In this document: one piece after another, positions 1 to 60,000 of the stretch | How positions within the stretch are numbered: the stretch's first letter is position 1 | Layout: the number at the start of each line of letters is the position of its first letter | NCBI RefSeq assembly: GCF_026151205.1 | Contig: NC_087081.1 | Location: 9,049,246-9,109,245 of the forward strand | Source of the DNA: Bolinopsis microptera | Taxonomy: Eukaryota; Ctenophora; Tentaculata; Lobata; Bolinopsidae | Reading direction: 5' to 3' | DNA length: 60,000 nt | Translations under genes and position numbers: made by a program | Notes under the pieces: generated by a model | What the model was told of the DNA's origin: nothing | Database searches by the model: none | The model's input: the letters and a program-made list of their open reading frames with translations, nothing else

Positions 1-159
1 TTATGAAAGCTCATAGTAGGCTACTAGATGCTTATACTAGGTTAGTAGAGGCACACTTCAGGCAAACTCATAATTACTCAAGCCTAGTGTAAAGTTATTT
101 CTACAGGCTACAGCAGGAGTGAGTAATAGGGGAGAGTAATAGGCACTGAGAAGTGAGAC

Positions 160-1100
160 CTACATCCTCGACAGTCGAAACAAGCTCGCACTGCAAAGGG
201 GAGGCCTGCCTTCCGAGATCGCATTACCAGGGGAAAGCCTCGAGTCCAAATTTGTGTATCGAGGGGTAGGTGCAGACTTCGATAAACCGAAAAACCAAAA
301 AAATATTTTCGGCTTATAATGAAGAGGGTAGCATGAAACGTGGAGAAAAGTGTTTTTTAGAAAAACTTTGAAAAATTTTGACTTAGAAAATTTTCGGCCC
401 GAGTCATTCTCGATACGTACCTCTCGTATCGAGAGCTCCCGATTCCGAGCTCGTGTTGCAAAGGGGAGGCCTGCCTTCCGAGATCGCATTACCAGGGGGA
501 AGCCTCGAGTCCAAAATTGTGTACCGAGAGGTAATTTTCTAAGTCAAAATTTTTCAAAGTTTTTCTGAAAAACACTTTTCTCCACGTTTCATGCTACTCT
601 ATAATTCATTATTTGCCGAAAATATTTTTTCGGTTTTTCGAAGTCCACACCTTCCACAATTTTGGACTCGAAGTAATGCGATCTCAGAAGGCAGGCCTCC
701 CCTTTGCAACACGAGCTCGGAATCGGGAGCTCTCGATACGGGAGGTACGTATCGAAAATGACTCGGACCGAACATTTTCTAAGTCAACATTTTTCAAAGT
801 TTTTCTGAAAACCACTTTTCTCCATGTTTCATGATACTCTGTTCATTATTGGCCGAAAATATTTTTTCGGTTTTTCGAAGTCCACACCTTCCCCTCGATA
901 CACAATTTTGGACTCGAGGTAATGCGATCTCGGAAGGCAGGCCTCCCCTTTGCAACACGAGCTCGGAATCGGGAGCTCTCGATACGGGAGGTACGTATCG
1001 AAAATGACTCGGACTGAACATTTTCTAAGTCAGAATTTTTCAAAGTTTTTCTGAAAACCACTTTTCTCCATGTTTCATGATACTCTGTTCATTATTGGCC
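160..1100. repeat. Inverted and tandem array of ~240-bp units
   Basis: A unit containing the string GAGGCCTGCCTTCCGAGATC is present in both orientations. Left of about position 530 the units read one way, to the right they read as the reverse complement, so 160-530 and 535-900 form a large inverted repeat. On the right the landmark AAGTCA recurs at 541, 781 and 1027, giving tandem spacings of 240 and 246 bp. The open frames here, including nearly identical ones on opposite strands, follow from the repeat and are not genes. Confidence 0.85.
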
Positions 1101-1149
1101 GAAAATATCTTTTTTTTAAATAATTTTTCTCGAAATTCTAAATTTTTCA

Positions 1150-1360
1150 GGTTTTCAATGGCATAAAATGGCATAAAATGGCATAAAATGGAGACTATTT
1201 CTATGGAGAAAATGGAAAAACCTATGAGTAATTCTCCATTTTCTCCATTTATGCCATTGGCCCCCCCCCCCCCCCCCCCCCCGATAATTCACGAAAAAAG
1301 TGGATGACATTATCCAAATATCTACAAATATCCACTTGGCCCCCCCCCCCCCCACATAGT
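1150..1360. repeat. Low-complexity block with two poly-C runs
   Basis: Contains three direct ATGGCATAAA copies (1158-1190), an inverted counterpart ending TTTATGCCATTGG, a C homopolymer of about 22 bases (1261-1282) and a second of about 16 bases (1338-1353). Both runs follow the string TTGG. Homopolymers this long are prone to assembly error, so the exact lengths are not reliable. Confidence 0.8.
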
Positions 1361-1646
1361 CTCTACACCTTTACCCTCTGGTCCCTAGGGTCAGCTGATC
1401 CCGGGCCAGAGGAAAACTACAGACTGCCAAGGTTTGACGCCTAGGCAGTCGAGACCTCTTATTGAGACCCTTTATAATAATAAATACAACATTTATAAAC
1501 CGCCTTATAGCTAAATCATATAACTCGATATAATTTAATCCTGGAGATAAACTCCAGTGCTTTCTAAAGCGGCTCTTACATTAACTGAGCTTAGTTTAAT
1601 TGAAAATTAGACATGACAAGTTCATTTTACCTATGTAAATGCAAAA

Positions 1647-2822
1647 TCAATCAAATGCTAGAGAAAAGAAGTATGTTTTAAGTTTGGTCTTGAAAGATGT
1701 AACTGACTCAGCTGATCTTATGTCGTATGGCAAGGAATTAAATACTTTAACTGCACAGTGACTAAAAGCTTTCTCTGTGTTTACATAGTTAGGAGAGGGC
1801 GGAAAACTAAGGTAAAAATAATCATTATCAAGACGTACATTTTTAAAACTTTGCTGCCTAGGAGATATCAACTCTTTTAAGTAAGGAGGAGCTATATTAT
1901 TTAAACACTTGTAGGCAAGTAGGGCAATCTTAAAATCTATTCTAAATCTAACTGGTAGAAAATGAACTTTCTTAAGTAGTGGAGTAGTGTGTGCCTTTCT
2001 TCCTCTCCCGAAAATAAATCTTACAGCAGAATTTTGCACCTTCTGTAAACGACTTAAATCATAAGAGCTCAGTCCAAAATATACGCTATTGCAATAATCA
2101 ATTCTAGAGAGTACTAGAGCATGAACAAGCTGAATCTTAAGGTTAAAAGACAGTTTTGATGCAATAAACCACAAATTTCTGATCTGAATATTACATGCTT
2201 GAACCACTGACGTAATCTGATCACTCATTGAAAGATAACTGTCCAAATACAGCCCAAGACTCTTCACAGTTCCACTAACAACATGTGGCTCTTGATCCTT
2301 AACAATCTGTAGAGAGGCTGGAATATTTGTTGAGTCAAATTTAGAGGATATAACGATGACTTCAGTCTTAGAAGAATTCAGTTGAAGGAAATTGTTTGTC
2401 ATCCATTTCTTGATATCAGACATACAGTGTTCCATATTGTGCTCTAGCTGTGATGGGTCATCAGAATCAAGAGTGAAATACAGCTGGGTGTCATCAGCAT
2501 ACAAATGAATACAGCACCCATGCATACTTGCAATGTTCTCAAGATCTTTGGTGTACAATATGAATAGCAGGGGGCCAAGGATTGAACCTTGTGGCACACC
2601 TATCTCAAGAACAGTTGCTGAGGAAGACGAATCCTTGACTTTGACACAAAATGAACGGTTAGCCAAGTAGGACCTGATCCATGTATATGTAAGAGCAATG
2701 CCTGTAATGCCATAAGCAGATCTTAGCTTCTTGATTAATCTTGGGTGATTGACAGTATCAAAGGCAGCACTCAAATCTAGAAGTAAAAGAACAACTTTAG
2801 TTTTCTTGTCAATAGTTATCAA
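1647..2822 (-). pseudogene. RT catalytic core and C-terminus (CR1/L2-like LINE)
   Basis: 391 codons of open frame. Visible RT motifs are LLDLSAAFDTVNH (first catalytic Asp), GVPQGSILGPLLF and YADDTQLY (second catalytic pair), followed by the LQLNSSKTEVI strand and a C-terminal region with the typical PVRFRIDFK and LAYKCLNN strings. No RNase H is seen, as expected for CR1/L2. The first codon as opened is TTG, so translation would have begun upstream before the frameshift. The RT motifs themselves are intact, so decay is recent or slight. Confidence 0.85.
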
Positions 2823-3712
2823 GATGTCGTTAAATGGATTCTGGTTGTTGCAGTTTCACAGCTATGAAACTTCCTATAGCCGGACTGAACTTTAGAAAGC
2901 AAGTTGTTATCCTCAAGATAACTGGTGAGCTGTATAGATACACACTTCTCAATGATTTTTGACAAGAATGAGAGATTGCTAATAGGCCTATAGTTAGATA
3001 GAGATTCACCGTCAAGGCCACGTTTCTTCAAACTTGGACGAATGAGAGCCTCCTTAAGTTTTATAGGAAACTCACCTTTAACTAATGATTCATTGACTAT
3101 AAATGAGATCAGAGGAAGGAGTTCTGGGAGACACTTGATGAGAATCTTTGTAGGTATGGGGTCAAGATCACAGAATTTGTTAGACATATTCTTTATGATG
3201 CTTACTAGTTCTTCATCAGACACATGACGGAATTGTACTATCTTTGGGCTATTAGAAAGAGGAACAAATTCATCTGAGTTAGGAGTATCTTGGGATTGTT
3301 GTTCTAAATAAATGTTGTTGTATATGTTGTCGACCTTTGATTTAAAGAACTGTGCAAAGTTGTTAGCACTCTCAAGATTCGAAGAGCAAGAAGGTGTAGT
3401 AGTACTAACTTTTTCTTTATTGAGCAACTTATTAACGATGGAATAAGTCTTTTTAGCATCACCTGCACTATCTTGTAACCTTGTTTTGTAGAAGTGATCT
3501 CTTGTGGATACAATGACTGAGGATGCTCTCTCTGATGCTTTCCTGTACAGTCGTTTATAATCTGGGCAATCATGATTCTTTTGATACAGTCTCTCAATCT
3601 TTCTTCTCATTGCTTTTGCTTGTTGACAGTGTGTAGACCACCATTCAGCGTTATGATCTTTTCTTGGGATGAAAGTTTTTTCTTTAGCATGCTTGTCCAA
3701 AATACTGCTCAA
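2819..3712 (-). pseudogene. RT N-terminal segment (CR1/L2-like LINE)
   Basis: A 297-residue open segment holding the endonuclease-RT linker and the first RT motifs: LDPIPTKIL, a KEALIRPSLKK strand, NYRPISNLSFLSKIIEK and QSGYRKFHSCETA. It ends at a stop 10 codons after the last motif. The reading continues in a second frame with NDILITIDKK, so a single-base change near 2835 separates it from the RT core. Confidence 0.8.
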
Positions 3713-3754
3713 CTCAGACTCATAGATATCAACTGCACTATCGAGGTCATTGAA

Positions 3755-4159
3755 TCAATCAGTGTCACATAGTTTTGACTTAAGAATGTCCTCAACAAAA
3801 GCATCTAGGTCTAAGCAAGCAATGTTTCTGTAAGTAATTGGTTCTAGAGTGCCTATGGGTGCTGGAGATACATTGCAATTGAAAGCAACAAAGTAGTGGT
3901 CAGACGATGTGCCAGAATCAGTAATGACAGGATCTAAAACTTCAATGCAATCGTGAGTAAAAGAACCATCCCTGGTAATTACAAGATCTAATATGCCCCC
4001 ATCTCTGTGTGTTGCAGCTGAAATTTGTTGCACCCACCCACAAGACCTAAGTAGTGAATTAAACCTTTGTTTTGTATATTTAACGGCCCCAACGTTAATG
4101 TGGCTCTTGCTTTCACCTAACCATGTGCTTTCGCGCCACTTCGGGCGCGCTTGTTTCAC
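3755..4159 (-). pseudogene. AP endonuclease C-terminal fragment (CR1/L2-like LINE)
   Basis: A 134-residue open segment. It contains a GGILDLVIT-type strand and the terminal SDHYFVAF motif, in which the SDH is the conserved end of the exonuclease-endonuclease-phosphatase fold used by LINEs to nick target DNA. The catalytic N-terminal Asn and Glu region is absent. The frame closes at a stop about 40 bp before the next segment opens in another frame. Confidence 0.75.
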
Positions 4160-4735
4160 AAGTCAAGAAAAGCACCTATCCACGAACCCCGATGGGAAGG
4201 TTCGTGCGCGCGTGCGCAGTGCTGACAACAGCGTCTATGTAGCGCAGGTAGTCTTGGCACTTCTCCCTCCAGTATGCAGTAAACACTTTTCAGGTTTCTA
4301 TAGTGCATAGTGACAGTGTTTAGGGGTTAATTAGGTATAAACTACAGTACAGCTGTACTTACACCTACATTCACAAGCATGCAAGCTCACCTGGTCCAAT
4401 GAGCGGGAAACGGAGGACAAGGTCTGGTGACGTCATAGTCACGTGACCTCATAGGCTCATAATCACGTGACCTCAGACCCAATCAATGATCAATTAGGTT
4501 CGGGCATGGTCAGCCCACTGTCACTCGATCTTGAGGTGACGCACGACACCTCGTTTATGCAGTCAATGTCTGAAAGGCTACACACGTCGCATAAGAGGAC
4601 AAAAGCGCGGGAAATTTTGGCACCACTGTAGAGTGGTGCCAAAATCGTTGGGTGTGTTCATGGCTAGAGCCCTTTTTACCGCCGTGAGGCGGGCGCGCGC
4701 TACTGCAAGCGCAAGGGCTCTGGATAGAGCAAGCT
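4160..4735. other. Intergenic stretch with hairpins
   Basis: No coding signal seen. It holds two CACGTGACCTCA-type repeats at 4438-4476, a perfect 14-bp-stem hairpin at 4614-4645 (ATTTTGGCACCACT, 4-base loop, then its complement), and a GC-rich inverted pair AGAGCCCTT / AAGGGCTCT at about 4666 and 4711. The string GCGCTTGTTTCACAAGT at about 4146 also occurs near 54365. Confidence 0.6.
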
Positions 4736-5957
4736 CTTGCTATGTGTTGGTTCAGCCGAATTAATTATTATATTTAATCAAGTTTATTTTTCTCGTTAGT
4801 TGTCATCCGGCCAAACATTAAGCAACTTATATTGCAGTACCATTTATCATTTAGTAATCAAAATATGTCATTGTAATTTTGCATGGCTGAAATGTAACGC
4901 TTGATTTATATATATAATGATTAATTGAATTTTCAAATAAAATAAAAAAATTAGAGTTTTGTATATTAGAGCTTTAGCCACAGGTTGGTTGGTCTTCACA
5001 GAGCCCCACAGTTTCAATTCCTTGTTTAACTAGCCGTACAGCAAGGATATCCACTGTGTTCACCAGGTTAGGCACATAACCAACACTACCTTGGCAAAGT
5101 CAGCTATATATTATGGTTTTCTCGAAAGTATGAGAAAAGACCATTTTTGAGAAAAGACAATTTTATTATTTATCACCAATTCAATACACAATTTTTTCCC
5201 GATCCATGACCCAAAGCAAAGGTGCCGAAGGCACGACAGAGTCAAGGACAAGGGTTAGCGATCAAGGTTTTTTTTATATGGTAGCTTGGCGACCGTGCCT
5301 GCGAGCGTGGGACCGTACGTGCCTGCGAGCACTGTTATCGCCCACGTGACTACCTGCGCAAAGTTATTTTGCGTGATAATCTGAATTATATAATTATTGG
5401 CGCGCGGCGCTAAACCAACCAAGTACATTATTAATTTCATCATGTGCGTATCCCACTAGGCACTAATTGATAGCATATTATTATTATTTTGAGTTAGTAT
5501 TACTATTTTGCACAGATCCGTGTCAGGTTGCGTAAACAATAAACATATGGTTACATAGAAGTATACACGATTTTCAAATTCAATATAGAATTATATTAAC
5601 TGGGTGGCGCTCGGCAGTCGGCATGTCTCTTCGCCATATTTGCATGTTTATATAAACAGTAAAGACAGGGTCGTCCCCAGGTTGTATGGAATATGATAAA
5701 TACGCCATCACGGATCGGGAAATTGAGCGGCCATCCACAAATGAAAAGCGGCCGCATTTCTTGTTGTATTAGAAAATTCAATTAATTATCATATATATAA
5801 ATCAAGCGTTACATTTCAGCCATGCAAAATTACAACGACATATTTTGATACACTAAATAATAAATGGTACTGCAATATAAGTTTCTTAATGTTTGGCCGG
5901 ATGACAACTAACTAAAAGAAAAAATAAACTGAACAAACACATCACACATAGCAATGT
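4736..5957. mobile_element. TIR element with ~200-bp terminal inverted repeats
   Basis: Left arm about 4736-4938 and right arm about 5770-5957 are inverted copies at roughly 90 percent by eye; landmarks are CATCCGGCCAAACATTAAG and AATGTAACGCTTGATTTATA. The outer ends read TTGCTATGTG and CACATAGCAA. The 0.8-kb interior has no recognisable coding region. I could not confirm a target duplication, so the superfamily is open; non-autonomous DNA transposon or foldback element is the likely reading. Confidence 0.65.
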
Positions 5958-6057
5958 AAATAAAAATATATGCAAGATGTTCCATTATTTAGGATGAACT
6001 TCCAAACATGGACGTTATTTGATCGCCGTTTTGGGTATCAGTGTAGTAAAATTTTTG

Positions 6058-7655
6058 TAGCACGATGCGTTACTGTGCCGCGACACTCAATTATGTGCAC
6101 TCAATTATGTGCACTCAATTATGCTTCTCGATCAGCGAAATGCGCTACTGTGCCTCGCCGAGCTGCGATGAATTTCGACCGTTGTTACTGGTTTGGCCCA
6201 GCGCGCGCTACTTCGCAGCACTTGCCATCGAGAAGAAAGCGGCGCGCGCTACTTCGAAGAAATTTAGACGATTGTAGCGAGATGCACTACTGGTCCGCGC
6301 CGCGCATATTCTCGTAGATCGGCGAGATGCACCACTGGGCCTCGCCTTATAGGTTTATAACCTACCAGGACGCGCACCGAGTTGGATTCGTCGACGGTCC
6401 AATATATGGAACAGATATTTTACGAGTATCACCCGTTAAAGCCTCGCCGAGCTAGGAAAGATTGACATCAAAAATCAATTTAGACGAGTAACTTCCGTCA
6501 ACTAAACGATCAATTGAAATCGTCGATTAATAAAATTTAAATTTTGTTTTATTAAATACTCAAAACATTAAATGTTAAAGTAGCTAATCTTAAATTTGAT
6601 CCTTCGAACAGCTGTTGAGCTGAGCAATGAAACGCAAACATAATCTTAGCAAAATGAATATATTTCTTTTATCTTCAGCATTTAATCAGTCACATAATCT
6701 GAGAATATCAATGGTTAGTTTGAAAATGTCAAAAATTCTCATCAAAAAGGTAGTAAAGTCTCAAAAAATTAATTTAGCATCTCGTCAAAATGGAATAGTT
6801 TAAAATCGGAACAAAATTAATGGCATATACTATAAAATGTGAAGTCTGCAGTAGTTCATTAAATCAAAAAGATGCAATTCAAAAATGTTAAAGTATGAAG
6901 TAGCCCTCAATTTTTAAATGAATTCTTTGTATTTGCCCGACAAGAAACATTTTGATGATTTTCAAACTAAACTTTTTGAAAAAGTAATTTTTTATGATTG
7001 CAAGGCGATCTCGGAAGCGGGTGGGATTTGTTATACGTTATATGACCTGCCGCGCAAGTACGAGTGCGCGGCTCCCCCTCATGTATCGTAAGAACGATAA
7101 TGGAACGACCGTGGGGGTCACGACGTGATACAAAGCGGAATTGGGGAACTTAAAGGCGGAGGTGGGGCGGATTGTGGTAGGTTCACTTTACACTTCTCCA
7201 AGTCAGTTAATAGAAAACGTAAGACCGCCATAAATGTTGACTATTATTTGTATTTGATCACAAGAGGGGTAAGGCAAAGTGCAAAGAAACTGCTGCATAT
7301 AACTTAACGCATAACGGGTGATATAGTACTCGTAAAATATCTGTTCCATATATTCCAGGATATCTAGGTTCCATATATTCCAGGACCGTCGACGAGTCCA
7401 ACTCGGCGCGCGTCCTGGTAGGTTGTAAACCTACAACATATAACTGATGCTCAAGCTGCTGCTGTCGCGCGCGCGCGCCCATAGCAGTAGTGAGCAGCAG
7501 TGAGCAGCAGTGAGCAACATAACAGTGAGCAGCAGTTATTTGATTCACGATTTCAATCCTTCCTAGCTCTGAGCTCGGCGAGGCCCAGTGGTGCATCTCG
7601 CTGATCTACGAGATCAGAATATGCGCGGTGCGGCTCAGTAGTGCATATATTTATA
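6058..7655. mobile_element. Nested inverted-repeat element
   Basis: The segment 6277-6475 (GAGATGCACTACTGG, GTAGATCGGCGAGATGCACC, GTCCAATATATGGAACAG) reappears inverted and reordered at 7314-7650. Its 5' part (6058-6160, GATGCGTTACTGTGCC and GCGCTACTGTGCC) reappears inverted at 54130-54240. The interior 6470-7020 is AT-rich without coding signal. This looks like a composite foldback element, probably with later insertions, one being the ~100-bp element at 7028-7133. Confidence 0.5.
7028..7133 (+). mobile_element. ~100-bp hairpin-rich mobile element, copy 1
   Basis: Matches the copies at 19752-19854 and 54250-54344. Ends are TTGTTATACG and GTGATACAA, with a GC-rich hairpin in the centre and the GACCGTGGGGGTC string near the right end. 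Flanking octamers GGTGGGAT (7020-7027) and AGCGGAAT (7134-7141) agree at 5 of 8 positions and differ only by transitions, as expected of an old, decayed target duplication. This is the most diverged copy. Confidence 0.7.
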
Positions 7656-7960
7656 AGCGTGTCTTCACTGCGCAATGCCGAATGCACGCCGGGCCACAGG
7701 AGGAGCTAAGTGCAAAGAAACTGCCACTAACTGCTACTAACTGCCACTAACTGCCACTAACTGCCACTAACTGCCACAAACTGCCACTAACTGCCACAAA
7801 ATGCCACTAACTGCTACTAACTGCCACTAACTGCCACTAACTGCCACTAACTGCTACAATCGCGCCCACGCATTTGCGCGCGACAGTAGCAGTTAGTGGC
7901 AGTTAGTGGCAGTTAGTGGCAGTTTGAGTTAGTAGCAGTTAGTGGCAGTTTTTATGCGCG
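7434..7960. repeat. Foldback minisatellite arms (CTGCCACTAA / TTAGTGGCAG), left
   Basis: Around 14 near-exact copies of the decamer CTGCCACTAA (variants CTGCTACTAA, CTGCCACAAA) fill 7721-7858. After a GC-rich core with GCGCCCACGCATTTGCGCGC, the complementary decamer runs 7885-7950. A second array of GTGAGCAGCA units lies at 7487-7535. The same architecture is found inverted at 19227-19590, including the flanking string AGGAGGAGCTAAGTGC. The ORF across 7258-7596 is a product of the repeats. Confidence 0.8.
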
Positions 7961-7999
7961 TCGGGATTTCAAATCGAGCGCTCATCAATTTTTATAATA

Positions 8000-8794
8000 G
8001 CAAGTCCGCAGCGTTTAGAGCTGCATTGTTGATTACTGGGCCGCGCTCACAGCTCAGCCTGTCATTCCGCCGAATCTCTATTCATTAATGAACATGATAG
8101 CCTGAGGTCCCCAGGTAACATTGTTGACTAAACCAAAGTGTGCACGTTGCGCTAGATGTCAAATGTTGCAGATAGCGTATACGTTTTTTAAAACTATGTT
8201 TTGATTTGATTTAACTTAACTTGTAGTAAACGGTCGGCCGTTTTACAACACGTCAATATGACTGCTTGTGTTACTGTTAGTTTCGACATTAAATATTTTG
8301 TTCTCGCATGAGTATATAAATGTTTTATATGAATTATGAAATGAGAAGTCGTGTATTGTGTAATAGATTCAGAAAACTCGTAAATGTGCAAGTATATGAA
8401 TATTTATATCATATCCATTGAATTATAATTATATTCATGGGACCAGCAAAAGCTCACAGTTAACAGCATTTATTTTTATTTATGATAAGATGATAAGTTC
8501 GTTATGAGCAATTTTTAATTTAGTTCGTATCAGGCTAGGAGTCTAGTAATCGAGTTTTATTTGTTAATTAAAAAAACTTCTCTACGGTATTAGGTAAACT
8601 GCTGTGATAGATCGGAGCGCAGCAAAAAATTTAATATGTAATAGCTTGTCCTGGACCGAATTCTACCAAATATTATCACTACAAGTATAACACTTTTCGG
8701 ATTAAAAAGGGTGCTGTCCAAACTATGAGTATGTTAACAGTGCGCGGTGATATGATTGAAGCTGAAGTCAGCACTAAAAATTAAAGTAGATATT
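8000..8794. other. AT-rich stretch, no gene seen
   Basis: No coding or RNA signal found. The segment 8050-8125 (CCTGTCATTCCGCC ... GCCTGAGG ... CCAGGTAA) is a diverged partial copy of part of the inverted-repeat arm at 9467-9595, so at least this part is old repeat. Confidence 0.5.
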
Positions 8795-10136
8795 ATTATT
8801 AGAAAATATATGAATTTGGGACAAAATAATTTACTATCGAAGGAAATAAATATTAACTTTTTGATAAGAAAAGCGATTACTAACTACACACTACAGTTAC
8901 ACAAACACTGCATGGCAATACGATTACAAATTGTTTAAATGTTAAATCCGGGTATCGCTATTAGTATTGTGCTATTGTGCCAAAATTACAATATTATATG
9001 GTCAATCGTAATCATTTGCAATTTGGAAGACCCCTCTGCTGATATGTAAACGACCCCTTATATTAACTTGATTATAGCAAACCGCGTGATGTTTATTGAT
9101 CATCAGTTCGATATGACGATAGTTATGAGAAATGCTACAAAACTACAATTTCCATCACCAGTTTTAGAACTAAACGCTTGATTGACGGTTCAGAACTTTA
9201 TTTGAATAACAGGGCCTCCCACGGATTAAACAGTTTTGTGCGGAGAAAGAAGTGAAGAGAGTACGAAGCCAAAGAGTTCTCCGACAATTGTTCCAGCTAG
9301 CCTCACCGCAGCAACGCCAACAGCAAGCAGGGACTTATCCATGCAACCTATACAACGCTGACCAAGAATGGACATGCCACGGTACCACTATAATATTTGC
9401 TTCGATTCTCCGTGATAGCACTAGCAGTAGCAGAATTTGCTGCTTGTAATTCCTGGGCGTTGCTGAACCTGTCATTCCGCCCTATCTGCTATAGGCATAT
9501 TTTTAATCGCCATAATATGTTCAATGTTAAATCAATGTGTTTAACTTAATAAATACAAAAGCCTGAGCGAGGTACCGTTCCCAGGTAAATTCATCTTTGC
9601 AAGTTGAATTTGCGTTTCTGAAACCACTCTCTGCACTGGTAATTGTATTTAAAAGGGAACACAAAATGATGTACGTGACCAAAATTATTCCCCGCGCGAC
9701 GCAATTAGATTCTCTTTCAGAATTAAGTTTCAGTTTCTGGGTAATTCGCGCGTAAAATCATATTTGCACGTGTGCGTTCCATGTTCTCAGAATTAGGCAA
9801 CGGTAAGTTTAATCTTGAACTTTAACTGTTTTGAAACAGGTGCTGTTATTTCATGCTGGGAATCCCAAAAAGTGCTTGATCGGCCAGTTCATAATTGTGT
9901 CTTGCTAAATACTTGGTTAGTTTCATTATGCTTCGACTAATCATCACTGTTGGATTGGGGATGGTATTCAACTGTTGAGGGCCTACTGTAACAGCCATTG
10001 ATACGCTTATAGTTATCAGACAGCAACTAACTGATATCCAATGGGTCTCAGCCATAGAACAATACAGGCTCAACGGTGGCTCGGAAAAGTATAATCTTCA
10101 TGGTCTTATATATGATTTTGGTCTATTAGAACGAGT
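8795..10136. repeat. Large inverted repeat, left arm (~1.35 kb)
   Basis: Reverse complement of 17782-19143. Identity is very high by eye (roughly 98 percent): in a 200-bp sample I saw two substitutions and one 5-bp indel. The inner end is at TTAGAACGAG (10127), the outer end near the TTAGAAAATATA string at 8798. Homology stops abruptly at both ends. An open frame of 75 codons (9846-10073, minus) is identical in the two arms; that reflects the recent duplication and is not by itself evidence of coding. Confidence 0.9.
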
Positions 10137-10225
10137 TTTAAGTGAAATATATCCTCCAGAGATGATTACTAATATAAATAATACTTCAGTTCGTGAAACT
10201 GACTTTTTAGATATTTATAGTCTTA

Positions 10226-11224
10226 GGCCCGTATTCACCAACCTTTAGGTCATACTTAAACAGCGTTTTAAGTATGGGGTCGCACTTAAAAAGGAGTTTA
10301 AGTGGCAACTTTAAAAATGGTATTCACCAAATTCACGATTAAGTGTCACCCTTAATTTTTAAGGGTGACACTTAAAATCCCTTAAATTTGGTATTCACCA
10401 AATCAACTCACGCTTAAGTTGGTACTTAAACTCACACTTAAAACGGATATTTTTAAGGTACACCTATATCAACCTTAAACTACAGACCTCCTACTTAAAA
10501 TATTACTTTCACAGTTTACATACGTAGCAGTCACACATATACATCATGTGTTTGATATTTCCGACACGAGTTTTGATACTTTTGACCCTCACAAAAATTT
10601 TAAATAGTTTGATGAGTAAATGTAATCGTTAAAATCTGAAGTTTATTATTTATTATATACTAGTGCCGTGTGGAACAAAGAAAAACTATAGTGTTTCAAG
10701 AGTAAAAGTAGTAGTAGTGTTTAAAAACAATCTTAATAAAAATAATAAAAATTACGATTAATCCGTTATGTCTCCATTCTCAAGCTCCGCGAGAAGGCCA
10801 GCCGAGAAAGGCAGATCGGTAGAGGTGGCTGTTGGTACCAGGTTGTCCCTGTGGACCCTTAGAATCTCCAACCAAAGTTCGTGCCTTTCAGCCTGCTGCA
10901 TTTGCATTTGCTGCATCTCAATTTGCTGAATTGCCAGAATCCCCATTCTTGCTTGATGAAGCTCTTCTGCCCGATCCTGCAACAGTTCTTCCCTATGTGT
11001 TGCCTTGGGTTGAAATGATGAGGTAGGAGAATTTCTCTGCCTCTCGTTCTTTACCTCCAACGAGGGTTTCCTCTTTGAGCTTGCTGGGATACCGATGCTC
11101 GAACTTGTTGCTGGAGTGCTGGGGCACTCTTGCTCCTCTTCGCCCAGGTTTATTACCTCTACATCTGGTGAGGGGTCAGTATCTTTTAGACTCCCAAGGG
11201 TGGAGTCAGAGTCAGACTCATACT
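10226..11224 (-). mobile_element. PIF/Harbinger-like element fragment
   Basis: The left end GGCCCGTATTCACCAACC and three spaced TATTCACCAA repeats (10233, 10321, 10393) with runs of CTTAAA/TTTAAG resemble the terminal and subterminal regions of animal Harbinger elements. The flank TTA before GGCCCG fits the 3-bp target of that superfamily. A coding fragment of the accessory Myb/SANT-type protein follows. No second terminus and no HARBI1-type transposase are present; the fragment stops at the palindromes at 11224. Confidence 0.55.
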
Positions 11225-11225
11225 T
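10758..11225 (-). pseudogene. Harbinger accessory Myb/SANT-like protein, C-terminal fragment
   Basis: The minus-strand frame is open from the palindrome at 11225 to the stop at 10758, about 155 codons. It starts with a Ser/Asp-rich stretch (YESDSDSTLG), then an acidic-Pro segment, then a Gln/Met-rich heptad region (QQIEMQQMQMQQAERHELW) likely to form a coiled coil, and ends AELENGDITD. This layout is that of the tail of the Myb-like proteins encoded by Harbinger transposons, which help bring the transposase to the nucleus and DNA. The N-terminal DNA-binding tri-helix is missing, so it is a broken copy. The family call is inference from composition and context. Confidence 0.5.
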
Positions 11226-11329
11226 GAGAATTTAGTTAGCCATGATGCAGTGCATCATGGCTAACTAAATTCTCAACTTTATAATATCAGTTGTGTGCAT
11301 CAGATGCACACAACTGATATTATAAAGTT
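11224..11329. repeat. Two abutting near-perfect palindromes
   Basis: Palindrome 1 spans 11224-11276 (26-bp arms around a single G at 11250). Palindrome 2 spans 11275-11329 (27-bp arms around a single A). Both are perfect and they overlap by two bases. Loops of one base are incompatible with a simple RNA stem but fit cruciform extrusion or end-to-end foldback duplication. A similar pair occurs at 53913-53978. Confidence 0.9.
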
Positions 11330-11339
11330 TTCAAATTTG

Positions 11340-11835
11340 TGTGTGGCGAAATTACCCTGATCTTCTGATCCCATTTGTTTGGCGAAGTTTGGCGCGAAAT
11401 TCGCGCGCGGCTGGCAAAGTCACGCACGTGTATTGGCGAAGTTCGACTACATTTCTACTTCATCCCGGCGATGTTACCCACAGCATGGCGATGTTACCCC
11501 AGCGACCAAATTGCCCATTGTAACACGCAGGCTAGAGCTAGATAAGTAAAATTGGCAGGTATATCAAGGAAATATAATTGAGTTTCAAGTGGTATGGTGC
11601 TTAGCACCGAATATGGTATAGTTTCAGAATGGCGAAGTTACCCCGTATTGCAGGGTAACTTCGCCCTGATTTCAGTGGAACCAATCTAGCTGACTATTCA
11701 TGCCTGGCTGATGTGGTTCATACGAAAACATTTGCTTTACCAATCCTGTTCATATGAGCTATAAACTTTTTCAAGTACTCGTGTCGTATTTTCTAAATAA
11801 CATGAAATATCTGTAATACAAGGCGAAGTTCCCCC
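11340..11835. repeat. Dispersed cluster of a GGCGAAGTTACCC motif
   Basis: At least eight versions of TGGCGAWGTTACCC lie in about 500 bp: near 11343, 11381, 11434, 11466, 11484, 11632, an inverted one at 11648 making a hairpin with the former, and 11822. They are not in a regular tandem array. No coding function is evident in the stretch. Confidence 0.65.
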
Positions 11836-11967
11836 ATTCTACGGTACTATATTTCATGTACACATCTATTTTCCTAACAGTCTAAGTTAAAGCCTAAAGT
11901 TACCGGTACGTGACAAGAACTGCATTAAGTGCACACGTGCGAATTTGATTTTACGCACGAATTAGTT

Positions 11968-12406
11968 TTAAATGTTAGACCAATTAGATTTAGAAATTGA
12001 TCTAATACACAACTTTACTTCTATACACTTCAGTGATTGGGCTGATGACTCCAGTGAAAGGGCTGGTGACTCTAGCGAAAGTGCTGGTGACGATGAGAAA
12101 GACCATAAACCAGGGATTCCTTCGGGAGCATGTAAGATTATATCCAAAGTTTGTTCGCCAATGGGGTGTGTCTGGGTGTCAAAGATCTTCAAGGTGGGTG
12201 CTACTTGTGATGAACTCTAGAAGGATGGGATGGTAATACTCGGTCTGGCCGTCTGGAAGCCCATAGAATTCCAGTTCAGAAACTGAGTAAGGAGGTGCGG
12301 CTACTGATGAGAAGCCTCCTTTATAAAGTTTATTTGGGTTAGAAACGACATCTGGGTCCCTACCCTCGCACAAGGTTATTCTCAATTTTCTTGTTGTGTT
12401 CCACAA
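11968..12406 (-). pseudogene. Unrecognised coding segment with a one-base frameshift
   Basis: On the minus strand 12406-12179 is open (it includes SVSELEFYGLPDGQTEYYHP) and closes at TGA; the adjacent frame, open from 12192 to 11968, continues with FDTQTHPIGEQTLDIILHAP. Reading the two in succession needs a single-base shift at about 12185. The upstream edge follows a TTGGTAG string that could be a splice acceptor. Near the end a 21-bp unit is repeated about three times (LSLESPALSLESS). I do not recognise the family. It may be a decayed transposon gene or a host exon. Confidence 0.35.
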
Positions 12407-12821
12407 CTACCAATAAGTATACTTACCTTTATGTACATTGTACATGATATCTTTCTATAACCATATTCTCTATACAATATTGTTTCTCCTATAATTATAT
12501 ATCGTACATGACAGACATAAAATTTATCCTGACTGCCATCTTCTGTGTTCTCAGTTTACAATGGTTTCCTGCGGACCCTAATTCTTTCTTACAAAAACGT
12601 AGTCTGTGCTATCAGCTAGTTATAAGTGTCCAAGACTACAAATAATGTTTTTCTTCTATCCGCACCCCGGGATCGAGATGTAAGCCTTCTAAAGAATTAC
12701 CTTCAGCAGCTCCATAACTTAAGGTAGATACCATACTATACTATTTGTATCACGTCGCGATCCCCACCGACATGTCATTACTTTCTCTTAGTAGATCTTG
12801 AAGTGAAAATCTTTTCCGGTT

Positions 12822-13031
12822 TTAGCGTTGATGTCGCTGAAAATTTCCGTGGTTGTTAGACTTGCCAAAAGCAAAAGTTCTTACTTCTTTCTCATCAAGG
12901 TATTCCATTAGCGTTGCATTACCATTAGCCTTAGGTAAAGGTATAAAATTCGATAACTGTTTTATCGTCTTATCGGTATCCGCGTGGTTTTCTGATCTAA
13001 TTCTACCGGCCGAATGGCAAAGCGATAAACA
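12822..13031 (-). CDS. Unrecognised 69-codon open segment
   Basis: Open on the minus strand from 13031 to a stop at 12822. The translation has coding-like composition, including IKQLSNFIPLPKANGNATLM and EKEVRTFAFGKSNNHGNF, with balanced charged residues and no low complexity. There is no ATG near the start, so it would be an internal or 3' exon. An adjacent frame upstream (NVYRFAIRPVELDQK) also looks coding, suggesting another frameshift. No family recognised. Confidence 0.3.
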   Translation of the reverse strand, partial: CLSLCHSAGRIRSENHADTDKTIKQLSNFIPLPKANGNATLMEYLDEKEVRTFAFGKSNNHGNFQRHQR

Positions 13032-13087
13032 TTATTTTTCATAACACATCCGCGTTTTCCAACCAGTTTAAGTTAAATAAGGCATAC

Positions 13088-14321
13088 TTGGTCAGTTCGT
13101 ACAAAAGTCGTAAAAAATTCGTACAGTTCGGCACCTTTTTTCAGTTCGGGATTAGTTCGGGAAAAATTCGCCTCATAAATTTTCGAACTTGGATTTAATC
13201 GAAAGAACTTAAATTAACTCAGATGTCAGGCCTTTGATAGATAAGTACCTTTTCAAACGACCGGTGCTTTTAGCGAGGTTAAAATACTCTTTATCTACCA
13301 GTACCATTATCACGAAATCAGATATGGGTCAAGATTTATTTTATGGTTTAAAATCATTAAGAATTTTGTTCAAAGAAAGCGACCACTAAAAATAATTTCA
13401 TTTGATTTTAATTGGATTTCTTTGCGATATCACTACTAATATATCATAGAGATCAGGATTGATGCTACAGCACTCATTAAACGATTGCATTTTATAAACC
13501 AGATTTTAAAGTTATTTAATTGAATTGAAAAGCTGTTTCTAAAACAACCGTTCCATAGGTGCACAGCACATCGAAAAGTAGAAAATTCAGTGCTGAACTT
13601 TTATAGATGAACGTGCAATTTAAAAGAGATCGACAACTTTGTAAAGCAGATTATAATGACATATAGTACTCCCACTCCCGATACATCTCAACCTGTGAGA
13701 GGGTATATTCTTGCCATCAGTTTAACTGCGTCAAACTTACGATGGTCTAGACGCGATATTTTCTCCTGCGTGGTGCTATATAACGAGAATTACATAACAG
13801 AGATTTTATTTTATTTTATACTCCAAATAGTCGGCATCAGTTTGTGACTGACTTTTATACCACTGTACATCAGGGGTCGCTCCTATAATGAAATTTACCA
13901 AGGCAAGAATGCCTCCCTCCGTGACAAGTAACACTGTTCACTACATCCCAAGACTGAACATCACTGAACTTTGAAATGTTTTGGGCTGGGAAAACTATGT
14001 GCTCTATATAAATATAATCGCTGCTATTGACTTCTTCCTCGCTATAATCGGTCAGTATTATTAACGAACGAATCTAGTATATATTATAACCAATATATAC
14101 TAATAATCTCAATAGATGTGTGTGTGTGTGTCTGTCTAGTGTCTGTCTGTCTGTATAGTGCCCAAATAGTGCCGACAAAACTCTGACGAAGCCAAATGAT
14201 TAAGGTTTTTCAAATCGGTCGGTGGTAAGTGGTTTAAAATTCGGTAAAAATTCCTCAGCAGCTTTTTAAAATTCGTACAGTTCGGCACCTTTTAAAAGTT
14301 CGTACAGTGCGTACTGACCAA
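13088..14321. mobile_element. Possible TIR element with TTGGTCAG ends
   Basis: The left end TTGGTCAGTTCGTAC and the right end GTACTGACCAA are inverted. Both ends also carry the direct repeat AATTCGTACAGTTCGGCACC (13118 and 14270). The interior has short GT/CTGT microsatellite runs (14116-14155) and no gene I can support; the 63-codon frame at 13656-13847 is probably chance. Superfamily unknown. Confidence 0.4.
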
Positions 14322-14598
14322 CTATGAAATAAGGTTAACGGTGACCAGTCCTGTGGACAATGACATGGAGCCTATTACGTATGACTATAAATTTATAATA
14401 ATGCAATTTACAGTTGCATTTTGACGTACTTTTGGGAGTACCAAAAGCGCGCAAACTGAATATATTTAACGCGCGAATCTGTTTTTGAAATAATGAATAA
14501 ACTGAAAGTGAAAGAGAATCTAATTTGTAATTACATCGCGCGGGGAATAATGTTGGTCACGTACGTGTAATAGTAAAACTATACTATAAGTATACGAA

Positions 14599-15880
14599 TA
14601 CCTTATCGGACCTTATTTGGACGGACATTACATGAACGGACACAATTATGAACGGACATTAATATGAACGCTCGAAGGCATTCAAAACCATCAAAAATCC
14701 GAATTTTGTTCAATATTTTTTTCAACGTTTTTTAAATTTCAGCAAATGATTTTTAAATCCATTTTTTATACAGTAAGTAAGAAAAGCAGTCATTAAGCAG
14801 TAAAAATGTTAAAATATTTGTACATGATCAGTGTCTAATATCACATATCATCTTCATCAAATGGGTTTTCGTGCATGAAATAGTCCATGCTTAAAACATC
14901 AGTGATTTCTAGCTTTATGGAAACCTTTTTTAAAAATCAAACTACCCCGGTCCTGCATTTCAGTGTTACTGTTAACTTTTACAAGCTATTCGGCGTGAAG
15001 TGGTTTTATCTTAGACAACTTAAGGTTAACCTTAACATCACGTGGAGCTTTCCTAGCATTGTTTCATTGCCGCCCCCGAGTAATATGAACTATAACAACG
15101 TCGGACAATGTCCTTGGCAACACGATTTACCGTGATATCTAGAGGCTGGAGCAAGTTTGTCATGTTGGCGGGGACTAGTTCATGAACTTTGTTGTTGAGT
15201 GCCATAATTTCGTTGACTTTTTTCCGCCAAGTGACCCTTTTTTTATTATCTAGACACTTATTTTACTTCGGAGTATTCCAACAGCCATATTGTTACACAA
15301 GTGCAACCAGCCAATTACAGGAAGCCGAAGGATTTGTTTTTAGCCAGTGACGGTTAAGGTAGTGTGTACCATACTTTCTTCGCCCGAGACTTTGCTGCAA
15401 TGTGCAGCTCCTCATTTAACCCTCACACCCGATTTCTCGAGTATTCGGCTGAGTACACCGGGGGGCTGCATAGACCACTCACGATCCTTAGCTGAATGTC
15501 AACGACACTCACCCCACGACCAGGCAGGCAGTGGGATTTGAACCCGCAACCTCACGATTGCAAAGCTGGCTAACCAACCTCACGATTGCAAAGCTGGCTA
15601 ACCAACTGCGCTACCTGGCCGCATCATATACTAGTAGTTTTCTGTGCCTCCGGCAGACCAAGGAGAACCTTTCCGTCGTTAACTTACGGCACAATAAAGT
15701 TCTCAAAGTTGTCATATTCTGGACAAAAAGTTCGAAATGGAAAAATTTTTGAAAAAATTTCAACGGACTTAAACTTGGACGGACATTAATTGAACGGACT
15801 TTATTTGAACGGACATTAAGATGAACGCTAGGGCCTCCAGCGTTCAAGTAATGTCCGTCCAAATAAGGTCCGATAAGGTA
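14599..15880. mobile_element. TA-target TIR element (CCTTATCGGACC family)
   Basis: Termini are TA|CCTTATCGGACCTTATTT at 14599 and its complement ending GGTA at 15880, with inverted identity of about 35 bp and subterminal GAACGGACATTA repeats. Flanking TA dinucleotides fit a Tc1/mariner-type TA target. No transposase is visible. A SINE was inserted into it at about 15247-15640. Degenerate relatives of the subterminal repeat lie at 16060-16250. The first five bases of the TIR (CCTTA) match those of the element at 21973. Confidence 0.7.
15247..15640 (-). mobile_element. tRNA-headed SINE, copy 1 (duplicated tRNA arm)
   Basis: On the minus strand a tRNA-like head (box A TAGCGCAGTTGGTTAGCC, box B GGTTCAAATCCC) is followed by a body containing CTCATTTAACCCTCACACCC and CGATCCTTAGCTGA on the plus strand and a 3' tail with CCAATTACAGGAAGCCGAAG. 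The head carries a 28-bp tandem duplication (units from 15549 and 15577) covering part of the D and anticodon arms. Related to the copies at 30820 and 45640. The tail here is uninterrupted and serves as the empty-site reference for the palindrome at 45890. Confidence 0.8.
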
Positions 15881-16487
15881 CCTAACGATTCCCTTAAAAA
15901 TAAGGGTAATCTATAAATCACTTTGACGCGGGACTGGGAAGCTATTCTCGCACATAACTTAGGAATCCAAAATTACTAGGTCTAGAGAAGGTTCCAAAAT
16001 CAAACCAGCAATGATAAGTTTAACTTTATCTTATTGAACTTTATTTAATTTTAATTTTGAATGGACACAAATTCAGATTGAACGCTTGAGAGTCTGAGAA
16101 GAGGCCCCAGCTAGGGCATAGAGTACATATATTAATATCCGTTTAACCTTAAATAGTCTGCCCATTTACGTTCAAGTCAACGCCCGTACGTAAACGTTTG
16201 AATGCCTCCGGGCTCCGAGCGTTCATTTTGATGTCCGTTTTTAACTTTAAATGGATACAATGAGATAAAACTATGTTGTCGGAATTAGACAGTAAATAAA
16301 CAATAATGAATAAAAATAAGTCACTTATAGTATAGCAATAAGCAAATAATAATGAAATTATTGCTCCTTAATTCGTGAATTTTTCGTAAGACGCAAACTT
16401 GCGTTAACATAAATAAGGTCTCGCTGCTTGTTAACTGTGAGGCGGTTTTTTTTGTTAATCGTCCAGTCGTACAAGCTCCAATTCGTC
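15880..16487. other. Non-coding stretch with degenerate TIR fragments
   Basis: Contains diverged fragments of the GAACGGACATTA-type repeat around 16060-16250 (GAACGCTTGAG, CGTTCATTTTGATGTCCG). No coding region supported. Confidence 0.45.
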
Positions 16488-16790
16488 TCACAGGGTGAGG
16501 CTGATGTCGATTGCGACAGCGCTTTCATTGCAAAACTCTGTAGTTGCGAGTTCGGGTACCTCGCAACCGAAGTTGCTCCACCAAGAGACTGGACCGTCAG
16601 AATCTTGGCTAAAACTTGAGGCAGCGTCAGTAGAGAATAAGCCTCTTTTCTCTCGGTAGAACGTGTACTGCGAAAGTATCTTCTTCTTTGTTGCGCCGTC
16701 ACACCACGTGTCCATGACATCTAGAAACTCCTTCCAGACATCCTGATTCGTGTGTTGATCATATCCCTGATATATAAGCCGGGTGAACAC
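16488..16790 (-). pseudogene. hAT transposase C-terminal dimerisation-region fragment
   Basis: A 100-codon minus-strand frame holds DGPVSWWSNFGCEVPELATT, which matches the pattern of the hAT dimerisation region (a WW pair, then a P-x-LA-x-x-A helix). In hAT transposases this C-terminal part mediates multimerisation and lies around the last catalytic Glu. The upstream catalytic domain and BED finger are absent, and the typical ATS-x-x-SER ending is not found, so this is a remnant. The overlapping frame 16358-16720 is a shadow. Confidence 0.45.
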
Positions 16791-16799
16791 AAAACCCTA

Positions 16800-17781
16800 C
16801 TGAATGTAGGGGGGAATGGAGCTCGAGCCACCTTTTGTTGGCAAGACTAACCATATCGCTTTTATAGTTTCAATTGCGAAAAGCAAAATTTGCTAACTTT
16901 AAGGTGAACAGATAATATTTGTAATAAATTACACCGATGAAACCAACAGGAATCTTAAGACTATTGTCTGAAAATTTAAGCAAGACTATTATCGGCTCGA
17001 GAATTGAGCATAAATAGTCGACTTCTATCCAGAAACACTAGCGGAGTTTTAGGGCCTGAAACGTGCATGCATGCGCGCTAAAACTCTTTTAGCTCATCTA
17101 GAACATGTAAAATTGCGGTAAACGATGGCGTGTCGACGTGTTAATATTTTAAATCTGATTAACGTTCCTTTATATATGTTCCGAACGTTAAAATCTTTTA
17201 GCGAACGCGTTCACAAACTATTTTTAGTGAGCGTTCCGTACGTTCACTACAACTAAGCCGGGTGTCTATCAAAGTAAATACTCATACTTTGACTCTTTGA
17301 CAATGACATCAACTGTGTGGAACCCGATATCCTAAAAAGAGTAGATATTGGCAATATAATCCTTAATCTGTTTAACCGTGCTACTGCTATTAGTATTGTG
17401 GATGGAGATTGGAGATGCTCCCGCCCATTCATGCATGGCGGATTATCAATATTGTCCCAATTATGTCCAAAATAGGAAATCTCACCGAGGCTGACAACTA
17501 CATTAAATGGATCACCATCATCAATTGTCAGCAAAACTCTCAACCGCATGATCCTTATCAGTTGAGAGAGACCCGCTCGGGGTATTCTGATGAACATACT
17601 GACAGCATGCCTACGGTATCCGTATAGTATTCCAAGGCCCATAAGTTAGGCTGATTCGACACTATGGAAAAATTCATTCTTGCAGGAGTTATGCAAGGGA
17701 ATACGCTACCTGTTTGTCATTACTTATATTGAAGCTGTGCTGTGCAAAAGTCATAGAAGGTCGTGATCTTGGCTTCAAACC
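16800..17781. other. Core of the large inverted repeat, nothing firm
   Basis: A minus-strand open frame at 17253-17642 and a plus-strand one at 17409-17627 overlap; neither has a recognisable domain. GAACG-type inverted motifs occur at 17163-17250 (TTCCGAACGTT, GCGTTCCGTACGTTC). Confidence 0.4.
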
Positions 17782-19143
17782 CGTTCTAATAGACCAAAAT
17801 CATATATAAGACCATGAAGATTATACTTTTCCGAGCCACCGTTGAGCCTGTATTGTTCTATGGCTGAGACCCATTGGATATCAGTTAGTTGCTGTCTGAT
17901 AACTATAAGCGTATCAATGGCTGTTACAGTAGGCCCTCAACAGTTGAATACCATCCCCAATCCAACAGTGATGATTAGTCGAAGCATAATGAAACTAACC
18001 AAGTATTTAGCAAGACACAATTATGAACTGGCCGATCAAGCACTTTTTGGGATTCCCAGCATGAAATAACAGCACCTGTTTCAAAACAGTTAAAGTTCAA
18101 GATTAAACTTACTGTTGCCTAATTCTGAGAACATGGAACGCACACGTGCAAATATGATTTTACGCGCGAATTACCCAGAAACTGAAACTTAATTCTGAAA
18201 GAGAATCTAATTGCGTCGCGCGGGGAATAATTTTGGTCACGTACATCATTTTGTGTTCCCTTTTAAATACAATTACCAGTGCAGAGAGTGGTTTCAGAAA
18301 CGCAAATTCAACTTGCAAAGATGAATTTACCTGGGAACGGTACCTCGCTCAGGCTTTTGTATTTATTAAGTTAAACACATTGATTTAACATTGAACATAT
18401 TATGGCGATTAAAAATATGCCTATAGCAGATAGGGCGGAATGACAGGTTCAGCAACGCCCAGGAATTACAAGCAGCAAATTCTGCTACTGCTAGTGCTAT
18501 CACGGAGAATCGAAGCAAATATTATAGTGGTACTGTGGCATGTCCATTCTTGGTCAGCGTTGTATAGGTTGCATGGATAAGTCCCTGCTTGCTGTTGGCG
18601 TTGCTGCGGTGAGCTGAGGCTAGCTGGAACAATTGTCGGATAACTCTTTGGCTTCGTACTCTCTTCACTTCTTTCTCCGCACAAAACTGTTTAATCCGTG
18701 GGAGGCCCTGTTATTCAAATAAAGTTCTGAACCGTCAATCAAGCGTTTAGTTCTAAAACTGGTTATATATATTATGGAAATTGTAGTTTTGTAGCTTTTC
18801 TCATAACTATCGTCCTATCGAACTGATGATCAATAAACATCACGCGGTTTGCTACAATCAAGTTAATATAAGCAATAAGGGGTCGTTTACATATCAGCAG
18901 ATGGGTCTTCCAAATTGCAAATGATCACGATTGACCATAGGCATATGATATTGTAATTTTGGCACAATAGCACAACACTAATAGCGATACCCGGATTTAA
19001 CATTTAAACAATTTGTAATCGTATTGCCATGCAGTGTTTGTGTAACTCAAGTTAGTAATCGCTTTTCTTGTCAAAAAGTTAATATTTATTTCCTTCGATG
19101 GTAAATTATTTTGTCCTAAATTCATATATTTTCTAATAATATA
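17782..19143. repeat. Large inverted repeat, right arm (~1.36 kb)
   Basis: Reverse complement of 8795-10136. Begins at CCCGTTCTAATAGACC and ends at TATTTTCTAATAATA, beyond which homology is lost. Carries the same 75-codon frame on the plus strand (17842-18069) as the left arm. The near-identity of the arms, compared with the decayed core, points to a recent duplication or gene conversion. Confidence 0.9.
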
Positions 19144-19226
19144 AAATTGGTTTAAGACCAATACAATGTCAAGAAGTCATGTGGCATGTAAGGCGCCAAA
19201 GACAAATTGCTAAAAGGCGCGGCGCA

Positions 19227-19592
19227 ACTGCTGAAAACTGCCACTAACTGCTACAAACTGCCACTAACTGCCACTAACTGCCACTAACTGCTACAAACTG
19301 CCACTAACTGCTGCAAACGGCGCGCGCAGTGCGTGGGCGCGATTGTAGCAGTTAGTGGCAGTTAGTAGCAGTTAGTGGCAGTTTGTAGCAGTTAGTGGCA
19401 GTTAGTAGCAGTTAGTGGCAGTTTGTGGCAGTTAGTGGCAGTTAGTGGTAGTTAGTGGCAGTTAGTAGCAGTTAGTGGCAGTTTCTTTGCACTTAGCTCC
19501 TCCTGTGGGGCGTGCATGCTGCTCACTGCTCACAGTGAGTAGCAGTGAGCAGCAGTGAGCAGCAGTTTCTTTGCACTTTGCCCCTCCTGTGA
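19227..19592. repeat. Foldback minisatellite arms, right
   Basis: CTGCCACTAA-type decamers at 19227-19318, a GC-rich core GCGCGCGCAGTGCGTGGGCG, then complementary decamers at 19345-19484, followed by the string GCACTTAGCTCCTCCTGTG and a GTGAGCAGCA array at 19537-19566. The order is the inverse of that at 7434-7960, so the two are inverted copies flanking the large inverted repeat. Confidence 0.8.
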
Positions 19593-19751
19593 ATCATCTG
19601 ATCTTTAAACCATGCACAGTAAAAGTAAAACCTATTTCTTTAGGATGATGATTGACCATTGTTAATGATCAGGCCTGCAGCGCGCGCTACTTCGAAGCAC
19701 TTGCCGGCTAACATTTCAAAAGTGATTAAGCACGCTCGATTTCTTTACTCG

Positions 19752-19854
19752 TTGTCATACGTTGTATGACCCGCCGCGCACGAAGTGCGCGGCTCCCCCT
19801 GTATCGTCAGGACGATAAAGGTGAAACGACCGTGGGGGTCGCAACGTGATACAA
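19752..19854 (+). mobile_element. ~100-bp hairpin-rich mobile element, copy 2
   Basis: 103 bp, flanked by a perfect 8-bp direct repeat TTTACTCG (19744-19751 and 19855-19862). The left end TTGTCATACGTTGTATGACC and the complement of the right end, TTGTATCACGTTGCGACC, are imperfect terminal inverted repeats. Inside are the palindrome GTCATACGTTGTATGAC (19754-19770), a perfect 9-bp stem with GAA loop (19773-19793), and a TATCGT/ACGATA stem. It has no coding capacity. The 8-bp duplication fits hAT, P or Zisupton-like transposition; the TIR start does not identify which. Confidence 0.85.
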
Positions 19855-19884
19855 TTTACTCGAGAATGGCGAAATTTGAGAAAT

Positions 19885-21640
19885 TTAAATTAATGAATTG
19901 TATGACGTTTTTATTACTTGCTGTGAAGTCCGCAATGCCAATTAAATAAATACACAATTAAATAAATACACAATACTATGAGTATGTTATAAATATTCAA
20001 TGATTGTTTTTTTACGAAAAAAAAAAATATTGACATTTCTTACATTTGACAATTAGGGCCAGAAAAGGGGCTGTTGATACTTTAATAGTATTAGTACATA
20101 CTTTCCTGGAACAAATCAACCGTATTTTCATAAACACACCGCAAGAATTATAGGTCAATTGCTATAAGTATATCGTTGCTCCGACCTGGCGTCTAAAATC
20201 TTGGGCAGTATTTCTTGACATGCCAGTTCCAAACTAAGCCATTTTGTTTAAAGTCGGCACATATAATCAAGGCCAAGGTGCAAGGAAAAAAGAGGACCAG
20301 TCCAGTCATGAATTTACACGATTACAAATGTAGACCCTCTTCCATAGACCACGTGCTAGACTAATTAGAGGTGCAGGCACAGTGCACACGTACCCAATTT
20401 GATAATTGTATTAAGATTTAATTTAAAATAACTCATTATCTCAACGTCCGATCCCTGTAGATAAGAATTGACAAATGGGCAATTGAATTTAAATTAATGA
20501 ATTGTATGACGTTTTTATTATTTGCTGTGAAGTCCGCAATGCCAATACACAATACTATGTTATAAATTATTCAATGATTGGCTTCTTTTACGAAAAGTAA
20601 ATTTTTTTGGACATTTCTAACATTTGACAATTAGGGCCAGAAAAGGGGCCGTTGATACTTGAATAGTACATACTTTCCTGGAACAAATCAACCGTATTTT
20701 CATAGACACACCGCAAGAATTATAGGTTAATTGCTATATCGTTGCTCTGACCTGGCGTCTAAAATCCTGGGCAGTATTTCTTGAGTCTTGACATGCCAGT
20801 TCCAAACTAAGCCATTTTGTTTAAAGTCGGCACATATAATCAAGGCCAAGGTGCAAGGAGAAAAGAGGACCAGTCCAGTCATGAATTTACACGATTACAA
20901 ATGTAGACCCTCTTCCATAGACCACGTGCTAGACTAATTAGAGGTGCAGGCACAGTGCAAACGTACCCAATTTGATAATTGTATTAAGATTTAATTTAAA
21001 ATAACTCATTATCTCAACGTCCAATCCCTGTAGATAAGAATTGACAAATGGGCAATTACATTTAAATTAATGAATTGTATGACGTTTTTATTATTTGCTG
21101 TGAAGTCCGCAATGCCAATACACAATACTATGTTATAAATTATTCAATGATTGGCTTCTTTTACGAAAAGTAAATTTTTTTAGACATTTCTAACATTTGA
21201 CAATTAGGGCCAGAAAAGGGGCCGTTGATACTTGAATAGTACATACTTTCCTGGAACAAATCAACCGTATTTTCATAAACACACCGCAAGAATTATAGGT
21301 TAATTGCTATATCGTTGCTCTGACCTGGCGTCTAAAATCCTGGGCAGTATTTCTTGAGTCTTGACATGCCAGTTCCAAACTAAGCCATTTTGTTTAAAGT
21401 CGGCACATATAATCAAGGCCAAGGTGCAAGGAGAAAAGAGGACCAGTCCAGTCATGAATTTACACGATTACAAATGTAGACCCTCTTCCATAGACCACGT
21501 GTGCTAGACTAATTAGAGGTGCAGGCACAGTGCACACATACCCAATTTGATAATTGTATTAAGATTTAATTTAAAACAACTCATTCGTCATTGTCTCAAC
21601 GTCCGATCCCTGTAGATAAGAATTAACAAATGGGCGATAA
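19885..21640. repeat. Three-copy tandem repeat, 573-604 bp units
   Basis: The landmark TAATGAATTGTATGACG occurs at 19891, 20495 and 21068. Each unit runs to AAGAATTGACAAATGGGC and contains the strings ACCTGGCGTCTAAAATC and CATAGACCACGTG. Units 2 and 3 are closer to each other than to unit 1, which has a ~30-bp extension. No open frame is conserved, so this is a satellite-like expansion and not a gene array. Confidence 0.9.
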
Positions 21641-21760
21641 GAGGTGAACAGGAGCGTGAAACCGCTATAAGTATAAAACAAAGCATCTGAATATTATTAT
21701 TAGACGGATTTTAATTTTTGATCTTTATCAGAACGTAAATTTTAAGTCATTCCGATTGAA

Positions 21761-21926
21761 ATGTTTGTTGGGCGGTCCCCAATTTCCGGCACCTCTTCGT
21801 GCATAAGTCCTTACGACCACAACCAACAGAGAGAGAAGGTGATGAGCTATGAAGCTGCATCATGTCACGACTCCAAGAACTCTCCTAGGACAATCCCGAT
21901 ACAGAGTCCCACCATATCTAACTCAG
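21761..21926 (+). CDS. Candidate first coding exon (unrecognised protein)
   Basis: Begins at an ATG and reads 55 codons to a strong splice donor CTCAG|GTAAGAAG at 21926, ending in phase 1. The last part (from 21888) is duplicated at 28653, where the same donor is retained. The downstream segment 22178-22482 has an acceptor in the matching phase. The protein starts MFVGRSPISGTSS and has no recognisable domain. Moderate support from splice phase only. Confidence 0.35.
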
Positions 21927-21972
21927 GTAAGAAGCAACGTCTCGAAATTGATTCATGTGGAACTAGTGACTA

Positions 21973-22779
21973 CCTTACTCGGGATTATTATAACCGGGAT
22001 AAAGTGGTGGGTTTTGGAAGATTCCGCCATATTTTTCCCGGTCAAAAATTTTACCAGTCATAAAAAAACCCGCCGACTCAGATTATGGGGTTCCAAGGGG
22101 GTGGTGATCATCATATTTTACCTGAAGTCTCATATGTGCTAGAGAAGACTTTTGAAGCAGTGGAAATCAGATTTCAGGGTGGACCGTGATTCTCACTTTT
22201 CTTGCCCATGAAGTGAGTAAACTGTGCCACTATTTCATGGTCCACGGTGGATTGATTACTGGAGCAGTTGAAGATGCAAAGCCAAGACGTTCCCCAATAC
22301 CAAGCGGTGGGCAGGAAATTAAGCTCCGGCTGACCTTCAGAGCAGTAGCCCCATTAGCGGACAAAATGAAAGTCTTGTTAAGACAACAATACAACTTCGA
22401 ATTTGACGGTCAGCAGCAGGGGGATATCAATAATGATAATGGAGGGGACATTAGCGATAATGAGAATGAGAATACGCTTTAATGAAGATTTGACTTATTA
22501 TTGTTATAGATTTATTTTCCTTTAAATACTAGACGTGTCTTTTTTTCTATTTCTGAGTAATATCAGTAACTGTAAATTGAAATAACTTCTTTAACAAGTA
22601 ACAAAAACAGAAATTTCGGTTGAAAATTTGTTGACCTCTGAAAAAAAAATTGAAAGGTCGGCCACCGGTAAATACATGACCGGGATAATTTGGCGGGTTT
22701 TGGGAAAGTCCGCCATATTTTTCCCGGTTATTAATTTTCCCAGTCATAAATTAACCCGCTATAATATTCCCGAGTAAGG
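21973..22779. mobile_element. TA-target TIR element (CCTTACTCGGGA) with readable empty site
   Basis: 807 bp between TIRs CCTTACTCGGGA and TCCCGAGTAAGG, flanked by TA on both sides (21971-21972, 22780-22781). The paralogous copy at 28653-28885 reads straight through as GTGACTAGGTTATC with one TA, so the boundaries and target duplication are directly demonstrated. A ~75-bp segment with internal dyad (GGCGGGTTTTGG ... CCGCCATATTTTTCCCGG) is repeated directly near each end. No transposase is seen; a possible exon lies in the middle. Confidence 0.9.
22178..22482 (+). CDS. Candidate terminal exon inside a transposable element
   Basis: Follows the acceptor AGATTTCAG|GG at 22177 and is open for about 101 codons to a TAA at 22482. 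Starting phase is 1, matching the donor at 21926, so the join gives a single open frame. The product includes FLAHEVSKLCHYFMVHGG and an acidic Asn/Asp-rich tail (INNDNGGDISDNENE). It lies wholly inside the TIR element 21973-22779, so it is either the element's own coding remnant, a captured host exon, or chance. Family not recognised. Confidence 0.35.
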
Positions 22780-22781
22780 TA

Positions 22782-22926
22782 GGTTATCAATTCATCTGAT
22801 ATATGCGAATATGCATCGCAAATTGAATCTTATGATGTCAGAGTTTTAACGGTTTTTCTTGGAAATGGAATCGAAAATCTTGACAAATATAGAATTATAT
22901 ATATCACGCACCCCGGCCCTCATTAC
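22782..22926. repeat. Duplicated segment (partner 28741-28885)
   Basis: Together with 21888-21972 this forms the two halves of a sequence found uninterrupted at 28653-28885, with only a few substitutions (for example ACGGTTTTTC versus ACAGTTTTTC). Identity stops at CATTACT, where the RTE element's 3' end lies. Confidence 0.85.
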
Positions 22927-25900
22927 TTGGAAATTTAGCAGACTTTCGCAGTTCACTATTAGTTCACTGTTTATGTTTTTCTTCCAGTTCCAGTCTCAGG
23001 TTTATTTGAATCAAAGGCTCACTGTAACGGCGGGTACAGTGTGAACAAAACCAAACTTCAGTGTTCAGGACATAATTTCCGATCTGAATTTCCATGCATG
23101 TTATTTTTGTCAGAATTTCATCTATTATTATTATTATAAAACAGGATCTTACCGACAAAAATGATTCTTAAAAATTCCTTAATGCGGTAAACTGTACCCT
23201 TGAAAAAGATTTTCCCAACATCTGTTGCATGCAGCTATATCTTTAATTTCGTTCAATTCATACAAGTTGTCCATTTGCAAACTTCTACTATTTAAATCAC
23301 TTCTTAAAACCGATAACAAGTTCATTCTAGGTCTCCCCAATCTTCCAATGAATAAATTATCTGATTCAATAGCAAATGAGAGAGCCGTTTGGGCTGGGGT
23401 GTTCTCCATACTCCTGAGAATGTGTCCAAACATTTTCCACCGCTGGTGTTCAATACGCTTGGATAACTTTTCAACTTTGCACCTTTCATACAATGCTTTG
23501 TTGCTTATCATACCTTTAGGCCATTTGATGTTTAAAATGGACCTGAGGTGTCTACGATGGAGTGTGTCCATTTTCTCCATGGTTGCTTTCTTAGGACTCC
23601 AACTATTTGAGTTGTAAATCAATACAGATACAACTTGAGCATCGTATAACCTCAGCTTTCTTTCAAGGGATATTTTCTTACCAGACAGCCAAACTTTTTC
23701 AAAGTTCTTAAAAGCAATCTCAGCTAGGATTCTTCTTCTTTGAATGTCCTTCTCAGTACACAGTAAGGAACCTAGTGACTTGTTACTTCTCCATGGTTCG
23801 TTATTAGCTAATGGCTGACCGTTTGTATCTTTATCAGATTTTGTCGCTAGGTAGAAGGTACTGAATTCAGTTTTACTTTCATTTACTTGGAGGTTCCAGT
23901 CTTTGAGAATCTCCTTCACTGTAGGAAGGAAAATTCTCAGTTTCTCGATGTCCTCGTCAGCAAAGTCACAATCGTCTGAATATTCCCACTCAGTTGGAAA
24001 ACCTAGTTCTGATACTGGTGGGTTTGGTCTCCCAGATACAGCTCTGAGGTGGTGTAAGGCTGCTGCAAGAATAAGTGTGAATAGCTTTCCAGATAAACTG
24101 TCACCTTGAAAGGCTCCGAGTAAACTTTCAAACTCTTCCGACAGTGAGGAGTTAACACGAACTCTAAGGAGAGTATTCGATAGAAGGTATTGAACTAAAC
24201 GAATGTCGTCCTCCGAACAACCAGCATCTTTCAAAACATTGATGATAGTGTCCCTTTTCACGGTATCAAAAGCTCTACTCATATCAATACCCATTTTGCT
24301 AAATGTCCATTTCTTCCTCATTACAACAGATATGAGCATTCTCTGAGCCCACACAATGTCAGAGCAGCTCCTACCTCTCTTGTAAGCACTCTGCCATGGC
24401 ATGGTGTAGTTGTCAATTCTACTCTCAACCCGTTTTAAGGCAATTTGAGTGAGCATCTTCCTCGATCCGTTTAACAGTGTAAGTGGTCTAAGGCTTGTGA
24501 GGGGACCCTTAGGTTTACCTGGCTTCTGTAGAGGAGTCACAATACCTTGTCCTATCGAACTTATGTATTTGTTCCCACTAAATGACTCGTTAATTGCCTC
24601 AGCATACTTCTCAAAAGTGATTGGATGGGCGTACTTTATCAGCTCATTCTGGAGATTATCTGGACCACTGGCACGGTTTGATTTGAGTTTACTTGCAGCA
24701 AGTTTAACTTCAACTGGTGTGATGGGGTTATCAAGTGGTTTTGGATCGCAGGTAAAAGGTTGCAGGCCAGCTTCAACTCCTTCTGTTAGTTGTTTTTCGA
24801 AGAAAGATTTCGCTGTGTTTGCTTTCCCTAAATCAGTACCAATAGGGTTGTTGTTGATATCATTGACCACTATGTTACCCGACTTTCTTATTCCAGCTAA
24901 AGATCTTGAAGCTTCAAACATCTTTCTAGCATCGTCAGTGTTATTTATTTCTTCCGCTAGAGCGTCAGCCTTCATGTTATTTATTTGCACAAGTCTCTTA
25001 GAAATGCTATTCTGAATCTTTCTAACTTCTCTCCTATCTCCACTAACATCACTACCATTTGGGGCTGATTTGATCTTCAGAGTCTGATCACGCTTTTTAG
25101 CAACTAATGAATCTACTGTTAGATCACTGGAGAAATTTTGTTTAGAGGATTTCCCTGGTATAGTTTCTTCAGCACACGCACGTATGTCACTAAAAAGTTC
25201 ATTCATTTTCTCATTTGGGTCATCTGGATAAGTTTTACCCGATAATCTTTCAGCAATCGCACTTTGATATTTCTGTCTGAGTTCTTTATCAATGTAGAGA
25301 GTTGAACAGTCAAACTGAGTGCTATCTGATTTTTTGGTTTTGTGAATGAGAACATGATTTTTCAGCGTTAATCGAGTTACAACAGGTTTGTGATCAGATC
25401 GTAACTCAGCGCCTCCGTATGATCTGCTGTCCTTTATTAAAACCGTAGACCTCCTCCTGCAAAGCACATAGTCAAGTTGAGCGTATATAGGAGTATTTCT
25501 CTTAGTCCTGTGTTCACCAGTCCAAGTTAGTTTGTGCTTACTTGGATGATCAAACAAAGTATTGCATGCTGTTAGGTCTTCTTTAACCATCAATTCAAGC
25601 AAATGCTCCCCATTTTCATTTCTAGTCCCAATACCATGTCTACCTATCAAACCTTCCAGACCTAATTGTTCATCAACCCTAGTTCGTTTACCCAGCTTTG
25701 AGTTGAAATCTCCGCAGTGGAACATTTCCCATTTTGATGGAGTAGAGGATACATTGTGTAAATCTCTATAGAACTGAGACAGTTTGTCAGGGTGTTGTTG
25801 AGCACGAAGAGATGTGAGACCATAACTGTTGATGATTCTGAAATTCTTATTACTACCACCCTTGAGAGGAAAACAAAAATCAATATACCCAACTCTATCA

Positions 25901-26330
25901 GAGATCTGTTTGAAAGTTGTGATGAAAGGTTGCAGTTTAGGGCTAATAACAAATCCAATACCCCCATGACATTGTTCTTTCTGATCAAAAATTAACAGTC
26001 TGTAGTTGTTGTGAAGTATGATATCCACCTGATTAGTGCACTTAGTTTCTTGTAGTCCCACAATGTCCATACCGTACCTTTTGCAGTCATTACCCAGTAA
26101 CTCCCTCTTCAAAAGTCGTTCAGACCGAGTTTTATCATTAACCGCAGTGTCTGGACTACCCAAGCCCCTAACATTCCAAGAACAAACAGCGAAAACAAAT
26201 AGCACAGCACACAGTGTTGATCCCATCTTGATTTTGGGCGTAGACTCTCCAGCCATAGCTGTATGTGGGTCGTCACTCCTACATTCTACCTATTTCATCT
26301 GATTAATTTAATTGCAGTGATTTGTCATTT
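22927..26330 (-). mobile_element. RTE-like non-LTR retrotransposon
   Basis: One long ORF with endonuclease and RT, a 3' non-coding region of about 250 bp (23178 down to 22927) and an upstream region of uncertain length. The 3' limit is inferred from the end of homology with the paralogous locus at 28885. The single-ORF layout of about 1000 codons with a short 3' region is typical of the RTE group. The target duplication was not identified. Confidence 0.8.
23179..26256 (-). CDS. RTE-like endonuclease-reverse transcriptase, intact ORF
   Basis: 1025 codons from ATG to stop without interruption. The N-terminal AP endonuclease nicks target DNA: conserved SWNVRG near residue 26 (Asn28), GLQETK (Glu70), HCGDFN (180-185), LDYVL (261-265) and SDHKPV (287-292). 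The RT copies the element RNA onto the nick: LRPLTLLNGSRK (589-600), GIDMSRAFDTV (656-666), GAFQGDSLSG (714-723) and YSDD (759-762), a YADD variant with Ser. The C-terminus has the RHLRSILNIKWP and RWKMFGHILR strings usual in RTE proteins. All key residues appear present, so this copy could be recently active. The antisense open frames are shadows. Confidence 0.9.
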   Translation of the reverse strand: MAGESTPKIKMGSTLCAVLFVFAVCSWNVRGLGSPDTAVNDKTRSERLLKRELLGNDCKRYGMDIVGLQETKCTNQVDIILHNNYRLLIFDQKEQCHGGIGFVISPKLQPFITTFKQISDRVGYIDFCFPLKGGSNKNFRIINSYGLTSLRAQQHPDKLSQFYRDLHNVSSTPSKWEMFHCGDFNSKLGKRTRVDEQLGLEGLIGRHGIGTRNENGEHLLELMVKEDLTACNTLFDHPSKHKLTWTGEHRTKRNTPIYAQLDYVLCRRRSTVLIKDSRSYGGAELRSDHKPVVTRLTLKNHVLIHKTKKSDSTQFDCSTLYIDKELRQKYQSAIAERLSGKTYPDDPNEKMNELFSDIRACAEETIPGKSSKQNFSSDLTVDSLVAKKRDQTLKIKSAPNGSDVSGDRREVRKIQNSISKRLVQINNMKADALAEEINNTDDARKMFEASRSLAGIRKSGNIVVNDINNNPIGTDLGKANTAKSFFEKQLTEGVEAGLQPFTCDPKPLDNPITPVEVKLAASKLKSNRASGPDNLQNELIKYAHPITFEKYAEAINESFSGNKYISSIGQGIVTPLQKPGKPKGPLTSLRPLTLLNGSRKMLTQIALKRVESRIDNYTMPWQSAYKRGRSCSDIVWAQRMLISVVMRKKWTFSKMGIDMSRAFDTVKRDTIINVLKDAGCSEDDIRLVQYLLSNTLLRVRVNSSLSEEFESLLGAFQGDSLSGKLFTLILAAALHHLRAVSGRPNPPVSELGFPTEWEYSDDCDFADEDIEKLRIFLPTVKEILKDWNLQVNESKTEFSTFYLATKSDKDTNGQPLANNEPWRSNKSLGSLLCTEKDIQRRRILAEIAFKNFEKVWLSGKKISLERKLRLYDAQVVSVLIYNSNSWSPKKATMEKMDTLHRRHLRSILNIKWPKGMISNKALYERCKVEKLSKRIEHQRWKMFGHILRSMENTPAQTALSFAIESDNLFIGRLGRPRMNLLSVLRSDLNSRSLQMDNLYELNEIKDIAACNRCWENLFQGYSLPH

Positions 26331-27985
26331 AGGATCTGACTTTGCCCCACAATACCGTCATACTCATACTTGAATAAACGTTATGCACAGCTGACATCAG
26401 CCAGCAAAACGCCCTATATTCTATAAATCCTTGACGATCAATTATTTTCGCCTTATCGAATAGGGCGGGGGGCAATATGCTAATAAATTTACCGCCCTCA
26501 TTATAAAGTACGTGTCTCTTCAGAGAGGACGGTTTACAGGGGGAGTAGGAAGATAGAAAAAGGAGAGCGGGAAAGAAAAAGGGTCGCTGATATCAGAAAG
26601 AATGTGGATATGCTTAGGGAGAGGATACATCCAGAATTCATGAAGGGTGAGGTGGAATTGTGACTATATTCTTTTCTCCCTAAAATATTCGTATTATCTT
26701 GAAATTTAACCGACATTTATTTTGATGAGCCAATTTATTGAACCACATTAGACAATTTTGAGCAACAAAATATTGGGGAACGACCGGTCAGAAGTTATAA
26801 TTTAATTTCTCGATTCAGGAGGCAGCTTCAAGTCGAAGCCAACAAGGTTGGATACCCTCAAAACAGCTATCTGCTATATCTGTTCACTCTCTAAAGAACT
26901 TCAAGGAGACAGATGGGAATGCAGATGTGTGCAGATGGGTAGGTGGATTCACTGAATACCTGCATACTTGCATACTTGCATACTTGCATACTTTCATACT
27001 TTCATACTTGAATACTTGCATTTGCCTCTTTTTTAATATCCATCGAATAGCATTCAATTGTTGATCCGCATAATTTATCCGCATAATTTATCCGCATAAT
27101 TTATATGTCCTGTTTATTGATGATTCACCTGTTTGTGTCTTATTTCTTTGCGGAAATAAATTCCAATCTACAATAGTTAACAAACCACGTGCCTCAGGAA
27201 TGGAACACAGACAGGTCACAGGAAGACCCGCTAGACAAGTTCAACCCCCTCCAAACTGTGCCAGCAGGTAGATAAGAACACTTTTAGGGTTTTTATTTTT
27301 AATATTTCAAATCTTTTTTAGCCTGTTTTCATAAGGTCCTGGCACTTGCCTAAGAACTGTTATCTGCACAATTGTACATTTGCTTTCTTGTTTTGTATAC
27401 AACTACAAGTACTAGTATTTATAATTTTAAAATCTAAAAGACTATTCCATCAGTAGGACAACTCTACACAGCTACGAGAACCCCCACCACACCCACCACG
27501 TGACTAGTCACGTGACCAGTCCCAACCGGGGCTTCCCTCCCTCTCTATCATACGGACACTTTAATTGAGGCAACAGAATTTCGATAATTTTCGATTATGA
27601 GAACTATGTGTTTTGGCCTCAGTATTTGATTCTGGGACAGGTTTCTGAGATGATTGCATTGATAAATTATATCTGAAATTTCGGTAAAGTCCTGCTAAAA
27701 TGTTTGTGTAGTCAGTGGTCGCATGTCTTTTCGAATTCGACAGACGCAACCCCATCGATGCCCATGCCCATTTGTCCTAAAGTTGAGGAATACATGGCTC
27801 TCAGACATGTTTTACACTGTTTCTTATTTCTAAATGACGTTGATAATTATGTTATGATTGATACTTTATGAATTCAAGTTAATTTCTCAAAACCGGGCAC
27901 TTATTTCTAATATCTACGAAATTAAATTATCTCCATTTCCCTAACACTAATTACAGAATTACGGAGTAAACAAGGGGTGGGGCAG
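26331..27985. other. Intergenic stretch with minisatellites
   Basis: No gene supported. Contains a decamer-type minisatellite of GCATACTTGCATACTT units at 26960-27020, which generates the frame 26884-27084, three GCATAATTTATCC units at 27066-27105, and a CACGTGACTAGTCACGTGAC palindromic stretch near 27499. The open frames at 26534-26716 and 27561-27755 are short and unsupported. Confidence 0.5.
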
Positions 27986-28274
27986 CAGTGGCGTAACGTT
28001 GCCTGTTGGCGCCCCCCTGCCGAAAAAAGCGCCCCCCTGTTGGCGCCCCCTCCCCTTTTGGTGCCCCTCCCTAAAATTGAACAAATTAGGTGATTTTAGA
28101 GAATACGCCGGTAAAATCTCTAAAAAAGTGTGTATCTAGAGCAAAACGCGCAGTTTTGCTAGTACCTTAGTTAAGTTTTCGAAATTGTCCCACATTCAAA
28201 CGACGATTTGGCGCCCCCCTAAGACGGCGCCCCCCTGCACAGCGGGGTCAGCAGGGCCTTTCGTTACGCCACTG
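27986..28274. mobile_element. hAT MITE, copy A
   Basis: 289 bp with TIRs CAGTGGCGTAACG and CGTTACGCCACTG, flanked by a perfect 8-bp target duplication TGGGGCAG (27978-27985 and 28275-28282). The CAGTGGCGTA start is classical for hAT. The interior carries GGCGCCCCC blocks and is closely similar to copy B at 44670-44970. Non-autonomous, with no coding capacity. Confidence 0.95.
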
Positions 28275-28282
28275 TGGGGCAG

Positions 28283-28652
28283 CCCCATCGATGCCCATTT
28301 TTCCAAAAGTTGAGGAATAAATGGCCTCTCTCTATACTTCTTATAATTTTTGTTCAAACAGAACAGAATGAAAAACAGTGGGTTTCGCGTTTTTGTTTCT
28401 CGTTAATCTAAACAAGTCTTACAAATTCACACATTATAAAATAAAATATGCGCTCTTTCTACTAGGTCTAGACTACTAGTGCCTACACCAATAAAACTTT
28501 GTGCTGATTACCTCTCTTAATGTTAAATATATATAAGGAACAGGTGTTAAATTTTACTGGTCGAAAGTCTCGACAAAATTCAGACAAGTTCAATTTGCTA
28601 CCCCCTCAACAAGTCTTAAGACACTCTCGACAAGATCATCTGTTGCTAGAAT
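28283..28652. other. Short intergenic stretch
   Basis: No recognisable gene or RNA. The frame at 28520-28738 runs into the duplicated segment at 28653 and ends at the same splice donor (28691), so its last part could be an exon, but nothing upstream supports it. Confidence 0.35.
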
Positions 28653-28885
28653 GGACAATCCCGATACAGAGTCCCACCATATCTAACTCAGGTAAGAAGC
28701 AACGTCTCGAAATTGATTCATGTGGAACTAGTGACTAGGTTATCAATTCATCTGATATATGCGAATATGCATCGCAAATTAAATCTTATGATGTCAGAGT
28801 TTTAACAGTTTTTCTTGGAAATGGAATCGAAAATCTTGACAAATATAGAATTATATAGATCACGCACCCCGGCCCTCATTACTAG
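28653..28885 (+). repeat. Uninterrupted paralogue of the 21.9/22.8-kb locus (empty site)
   Basis: Matches 21888-21972 joined to 22782-22926, lacking the 807-bp TA element and the RTE. It preserves the GTAAGAAG donor. It acts as the internal control that defines the neighbouring insertion. Confidence 0.9.
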
Positions 28886-29011
28886 AATGCTATCCAGTAA
28901 TACAGTGGCCACTTTCACATCTTTGACCGCTTTTAACTTAATTCTTTAGTCGGATGATTGCAACCTGAAGTCTGATGTTCTATTTATGATCAGAATTCGC
29001 TCGAATAAGAA

Positions 29012-29619
29012 TTACCTACGCGGTGGTGGACGCTGCCTACTTGGTGGCATACCACGGTGTCCTCCTGGACCCATCCTAGGTGGTAGCTAGGATGATCATA
29101 AATAGAACAGCTTAATAAGACGCCCTTTTGGGGGAGTAGGTCCCTTCGTTGGTGGACCTTGCGGTCCTTCTCTGGAATTATATTGGTTACCATTTTCAAG
29201 TTGGGGACCCTTTTTAGCTCCTGATGGATTGCTTGCGGGATGGGGTGGTGGTCGAATCTGAGGGGGTTGTTTATTATTCTGCTGTGTATGTCCAGGAGGA
29301 GGTAGTGGTGTCTCGCTCCGCCGCGGCTGGATAGGTTCAGGTTTTCTGACACCAGCATCCAAACTAGATTTTCTATCTGGTAGTGCTGGTGGGGTGTTGG
29401 GTGGGGTCTCATCAAATACAGGGGGGGGGGGCGAGGACGATTACGGCTCAGACTTAAACCTCTCTGATCAACCGACAGGACGTTGTTCTTGGCGGTGTTG
29501 AGATGACGGCTTGATCTGCCCTGTAATCTACGTTTCAGTGAACTGTCCATGTAAAGCCAAACAGTTGTGAGAACCCCATGCAGGACGCAAGCTATGTAAA
29601 GGCCTATGTAAAGATCCAT
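29012..29619 (-). pseudogene. Proline-rich secreted or membrane protein gene, frame disrupted at a homopolymer
   Basis: Begins at ATG 29619 with a hydrophobic leader (LYIGLYIACVLHGVLTTVWL) likely to be a signal peptide or anchor, followed by a basic stretch. At 29421-29431 an 11-base C run (coding strand) shifts the frame. With one more C the reading would enter a long Pro-rich frame that is independently open from 29426 to 29096 and includes PPGHTQQNNKQPPQIRPPPH. A third short frame ends PSRQRPPPRR with a stop at 29012, perhaps after a small intron or another indel. No known family. The frameshift may be real, or a homopolymer assembly error. Confidence 0.45.
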
Positions 29620-29749
29620 GACATACCGTCATTCAGGTCATTTCTGTAGAACTTTAAGATTCCAAATAATATTGAACCCTGAATCCCAGATATTTTGTAT
29701 GTTTATCAGACCGGTCAGTATGAAATTGTGCGACAGTGCGTAGTAAATC

Positions 29750-29846
29750 ATGGCTTTAATCAGCAAACATTGTGTCTTGTTGATTTTATCTTTCGTTATC
29801 AATTATAAAATTGTAACCTTATTAAATCATGTTCATGGTCGCCATA
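29750..29846 (+). CDS. Start of a candidate small secreted protein, split by the 13.3-kb element
   Basis: ATG at 29750 opens a frame with a signal-peptide-like N-terminus (MALISKHCVLLILSFVINY). It runs to the TA target of the large TIR element at 29845. If the element and one TA are removed, the frame continues in phase at 43117 to a stop at 43227-43229, giving about 69 residues. It lies head to head with the proline-rich gene at 29619. The chance of an open continuation of 37 codons is not negligible, so support is moderate. Confidence 0.35.
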
Positions 29847-30550
29847 GTACAGTCAAATCCGTCTTTTTGTCGGACAAAATTCGCAACAAAGCGATTTTAA
29901 CGGGATATGGTCGGGACAGGTCCCAGGAATCATTCCAGAGAGTTCCCAAAATCCTCGACTTCAGGAAAATCCACAGTTACCACTTTTTTACCACCTTTTT
30001 ACCACTTTGGTTTTCCGCAAATAAGTCACGTTCTGAATATCCTAGAAGATTCTAGTTTAAAGCATTGTGTTTAGAAAACAAAGAAGAACAACTTTTTCTT
30101 TAACAACTTTTTCAAAAATAAATTATTTAATTAATTAATTAAATAATTAATAAATTTTCAAATATTTCAAAAATACATTTTCATAAAGAATGTTCACAAT
30201 TACATTCCACGTATATTGAACTAATTTTTATGAAAATTTTGAGAATTTTCACTTACAATATTTTGGACTTGTAAAATTTTCGAAATTTGTAAAGAAAAAC
30301 CACTATTTACCACTTTTTACCACATCGAATCTCCGCTAATAAAACGACTTCTGAATGTCGTAGAAGGTTCTAGATTGAACCAATGTGTTCAAAATATAAA
30401 AGAGAACAACTTTTTCTTAGACAACCTTTGGATTAGATAATTAATTAATTAGTTAATTCGATTATTAAACAAATATTCAAAAATTATACAAATTATTTTT
30501 GATCAAAATATTTTAAAATTACATATCACGAATAATTAACAAATTTTCAT
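29845..30550. repeat. Left arm of the 13.3-kb element
   Basis: About 700 bp, AT-rich, with TTAATTAATTAATTAA palindromic cores at 30125-30150 and 30440-30460 and the strings GGTCCCAGGAATCATTCC and CCACTTTTTTACCACC. Inverted match to the right arm and direct match to the left arm of the compact copy in the Helitron. The 101-codon frame at 29750-30055 runs on into this arm only by chance. Confidence 0.85.
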
Positions 30551-30819
30551 TAACTTAATCGGGAAATCGAAGTAGTACTTTATACATTATATAACCATAT
30601 ATACTAGATAAGATTCTAACTTATGAGTCCTCAGCTGGCACATTGGTGCAATTGGATCTCTACGTTACAGAATGGAAATTTGTTTAAACTGTGTTCGTGG
30701 ACTAAAGATGGTCCTGCCTCATTTACAACGGACTCCTCTTCATTGGCCGATATAATAGTTAATAGCACTATGTTTACAGTATGCACTGAAGGGGTATCCT
30801 AGGAAGTTTCTTGAACTTT

Positions 30820-31008
30820 TAACAGGTACCCCTCCTCATTTAACCCTCAATTAAGTTTCCTATCATTCGGTTGAGTCGACCGTTGAGATCGCATAGATCC
30901 AATGGATCCTTAGCTACTCCCTAGACTAGGTGACACTGGGATTCGAACCCTGAACCTTCTGCACAGAAGGCGGATGCTCTAACCGCTAGGCTAGATATGA
31001 ATCTTTGG
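30820..31008 (-). mobile_element. tRNA-headed SINE, copy 2 (diverged)
   Basis: On the minus strand, box A TAGCCTAGCGGTTAGAGCAT and box B GGGTTCGAATCCC form a tRNA-like head (about 30945-31005). The body retains CTCCTCATTTAACCCTCA and ATCCTTAGCT from the family but overall is much diverged (perhaps 60-65 percent). It lies inside the 13.3-kb element. Confidence 0.65.
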
Positions 31009-31602
31009 AACTGGTCTATGGTCACTGTCTGCAATAATACACACAAGACGTCACTCTGAGCTGAATCAGTCATGCCGTTGTACTGCCGTTTAATTTCGTT
31101 CAGTGACCAGGGGTTGTTGATCCAACCTGTGGTGCGTTGATTTGTTTATTTATACAAGGTATAAGAGGCGTCAGGACTAACTCCTCATTTGCCTGGTAAA
31201 TTGAAACATTGTATTGGTTAAGAATGCCTCTAGTTGCGCTCTCCGCTGAAATCAAACTTAAAAGTAAAACGGTAAAAATATATTACTATTATTGTATATT
31301 AGTTGACAGCTACTTACATAGAATCTGCACGCGTACAGTATCAGGCACACGATGTGTTCTTCTTTTGTCAAAATATTAACTATTTCGTGTGATTTTAGTC
31401 CTCGATTTTTAGCAGAATTAACTTTTTTAGGAAGAGAAGTCAACATAAAGTAAAGCTGAAGCTTACGCTTCCAAACAAACCAGTTTAACAATTTAGTTAA
31501 GCACAACACTAAGTCGAGAGACATGATGTGTAAATAGTTATAAGCTATAATAGTATCGTACAGATTTGGATATTTTACCGTTTATTCCATTTATCTGGAT
31601 TT
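31009..31602. other. AT-rich spacer upstream of the Helitron
   Basis: No coding signal beyond a weak minus-strand frame (31258-31524) without a recognisable domain. It may contain 5' exons or promoter of the Helitron, but I cannot define them. Confidence 0.35.
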
Positions 31603-31711
31603 TTTAATCTGTTATCTTATCTATGTGACGGTGTATGTTCTGTTATTGAAGTAAATTCATTTTACGTTTTACGTCACGGCAAATATTTTTGATAAAAATT
31701 ATATTTTGAAA
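31603..31711 (+). repeat. 109-bp direct repeat, left copy
   Basis: Nearly identical to 37749-37857; both begin TTTAATCTGTTATCTTATC and contain CACGGCAAATATTTTTGATA. The two copies bracket the Helitron Rep and helicase ORFs. The left copy sits directly before the splice acceptor of the Rep exon, so it is intron sequence in that context; the right copy abuts the right TIR arm. Confidence 0.9.
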
Positions 31712-31712
31712 A

Positions 31713-33584
31713 TTGCAGGAATTCGAAAAAGCTCAAAATGCTGCTAAATCGACAATGGGGCCATCTGATATGCCTTTCCAGTCATGTGTTCAACAAGAAA
31801 ATCCTGATATAGCAGATTTAATTGTTCATTATGCGCCTGGCCAAGGTAACAAACCTATCCCTCTTCTCCAAGATAAAAACGCTGAGGTTTACGGTTTTCC
31901 ACAATTGTTTCCGCTCGGTAAGGGTCATTTTAATGATGTTCGTCCCAATAAGTTGACAATGAAAAAATATGCAGAACATAGGCTCTTTAACGCCGATCGT
32001 CGCTTTGCTTCTAATCCAGAATACATTTTCTTCCTGCAGTGCCTAGTAGAAAAAGAGCAGCTACATAGTAATATATCCACTCATTTGCGTAAAGGGACCA
32101 AGCGCGATGTAGCTGGTAACCCGGTCAATGCCAGATATCTCCGAGATCTTACAAATGGCAATCCATCTCTTCACAGCTCAATCGAGTTGTATAAATTCAT
32201 GAAAACTATGAAAGGTTCTCCTGCTTATTGGCAAGCTGTGAAGACAGATGCATTGGCCATGGTCAGCCAATTAGGTGCATTCACTTTTTTCCTTACTGTC
32301 TCTTTTAATGATTTGATATACTCTATTCCCGCTATTATGCAAGCTAGGGGTCAGCCAGTTTCCATGGAGTATCTAGAAAACCTAAGTTGGTATGATAAAC
32401 ATGAAGTATTACGGTCCGACCCAGTTACTGCTGTGCGTATGTTCAAACGTTTTGCTACAGCTATAATAAATCAGCTTATTATGAAGGACAAGGTTCTCGG
32501 CGAATGTGAAGCTAGAGCTGGGCGTGATGAGTTTCAGGGTAGAGGTTCTCCTCATTTACACATGCTCCTCAAAATTTTGAATGCTCCTGAAATTGGTGTA
32601 GACGATATCGCTACCATTTGTGCGTTTATTGATAGGTATATTACTACCAAACGACCGTTACCCGATGAAGACCCGGAACTCGCAAAATTAGTGATGCTTC
32701 AAACTCATAAACACACCAAAACGTGTTCTGGTTCCAAGACATCAGGTTCTGACACATGTAAGTGTAGATTTAACTATCCGAAGGAACCTTCTACTGAGAC
32801 AGTGATTATCATCGATCCCAATGGTAAGAAGCGCCCTGTTATCATTTATAAAAGGGATGTAGGTGACGAGAACGTCAACACTTATAATGAGGTTATACTA
32901 CGAGCGGTCAGGTCTAATATGGACATTCAATATTGTGGTGATGCTTACAGTGCCCTGATGTATCTAGTCAGCTATGCCACTAAGCAAGAAAAGGCTGCAC
33001 TTGATGCTTTAAAAAACGTTCAGGAAAGTAGCAGCATGCCTTTTAACGCTGGCTCACGTGAGACTATGAGGAAACTTGCTTTCTCTTGGCAGAATGTCAG
33101 AGAAATTAGTATCCAGGAGGCAATATACCGTGCTCTTCCATCTATTGGCATGACTTACTTTAGCCCACAAGTAATTTATATTCCATGTGGTCCACTAGAG
33201 GATCAACATTCGATTTTAAAACCTAAAGTACAGTTGGATGCTTTGCCTGATGATAGCACTGATATTTTCATGAAAGGCCTCCGTGAGCGTTATCAAAACA
33301 GGCCTGATGACCTTGAAAACATTTGCTTCGCAGAATTTTCTTCTAAGTATAAACCCCTGTACGGTCGTCCAGGCCCTCGCCAAGCAAGTAAGACTTTTGC
33401 TCTAAAAAATGGATTGGGTAATATAATACTGCGAGACCTTCCTGTAATTGTTCGCTCACATTCCTACTCTTCTAAGAATGAACCTCACAAATTTTATTAC
33501 AGTAAAATATGTCAATTCCACCCGTGGCGTTCAGAGGCTGATATACTAGGTCCTTCTAAAATAGTACAGTCAAATCCGTCCTAA
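31713..33584 (+). pseudogene. Helitron Rep (HUH nuclease) region
   Basis: Reads from a probable acceptor TTGCAG|GAA at 31718, so upstream exons are missing or spliced. The Helitron-like N-terminal domain covers roughly residues 60-300, with FFLTVSFND (192-200), then EFQGRGSPHLHMLL, whose H281 and H283 form the HUH metal site, a Cys/His cluster (332-352), and the twin-tyrosine motif YLVSYATK (Y417 and Y421), which in Helitrons nicks and joins DNA during rolling-circle transfer. Catalytic residues are intact. The ORF is cut at 33562 by a palindromic TA-target element, after which the helicase part resumes out of frame. Confidence 0.85.
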
Positions 33585-34653
33585 TTTAAGCCTTTGTCGG
33601 ACAAAATTCGCAACAAAGCGATTTTAACGGGATATGGTCGGGACAGGTCCCAGGAATCATTCCAGAGAGTTCCCAAAAAAAAAGACTTCAGGAAAATCCA
33701 CAATTACCACTTTTCTACCACCTTTTTACCACTTTGGTTTTCCGCAAATAAGTCACGTTCTAGATATCCTAGAAGATTCTAGTTTAAAGCAGTGTGTTTA
33801 GAAAACAAAGAAGAACAACTTTCTCTTTAACAACTTTTTCAAAAATAAATTATTTAATTAATTAATTAAATAATTAAAAATTTTTCAAATATTTCAAAAA
33901 TATATTTTGTTAAAAATGTTCACAATTACATTCCACGTATAATGAACTAATTTTTATAAAACTTTTGAAAATTTTCACTTTCAATATTTTGGACTTGTAA
34001 AATTTTCGAAATTTGTAAAGAATAACCACTATTTACCACTTTTTACCACATTGAATCTCCGCTAATAAAACAACTTCTGAATCTTGTAGAAGGTTCTAGA
34101 TTGAACCAGTGTGTTCAAAACATAAAAGAGAACATCTTTTTATCTGACAACCTTTGGATAAGATAATCAATTGATTAATTAATTAAATATTAATTAAATT
34201 TTTAAAAATTTAAAAATATAATTTTTACAAGTCCAAAATATTGAAAGTGAAAATTTTCAAAAGTTTTATAAAAATTAGTTCATTATACGTGGAATGTAAT
34301 TGTGAACATTTTTATCAAAATATATTTTTGAAATATTTGAAATTTTTTTAATTATTTAATTAATTAATTAAATAATTTATTTTTGAAAAAGTTGTTAAAG
34401 AGAAAGTTGTTCTTCTTTGTTTTCTAAACACACTGCTTTAAACTAAAATCTTCTAGGATATTCAGAACGTGACTTATTTGCGGAATACCAAAGTGGTAAA
34501 AAGGTGGTAGAAAAGTGGTAATTGTGGATTTTCCTGAAGTCTTTTTTTTTGGGAATTCTCTGGAATGATTCCTGGGACCTGTCCCGAAAATATCCCGTTA
34601 AAATCGCTTTGTTGCGAATTTTGTCCGACAAAAAGACGTATTTGACTGTACTA
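33562..34653. mobile_element. Compact palindromic TA element inserted in the Helitron
   Basis: Ends TAGTACAGTCAAATCCGTCC and GACGTATTTGACTGTACTA, with TA on both sides. The left arm (33562-34205) is a full copy of the arm of the 13.3-kb element; the right arm (about 34228-34653) is shorter and inverted. Total about 1.09 kb, mostly double-stranded when folded. It splits the Rep-helicase reading. Frames inside it are artefacts. Confidence 0.85.
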
Positions 34654-34661
34654 AAAACACT

Positions 34662-37247
34662 ATGCATAAATTTCATGACTGTATTGACATTATCAAGGCT
34701 AACATGATGAACTACGGTAAAATTTCGAGTGAAAGGATGGAAGAAATGTTAAAACGGGCACATGACGAAATAAATAGTAGAAAATCTGAACCGCAAAAAA
34801 ACTCTCAGCCTCCTCCTCCAGAGCATGCTATGGCTTACCCACCTGATGGAATTCAACCTGTACAAGAGAATGTGGAGCGCCGCTCTAATTGTAAATTTGA
34901 ATATGTAGAACCAACCATTTCAGCTGAGGCTCTAGCTACTATGGTATCGTCTCTTAACACTGCTCAGCGGGAGTTTGCTGACATGATTGACCAGCATGCT
35001 TCTGCTGTGGCTGACTCACAAACTCCCGCTCAGCTGCTCATGTTCCTCAGTGGAGCTGGAGGTGTTGGTAAAAGTTATGTAATTAATTGTATTAGGCACA
35101 TTATCAATAGCAAATTTAAAGACTCTAAATTACATACTAGAGTTGTCGCTGGTGCAAGTACAGGAGTTGCAGCAATTTTGATAAATGGCCAGACAATTCA
35201 CACTCTACTACAATTCGATACTCAACGCAAAGGCTTCTTCAGCATAAAGCCATTAGCTGAACCCAAGCGACAAACTTTATACAATTTCTACAAATATGTT
35301 GAGTACATCATTGTAGATGAAGTATCCATGTTGGGAGACACCAATCTCATTCAAATGAATACCAGGTTGAATCAGATATTTGGACACTCTCCTAACGACG
35401 GAGTTCTCTTTGGAAATAGAAATATTTTGTTTGTGGGAGATTTGTTTCAGATTCCACCTGTCATGCAAGCAATGGTCCATAAAATTAGAGGAATCGCCTC
35501 ATTAGGCACAGATATCTGGAAAGATAAAGTCAAATTTCATGAACTAACAGAAATTGTAAGATCTAAGAATGACAAACCCTTCACGGAATTGTGTCATCGT
35601 CTGCGACTTGGCGAACATACCCCCGCTGACACTGATTTCCTTCAATCAAAAGTTGTGCAGGGTGATCTTCCCATTGAGACTCTGGCTCAAGCTATGTGCA
35701 TATTTCCAACAAACCGTATGTGTGATGACCATAACCAAAAGTGCATTAAGCTGCTAGCATCCCACACTAAAATGTACACAGTTAAATCTCGTGATAAGTT
35801 TTCCAACTCAAAAGTAGATCATGTTAGAGACATAAAGGATTATATGTCGAATTCTCTAAATGATACCTGTGGGTTGCCAGAAACCCTTGGCATTTGTTTA
35901 GGAGCACGAGTAATGATTAGGGTCAATATAGACACCGTTGATAAAATTGTAAATGGAGTTTGTGGTACGATAAAACATATTGATTTTTCAAATTCCTCAG
36001 AATTTCCAACAGTATGGGTTAAATTTGATGTGCCTGAAGTAGGACTTACTGTCAAACACAAATGTTCCTCGAAATGTTCAGCACAGTGTCCTTTACATGA
36101 GTGTGTTCCTATAGCCCCTCTGGAAAAAGAATTTACATCTCACCGTAATAAAAGTGTTTGGGTGAAGCGATACCAGCTTCCCCTTCAACTAAGCTGGGCA
36201 TGCACTGTACATAAGGTACAAGGCCTGTCACTTAATGAGGCATACATTTACCTCGATGTGCCACCCGGCACTAAACGTTGGAATTGGAGGGGTGGTCAAG
36301 CATACACTGCAATAAGCCGCCTAACATCGTCCAACGGTCTTTATTTCTTGGCATTTAATCCGAAAGAAATCAGAACATCGTCTGATATTGTGTCTGAATA
36401 TGTGCGACTTAGGACGCTATCTAAGTATCAAGCTTTTGCTAATCCTAAATCATTCGTACCGAGTCAGATTGAATCTTCGCAATCCCCTATCAACAATAAC
36501 AAGGATCCTCCATGTTCCAACTCTAACACTTCCCCACAACTACCAAAATTCCTGTCACAAAATCTCAGTAATGTTCATAACCATACATCTCCTACACAGA
36601 CACTTGATAGTGAAATGTTTCAAAATAACTGCATTGGAAGAGCTCGGGTGATTGATTTCATGGATAGTCCCAAAGCCAGATATTTCGCCGAAACTTTAAA
36701 TGATCTAGGTTTTCAAGTTTCAACAACACTGTCTTCCGCCCAGGAAGGAAATTCCTGCGGCTACAACAGTGCTAGAGTTCTTGCAAAGCTGGCTCACTGT
36801 GATTACACCCAGCTCCATGATTGGTTTACAGTGAACGTCAACGATTGCTGTTATAGCACTACGTCAGCCAATGATTTGCAAAGTCTAATGTGCGAAATGG
36901 CCAACGGACACCTGGAAAAACGAACCATAGACCCTAACTCTCGCTTTTTTATGCAAGTTGATCCGTTACCACTTTTTCTTACCAACGATGAATGTTGTAA
37001 ATTAGTTAAATTCTATTCCGAAACCATTTACAATGAAAATTTCGCCGCATTAACCCCGGAGGCAGACAGGTATGCTGGAATAGGTCTTCCTCCTGGTACT
37101 TTTGAACGAATAGTACAAACTTTCGTAAAAAAATCGGTCACAACTCCTTTACTCCCACATTTATACATAGTTAATTCGCACGAATTCCCTGGAATACATT
37201 GGTTCGTAGTTAGTCTGGAAATATTTAGAAGTATAAGTGAACCTTAG
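34662..37247 (+). pseudogene. Helitron Pif1-type helicase with C-terminal protease-like domain
   Basis: 861 open codons. The linker (1-95) is followed by a superfamily 1 Pif1-like helicase: Walker A GAGGVGKS (131-138), VVAGASTGVAA (161-171), Walker B YIIVDEVSML (215-224), GDLFQIPPV (259-267), TVHKVQGLSL (514-523) and AYTAISRL (546-553). It would unwind DNA during rolling-circle transposition. After an Asn/Ser/Pro-rich linker (600-650), a C-terminal domain has EGNSCGYNSARV (Cys698) and FPGIHWFVVSLE (His845), a Cys-then-His order as in OTU and papain-like proteases; assignment is tentative. Start is by convention: the real protein continued from Rep, but joining across the inserted element is not in frame, so sequence has also been lost or shifted. 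Confidence 0.85.
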
Positions 37248-37748
37248 CGGCATACCTTAAGTTGATACTAAGTTCCCTAATTATTATATGGTCTAAAGTT
37301 CGTGGTAGCTGTACATAATATATGATATATTTTTGTTTGCTTTGGTTGATACTAAATAAAATTGTTGTTTTCTATTTGATTTCTATCAAGTAGTAATTAT
37401 AGTACCTATATCTTATTTGATTGTTATTTGTTTGTCCGAAATATTACGTTTATTCGCAGAGACAATGTAATTTATGACGCAGTACTTTATCCAACGCGAG
37501 TTTCAATTGTCAAACGATGCCGTTCAAATTAAATTAACCATAAATTTGTGCGCGGCGTACTAAATATTCGATTAAATCCTACACGCGCGCAATTACAAAT
37601 CACAATAACAATATTGCAACTTGTAAAGAACAAAATAATTCAAAATCTAATTTTTATGAATCAATAAAATTTCACTTTTCACCGCAAATATTAACGGTTG
37701 AAGCAGGGAAAATTAATCGTGCGTGGTGTAACCGCGGCGAAATTCTTG
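37248..37748. other. Non-coding region 3' of the Helitron ORF
   Basis: AT-rich, no gene seen. The Helitron 3' terminus (a hairpin followed by CTRR) must lie here or just beyond, but no unambiguous candidate was found. Confidence 0.4.
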
Positions 37749-37857
37749 TTTAATCTGTTATCTTATCTATGTGACGGTGTATGTTCTGTTATTGAAGTAA
37801 ATTCATTTTACGTTTTACGTCACGGCAAATATTTTTGATAAAAATTATATTTTGAAA
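37749..37857 (+). repeat. 109-bp direct repeat, right copy
   Basis: Same sequence and orientation as 31603-31711. It is followed at once by the right arm of the 13.3-kb element. Confidence 0.9.
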
Positions 37858-38110
37858 TTTAATTATTATTTAATTAATAAATCAATTAATAATCTAATCC
37901 AAAGATTGACAGACAAAAAGTTGTTCTCTTATATATTTTGAACACATTGGTTCAATATAGAACCTTCTACGACATTCAGAAGTCGTTTTATTAGCGGAGA
38001 TTCAATGTGGTAAAAAGTGGTAAATATTGGTTTTTCTTAACAAATTTCGAAAATTTTATGAGTCCAAAATATTGCAAGTGAAAATTTTCAAAATTTTCAT
38101 AAAAATTAAT
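37858..38110. repeat. Right arm of the 13.3-kb element, inner part
   Basis: Inverted match to about 30220-30480 (AGAACCTTCTACGACATTCA, GCGGAGATTCAATGTGG). Homology is interrupted at 38111 by the palindrome-tandem block and resumes at 42741. Confidence 0.8.
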
Positions 38111-38114
38111 TTAA

Positions 38115-38447
38115 TATTTGACCAAAACCCATAATCATGGGTAGAGTGTACCGCTGCCAGTGTCTCTCTTTTCCAAACAAAAGGAAATGATATTAATTTG
38201 AGGAACCGTCCGCTAATGCAAATTGATACCGAGAATGAAATCGGTCGCTCGCTTTTCCCATTCATTCACGGCTTACGAATTGTAATAAAGCTTATTAAAT
38301 GGGAAAAGCGAGCGACCGATTTCATTCTCGGTATCAATTTGCATTAGCGGACGGTTCCTCAAATTAATATCATTTCCTTTTGTTTGGAAAAGAGAGACAC
38401 TGGCAGCGGTACACTCTACCCATGATTATGGGTTTTGGTCAAATATC
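38115..38447. repeat. Palindrome of unit 1 (148-bp arms)
   Basis: Arms 38115-38262 and 38298-38447 are almost perfectly inverted, with outer ends ATTTGACCAAAACCC and GGGTTTTGGTCAAAT and inner ends around CTTTTCCCATT. The 35-bp spacer includes GGCTTACGAATTG. Confidence 0.9.
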
Positions 38448-41425
38448 ATCTCTTTTTGATTATAATGTCAGGATAATTTACACAATCGAAACTTCATTAA
38501 CAAGGAGGTAATTCCGACGATTTCGAAATTCTGCCTTTGAAAACGTTTCCTTGTGTTTAGTTAGGTATATCTGTCAATAACCGACTGAATATGGCACTTT
38601 TTACTCATTCAAGTTGGCATTAAATTCATATATAATGCCATTTAAATATCGTGGAAAGCAGAATATATTCGAAATCACGAATGAGCAAAATTCTCACCTT
38701 TCGCACGTGCAAACTTTGAGCGGACGTTGCGTGCGCATACAATATTGAATCACCGTAAATTTTTGCATAGTGGTATTTAATATATAGTTTGATAAGCATG
38801 CAAAGTTTCAGAAGATTTCAAAAAGAACTTGGATCACAACGGGACTCCAAAGTTGATAAAAATCGTGAAAATCAAAATTTTTAGTGATTTTAGCTATTTT
38901 AAATAAATTTGGGCGTGTCCCCACGTGTGCAACTTTTCGATTTTTAACTTTAAAACTAGCCTATAACACAATTTACACCTTTAAGAAGCAAAATTGAGCT
39001 CCACAACCCAAGGGATGACCCAACACCAGAGAATACTAATTCACAACTTTTGTGTTTTTATAAAATTATTCTTCAAAAAAGCACTAACTTCAATAGCAAA
39101 TATCTTTATGAAGGAGCAAGGTAGGAAACTATTCCGGTAGATTTTCGGAATTCTTGAACAATTATCTAAGATGATAATGTCCTCAGATTTTGAATAAAAT
39201 TACTCCTTAATAGCGTAAAATCGATTTGAAAAGTTGTTACTTTGTCAAAAATCAAGTTTTTAAAACACTTAATTTGATGACGTCATCAAGTGATGATGAT
39301 GACGTTAAATTATTTTTCAATACAATGTAAACTAAAGCTTAAACGATTATCTTTAAAACCTGTGGTTCGAGATGACTGTATCGTTTATACTTTCGAATCT
39401 ACGGACACTTAAATGTAGGCTACAATTGACTGCAAAAAGCGTCTATATTATATATCTTCACGACAATCTGTTGTAAAACAGGGGTTCCAGAAAACCACTT
39501 CACGATACTCCTGAAACATGAAATTTTTTTTACAGTCGATTTGGACAAGGTCTAGACGCCCTGCAAAGTTTCAGATCTCTAACTCAATTTTAACATGGTT
39601 TTTAAGGCACCTGAATATGGCGATTTTGGGTTTTTTACCTAATTTCGTAGGTATAATTTTACCAAAACCCATAATCATGGGTAGAGTGGACCGCTGCCAG
39701 TGTCTCTCTTTCCCAAACAAAAGGAAATGATATTAATTTGATTGACCGTTCTCAAATGCAAAATGATACCGAGAATGAAATCGGTCGCTCGCTTTTCCCA
39801 TTCATTCACGGCTTACGAATTGTATAAATAAGTTTCGATTGATTACAAATACATCAATCAGATGCTGTAAAAATATTTTTGGGTTGCGTTCGGGTAGATA
39901 CCTAGTATTTCGGGGTAAGGGACAAGGGTGGTAGTTATTACTTATTGAACAAGCTGAAGTTTATTGAATCTTCATTGCCGAGTACAGCTGCCCTTGGGTA
40001 GTTCTTCTTAATCTATTACAATTGTAAATTAATGGGAAAAGCGAGCGACCGATTTCATTCTCGGTATCATTTTGCATTTGAGAACGGTCAATCAAATTAA
40101 TATCATTTCCTTTTGTTTGGGAAAGAGAGACACTGGCAGCGGTCCACTCTACCCATGATTATGGGTTTTGGTAAAATATCATCTCTTTTTGATTATAATG
40201 TCAGGGTACTTTATAAAGTCGAAATATAAACTGATATCTTCATTAATAAGGAGGAAGTTTCAACGATTTCGAAATTTTTCCTTTAAAAACATTTCCTTGT
40301 GTTTAGGGAAGCATATCGGTCGATCACTGACTGAATATGCCACTTAATACTCATTCAAGTTGGCATTAAATTCATATATAATGACATTAAACTGTCGTGG
40401 CAAAGCAGAATTTGTTGGAAATCACGAATAAGCAAAATTCTCACCTTTCGCACGTGCAAACTTTGAGCGGACGTTGCGTGCGCATCCAATATTGAATCGC
40501 CGTAAATTTTTGCATGTAATTGTTTTATATATAGCTTGATAAGCATGCAAAGTTTCAAAGTATTTCAAGAAGAACTGTAATCACAACGGCACTCTAAAGT
40601 TGACAGAAAATGACGAAAACAGCAATTTTCAGTGATTTTAGCAATTTTCTATCAATTTGGGCGTGTCCCCACGTGTGCAACTTTTCGATTTTTAACTTTA
40701 AAACTAGCCTAATGCACAATTTATACCTATAGAAAGCAGAACTGAGCTCCACAACCCAAGGCATGGCCCAACACCAGAGAATACTAAATCGCAAAATTGA
40801 CGTTTTTATAAAATAATTCTTCAAAAAAGCACAAACTTCAATGACGAATATCTTTATGAAGGAGCAAGCTAGAAAAACTTTCCGGTAGATTTTCAGAATG
40901 CTTGAACAATTATCTAAGGTGAAAATTTCCTCAGATTTTGAATACAATTACTTCTTAATGGTTTAAAATTAATTTTGAAAATTATTACTTTGTCAAAAAT
41001 CAAGTTTTAAAACGGTTAACTTGATGACGTCATCAAGGGGTGTTTATGACGTCAAATAATTTTTTTATACAATGTAAACTAAAGTGTAAACAATTATTTG
41101 CAAGACCTGTGGTCGGAAATGGCTGTATCTTTTATACTTTTGAATCCATGGACACCTAAATATAGCCTATAATTGACTGGCAAAGCGTCTATCCCTGAAT
41201 ATATAGGTATGTATATCTGTATGTATATGTCCCGACAATCTGTCGTAAAACAGGGGTTCTAGAAAACCCATTTCCCGATGCTCCTGAAACCTTAAACTTT
41301 TTTTGCAGTCGATTTGGTCAACGTCTAGACGCCCTGCAAAGTTTCAGATCTCTAACTCAATTTTAACATGGTTTTTAAGGCACCTGAATATGGCGATTTT
41401 GGGTTTTTTACCGAATTTCGTAAAA
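38115..41425. repeat. Tandem duplication of a palindrome-headed 1.5-kb unit
   Basis: Unit 1 (38115-39655) and unit 2 (39656-about 41425) share the same order: a palindrome with CCCATAATCATGGG at its ends, then a ~1.2-kb tail with GATTATAATGTCAGG, GGGCGTGTCCCCACGTGTGC and AGGCACCTGAATATGGCG. Unit 2 is longer because about 210 bp interrupt its palindrome (39820-40030). A third, partial palindrome arm is at 50081-50200. No open frame is conserved between units. Short frames here are not genes. Confidence 0.85.
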
Positions 41426-41885
41426 CAGTGCTGGCGAGTATTTTATGCAAATTTCTTAAAAATCTCAACATAACTATTTTTTATTCCTGTCATCTTTGAC
41501 ATCAAATTAGAATGTTTTGAACTAAAATTAAATCTGCTGAACGACTTCCGATGAGTCTTAATGCCTGGAAAACTCCTGCCGGAGGCGGCGGCCTTCGGCC
41601 GCCGCCTCCGGCCGGAGTGCACGCTTCGCGTGCACAAAAGAGGCTTGTAACGTGTACCAAAGGGGGTATAATAGTAAAGGGGGTATAATAGTAAATGGGG
41701 TATAATAGTAAAGGGGGTATAATAGTAAAGGGGGAACATAGTATACCCACAATAAATGCAACGGTCGTGCTTGCCAGCACTGTGACATGCTGGCGCGTAT
41801 TTTGCGCAAATTTCTTAAAAACCTCCATATAACTATTTCTTATTCCTGTCATCTTTAACATTGAATTAGAATGTTTTGAACTTAG
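41425..41885. repeat. Direct repeat pair with minisatellite and GC hairpins between
   Basis: The segment 41425-41525 (TTTCTTAAAAATCTCAACAT, TTCCTGTCATCTTTGACATC) recurs at 41800-41885. Between them lie two GC-rich hairpins (41578-41635) and five tandem GGGGGTATAATAGTAAA units (41662-41735). A related fragment lies at 42635-42745 (GAGTCTTAATGCCTGGAAA, GCTTGCCAGCATTGTGATA). The Tyr/Pro/Leu-rich frames across the minisatellite are artefacts. Confidence 0.8.
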
Positions 41886-42740
41886 ATGTACCTGCTGATC
41901 TGTTGGCGTTCTATGAATTTACTTCTTTCCCTACTATTTTATATAACTAAGAATAAACTCGCGTTCTCAAGTAATATTATAGATGAAGATCAAGAACGTA
42001 CAATATTAACTGACAAACGTAACTTAACCAAGTACTAAAGTCCCGGATACAGTTGTGTCCCGTTGTGCCTCATCAGTTAGGGTCCCTGTACCCTTATTAT
42101 TTGTTCCCTTGATCCCTTGTTTACTGATAGTCCCCCTTTAATGAACTGAGCTTGTCGATGCTGTGAGCTGGGTTTTGAAGTGCGATGCTATTCTCGTGAC
42201 TTGTGTCGTAAGTGTCACGTGCTTGGAGTCCCGTCAAACAACTAAATATCTGACACTACTTATCGGTGCTAAGTTAATTTATCGTTCGATCCGTAACGGC
42301 CTCCCCTCATTGAATTGCTATGTTCGTCCCCTTCTGTTGATCTCAGAACCTCGTAAATTGTTCGGTCGTATTTAAATTCTCCCTCCTATCGTCTAAGCAT
42401 ATACTTTGATTGGTCCCTTTGACTATCACGTGTCCTCTTGACGTCTTGACCGAATGCATTATGTGTCCTAAACTTATTACTCTCCTTAACTTATAGCACC
42501 TGTTCTGTCACTAGAGCGTAAAATGGAGCATCCATGAAGTTAAGTGCCTATGAAAGTGAAGTGAAGTACTATTACATCTCGGGTGACTTAAGATACTATG
42601 ACGTCATATTGAAATACCCAACAGATCTACTTTCGATGAGTCTTAATGCCTGGAAATCAATAAAGGGGATATAATAGTATAGGGGGTAAATAGTATTGTG
42701 AATATAAGGGCGACGGTAATGCTTGCCAGCATTGTGATAC
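41886..42740. other. Unassigned stretch
   Basis: No coding region supported. The 70-codon frame at 42163-42375 has no domain, and codon use is not distinctive. The last 100 bp repeat part of the 41425-41885 block. Confidence 0.4.
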
Positions 42741-43116
42741 GTGGAATGTAATTGTGAACATTCTTTATGAAAATGTATTTTTGAAATATTTGAAAATTTA
42801 TTAATTATTTAATTAATTAATTAAATAATTTATTTTTGAAAAAGTTGTTAAAGAAAAAGTTGTTCTTCTTTGTTTTCTAAACACAATGCTTTAAACTAGA
42901 ATCTTCTAGGATATTCAGAACGTGACTTATTTGCGGAAAACCAAAGTGGTAAAAAGGTGGTAAAAAAGTGCTAATTGTGGATTTTCCTGAAGTCGAGGAT
43001 TTTGGGAACTCTCTGGAATGATTCCTGGGACCTGTCCCGACCATATCCCGTTAAAATCGCTTTGTTGCGAATTTTGTCCGACAAAGGCTTAAATTAGGAC
43101 GGATTTGACTGTACTA
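42741..43116. repeat. Right arm of the 13.3-kb element, terminal part
   Basis: Inverted match to 29845-30215, beginning at ACGTGGAATGTAATTGTG and ending GACGGATTTGACTGTACTA. It completes the arm begun at 37858-38110. Confidence 0.85.
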
Positions 43117-43229
43117 CCATTATTTTTACGCCGATAATTTCTGCGATAGGACTATCCAAATCAGGCAACCATTGCATCAGCAACTGGAATGTTTCTAACG
43201 TGATTAATGCGGCGCCTCTGATCACTTAA
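43117..43229 (+). CDS. Continuation of the split candidate secreted protein
   Basis: In phase with the 29750-29846 segment after excision at TA. The continuation reads TIIFTPIISAIGLSKSGNHC and stops at 43227-43229. It has no recognised domain. Confidence 0.3.
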
Positions 43230-43606
43230 TTTTCTTCTTCTTCACTTAATCAGGGCGCAATAAAATTATTACACCCCACCATTACCAGCAACTGAAATAC
43301 ACTTACAATTTCTGATTAATACTTGAATAGTCATTAGTCGGTACTCGGTATCATTGTATTTTGTCTGCAGCCTGTATTACCGGCCATGTGCAATGAATGA
43401 AGCTTTGCAGTAATAGTACTCAGCAGCAGCCTGAACCTGGCTAAAAATGACAGAGCTCACGAGAGAATACTGTATGTGTTGGCGCACATAGCTATGTACA
43501 GTTGGAGGAGTATTTCAGGGCCACTCTCCAGTGAAGCCTCTCAGATACGAATGGCGTTCCAGCGTTCTATCTGCTCGTCTAACAGATCCTGTGGCAAGTT
43601 AATCGC
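43230..43606. other. Unassigned stretch
   Basis: No gene or RNA signal seen between the split small ORF and the MITE at 43607. Confidence 0.4.
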
Positions 43607-43914
43607 TTAGCTCCGGACAGTCTATGCACGGTCCCTGCACGGTCCATGCAATAACATGAGAACACTCCATGCACGGTCCCTGTACGGTCCCTGCACAATG
43701 AACACTTGATAGTATAGCTGGTGTTCATATGTTACTGTGCAGGGACCGTGCATATACCGTGCATAGACCGTGCAGGGAGTGTGCAGGGACTAACCGTGCA
43801 GGGATCGTGCATCAAGTGTTCATTGTGCAGGGACCGTTCAGGGACCGTGCATGGAGTGTTCTTTTGTTGTTGCATGGACCGTGCAGGGACCGTGCATAGA
43901 CTGTCCGGAGCTAA
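43607..43914. mobile_element. 308-bp MITE with ~104-bp TIRs built of a 13-bp motif
   Basis: Left arm 43607-43710 and right arm 43812-43914 are near-perfect inverted copies, starting TTAGCTCCGGACAGTC and ending GACTGTCCGGAGCTAA. Arms and centre are both composed of CAGGGACCGTGCA-type units (about a dozen in all, both orientations). No coding capacity; the frame at 43721-43984 is an artefact. I could not identify a target duplication with certainty. Confidence 0.85.
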
Positions 43915-44599
43915 AAGACCAACTTCCCTACACGATTACACGATCAGAACAGATTTATCGTCTAAAACGATGCGTATGCAGTAAAATTATAACTTACATA
44001 GTATAAAAACCTGAGTTACAGATCGAATCTTCTGACTAAGCTTGCTAGACCCCTTCTTCTGAGTTGGTTATCTCCAGAACTGCTGATACTGCCATGTTGG
44101 AAGTGTGACAGTTCTTGCGTACACAATGCAACACTTGATGGATGAGACGAAATCAAGAAAATAGTGAAATTGTAAGGAATATGAGGAGAATAATATTTTG
44201 GGTAAGGCTTAAAGGTTAACGTACAGATACGAATGTTGAGCGTGCTATGATAATATGTTTTCTTGCTATAATAATATGTTTTCTCATTATGCAAATTATG
44301 ATAATATGATTAACTTGAATTTAACGAAATTGTTGTCTGTATCGTCATACCTGTCTGCCGTTTATGTCAATGGAATCCTGGGGAAGGTAATGAGCCTTCA
44401 CTTCACCTATCATCATTACCTTTACAACATCGTTAAAATCTTTCTTATCGTTACTATCTAATACTTCAACGGACTTATCTAATAAGTAATAATTCAATTA
44501 AAATTTCGGTAGATCCCTATGGTTGAAACAAACTGATAACAATCTGATAAATAATTGAAAGATTTATGGCGATTCCACCTATTCACTATGACAGTTAGA
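43915..44599. other. Unassigned stretch
   Basis: No supported gene. Frames at 44016-44294 and 44255-44461 lack domains. The stretch just before 44600 would be the 3' UTR of the gene whose last exon starts at 45100. Confidence 0.4.
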
Positions 44600-45100
44600 T
44601 TACATTATATTATGTGAACTGCTAACCGGAATGGTGTCTCCTATTTCTTCTAAACACATCGAGTTAGCCCAGTGGCGTAACGTTGCCTGTTGGCGCCCCC
44701 CCCCCCCCCCCCCCCCGCCGAAAGGGCGCCCCCTGTTGGCGCCCCCTCCCCTTTTGGTGCCCCTCCCTAAAATTGAACAAATTAGGTGATTTTAGAGGAT
44801 ACGACGGTAAAATCTCTAAAAAAGTGTGTATCTACAGCAAAACGCACAGTTTTGCTAGTACTTTAGGTAAGTTTTCGAAATTGTCCCACATTCAAACGAC
44901 GATTTGGCGCCCCCCTAAGACGGCGCCCCCCTGCACAGCGGGGTCAGCGGGGCCCTTCGTTACGCCACTGAGTTAGCCTCAAGATATCTCGTGAAAAGTT
45001 CTCTTTCGACTCCAGACAATTTAGCTTTTATCTTTCTTCTGTCATCGTCAGAGAATTCATAACCAACAGCAATGAACATTAGCAACATCCAAGCGAATAC
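44600..45100 (-). pseudogene. Terminal exon of a host gene, interrupted by a hAT MITE
   Basis: On the minus strand a canonical acceptor TTATTTTCACAG is followed at 45100 by an open frame beginning VFAWMLLMFIAVGYEFSDDD, a hydrophobic segment and then a charged helix-like stretch (RRKIKAKLSGVEREL). At 44971 the hAT MITE copy B begins. Omitting it and one target copy, the same frame continues (ANSMCLEEIGDT) to a stop at 44600-44602, giving about 64 codons. With the MITE present, translation would stop two codons into it (ANSVA). The exon starts in phase 0, matching the donor of the exon at 47863-47756. Domain not recognised; probably the C-terminus of an ankyrin-type protein. Confidence 0.6.
44670..44970. 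mobile_element. hAT MITE, copy B
   Basis: 301 bp, TIRs CAGTGGCGTAACG and CGTTACGCCACTG, perfect 8-bp target duplication AGTTAGCC (44662-44669 and 44971-44978). Very similar to copy A at 27986 but with a C run of about 19 bases near 44697. Inserted into a coding exon. Confidence 0.95.
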
Positions 45101-45110
45101 CTGTGAAAAT

Positions 45111-45639
45111 AAGGAACTTAAACTAACTGTGCTAATCTGAGTAAATTACTGATATTACAATGATGATGTTCATAATATATAACCTGTAATACTATTTTGT
45201 ATAATATATTTAATTTCGTTTTCCAAAAAAAAATTGCTCTCACCACATTATTATCATCAAACATTTAAATTTTATAAATGTCAACAATCCTAAAATAATT
45301 TAGAACCGAAACGTGATCCTTTGTAAGATTATATGTCCCAAAACTTATACAACAACTCAAGTATAAAATTGAAAAGTTCACTCCAATATCTACGATCACT
45401 AAAAAGTTCTCTCAAATGGAGAATATCATCATAAGTCTCGAGAAAAATGAAACGCGTTTCACATTACTATCATATAAATCATCCCAATTTGCATATATCG
45501 ACGATATATTATAGTATACTAATATACAGCTATAGCTGCTATAGCTAATAGCTATATAGTATACATGTGCTGCACATGCATTCTAAAATAAATATATTAT
45601 ATATTAATATATAAATATATTATATATATCGGCTTAGTG
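45111..45639. other. Intron-like AT-rich stretch
   Basis: No coding signal. Contains TATA-rich repeats and short palindromes near 45530-45580 (CTATAGCTGCTATAG, ATGTGCTGCACAT). Given exon phases it is probably intron of the minus-strand gene. Confidence 0.4.
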
Positions 45640-47375
45640 GCTCATATCGGCTTAGTGGCTCAGTTGGTTAATCCGCCTGGTATTGCTTGAGGTACCAGGT
45701 TCGATTCCCGACTCTGTCACTAGCCGTGGGGTGAGCGTCGTCGACGCTCAGCTAAGGATCCTGAGTGGTCTATGCAGCCCCCCGGTCCACTCAGCCAAAT
45801 ACTCGAGAAATCGGGTGTGAGGGTTAAATGAGGAGCTGCCCATTGCAGCAAAGTCTCGGGCGAAGAAAGTATGGTACACACTACCTTAAGGGGACATACA
45901 CCAAAAGCTTTTATGCCCTGGCCCTGCTGTTAACGTCATATTAAGAAAGTATACATAAAAACAATAAGATTTGATACATTAAAAATTATTTTTGAGGACC
46001 CGCACTTTCGAAAAAATAAATATTTTCTTTTTCGAAATTTTTGGAAATTTTGAGAAGTTTGTCACTGTAATACCGATATTTCGGTCATTTTAAACGTTTA
46101 TTGACTGATATTTTAACTGAACATTATTTACAATCCGTACAAGAAGCCCTTCAAAGGATTTTATAATTAAAATATAGATGACGAAGTTACAGGCCAAACA
46201 AGGTCGAGAGAAGCAAAATTGAAATTTTTGTAAAAATCAAAGTTGTATATTTTACCATTCACCCAGGTCATAAGATATCGCTTCAAAAGTTCTTGTGAGT
46301 GTAGCTGATGATCATATCCAACTTTGTGGAACAGGATTTCTCTCAATTTTGAGTTTAAAGGTATGAAATGTGGCCTCAAACGACTTAGTAAAATTCATCG
46401 TGAAAAGGGCCAAACATGGCAGATTTAAGGCTTAAAATGCCTATAACTCAAAAAGTTTCAGTTTTTTTGAAATAATTTTTACAGGATCGTAATCAGCTTG
46501 GTAAGACGAATCTTTTAGTACCAAATTTATAATAGTTAAAGACACAAAATGTGTACAAATTGTGTTCGGGCTAGAAAATTATTTAAGACAATTTGTCTTT
46601 TAAAATCACCTATTTGGTACTAAAAGATTCGTCTTTTCAAGCTGATTACGATTCTGTAAAAATTATTTCAAAAAAACTGATACTTTGTGAGTTATAGGCA
46701 TTTTAATCCTTAAATCTGCCATGTTTGGCCCTTTTTACGATGAATTTTACTAAGTCGTTTGAGGCCACATTTCATACCTTAAAACTCAAAATTGAGAGAA
46801 ATCCTGTTCCACAAAGTTGTATATGATCATCAGCTACACTCACAAGAACTTTTGAAGCGATATCTTATGACCTGGGTGAATGGTAAAATATACAACTTTG
46901 ATTTTTACAAAAATTTCAATTTTTATTTTTCGACCTTGTTTGGTCTGTAACTTCGTCATTTATTGTTCAATTATATAATCCTTTCAGGGATTTCTTGTAC
47001 GGATTGTAAGTAATCTTCAGTAACAAAATCAGCTAAAAGACTTTTAAAATGACCAAAATATCGGTATTACAGTGACAGACTTCTCAAAATTTCCAAAATT
47101 TTCGAAAAAGAAAATATTAATTTTTTTGAAAGTGCGGGTCCTCAAAAATAATTTTTAATGTATCAAATCTTATTGTTTTTATGTATACTTTCTTAATATG
47201 ACGTTAACAGCAGGGCCAGGGCATAAAAGCTTTTGGTGTATGTCCCCTTAACCGTCACTGGCCTAATGTATAATTGAATCCTTCGGCTTCCTGTAATTGG
47301 CTGGTTACACACTTGTGTAACAATGTGGCTGTTGGAATGTCCGAAGTAAAATAAGTGTTGAGATTTTTTAAAAAA
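45640..47375 (+). mobile_element. tRNA-headed SINE, copy 3, split by a palindromic element
   Basis: Plus-strand head with box A GTGGCTCAGTTGGTTAATCC and box B GGTTCGATTCCC (about 45650-45720), body to 45889, then the 1358-bp palindromic insertion, then the SINE tail from 47248 (CCTTCGGCTTCCTGTAATTG) to about 47375. A 19-bp unit at the 5' edge (ATCGGCTTAGTGGCTCA) is duplicated. The body includes the palindrome GAGCGTCGTCGACGCTC. Its complete counterpart is copy 1 at 15247-15640. Confidence 0.85.
45890..47247. mobile_element. 1.36-kb palindrome with TTAA target (piggyBac-like MITE)
   Basis: TIRs start GGGGACATACACC and end GGTGTATGTCCCC. Arms are inverted over about 640 bp each (45890-46530 and about 46613-47247), at more than 90 percent by eye. 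It is flanked by TTAA on both sides (45886-45889 and 47248-47251). The SINE copy 1 reads CTACCTTAACCGTC with a single TTAA at the same place, which proves the insertion and its target. TTAA duplication is the hallmark of piggyBac transposition; no transposase is present. The frame at 46167-46379 is an artefact. Confidence 0.92.
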
Positions 47376-47425
47376 ATATGACCGCCACACTGCCAGTTAT
47401 TTAGTCGCTTTCATGATTTCATCAG

Positions 47426-47656
47426 TTGATAACAATTCGGCGGACGCGCGTTATACATTTGGCGCGCAATCGAAGCAGCATTTATTGCGTGTTTGAAGTA
47501 ATGAAGTGGCTCGCTTACGTAACTAAAGATACATATTATGCTCGAACAGTGCGCGGAAACAGGGAAATGTATAAACGTATTTTGCCTGGTTACACTGAAT
47601 TCAGACCAAAACTTGCAAAGTTGATGAGACATGAAAATAATGACGACAGACTTTGA
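47426..47656 (+). CDS. Small unrecognised ORF
   Basis: 76 codons with ATG; the second half from an internal ATG at 47501 (MKWLAYVTKDTYYARTVRGN) is rich in Tyr, Lys and Arg and looks coding. There is no signal peptide and no known domain. It lies just after the SINE and would sit, on the opposite strand, in an intron of the minus-strand gene. Support is weak. Confidence 0.25.
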   Translation: MITIRRTRVIHLARNRSSIYCVFEVMKWLAYVTKDTYYARTVRGNREMYKRILPGYTEFRPKLAKLMRHENNDDRL

Positions 47657-47755
47657 TCAGCATAATATATACATACAACTTTTGTGTATCTAATGCGAAA
47701 GAATATTATGCGAATTAAAGTAAGCAGAATAAAAGGAGAATATAAGAGAAAATAC

Positions 47756-47863
47756 CTCTTTAGACTGATCTTCAGGATAGGACTGTAGAGGACAGGGTGT
47801 AACGTTCAGTTCAGGTCCGTAGAGTAAAAGTCTAGCTACAACTTTAACATATAATTGTCTGCA
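47756..47863 (-). CDS. Internal exon, ankyrin-like (36 codons)
   Basis: Bounded by acceptor TTATTATTACAG and donor GAG|GTATTTTC, exactly 108 nt and open in the phase-0 frame. The translation starts CRQLYVKVVARLLLYGPELN, which matches the second half of an ankyrin repeat (VVxLLLxxGxxxN). It ends EDQSKE in phase 0, matching the terminal exon at 45100. It probably encodes a protein-interaction repeat. It does not join in phase to the exon at 53460, so an intervening exon or a different gene is implied. Confidence 0.5.
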
Positions 47864-47869
47864 CTGTAA

Positions 47870-48884
47870 TAATAAGGTTTACAAACCGTGATAAAAACGG
47901 AACTTATGAGTTTTTAAGTTCAGTACCATACCATCGCAGCACGGGCGAGCTCAAGATTTTGTTTTTTAAATTCGGATCAGAAAAGGAAAAATCAATCCTT
48001 TTAAATCCACCAATAATCCTATTTTAAGCTTTATAGGAGGGATTAAGATATCGAAATTTTACGTACAAAATTGTAAATGAGTAGCTTGAAATGTTTCCAG
48101 AGTCGTTTTATCCCTCATTGTATTTCTGTATAGTTTTACTTGGTCATTCCTTGCGGTTAGTTGTACATTTTCTTGCAACCTTCCAGTTTCCACGCGCAAG
48201 TTTTGTTGCCTAAACCTTATATATTGTACTCATAATTTAGATTTTTAGCTTTAGATAGGGAGGAGTGGAAGAAGTTAGAAGATGGTTGATGTTTTTGTTT
48301 TCTTTTTTATGCGTTTTGATATCTATAAGGTGCCTAGGATGCTCTTTTAAAGAGATATTTCGTACTTTGAAAGATTTACTACTACTACTCATAATTATCA
48401 AATAAATCCAATTTTCAAATTACTGAACAGAAATCAACGTACTTTGAGCAAATCTTACATCGGTTAATCACAAAGATAAATTTGTGTATGACTCTATATA
48501 ATATATGCAAATGGAATTGGGTCGAAAACGACCAAAAAAATAAAATGTCTTTCGTATATCCTAAATGTGTTTCTTTATCACCAAAGTGTTTTTGTAACCA
48601 TGCAGTCATTCGATTTATATTCCTTTGTCAACAATTATAGCTAGGAGTTAGGACAATTTATGACATTCTTTTGTGGTCCAATATTTGAGATTAACAGTTG
48701 CCAGTCTAAGTAGAACAAGTTTTTCTTTCTGAACCAACATTAGTCGCAAGCCGAACAAATAATTTGAAACTTATTTTTTTACAAATATACGCAAACAACA
48801 CAATTTGATAATTAAATACTGAGAACAAAAGTGTAAATGAAGAAGTCACATCAAAAATAAAATTCAAATAATTGCTTTTTTTTT
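47870..48884. other. Intergenic or intronic AT-rich stretch
   Basis: No coding region supported; the frame at 48415-48609 has no domain. Confidence 0.4.
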
Positions 48885-48890
48885 TTTATT
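48885..48890 (-). terminator. Polyadenylation signal for the SOD gene
   Basis: AATAAA on the minus strand, about 110 bp downstream of the SOD stop codon. Position and spacing suit a poly(A) signal; not otherwise tested. Confidence 0.5.
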
Positions 48891-49001
48891 TTCTCTAATC
48901 ATTCAAATAATTCGAACTGTTAAATTGGTGTATCAACCATCCATTAGAGTGCTGGTAAATTGTCCTCTAGATTCTCCGTGCTACTGGTCCTACAGTTACT
49001 C

Positions 49002-49787
49002 CTATTTCTCCAGTTGGAGGGTGCAGCAAGCAATCCTGCCCCCAGCGTTGCCAGTAGCGGCACTACCCTCATCTCCCCCTCGTCCCAGATCATCCTTCCC
49101 AGCGTGCAAGACCGCTGCTCGGCCTACCACTGAGTCCGGTCCCTTAAGTCTGAATTTTAGAGAGTTGAGAGTGAAACCCCACCTCTCTGTCATAGAAACG
49201 TAGCAGTCAGGATCATGGCGAATTATTTCAAAGGTTGGGATGTTGATGCACAGTCCTTTCTTTTCTCTTTTCTTGCTGCACTTCTTTACCTTTTTGCCCT
49301 TCCTTTTTCTCTTCTCAACCTCAAGTAGCCAGGGACCACAGTTAATAGCAGGTTTCCCCAAGAAGGAAGCTCCGACACCGCCATTCCGGTACACAGCAAT
49401 GTCAGCGGCGAAGTTGATCTCCCCTCTATCTCCAGCATTGACGTTCCCGAAATCTCCGACATGTCGCTCAACATCGATAGAGGTTATGTCACCGTGGGTG
49501 GTGCTCAGAGGGTTGAAGTGACCTCCAGTACTTTCCTTTCCACAGCTGTTCCCTACAACTGCGTTGGTGTGGATGTGAAACCCGTGGGGCCCTTTAACGA
49601 TGTCCTCTGGCTCCCCGTCTATGTTTAGTCTGATGGATTGTAACAGCATGTCGTCACTCTCAAACACGACTTTCCCAACTTCAATGTCTGTTCCATGAAG
49701 CTTCATGATACAGCTTGCTTTGAGTTTGCGTGGACCACCAGCAAAGATGGGTTGAAATGCTGCTAAAAGCAGCAAACAGATGAGCAT
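49002..49787 (-). CDS. Secreted Cu/Zn superoxide dismutase with basic insertion
   Basis: 261 codons, ATG to stop, apparently one exon. Catalyses dismutation of superoxide to oxygen and hydrogen peroxide; the signal peptide (MLICLLLLAAFQPIFA) places it outside the cell. All metal ligands are present: GFHIH (H71, H73), GGHFNP (H90, bridging), H98, RHVGD (H109, D112) and VLHAG (H228). The disulfide pair C82 and C254/C255 and active-site R251 (GGRIAC) are also present. A normal domain is about 150 residues; here residues ~137-215 form an insertion between the zinc loop and the last copper His, with a Lys-rich stretch (KRKRKGKKVKKCSKKREKKG) and four Cys (150, 170, 180, 195). The basic patch could bind heparan sulfate; that is inference. 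An upstream short frame (49763-49948) is probably 5' UTR. Confidence 0.9.
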   Translation of the reverse strand: MLICLLLLAAFQPIFAGGPRKLKASCIMKLHGTDIEVGKVVFESDDMLLQSIRLNIDGEPEDIVKGPHGFHIHTNAVVGNSCGKESTGGHFNPLSTTHGDITSIDVERHVGDFGNVNAGDRGEINFAADIAVYRNGGVGASFLGKPAINCGPWLLEVEKRKRKGKKVKKCSKKREKKGLCINIPTFEIIRHDPDCYVSMTERWGFTLNSLKFRLKGPDSVVGRAAVLHAGKDDLGRGGDEGSAATGNAGGRIACCTLQLEK

Positions 49788-50080
49788 GATTTCCTCGGGA
49801 TTCTAATGTCAAGGTGATCCAGTAACAAGACTACTATTCCTCCGCTGTTGATAACTGAAATAAGAGTAATGATTAAATCGATGAACAGGTCCTTAAATAC
49901 ATCCTCATGGAAAGTTGAGAGCTGTCCCGTTACAACATGGAGTTTCATTACCTTAATTTAATAATATTGATATATATATCAATACCATATATGGTATTAA
50001 ATTGTCAAACTATTGTAATAAAGTATAAAGTATAAATACATTGAAATATAATGAATAAATAAATGTAATATAATTTGACC

Positions 50081-50200
50081 AAAACCCATAATCATGAGTA
50101 GAGTGGACCGCTGCTAGTGTCTCTCTTTCCCAAACAAATTACAAAAGGAAATGATATTAATTTGAATGACCGTTCGCAAATGCAAAATGATACCGAGAAA
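50081..50200. repeat. Partial third copy of the 38.1-kb palindrome arm
   Basis: Matches 38118-38235 (ACCAAAACCCATAATCATG, GGAAATGATATTAATTTGA), with a short ATTACAA insertion. Only one arm is present. Confidence 0.85.
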
Positions 50201-50454
50201 TAGAATATAAGTGGCGCGATCATGCTTGTCATCATTGTGATAAATAAGACGTATACTTATTTAATTTGATTAATATTGAAATATTGCACGTACTGTAGTT
50301 CAATACAAGGTTTCATGAGGCCATTTTAATTTTGTCAAATACGAAATATCATGGTCCAACAAAGCTAATATTATATTAAATAGAACTAAATTATTTATCA
50401 CACATTTTACGGAGACACTCCATTTTGCTAACTGTTTCGGCCATGAGGGTCTCT

Positions 50455-50658
50455 ACGGTCTCTAAGACACTTCTGTCCAGGAATAGAGGTCTCGACACTG
50501 CTTGATTTTGAGAAGGAGATGGAGGTGATGGTGACGTTGAAACACAAAAACATCGTCAACTTGTTGGGAACCTGTGCCCTTCTACATAATCATGGAGTAC
50601 ATGGAGAACGGACAGATTAACACTTAACAGCTACTTCAATCAATTTGCTACATCCAGG
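50455..50658 (+). pseudogene. Protein kinase domain fragment
   Basis: Translations in successive frames give KTLLSRNRG (subdomain II-like Lys), then FEKEMEVMVTLKHKNIVNLL (alpha-C Glu and the HxNIVxLLG strand), then YIIMEYMENGQIN (hinge region), then NSYFNQFATSR followed by a GTAGGA donor-like site. This is the order seen in receptor tyrosine kinases. At least two or three frameshifts separate the pieces (near 50495, 50575 and 50615), so it is a decayed exon or retrocopy. The ATP loop and catalytic loop are absent. Confidence 0.7.
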
Positions 50659-50889
50659 GTAGGATATGTTGTTATCAAGAGCAATTAAAATTGAACACCA
50701 ATCTGCCATATATTAGAATTTTTGCTAATCACTAAGTAAACAGGTTTATTTATTTTCCTTTAATTAACCTTCCCTCAACTGCAGGAGGAACCACTGGGAG
50801 GACTGAGTGTTTTAATATGAGTACAAGTAATAAAACCGAGCATCTAGTATTACAAAAAAAGAATGAATGTTTTTTTCTTCAACATAACC

Positions 50890-51160
50890 AATTAACCATA
50901 ACATTATGCATAATATAACATAATACTTAACATAATGCTTAACATAATGCTTAACATAATGCTTAACATAATGCTTAACATAATGCTTAACATAATGCTT
51001 AACATAATGCTTAACGTAAAGTTTAACATAATACTTAACATAATACTTCATATAATACTTAACATAATACTTAATAATGCTTAACATAATACTTAACATA
51101 ATACTTAACATAATACTTAACATAATACTTAACATTATGCTTAACATACTACTTATTACT
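50890..51160. repeat. Minisatellite of TTAACATAATGC 12-mers
   Basis: About 20 units of AACATAATGCTT and AACATAATACTT. The Met-Leu-Ser-Ile and Lys-Tyr-Tyr-Val repeated frame on the minus strand results from the array. Confidence 0.9.
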
Positions 51161-51675
51161 TAACATAGATGTACCCCATCCATAATTACTTACATGCTAC
51201 GAATTTTGACTGATAAAATTTTGCCTTTGGTACAATTTTTACGTTTGATGATTATTTTAACTATGATGATTATTTTAACTATGATGATAGTCTAGTGTCG
51301 AACCATGTTGTCAAACTCTCTTATGAGTCAAAGATACCATTTGAGACTGACATAATATCAGAGAGCAGTAGGTTTATAGCACTAAATCTCAATTGATCAC
51401 TGGTAGACACATTGATGGTGGTATTGAGCTTCACGAATAACTTATGAAGTTGGAGGTAAATATGTAAAAACATTTTAAAAACTGCTCAAGATCGAGTAGC
51501 GGTAAATTTTTGTTTGATAAAATAAGAACATGATACCACAGTAAGTATAATATATTGTTCTCGTATCTTCCGGTCGATTTAACGGTGGGTTCATGATACT
51601 TCCCAAACGATTAGGACTTAAATTGCCCTGAAGCTCATTAGACAATATAATTCGTGAAAGTAAAAAATCACGACG
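51161..51675. other. AT-rich stretch, no gene seen
   Basis: Only a short ATGATGATTATTTTAACT duplication at 51247-51284 stands out. Confidence 0.4.
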
Positions 51676-51875
51676 ATATATACTCTATATGTACTCTATA
51701 TGTACTCTATATGTACTCTATATGTACTCTATGTACTCTAAATGTTCTCTAAATGTAATCTATGGTACTATGTGTACTCTATGTACTCTATGTACTCCGT
51801 GTACTCCATGTACTCTATGTACTCTATGTACTATATGTACTCTATGTACTCTATGTACTCTATGTACTCTAGACA
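51676..51875. repeat. Minisatellite of TATGTACTC 9-mers
   Basis: More than 15 TATGTACTC / ATATGTACTCT units; degenerates toward the right. The Cys/Thr/Leu-rich frame is an artefact. Confidence 0.9.
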
Positions 51876-52069
51876 AATGTGCTAATCATCTTATTAAGTT
51901 ATTTGCTCTAGGTTTCTAGGTTTCTAGATTAGAATCTATATTATTATTATGGACTTGAACCAAATGGTAATGTAATACATAAATCACAAACATTATATAC
52001 CTGGTTTAATATTAAATACTCGAAAGGTAAAATAGAGGTAGCCCCTAACGTATAATTAAACCCTAACTA

Positions 52070-52868
52070 AAGTACTAAGCCGCAACAAAAGGATATTACC
52101 CTGCACAACAACTCTTGCCATCCTGAGTCTGTTAAGATTAATACAGTGAAGAACCTATATAGCGAGGCTTGCCGTATCTCATCTGGTCCAGCGGAAAAGG
52201 AGCACTCTCTCAGACTCCTTGATGATCTATTACAGAAAAACGGTTACCAGAACCCAAGACGTTATTGTAACAGTAGTAATTCTAACAGGCGTCAGAGTGT
52301 TGAGGATGATTCCAGGACAGTTCTTAATTTAGATTTTATTTCGGACAGTACTAGCAATAAGATTAGAAATTATGTAAAGCAGAACAATTTACCTATTAAA
52401 GTAAACTTTAAACCTACTTCGAAATTGAGAAATATTTTATGTAGTAACAGACCGTATGATAAACGTGTGTGCAGTATTAATTCATGTAAAATTTGTCCTT
52501 TGATAGTTTGTAATAAAGATTGTGAAGTGAAGAATGTTGTATATAAGATTAAGTGTAAATTATGTGACCAGCTGTACGTTGGAGAAAGCAGTAGGAAAGT
52601 ACATGCTCGTGTAGGAGAACACTTACGTTACGCTACCTACCCTGCTACCCCTTCTAATGTTAGTCAAGCTTTTGCCATACATTATTCGAGCTGTCATGAG
52701 GGGTTAAATCCCAGTTTAGAAGTAGATATTTTAAGAATTGAACCCAATACTGTCAGAAGAAAGATTTTTGAAGCGATGTTTATTATTAATCTGAACCCTA
52801 CAATTAACAAGAGAGAAGAACTGGATACTATTAAACGTTTTATCATAGCTAGTACTGAAGAATTTTAG
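52070..52868 (+). pseudogene. Penelope-like element GIY-YIG endonuclease, 5' truncated
   Basis: The frame is open from about 52070 (NNSCHPESVKINTVKNLY upstream of the first ATG) to the stop at 52868. It contains the Cys cluster CSINSCKIC (C109, C114, C117 counted from ATG 52146), typical of the zinc-binding linker of Penelope-like elements, then the GIY-YIG nuclease: VVYKIKC (Tyr133), YVGESSR (144-150), RVGEH, and FEAMFI with the metal-binding Glu209. The nuclease makes the target nick that primes reverse transcription. The whole RT domain is missing, so the copy is 5' truncated as is usual. The nuclease itself is uninterrupted. Confidence 0.88.
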
Positions 52869-53340
52869 ATATTTTAGTTTCATTCCCTTTTTATTGCATA
52901 CAGTTTAAGTTTTCTAGCAGTAGTAAGTTTTAATGTTTTTTTCACATCTCGCTCACAATCAGTAACCACTCACTATATTATCACTCACATTGTGTATACA
53001 CCATCTCACATGTATTGTATCTTTTACCTTATCATCTGTTATCACTTACATCTTAAATCATCTGTTATCACTGTACATGTCATTCCATCACACGATCACA
53101 ATCACGTACTTGCTGTTTAGTGGATGTTTTAAGTTTATTGAATAGCAGATCGAGTAGTGTTGTATATATATAGATTTTGATTCTAATTTTAGTCGAGTAT
53201 TTGAACAATTTGTTGTCGTTTAGCCATTTTTGATTAATAAATTTTATGAGACAGTTTTCTCACATATTTACCAATTTTGTCAGCATGAATAAGAAGTTGT
53301 TACTTTGAAACGTCGTTTATCCTAACAGTGCAATATCATT
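52869..53340 (+). mobile_element. 3' untranslated region of the Penelope-like element
   Basis: Contains TCATCTGTTATCACTTACAT-type imperfect repeats (53027-53070) and ends with TTTGAAACGTCGTTT near 53305, a GAAACGTCG-type string often found close to the 3' end of Penelope-like elements. The exact end is not defined. Confidence 0.5.
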
Positions 53341-53403
53341 TGTCGCAAATCAGAATAATCAGAAACTATTTGGAAAAACCCAAAAACTGTCTAAAGTACT
53401 AAC

Positions 53404-53460
53404 CAAGAAGAGCAGCGAGATGTAGAAACGACAGTCCATCCCGATCATCACTCTCATCTC
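53404..53460 (-). CDS. Internal exon, ankyrin-repeat start
   Basis: Bounded by acceptor TTTTCCTTTTCAG and donor TTG|GTTAGT. The 57-nt exon is open in the phase-1 frame and reads DESDDRDGLSFLHLAALL, the first half of an ankyrin repeat (DGxTxLHLAA). It joins in phase to the exon ending at 56923. It ends in phase 1; the next exon in phase was not found. Confidence 0.5.
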
Positions 53461-53912
53461 CTGAAAAGGAAAAATGATGTTGAAAATGATAATAATATCA
53501 CAAATACAATCTTACTCCTTAGTCCCTTAGTTTACAGCACTGATTCAAGGTATAATTGAAGCCAGAGTTACATCTTTATAACTTGCCACCAGATCAACCG
53601 GTCAAAGTATAGATCATTATAATTACTGCTTTTATACTTCGTAAAATAAAGTAATCCGGAAAAATGTAATTAAGAATAGGCACGCTTGTGAGCACTTGCT
53701 TAATTTCCTATTACTGAGATCGAGCACACCACGTTGTATGTGACCACCTAATATGGGACTACCTGGCACCTGGTATGTGACCACGTGGTATGTGACCACC
53801 TGGTATATCACCTCGTATGAGAACTCTCCATAATATCTAACCCTGAGAAGAGTACTTCGTCTAACTGAACAAAGCCCCCTCCCTCAATAATAACGAAGTT
53901 GTTAGCCTTATC
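53461..53912. other. Intron-like stretch with GTGACCACCTGGTAT repeats
   Basis: At 53738-53812 there are four imperfect units of TATGTGACCACCTGG. Otherwise no signal. Confidence 0.5.
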
Positions 53913-53978
53913 GAGAAGCACCTCTTCTGCTGCTTTAAAGCAGCAGAAGAGGTGCTTCTCCTCACAATTGTGAGGAGA
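53913..53978. repeat. Two overlapping perfect palindromes
   Basis: A 48-bp perfect palindrome with no spacer (53913-53960, centre CTTT|AAAG) overlaps a 22-bp palindrome TCTCCTCACAATTGTGAGGAGA (53957-53978, given as positions). The arrangement resembles that at 11224-11329, though the sequences are unrelated. Confidence 0.92.
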
Positions 53979-54129
53979 TTATGATTCCGTTACTCTAGAC
54001 AAATCTACTCCACAGCTAAGATCACTAGTGTAAGTATGAACGATAACCAGTACCCAGTTTCATAATATGAGCACAGACGGGGGATTGAATTTGTCTTGGT
54101 CGATTAGTCTTCAGACCTTCTGTAACAAT

Positions 54130-54240
54130 TTTGCGTTGGCACAGTAGCGCATTTAATTTCGCCGATCAAGCATGAAGCCTCATTGAGTGCGCGGCGCGGC
54201 ACAGTAACGCATCGCGCTACAAAACTTCACATAGCCATGT
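54130..54240. repeat. Fragment of the 6.06-kb composite element
   Basis: Inverted match to 6058-6160 (GCGGCACAGTAACGCATCG, CACAGTAGCGCATTTAAT). Confidence 0.6.
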
Positions 54241-54249
54241 GTATACGCG

Positions 54250-54344
54250 TTGTATCACGTTGTGACCCCCACCACCCACGGTCGTTTCACGATACAGAGG
54301 GAGCCGCGCACTTCGTGCGCGGCGGGTCATACAACGTATGACAA
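54250..54344 (-). mobile_element. ~100-bp hairpin-rich mobile element, copy 3
   Basis: 95 bp in inverse orientation to the other two copies: starts TTGTATCACGTTGTGACC, ends GGTCATACAACGTATGACAA. Perfect 8-bp target duplication TATACGCG (54242-54249 and 54345-54352). Keeps the GCCGCGCAC/GTGCGCGGC stem around a TTC loop. Confidence 0.88.
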
Positions 54345-54352
54345 TATACGCG

Positions 54353-55185
54353 TACTATGTGACGCGCTTGTTTCACAAGTGAAACAAATTTAAAATTTTA
54401 TCCTTTATTTTACAATCATAATATAATAATATTTATAAGCCTCCGTTTTGAAAGTTTTAAATTTTGATATATTCACATTTCTATTTAAAATTCAATTTAA
54501 TGTATAAGTCAATAATTGGCCGCCACCCACTGCGAGCTGATCATTCGCGAGGTGAAAATGAGCGCTGGGGACGATCTCTCTGAAATTTTACCTGTTGGTT
54601 CAGTGGACGATTTTAGCCACAGCGCCTTAAATTTAGCACGATCGTCCATAATCACACAAAGTTACAGCTAATTTAGTGATGTAAACACTCGTCGCAATAT
54701 ACTGGAATTGAATCGAGCGCGTTACTATGGTTACTGCGCGTTGATATGGTTACTAGATTTAGATTAGATTCATCGTTTTAGCGCGCGTAGCATGTAGCAT
54801 TATTACAATTCTATCATATTGTCATATTATTATTAGATGCACGAGTTTAGCTGCATTTTACATTTAATTTCAGGAATCTGCAAGATTTGTAATCGATTAG
54901 ATAACATTTAATTTCGTTCTTCATTCCTTGCTTGGCGGTCCTCATTTATGTATGTATTTTTACCTGGGAGCAGGAACTCCAGGCTACGCTTTTCATTAAC
55001 CGGGATGTAATTTTCATAAACCGATTAGAGTTTAGTCAGTATGACATGCTGATCGCCGCCAGACAGTTGAAAATTTGTTTCATACACATAAAATTGATTG
55101 TGTCATATCTGAGTTCTTGGCTGTATTTCGAAACCTCAGTCAGTTATGGGTTTTTACCGGCCTAAATAAAAAGTCAAGTTTACAG
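54353..55185. other. Unassigned stretch
   Basis: No gene supported. The 77-codon frame at 54932-55165 has no domain. GCGCTTGTTTCACAAGT at 54364 is shared with 4146. Confidence 0.4.
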
Positions 55186-55307
55186 AACATTTCTGGGGAA
55201 CCTTGCTATGTGTTTTACTTAACAAGATCAAAGATGCGAAGGTGAGGAAAAGGAAGCGTGCATTCGAGAGCGTATCATTTTGTACATTATATTACCCCGA
55301 TCTGAAG
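55186..55307 (+). CDS. Possible exon next to a hAT insertion
   Basis: An acceptor-like TTTACAG at 55185 is followed either by a 56-nt exon ending at a strong donor CGAAG|GTGAGG (55241) or by a longer open frame (LNKIKDAKVRKRKRAFES) reaching the hAT insertion at 55308. Removing the element, the latter frame would end four codons later (DLKFDD). Which of the two is used, if any, cannot be decided. Confidence 0.25.
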
Positions 55308-56148
55308 CAGGAGGTGACCGGGATTGGCAATTTTGAGTTATCCCGGTCCCGGTCAACCGGGTCAAGTCACATTTTTCATCCCGGTCGCGGTCAAATGCTT
55401 ATTTATGATCCCGGTCCCGGTTAATTCAGGATTCTTGGTCCCGGTCAATCACTCAAATTTGCCGGGATTTTGACCGGGATCTTTTACATAATTTCATTCA
55501 CTGTGATTTTAAGTTTTTACTTTCATTCATTGTGAATTTCATCTTTAAACAACCTCTGAGCCAAATAAAACAATGTTTAAAATTGCTAAACAAGTTTAGG
55601 TAACTAATATCGTTACATAACTCATAAGTGCAAACTAACATAAAGTTTTCAACTCGGGCTACGCCCAATTGTCAATTGGAGAATGAAACTGTTGAATAAT
55701 TTGAGGGATCATTGACTGAGGAATGAGGAATGAGGGTGAACTTGAGTAATCAGTACATGAACATTATTGGTGTAGTACATTAGGCCCTTGCCCCATGTTG
55801 ACGGGTTTTTTCTAGTTTTTTCTAATTTAATATTCTAGTTATTACTTATCAAATTGTTCAATTATAATGTAAATGAAAGTTGCAGCTTTCAATATGAGAA
55901 TACCAGTTTTGGTCCCGGTCATCCCGGTCAAATCCCGGTCATCCCGAAAAAATTGTATTGTTGGTCCCGGTCCTGGTCCCGGTCCCGGTAAGATAGAAAT
56001 CCCAGAAATTATTGGTCCCGGTCCCGGTCACGGTAAATTGATAATCTCAGTCCCGGTCCCGGTCAAGTCACATTTTGTATCCCGGTCCCGGTCCCGGTCC
56101 CGGTCCCGGTCCCGGTCAGGCCTAAAATCATGTCCCGGTCACCTCCTG
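55308..56148. mobile_element. 841-bp hAT-like element rich in CCCGGT repeats
   Basis: TIRs CAGGAGGTGACCGGGA and TCCCGGTCACCTCCTG, with a perfect 8-bp target duplication ATCTGAAG (55300-55307 and 56149-56156). Both subterminal regions are crowded with tandem and dispersed TCCCGGTC hexamer-type repeats (the longest at 56080-56117). The centre 55500-55860 is AT-rich. No transposase; frames at 55203-55424 and 55873-56154 run through the repeats. Confidence 0.93.
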
Positions 56149-56156
56149 ATCTGAAG

Positions 56157-56675
56157 TTTGATGACTAGAAAACAGTGAATACAATTAATGTTTATTAATA
56201 TTATTATCGAACTTCATATTATATTGTTTATCCTAAGTAAAGATCTGATAACTCTACAACAGGGATCGGTTAAACTATAAATGGAAACAATTTAAATACT
56301 GAAACATAAACTAGTGTTAACATATCTATAATACGTTAACTTAAAACTTAATTACATCAACTTGCAAGATTTAAAAAATTTTCCCTATAAAATACAGAGG
56401 CAATATCAAATATGGCACAGTTCAGTCAAATGAAAAAATCTGTTTGTTGATGGCACTGAAGAATATTTTGAAAAAAGCTACGATGAAAGTTGAAGGAACA
56501 GTTAAAGGAACACTATACCAATTTCAGAATGTAAATTTTCGTGTTTAAATATCATACTTTATAAGGTATAAAGTTTCGTATTATTAATCAAAAGTTGGTG
56601 TAATATCACACGTAACACGTTTTAGATATTAAACAGAAGAAAGTTTTTTGTCCTAGATCAAGAGCTGCTCATTTC
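56157..56675. other. AT-rich stretch, no gene seen
   Basis: No repeats, coding region or RNA recognised. Confidence 0.4.
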
Positions 56676-56749
56676 TCACAAGCAGTGTGGTCGGGGTTCT
56701 GTTCTTCGATTCTTGCTGCCTTTGTCTTTCGCACGCAAGTAGGAGTACC
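56676..56749 (-). CDS. Possible alternative terminal exon
   Basis: Acceptor TCTAATCCTCAG, then a frame that continues in phase from the exon at 56989-56923 (phase 1) and reads YSYLRAKDKGSKNRRTEPRP to a stop at 56676-56678. A related exon-like segment with the same TGCGAAAGAC core is at 57720-57792. Either this exon or the one at 53460 could follow, which would give a short and a long product. Confidence 0.3.
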
Positions 56750-56922
56750 CTGAGGATTAGAGGCAATAATAATAATAACGCTTTATTTGTATACCGCTTA
56801 GGCCGTATAATCAACCATGAATTATTAAAATTTTATAGTTCTACAATTGGAACCTGCGACTTGTTTTGCAGTGAATCACAATCCAGACGAAATGTGTAAT
56901 TTTAAAAAGTATAGGTACACAC

Positions 56923-56989
56923 CTGTCCGTAGTTTCTCGTACATCACGCGTGACGTCCGGCTAGAAGGAGTTTCTCCCAGGTCTGCTGT
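56923..56989 (-). CDS. Internal exon of the ankyrin-type gene
   Basis: Acceptor TTCTCTTCCTAG and donor ACAG|GTGTGT enclose 67 nt open in frame (TADLGETPSSRTSRVMYEKL). It ends in phase 1 and joins in frame to the exon at 53460, giving LRTGDESDDRDGLSFLHLAA across the junction. No domain of its own. Confidence 0.45.
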
Positions 56990-57039
56990 CTAGGAAGAGA
57001 GAATGGGAGATGAGAGCTGTTTGAGCTTTATGACTTCAC

Positions 57040-57659
57040 TTAACAGCCAGAGGTGCCATAAGCTAACTCGTCGTAAATTGCGAGCTCTGGCAGGTATCCT
57101 CGGGTGATTGTCAGATGAGATGGTGGTCCAAAAGAAACTGCTGGGAGCCTGACAGAAACCCGTATTGCAAGCCCCGAAACGGTGTCAGGTTTGTGACTGA
57201 AGATTCTGATCAAGCTCAGGGTTGAGTCTACACAGTGTCGCCACTTGCCGATGCCAGTTGATGCGACAGGACACTGATTTAAGTGGGAAGTTGTGTCTAA
57301 GAAACAGCGTGTGGTTCGGGTGCCGGTTGAACGCATGTAATAGGGAGGGTATATCCGTATTTCGCTGCTAGGAGGTGGTCCGCAGATTGCGTGAAGATGC
57401 CTACTTTTAAACCTATCAATAGGTTCAATAGGTAGGTGCTAGTGATGCAGTCCTTGACCCGGAAGCTAAGGCTTCCCCGTTTCTCGCTCATTTGTGCTCC
57501 GATGTTCTTGTGACCTCTGCAGGGGTCAAGTGCAGGATGAGGGACATGGCCGACCAGGAGAAGGTTGTTTTTGAGAGGTATTTTTATACAGTTTAACTGT
57601 ATCATTACCCTTGGAAATCTCTCGACCCAAACGATGCCAAATTCTGCCTCCGAGCACAA
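57040..57659 (-). CDS. Two overlapping unrecognised open segments
   Basis: 57659-57297 (120 codons, from ATG) and 57336-57040 (98 codons) are open on the same strand in different frames and overlap by 40 bp. Both have fairly balanced composition (for example NNLLLVGHVPHPALDPC and LAIRVSVRLPAVSFGPP). A frameshift or a small intron could connect them. They lie just upstream of the exon at 56989. Family unknown. Confidence 0.3.
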
Positions 57660-57719
57660 GTACTTTGTAGGGGGTCAGCGAGTCATTTCATGTCTATTGT
57701 TCAATGTCGTTGAGTACAG

Positions 57720-57792
57720 GGGAAGTTAGCTGCTGTCTACTGCCGTTATTCTCCAATTCTTAGAGTTCGTCTTTCGCACGTGAGTAAGTTTC
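57720..57792 (-). other. Exon-like segment paralogous to 56676-56749
   Basis: Acceptor CATTTTCCCCAG followed by a sequence sharing ACGTGCGAAAGACG-type core with the exon at 56749, but two bases shorter before the core, so the shared part is read in another frame. Suggests a local duplication of about 1 kb. Confidence 0.35.
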
Positions 57793-58017
57793 CTGGGGAA
57801 AATGAATAGTCAACCAAAAATTATTAATAATAAACATAGATGGACTTCCCACAATTATAACCAGTAAATCTGACACCTGCTAGCTGGCGTAAATTTAAAA
57901 TTTAACACGCAGTGCGCGCGCCGCGCGCTAAAAATATCTCAAATTTGAAAACTGATGTGGTTTTTACCGAAAATCGAATTCGCGCCAGAAGATGCAGTAG
58001 ATGAATTCATAAATTTG

Positions 58018-58500
58018 GAACATGGGCACATCACAGTATTGGCCGTATTTGAGTGCTGGGAAGGCTCAGTTCGGATTTCTAAGATGGATATAGCCGTAAG
58101 CTAGGCCTAGGAACCATAAAAAGTCGTATAAAACTACCCATGGAATGACCAGAAATGAACGAAAATGAACATTCTTCTCAAAATGCTCAGAATGGTTTAA
58201 AATGGGTCGGAAAGTGTTTATATTAGTCCTAGGACCACTCAAACCAAGTTTGAGAATCATTGCATGTCTAGAACCGATGTTACCAATGTTCCAAAATGTC
58301 CCAATTTTGGCACAATAATCCTCCTGAGAATCCAGATTTTTGGAACACGGGCACATCGAAGTATTGACTGTATTTAAGTGCTGGGAAGCCTCAATTCGGT
58401 TTTCTAAGATGGATGTAGGTAAAAACTAGGCCTAAGAGCCATCAAAACTCAAATAACATTACCCAGGTTCATGGAATGTATGGAAAATGAACAAAAATGA
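58018..58500. repeat. Tandem ~327-bp repeat, two partial units
   Basis: GGGCACATCACAGTATTG at about 58023 and GGGCACATCGAAGTATTG at about 58350 begin two units sharing GTGCTGGGAAG, TCTAAGATGGAT and AACTAGGCCTA-type strings. The unit identity is moderate. The 96-codon frame at 58066-58356 follows the repeat and is not supported as a gene. Confidence 0.75.
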
Positions 58501-60000
58501 AAATAGTAGTTGAGATGGTGGAAACATTTGATACAATTTTGGAAACATGCTTTTACAGCCGTATTTATGCTTGTACTGACTTGGACACGTTCATAAAAAG
58601 GTGGCACTAGAGATTGATTTTTCACTGCCAAAATTGTGTGAAGCATTTTAAAATACTTGTATCTCAAGGAGTATGCTATGAAAGTTAACCAAATTTTAAT
58701 GTGGTCCAAAAAGATTCAAATGTCACATAATAAAGTCATTCATCTCTTTATATCTGTTAATTGTGCAGATATGAGCCAGAAATCACAAAATATTCATTTC
58801 TTGCACCTCTAATGATGAATTTACATTCTGTGAGTGTGTCCTGCTTCTCAATGTGATTATTGAACCTTTTTGAGATAGCTGAGTGTTAAAAGTGCAAAGA
58901 ATCACCGGTTAAATGTGGAGTTACGATGCAATTATCACATACAGGGTTAATTCTGACTAAGTATTTTAGAATGATGAATGTGATATGAATATCAACGGAA
59001 TGATTGTAACAATGAACTCTATCAATCACAATTATATCATGCTAACTAATATTTAGAGAATTTAGATGGTTAAAAGTGCCATAATGAGTCAAAAATCACA
59101 TAAATGAGCATGTATTGAAATGATGCTGTATCAGGGGAATGTACACTGTCCATTTGAACACTGTCCATTAGTACTCCGATGAAAAAGCGATGAATGTCGA
59201 TTTGCCGTGATTCTAGCTTTGTGTGTTATTGTGTGATTTCAATGCAAGGCAATGAAGGGACTCAGGTACCACGATCTGGCAGACAAACATGTCTGAACAG
59301 ACATAGCGAGTCAGATCTGGTTCAGGAAATTTTATCGTTAAAGAGATATTCATATTTCATATGAATCAATACTCAGGTTTCTAATTTTGGACTCGCCCGG
59401 GGTTTGATTATGATACTTTGAGGAATGACATTTGATTTATAAGTTGATTTCAAATCCCCTATGGGTACCAGAAATACTGGTTTCACAACAACAACATCAC
59501 TTTTTGGCTCTATATCAGGTTGGTATTCATAGTAAATCTGCAGTAATTTGTTGGGACACTGCACTTGTTTATGGTCATGGAGAAGTTCGTTATTAGAGTA
59601 ATAGTGGAATCAATAATCACAAAACACTGATTTTAAACTGATTAAACTAGGCAAGTACTTTTACTACTCAAGCCATGATAATTTTGTCTCCATACTGTGA
59701 CAAATGAATCAATCAGTTACGTATAATACTTAATTGAATTTTTGAAATGTGATTATCGATTCATTACCTTTCTTTTCAAAATGTCATTACAACTTGAACA
59801 TTACATATGATTCAATTGTCATACTTTAAAGAAAATTACATAGTTGGTAGCCAGATTTGTGTGATTTTTGAATCATTTAACCACCCAGATCAAAAATTAT
59901 CGCTCAAAGGCCTTCAATATGGTATAAGCTTAGACATGGATTCAAAAATCACATAATAAGAACCATAGAATGGATCTATGTTGTCATATTGTGCACTTAA
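58501..60000. other. AT-rich stretch, one weak ORF
   Basis: A minus-strand frame at 59373-59564 (63 codons, containing KSDVVVVKPVFLVPIGDLKS) has plausible coding composition but no domain or clear splice sites. TCAAAAATCACATAA-type phrases recur (59092, 59942 and variants), suggesting diffuse repeat content. Nothing else recognised. Confidence 0.35.

Follow-up and report, generated by a model that had tools for sequence, protein, structure and literature searches.

What kind of sequence is a unit of about 100 bp that stands three times in one stretch of the genome of the ctenophore Bolinopsis microptera, starts with TTGT, and is bordered in two of its three copies by a perfect 8-bp repeat? 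The stretch, called the window throughout, comprises 60,000 nucleotides (NC_087081.1, positions 9,049,246 to 9,109,245 of the forward strand). The unit very probably belongs to a family of non-autonomous cut-and-paste elements (MITEs) that is very abundant and has been active recently; its members measure mostly 95–109 bp and would be moved by a putative transposase that reads their palindromic ends. The family is ordinary in kind and unusual in its size, the design of its ends, and an internal seam.

Copies, spread, and target sites

The three copies (106, 103, and 95 bp, the last in reverse orientation) and their parts are listed in Table 1. An earlier, sequence-only reading had placed the copies at exactly these positions, and the anatomy it described is present: imperfect TIRs starting with TTGT, a palindromic end with 7-bp arms and a GTT spacer, and a 9-bp GC-rich stem with a GAA triloop. 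Both of the duplications it named are perfect, and the 106-bp copy, for which it implied none, matches at 5/8 bases. The window gave no match in searches against Rfam or for tRNAs.

Table 1. Positions of the MITE copies, their parts, and related ends in the window
Feature	Position	Strand	Remark
Reference MITE copy, 103 bp, TTGT...ACAA	19752..19854	+	Identical copy at G000:C9:12820869-12820971
Left target-site duplication TTTACTCG	19744..19751	.	
Right target-site duplication TTTACTCG	19855..19862	.	
Left-end terminal palindrome, 7-bp arms, GTT spacer	19754..19770	+	From the fold; pairing conserved across families
9-bp GC-rich stem with GAA triloop	19773..19793	+	From the fold; absent from some copies
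Third stem	19798..19821	+	From the fold
Hypervariable internal seam, A/G-rich	19817..19822	+	Window coordinates counted by hand
Older MITE copy, 106 bp, duplication not intact (5/8)	7028..7133	+	
MITE copy, 95 bp, reverse orientation	54250..54344	-	
Left target-site duplication TATACGCG of the 95-bp copy	54242..54249	.	
Right target-site duplication TATACGCG of the 95-bp copy	54345..54352	.	
End of another clan family, TTGACCATTGTTAATGATC	19652..19670	+	Family has duplications at loci L008 and L068
Degenerate clan-family end TTGATTCACGATTTCAATC	7540..7558	+	Like the left end of L117:784-908
Clan-family end TTGTAGCGCGATGCGTTAC	54204..54222	-	Like the right end of L117:784-908

The host assembly searched comprises 264,652,675 bases. 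It contains 1,938 exact matches (983 + 955) to the left-end 21 bases of the 103-bp element and none to the reversed control pattern, so that the repeat stands far above chance. A search with the whole 103-bp copy gave 1,258 candidates, of which the best 40 were scored; of the 41 matches listed, 40 cover 101 or more of the query's 103 bases, and the remaining one covers bases 1–52. From 38 stretches fetched around the best matches, 47 distinct copies of the family were obtained, and 77 copies with flanks were collected in all. As matched, the copies are 73–139 bp long (58/77 within 95–109 bp) and are thus too short to hold a transposase gene. Thirteen copies of the family are identical over 100 bp and are spread over 10 contigs, from which a recent burst is inferred. 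Copies were chosen by similarity and, hence, the sample is skewed toward young ones; diverged subfamilies suggest a long activity. The sequence-only reading had named one larger repeat containing all copies as an explanation that would do away with transposition. The flanks do not form such a repeat: among 37 loci, 30 of 74 flanks resemble the flank of another locus, and the best-connected flank resembles only six others. Some copies adjoin CCCTAA repeats, which fits TTAGGG telomeres. Among the listed matches in the open-licence PMC literature, no title or abstract deals with ctenophore MITEs or with these ends.

The target-site duplication is the main evidence for transposition. Of the 47 copies in the first set, 34 are bordered by a perfect 8-bp duplication and 4 by one that matches at 7/8 bases; among all 77 copies the duplication is perfect in 45 and matches at 7/8 in 13 (58/77 at 7/8 or better), and 19 match at 6/8 or fewer. 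The 45 perfect duplications represent 44 different sequences; that of L150 (CCCTAACC) lies inside a CCCTAA repeat and is little informative, and the two L052 copies in the count share their flanks and may go back to a single event. Since perfect 8-mers are many and exact 9-, 10-, or 11-mer duplications are found in 0/77 copies, the length of the duplication is 8 where it is intact. The inverted ends are, thus, combined with a duplication of fixed length in many copies, and the consistency across the genome that had been asked of the family is borne out.

The family also inserts into its own older copies, where the empty site is directly visible. Such insertions lie in the terminal palindrome of the older copy at GTATGACC, with a duplication matching at 8/8 bases in L044 and at 7/8 in L047 and L050. 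At the same site of a copy of the family, a 59-bp element of another family has inserted with the duplication GTATGACC at 8/8 (L059:148-206), and the same type of nested junction was judged by eye to be present in 6 of 100 left-end places listed (of 160 matches). One stretch within the end of the element has, thus, been used repeatedly as an insertion site. Together with the 45 perfect duplications, these nested copies uphold the claim of a DNA-transposon–like movement with an 8-bp duplication. For the choice of target in general, 59 perfect sites of two families were pooled on both strands. The first base of the duplication is G at a frequency of 0.47 (background 0.20), five bases outside the duplication A stands at 0.48 (background 0.30), and two bases outside G falls to just 0.07. 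Individual target sites are no more palindromic than mixed ones (2.86 versus 2.88), and the target preference is, therefore, weak and symmetric.

Small relatives with a common end plan

At least four other families of the genome share the end plan of the family and its 8-bp duplications, and they are new here. In this plan, TT is followed by two largely complementary arms of 7 bp, between which stands a spacer of 3 nt (mostly GTT or GAT); families built on it are called the clan below. When 314,945 bases were scanned for TTG-N6-G[AT]T at both ends together with an identical outer 8-mer, 40 distinct elements with an 8/8 duplication were found; 35 belong to the own family, and the other 5 represent four families. 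With each of seven altered end patterns, the same scan gave 0 elements. Repeated on 339,464 bases (overlaps included) with strands collapsed and pairs up to 6 kb apart, the scan gave 53 elements, the longest of 456 bp. A relaxed scan (TTG only, up to 400 bp) gave 60 elements, 51 of the own family and 9 others; herein other trinucleotides also scored high (ATT 59, AAT 32, AGT 27), which we read, by assumption, as low complexity and tandem arrays. Because of these scores, the stricter scan is the cleaner control.

The other clan elements with perfect duplications are those at L103 (61 bp), L115 (80 bp), L117 (125 bp), and L059 (59 bp), and one further family occurs at two loci, L068 (238 bp) and L008 (219 bp), each time with a perfect duplication. 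L065 (249 bp) is less surely a member. Two more candidates, L128 (57 bp) and L088 (298 bp), look like chance or tandem duplication and were dropped.

The 61-bp element is a member of a multicopy family of about 60 bp. A search with L103:1356-1416 gave 686 candidates, of which the best 40 were scored; 41 matches were listed, four of them identical over 61 bp. Perfect 8-bp duplications border 14 of 19 distinct copies of 59–67 bp; with two further matches of 79 and 90 bp included, the count is 14/21 perfect and 2/21 at 7/8. The sequence-only reading had placed the family among the smallest DNA transposons, which is fair for elements of 95–106 bp, although the same genome holds these relatives of 59–67 bp. 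In viral contigs, the exact end of neither the own family nor the 61-bp family was matched.

Since families that differ in sequence share the end plan and the 8-bp duplication, one type of transposase is probably common to the clan. Made elsewhere, this putative enzyme would recognize both ends of an element and insert it at an 8-bp staggered cut, leaving the duplications and exact ends that are observed. The recognition signal would be the end itself, that is, TT followed by a 17-bp imperfect palindrome with its 3-nt spacer.

Search for a partner transposon and its type

An autonomous element with the same termini was looked for with end patterns that excluded letters just inside the end; this gave 29 and 160 matches for the left end and 210 for the right. 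From these, 56 stretches were fetched: 20 covering 21 of the 29 matches, 20 from the 210 (100 listed), and 16 covering 17 of the 160 (100 listed). In 0/56 stretches do both ends surround a transposase, and the partner that the sequence-only reading had called for was, thus, not found in these candidates. Judged by eye, most stretches hold a nested insertion, a truncated copy, a copy lacking the GC-rich hairpin, or an older subfamily; some left ends are without a partner end within their stretch (e.g., L043, L045, and L113). The longest open frame (651 aa, L113) is that of a reverse transcriptase and lies next to a solitary end-like sequence, the second longest (300 aa, L046) is a CCCTGA repeat, and all others are below 200 aa. 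Nor did any clan end pair with perfect duplications, up to 6 kb apart in the 339,464 bases, exceed 456 bp.

Which transposase could serve the family was also approached from the transposases of the genome. Superfamilies with 8-bp duplications include Sola1, Novosib, Zisupton/KDZ, and P, and quite possibly the elements are derivatives of one of these whose ends here happen to start with TTG. The 8-bp duplication agrees with such a descent, and nothing else in the anatomy speaks against it. However, neither the P model PF21787 nor the KDZ model PF18758 matches the genome, which weighs little as both models were silent in 14 control genomes too.

hAT transposons likewise make 8-bp duplications, and they are abundant in this genome, with at least 150 matches to PF05699 (best 150 of 366 candidates scored). 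A descent of the elements from a hAT transposon by deletion, with unusual ends, is nonetheless quite unlikely. Transposon ends were read wherever there were two copies to compare or a pair of TIRs. For hAT, they are 3' ends only, with boundaries set by the limits of BLAST alignments between two copies, and in four families they read CAG, CAGG, CAAGGG, and ACAG, not TTG. For 11 of the 150 matches, the 2 kb that follow downstream were scanned; the exact pattern of the own-type end is absent there, and a single AT-rich look-alike of the clan end was seen (L099).

Merlin and MULE transposases are both present as well, with 58 matches to PF12762 and 88 to PF10551. Many of the Merlin matches are intact open frames, unlike the case of Mnemiopsis leidyi, for which an extract of PMC8101967 mentions only remnants in one assembly. 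The same extract gives conserved GG ends and duplications of 8–9 bp for Merlin, a range that includes the 8 bp found here. A derivation from Merlin or MULE elements is, however, very improbable. The ends of three Merlin families (GGTAACTCGG, GGCAACTTGTACG, and GGCAGT; the L123/L128 and L124/L136 families gave no clear ends) all start with GG, as expected, and the present element starts with TTGT. In 18 Merlin stretches only one-mismatch look-alikes of the own-type end occur, none of them at the Merlin borders read. Among nine MULE regions, end pairs were found in three, all starting with G, and the exact own-type end in none. The contrast is also seen in bulk: clan-like ends number 5 in 126,560 bases near transposase genes (the one at L099 and four inside Merlin copies) versus 188 in 128,385 bases around small elements. 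The statement that the termini are unlike those of hAT and Merlin therefore stands where ends can be read in this genome.

Several other structures were noted at the transposase loci. At L086:1330-4593, perfect 20-bp ends GGCAGTATCGAGATAGCCCG, bordered by the duplication TAATATTG, enclose a frame of 501 aa with a MULE domain; ends of the GGCAGTATCGAGATAGCCCG type also flank a Merlin frame at L131:943-2471, so that two transposase types are found with one kind of end. Arrays of short palindromes or of tandem units stand beside the Merlin genes at L119, L121, L125, and L131 (TGGTCCATGGACCA), at L123 and L128 (GGCTACTAACCGG), and at L126, L129, and L130 (ACATTAAGACA).

Palindromic ends, folding, and the internal seam

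For a test of the terminal palindromes, ends were picked without regard to palindromy. The 16 clan ends form 4.56 of 7 possible pairs, compared with 2.65 (sd 0.30) when arms are shuffled between ends, and 0/20,000 shuffles reach the observed value. With both L008 ends taken out, as they belong to the same family as L068, the remaining 14 ends form 4.43/7 pairs versus 2.73 shuffled, again with 0/20,000. The register matters: in these 14 ends, a one-base shift of the inner five pairs lowers their number from 2.93 to 0.64 or 0.93, and inner-arm slides of -2 and -3 give 1.64 pairs and a slide of +2 gives 0.86. Poor palindromes exist too (1/7 pairs at the right end of L103, 2/7 at the left end of L059). 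The pairing of the end is, hence, kept across the families of the clan while the sequence changes.

Such pairing could reflect two half-sites in double-stranded DNA or a hairpin. Folded as DNA, the 103-bp copy reaches -28.2 kcal/mol versus -15.85 (sd 2.24) for 200 shuffles, none of which is as good (z -5.5); the proposal that the whole unit folds into consecutive stems, thus, holds for this copy. The 80-bp and 125-bp relatives fold somewhat better than their shuffles (z -3.35 and -2.16), and the 61-bp and 59-bp elements fold like theirs (z -0.38 and -0.24). The GC-rich hairpin is missing, from the letters shown, in 18 of 100 left-end places listed (of 160 matches), and L052 holds two 79-bp copies without it that carry GTATGAAA on both sides. 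The GC-rich internal hairpin is, hence, dispensable, and a general importance of whole-unit folding was not sustained, given the copies without the hairpin and the 61-bp family. Because of these copies and of the 61-bp and 59-bp elements, half-sites are favored over a hairpin, and a hairpin mechanism is not supported as a general rule. Most simply, the palindrome would provide two half-sites for a dimeric DNA-binding domain. That the elements move instead as single-stranded, hairpin-bearing DNA, with the hairpins as substrate in the manner of IS200/IS605 or integron cassettes, would agree with the folds of the three longer elements and with the conserved terminal pairing, but it is scarcely credible in view of the hairpin-less copies, the 61-bp and 59-bp elements, and a strict 8-bp duplication, which neither of these systems is known to produce.

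Variation within the MITE family is concentrated at one place. In 40 young copies, all insertions and deletions fall into one short A/G-rich stretch, the seam, which occurs as 12 different strings; outside it, each deviating column has one deviating copy, except for one column with four. This count describes young copies only since the 7 most heterogeneous of the 47 copies, which do have insertions and deletions elsewhere, were left out. The 61-bp family shows the same feature: among 20 copies, of which 17 do not differ at all in their first 48 bp, the seam occurs as 14 strings. The choice of copies by similarity hides other variation to some degree. Slippage in runs of A and G could account for the seam of the own family, and the seam fillers of the 61-bp family are not simple runs. 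Our best guess is that the seam arises by repeated breaking and rejoining at a fixed place.

A further-reaching interpretation, which we consider unlikely, joins these features. The families would be non-autonomous branches of a superfamily of animal DNA transposons not described so far, whose end signal is a 17-bp palindrome headed by TT, with GTT/GAT as spacer, and for which about 60 bp suffice, and the seam would record repeated breakage and end-joining, for example in post-excision repair that leaves short fillers. In a bolder version, GC-rich, CpG-bearing insertions would help to spread the ctenophore loop-anchor motif. According to an extract of PMC12221973, loop anchors of the ctenophore Mnemiopsis have in common a GC-rich motif that contains two CpGs and to which CTEP1/2 bind, DNA-transposon insertions occur in >90% of its promoter regions in distal contacts, and the TIRs of placozoan Mutator elements carry a chromatin-loop motif. 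The placozoan case, in which a DNA-transposon end of an early-branching animal bears a motif of loop anchors, would be a parallel.

Compared with other MITEs, the present elements agree in being short, without room for a transposase, with inverted ends, a duplication of fixed length, a high copy number, and nested insertions. They differ in that the own family is very short (about 100 bp) and its relatives are shorter still (59–67 bp), in that the ends are palindromic and common to several families as a plan and not as a sequence, in that no partner transposon appeared in the 56 candidate stretches, and in that one internal seam varies far above the rest. With Merlin (IS1595-type) elements and with hAT elements and their MITEs, they share the 8-bp duplication; they start with TTG, as opposed to GG in Merlin (PMC8101967 in extract and three families here) and CA or ACA at the hAT 3' ends of four families here.

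A seemingly recently mobile sequence of 61 bp offers a minimal natural substrate, from which it may be learned how little DNA a transposase needs, and hundreds of candidate relatives are available for comparison (686 candidates, the best 40 scored). A palindromic end that is common without a common sequence amounts to a testable recognition rule and a handle on the transposase. The elements also provide fresh markers at high density and are candidates for regulatory insertions; in this lineage, DNA-transposon insertions abound in looping promoters (PMC12221973, in extract). The seam may preserve in the genome a record of repair events within a mobile element; if the break-and-rejoin reading is true, every lineage would carry a natural barcode of the repairs it has undergone.

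Other repeats and genes were noted along the way. Short GC-rich repeats of other kinds (TTACCTGGGGACC...; TTGCTCTATCCAGAGCC...; ...GGTTAGGTGAA) lie within and next to elements at L078, L060, L063, L075, and L104. In the window, positions 7694-19508 hold two arms inverted over about 12 kb: 9302-10142 and 17773-18613 are inverted arms of 841 nt with 100% complementarity, and the outer arms, which carry arrays of a 10-bp unit (AACTGCCACT), are 97% complementary over 179 nt. Its borders show no clear duplication, and in the six frames tried it gave no Pfam match above the family cut-off. Elsewhere in the window, frames for a Helitron-like N-terminal part and a PIF1 helicase lie at 31710-37247 (+), a reverse-transcriptase frame of 1,036 aa with an endonuclease domain at 23179-26289 (-), another reverse-transcriptase frame at 1647-2855 (-), and a Cu/Zn superoxide dismutase–like frame at 49002-49802 (-). 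A 573-bp tandem repeat at 20213-21585 is present in three copies, which are 98–99% alike in their aligned parts.
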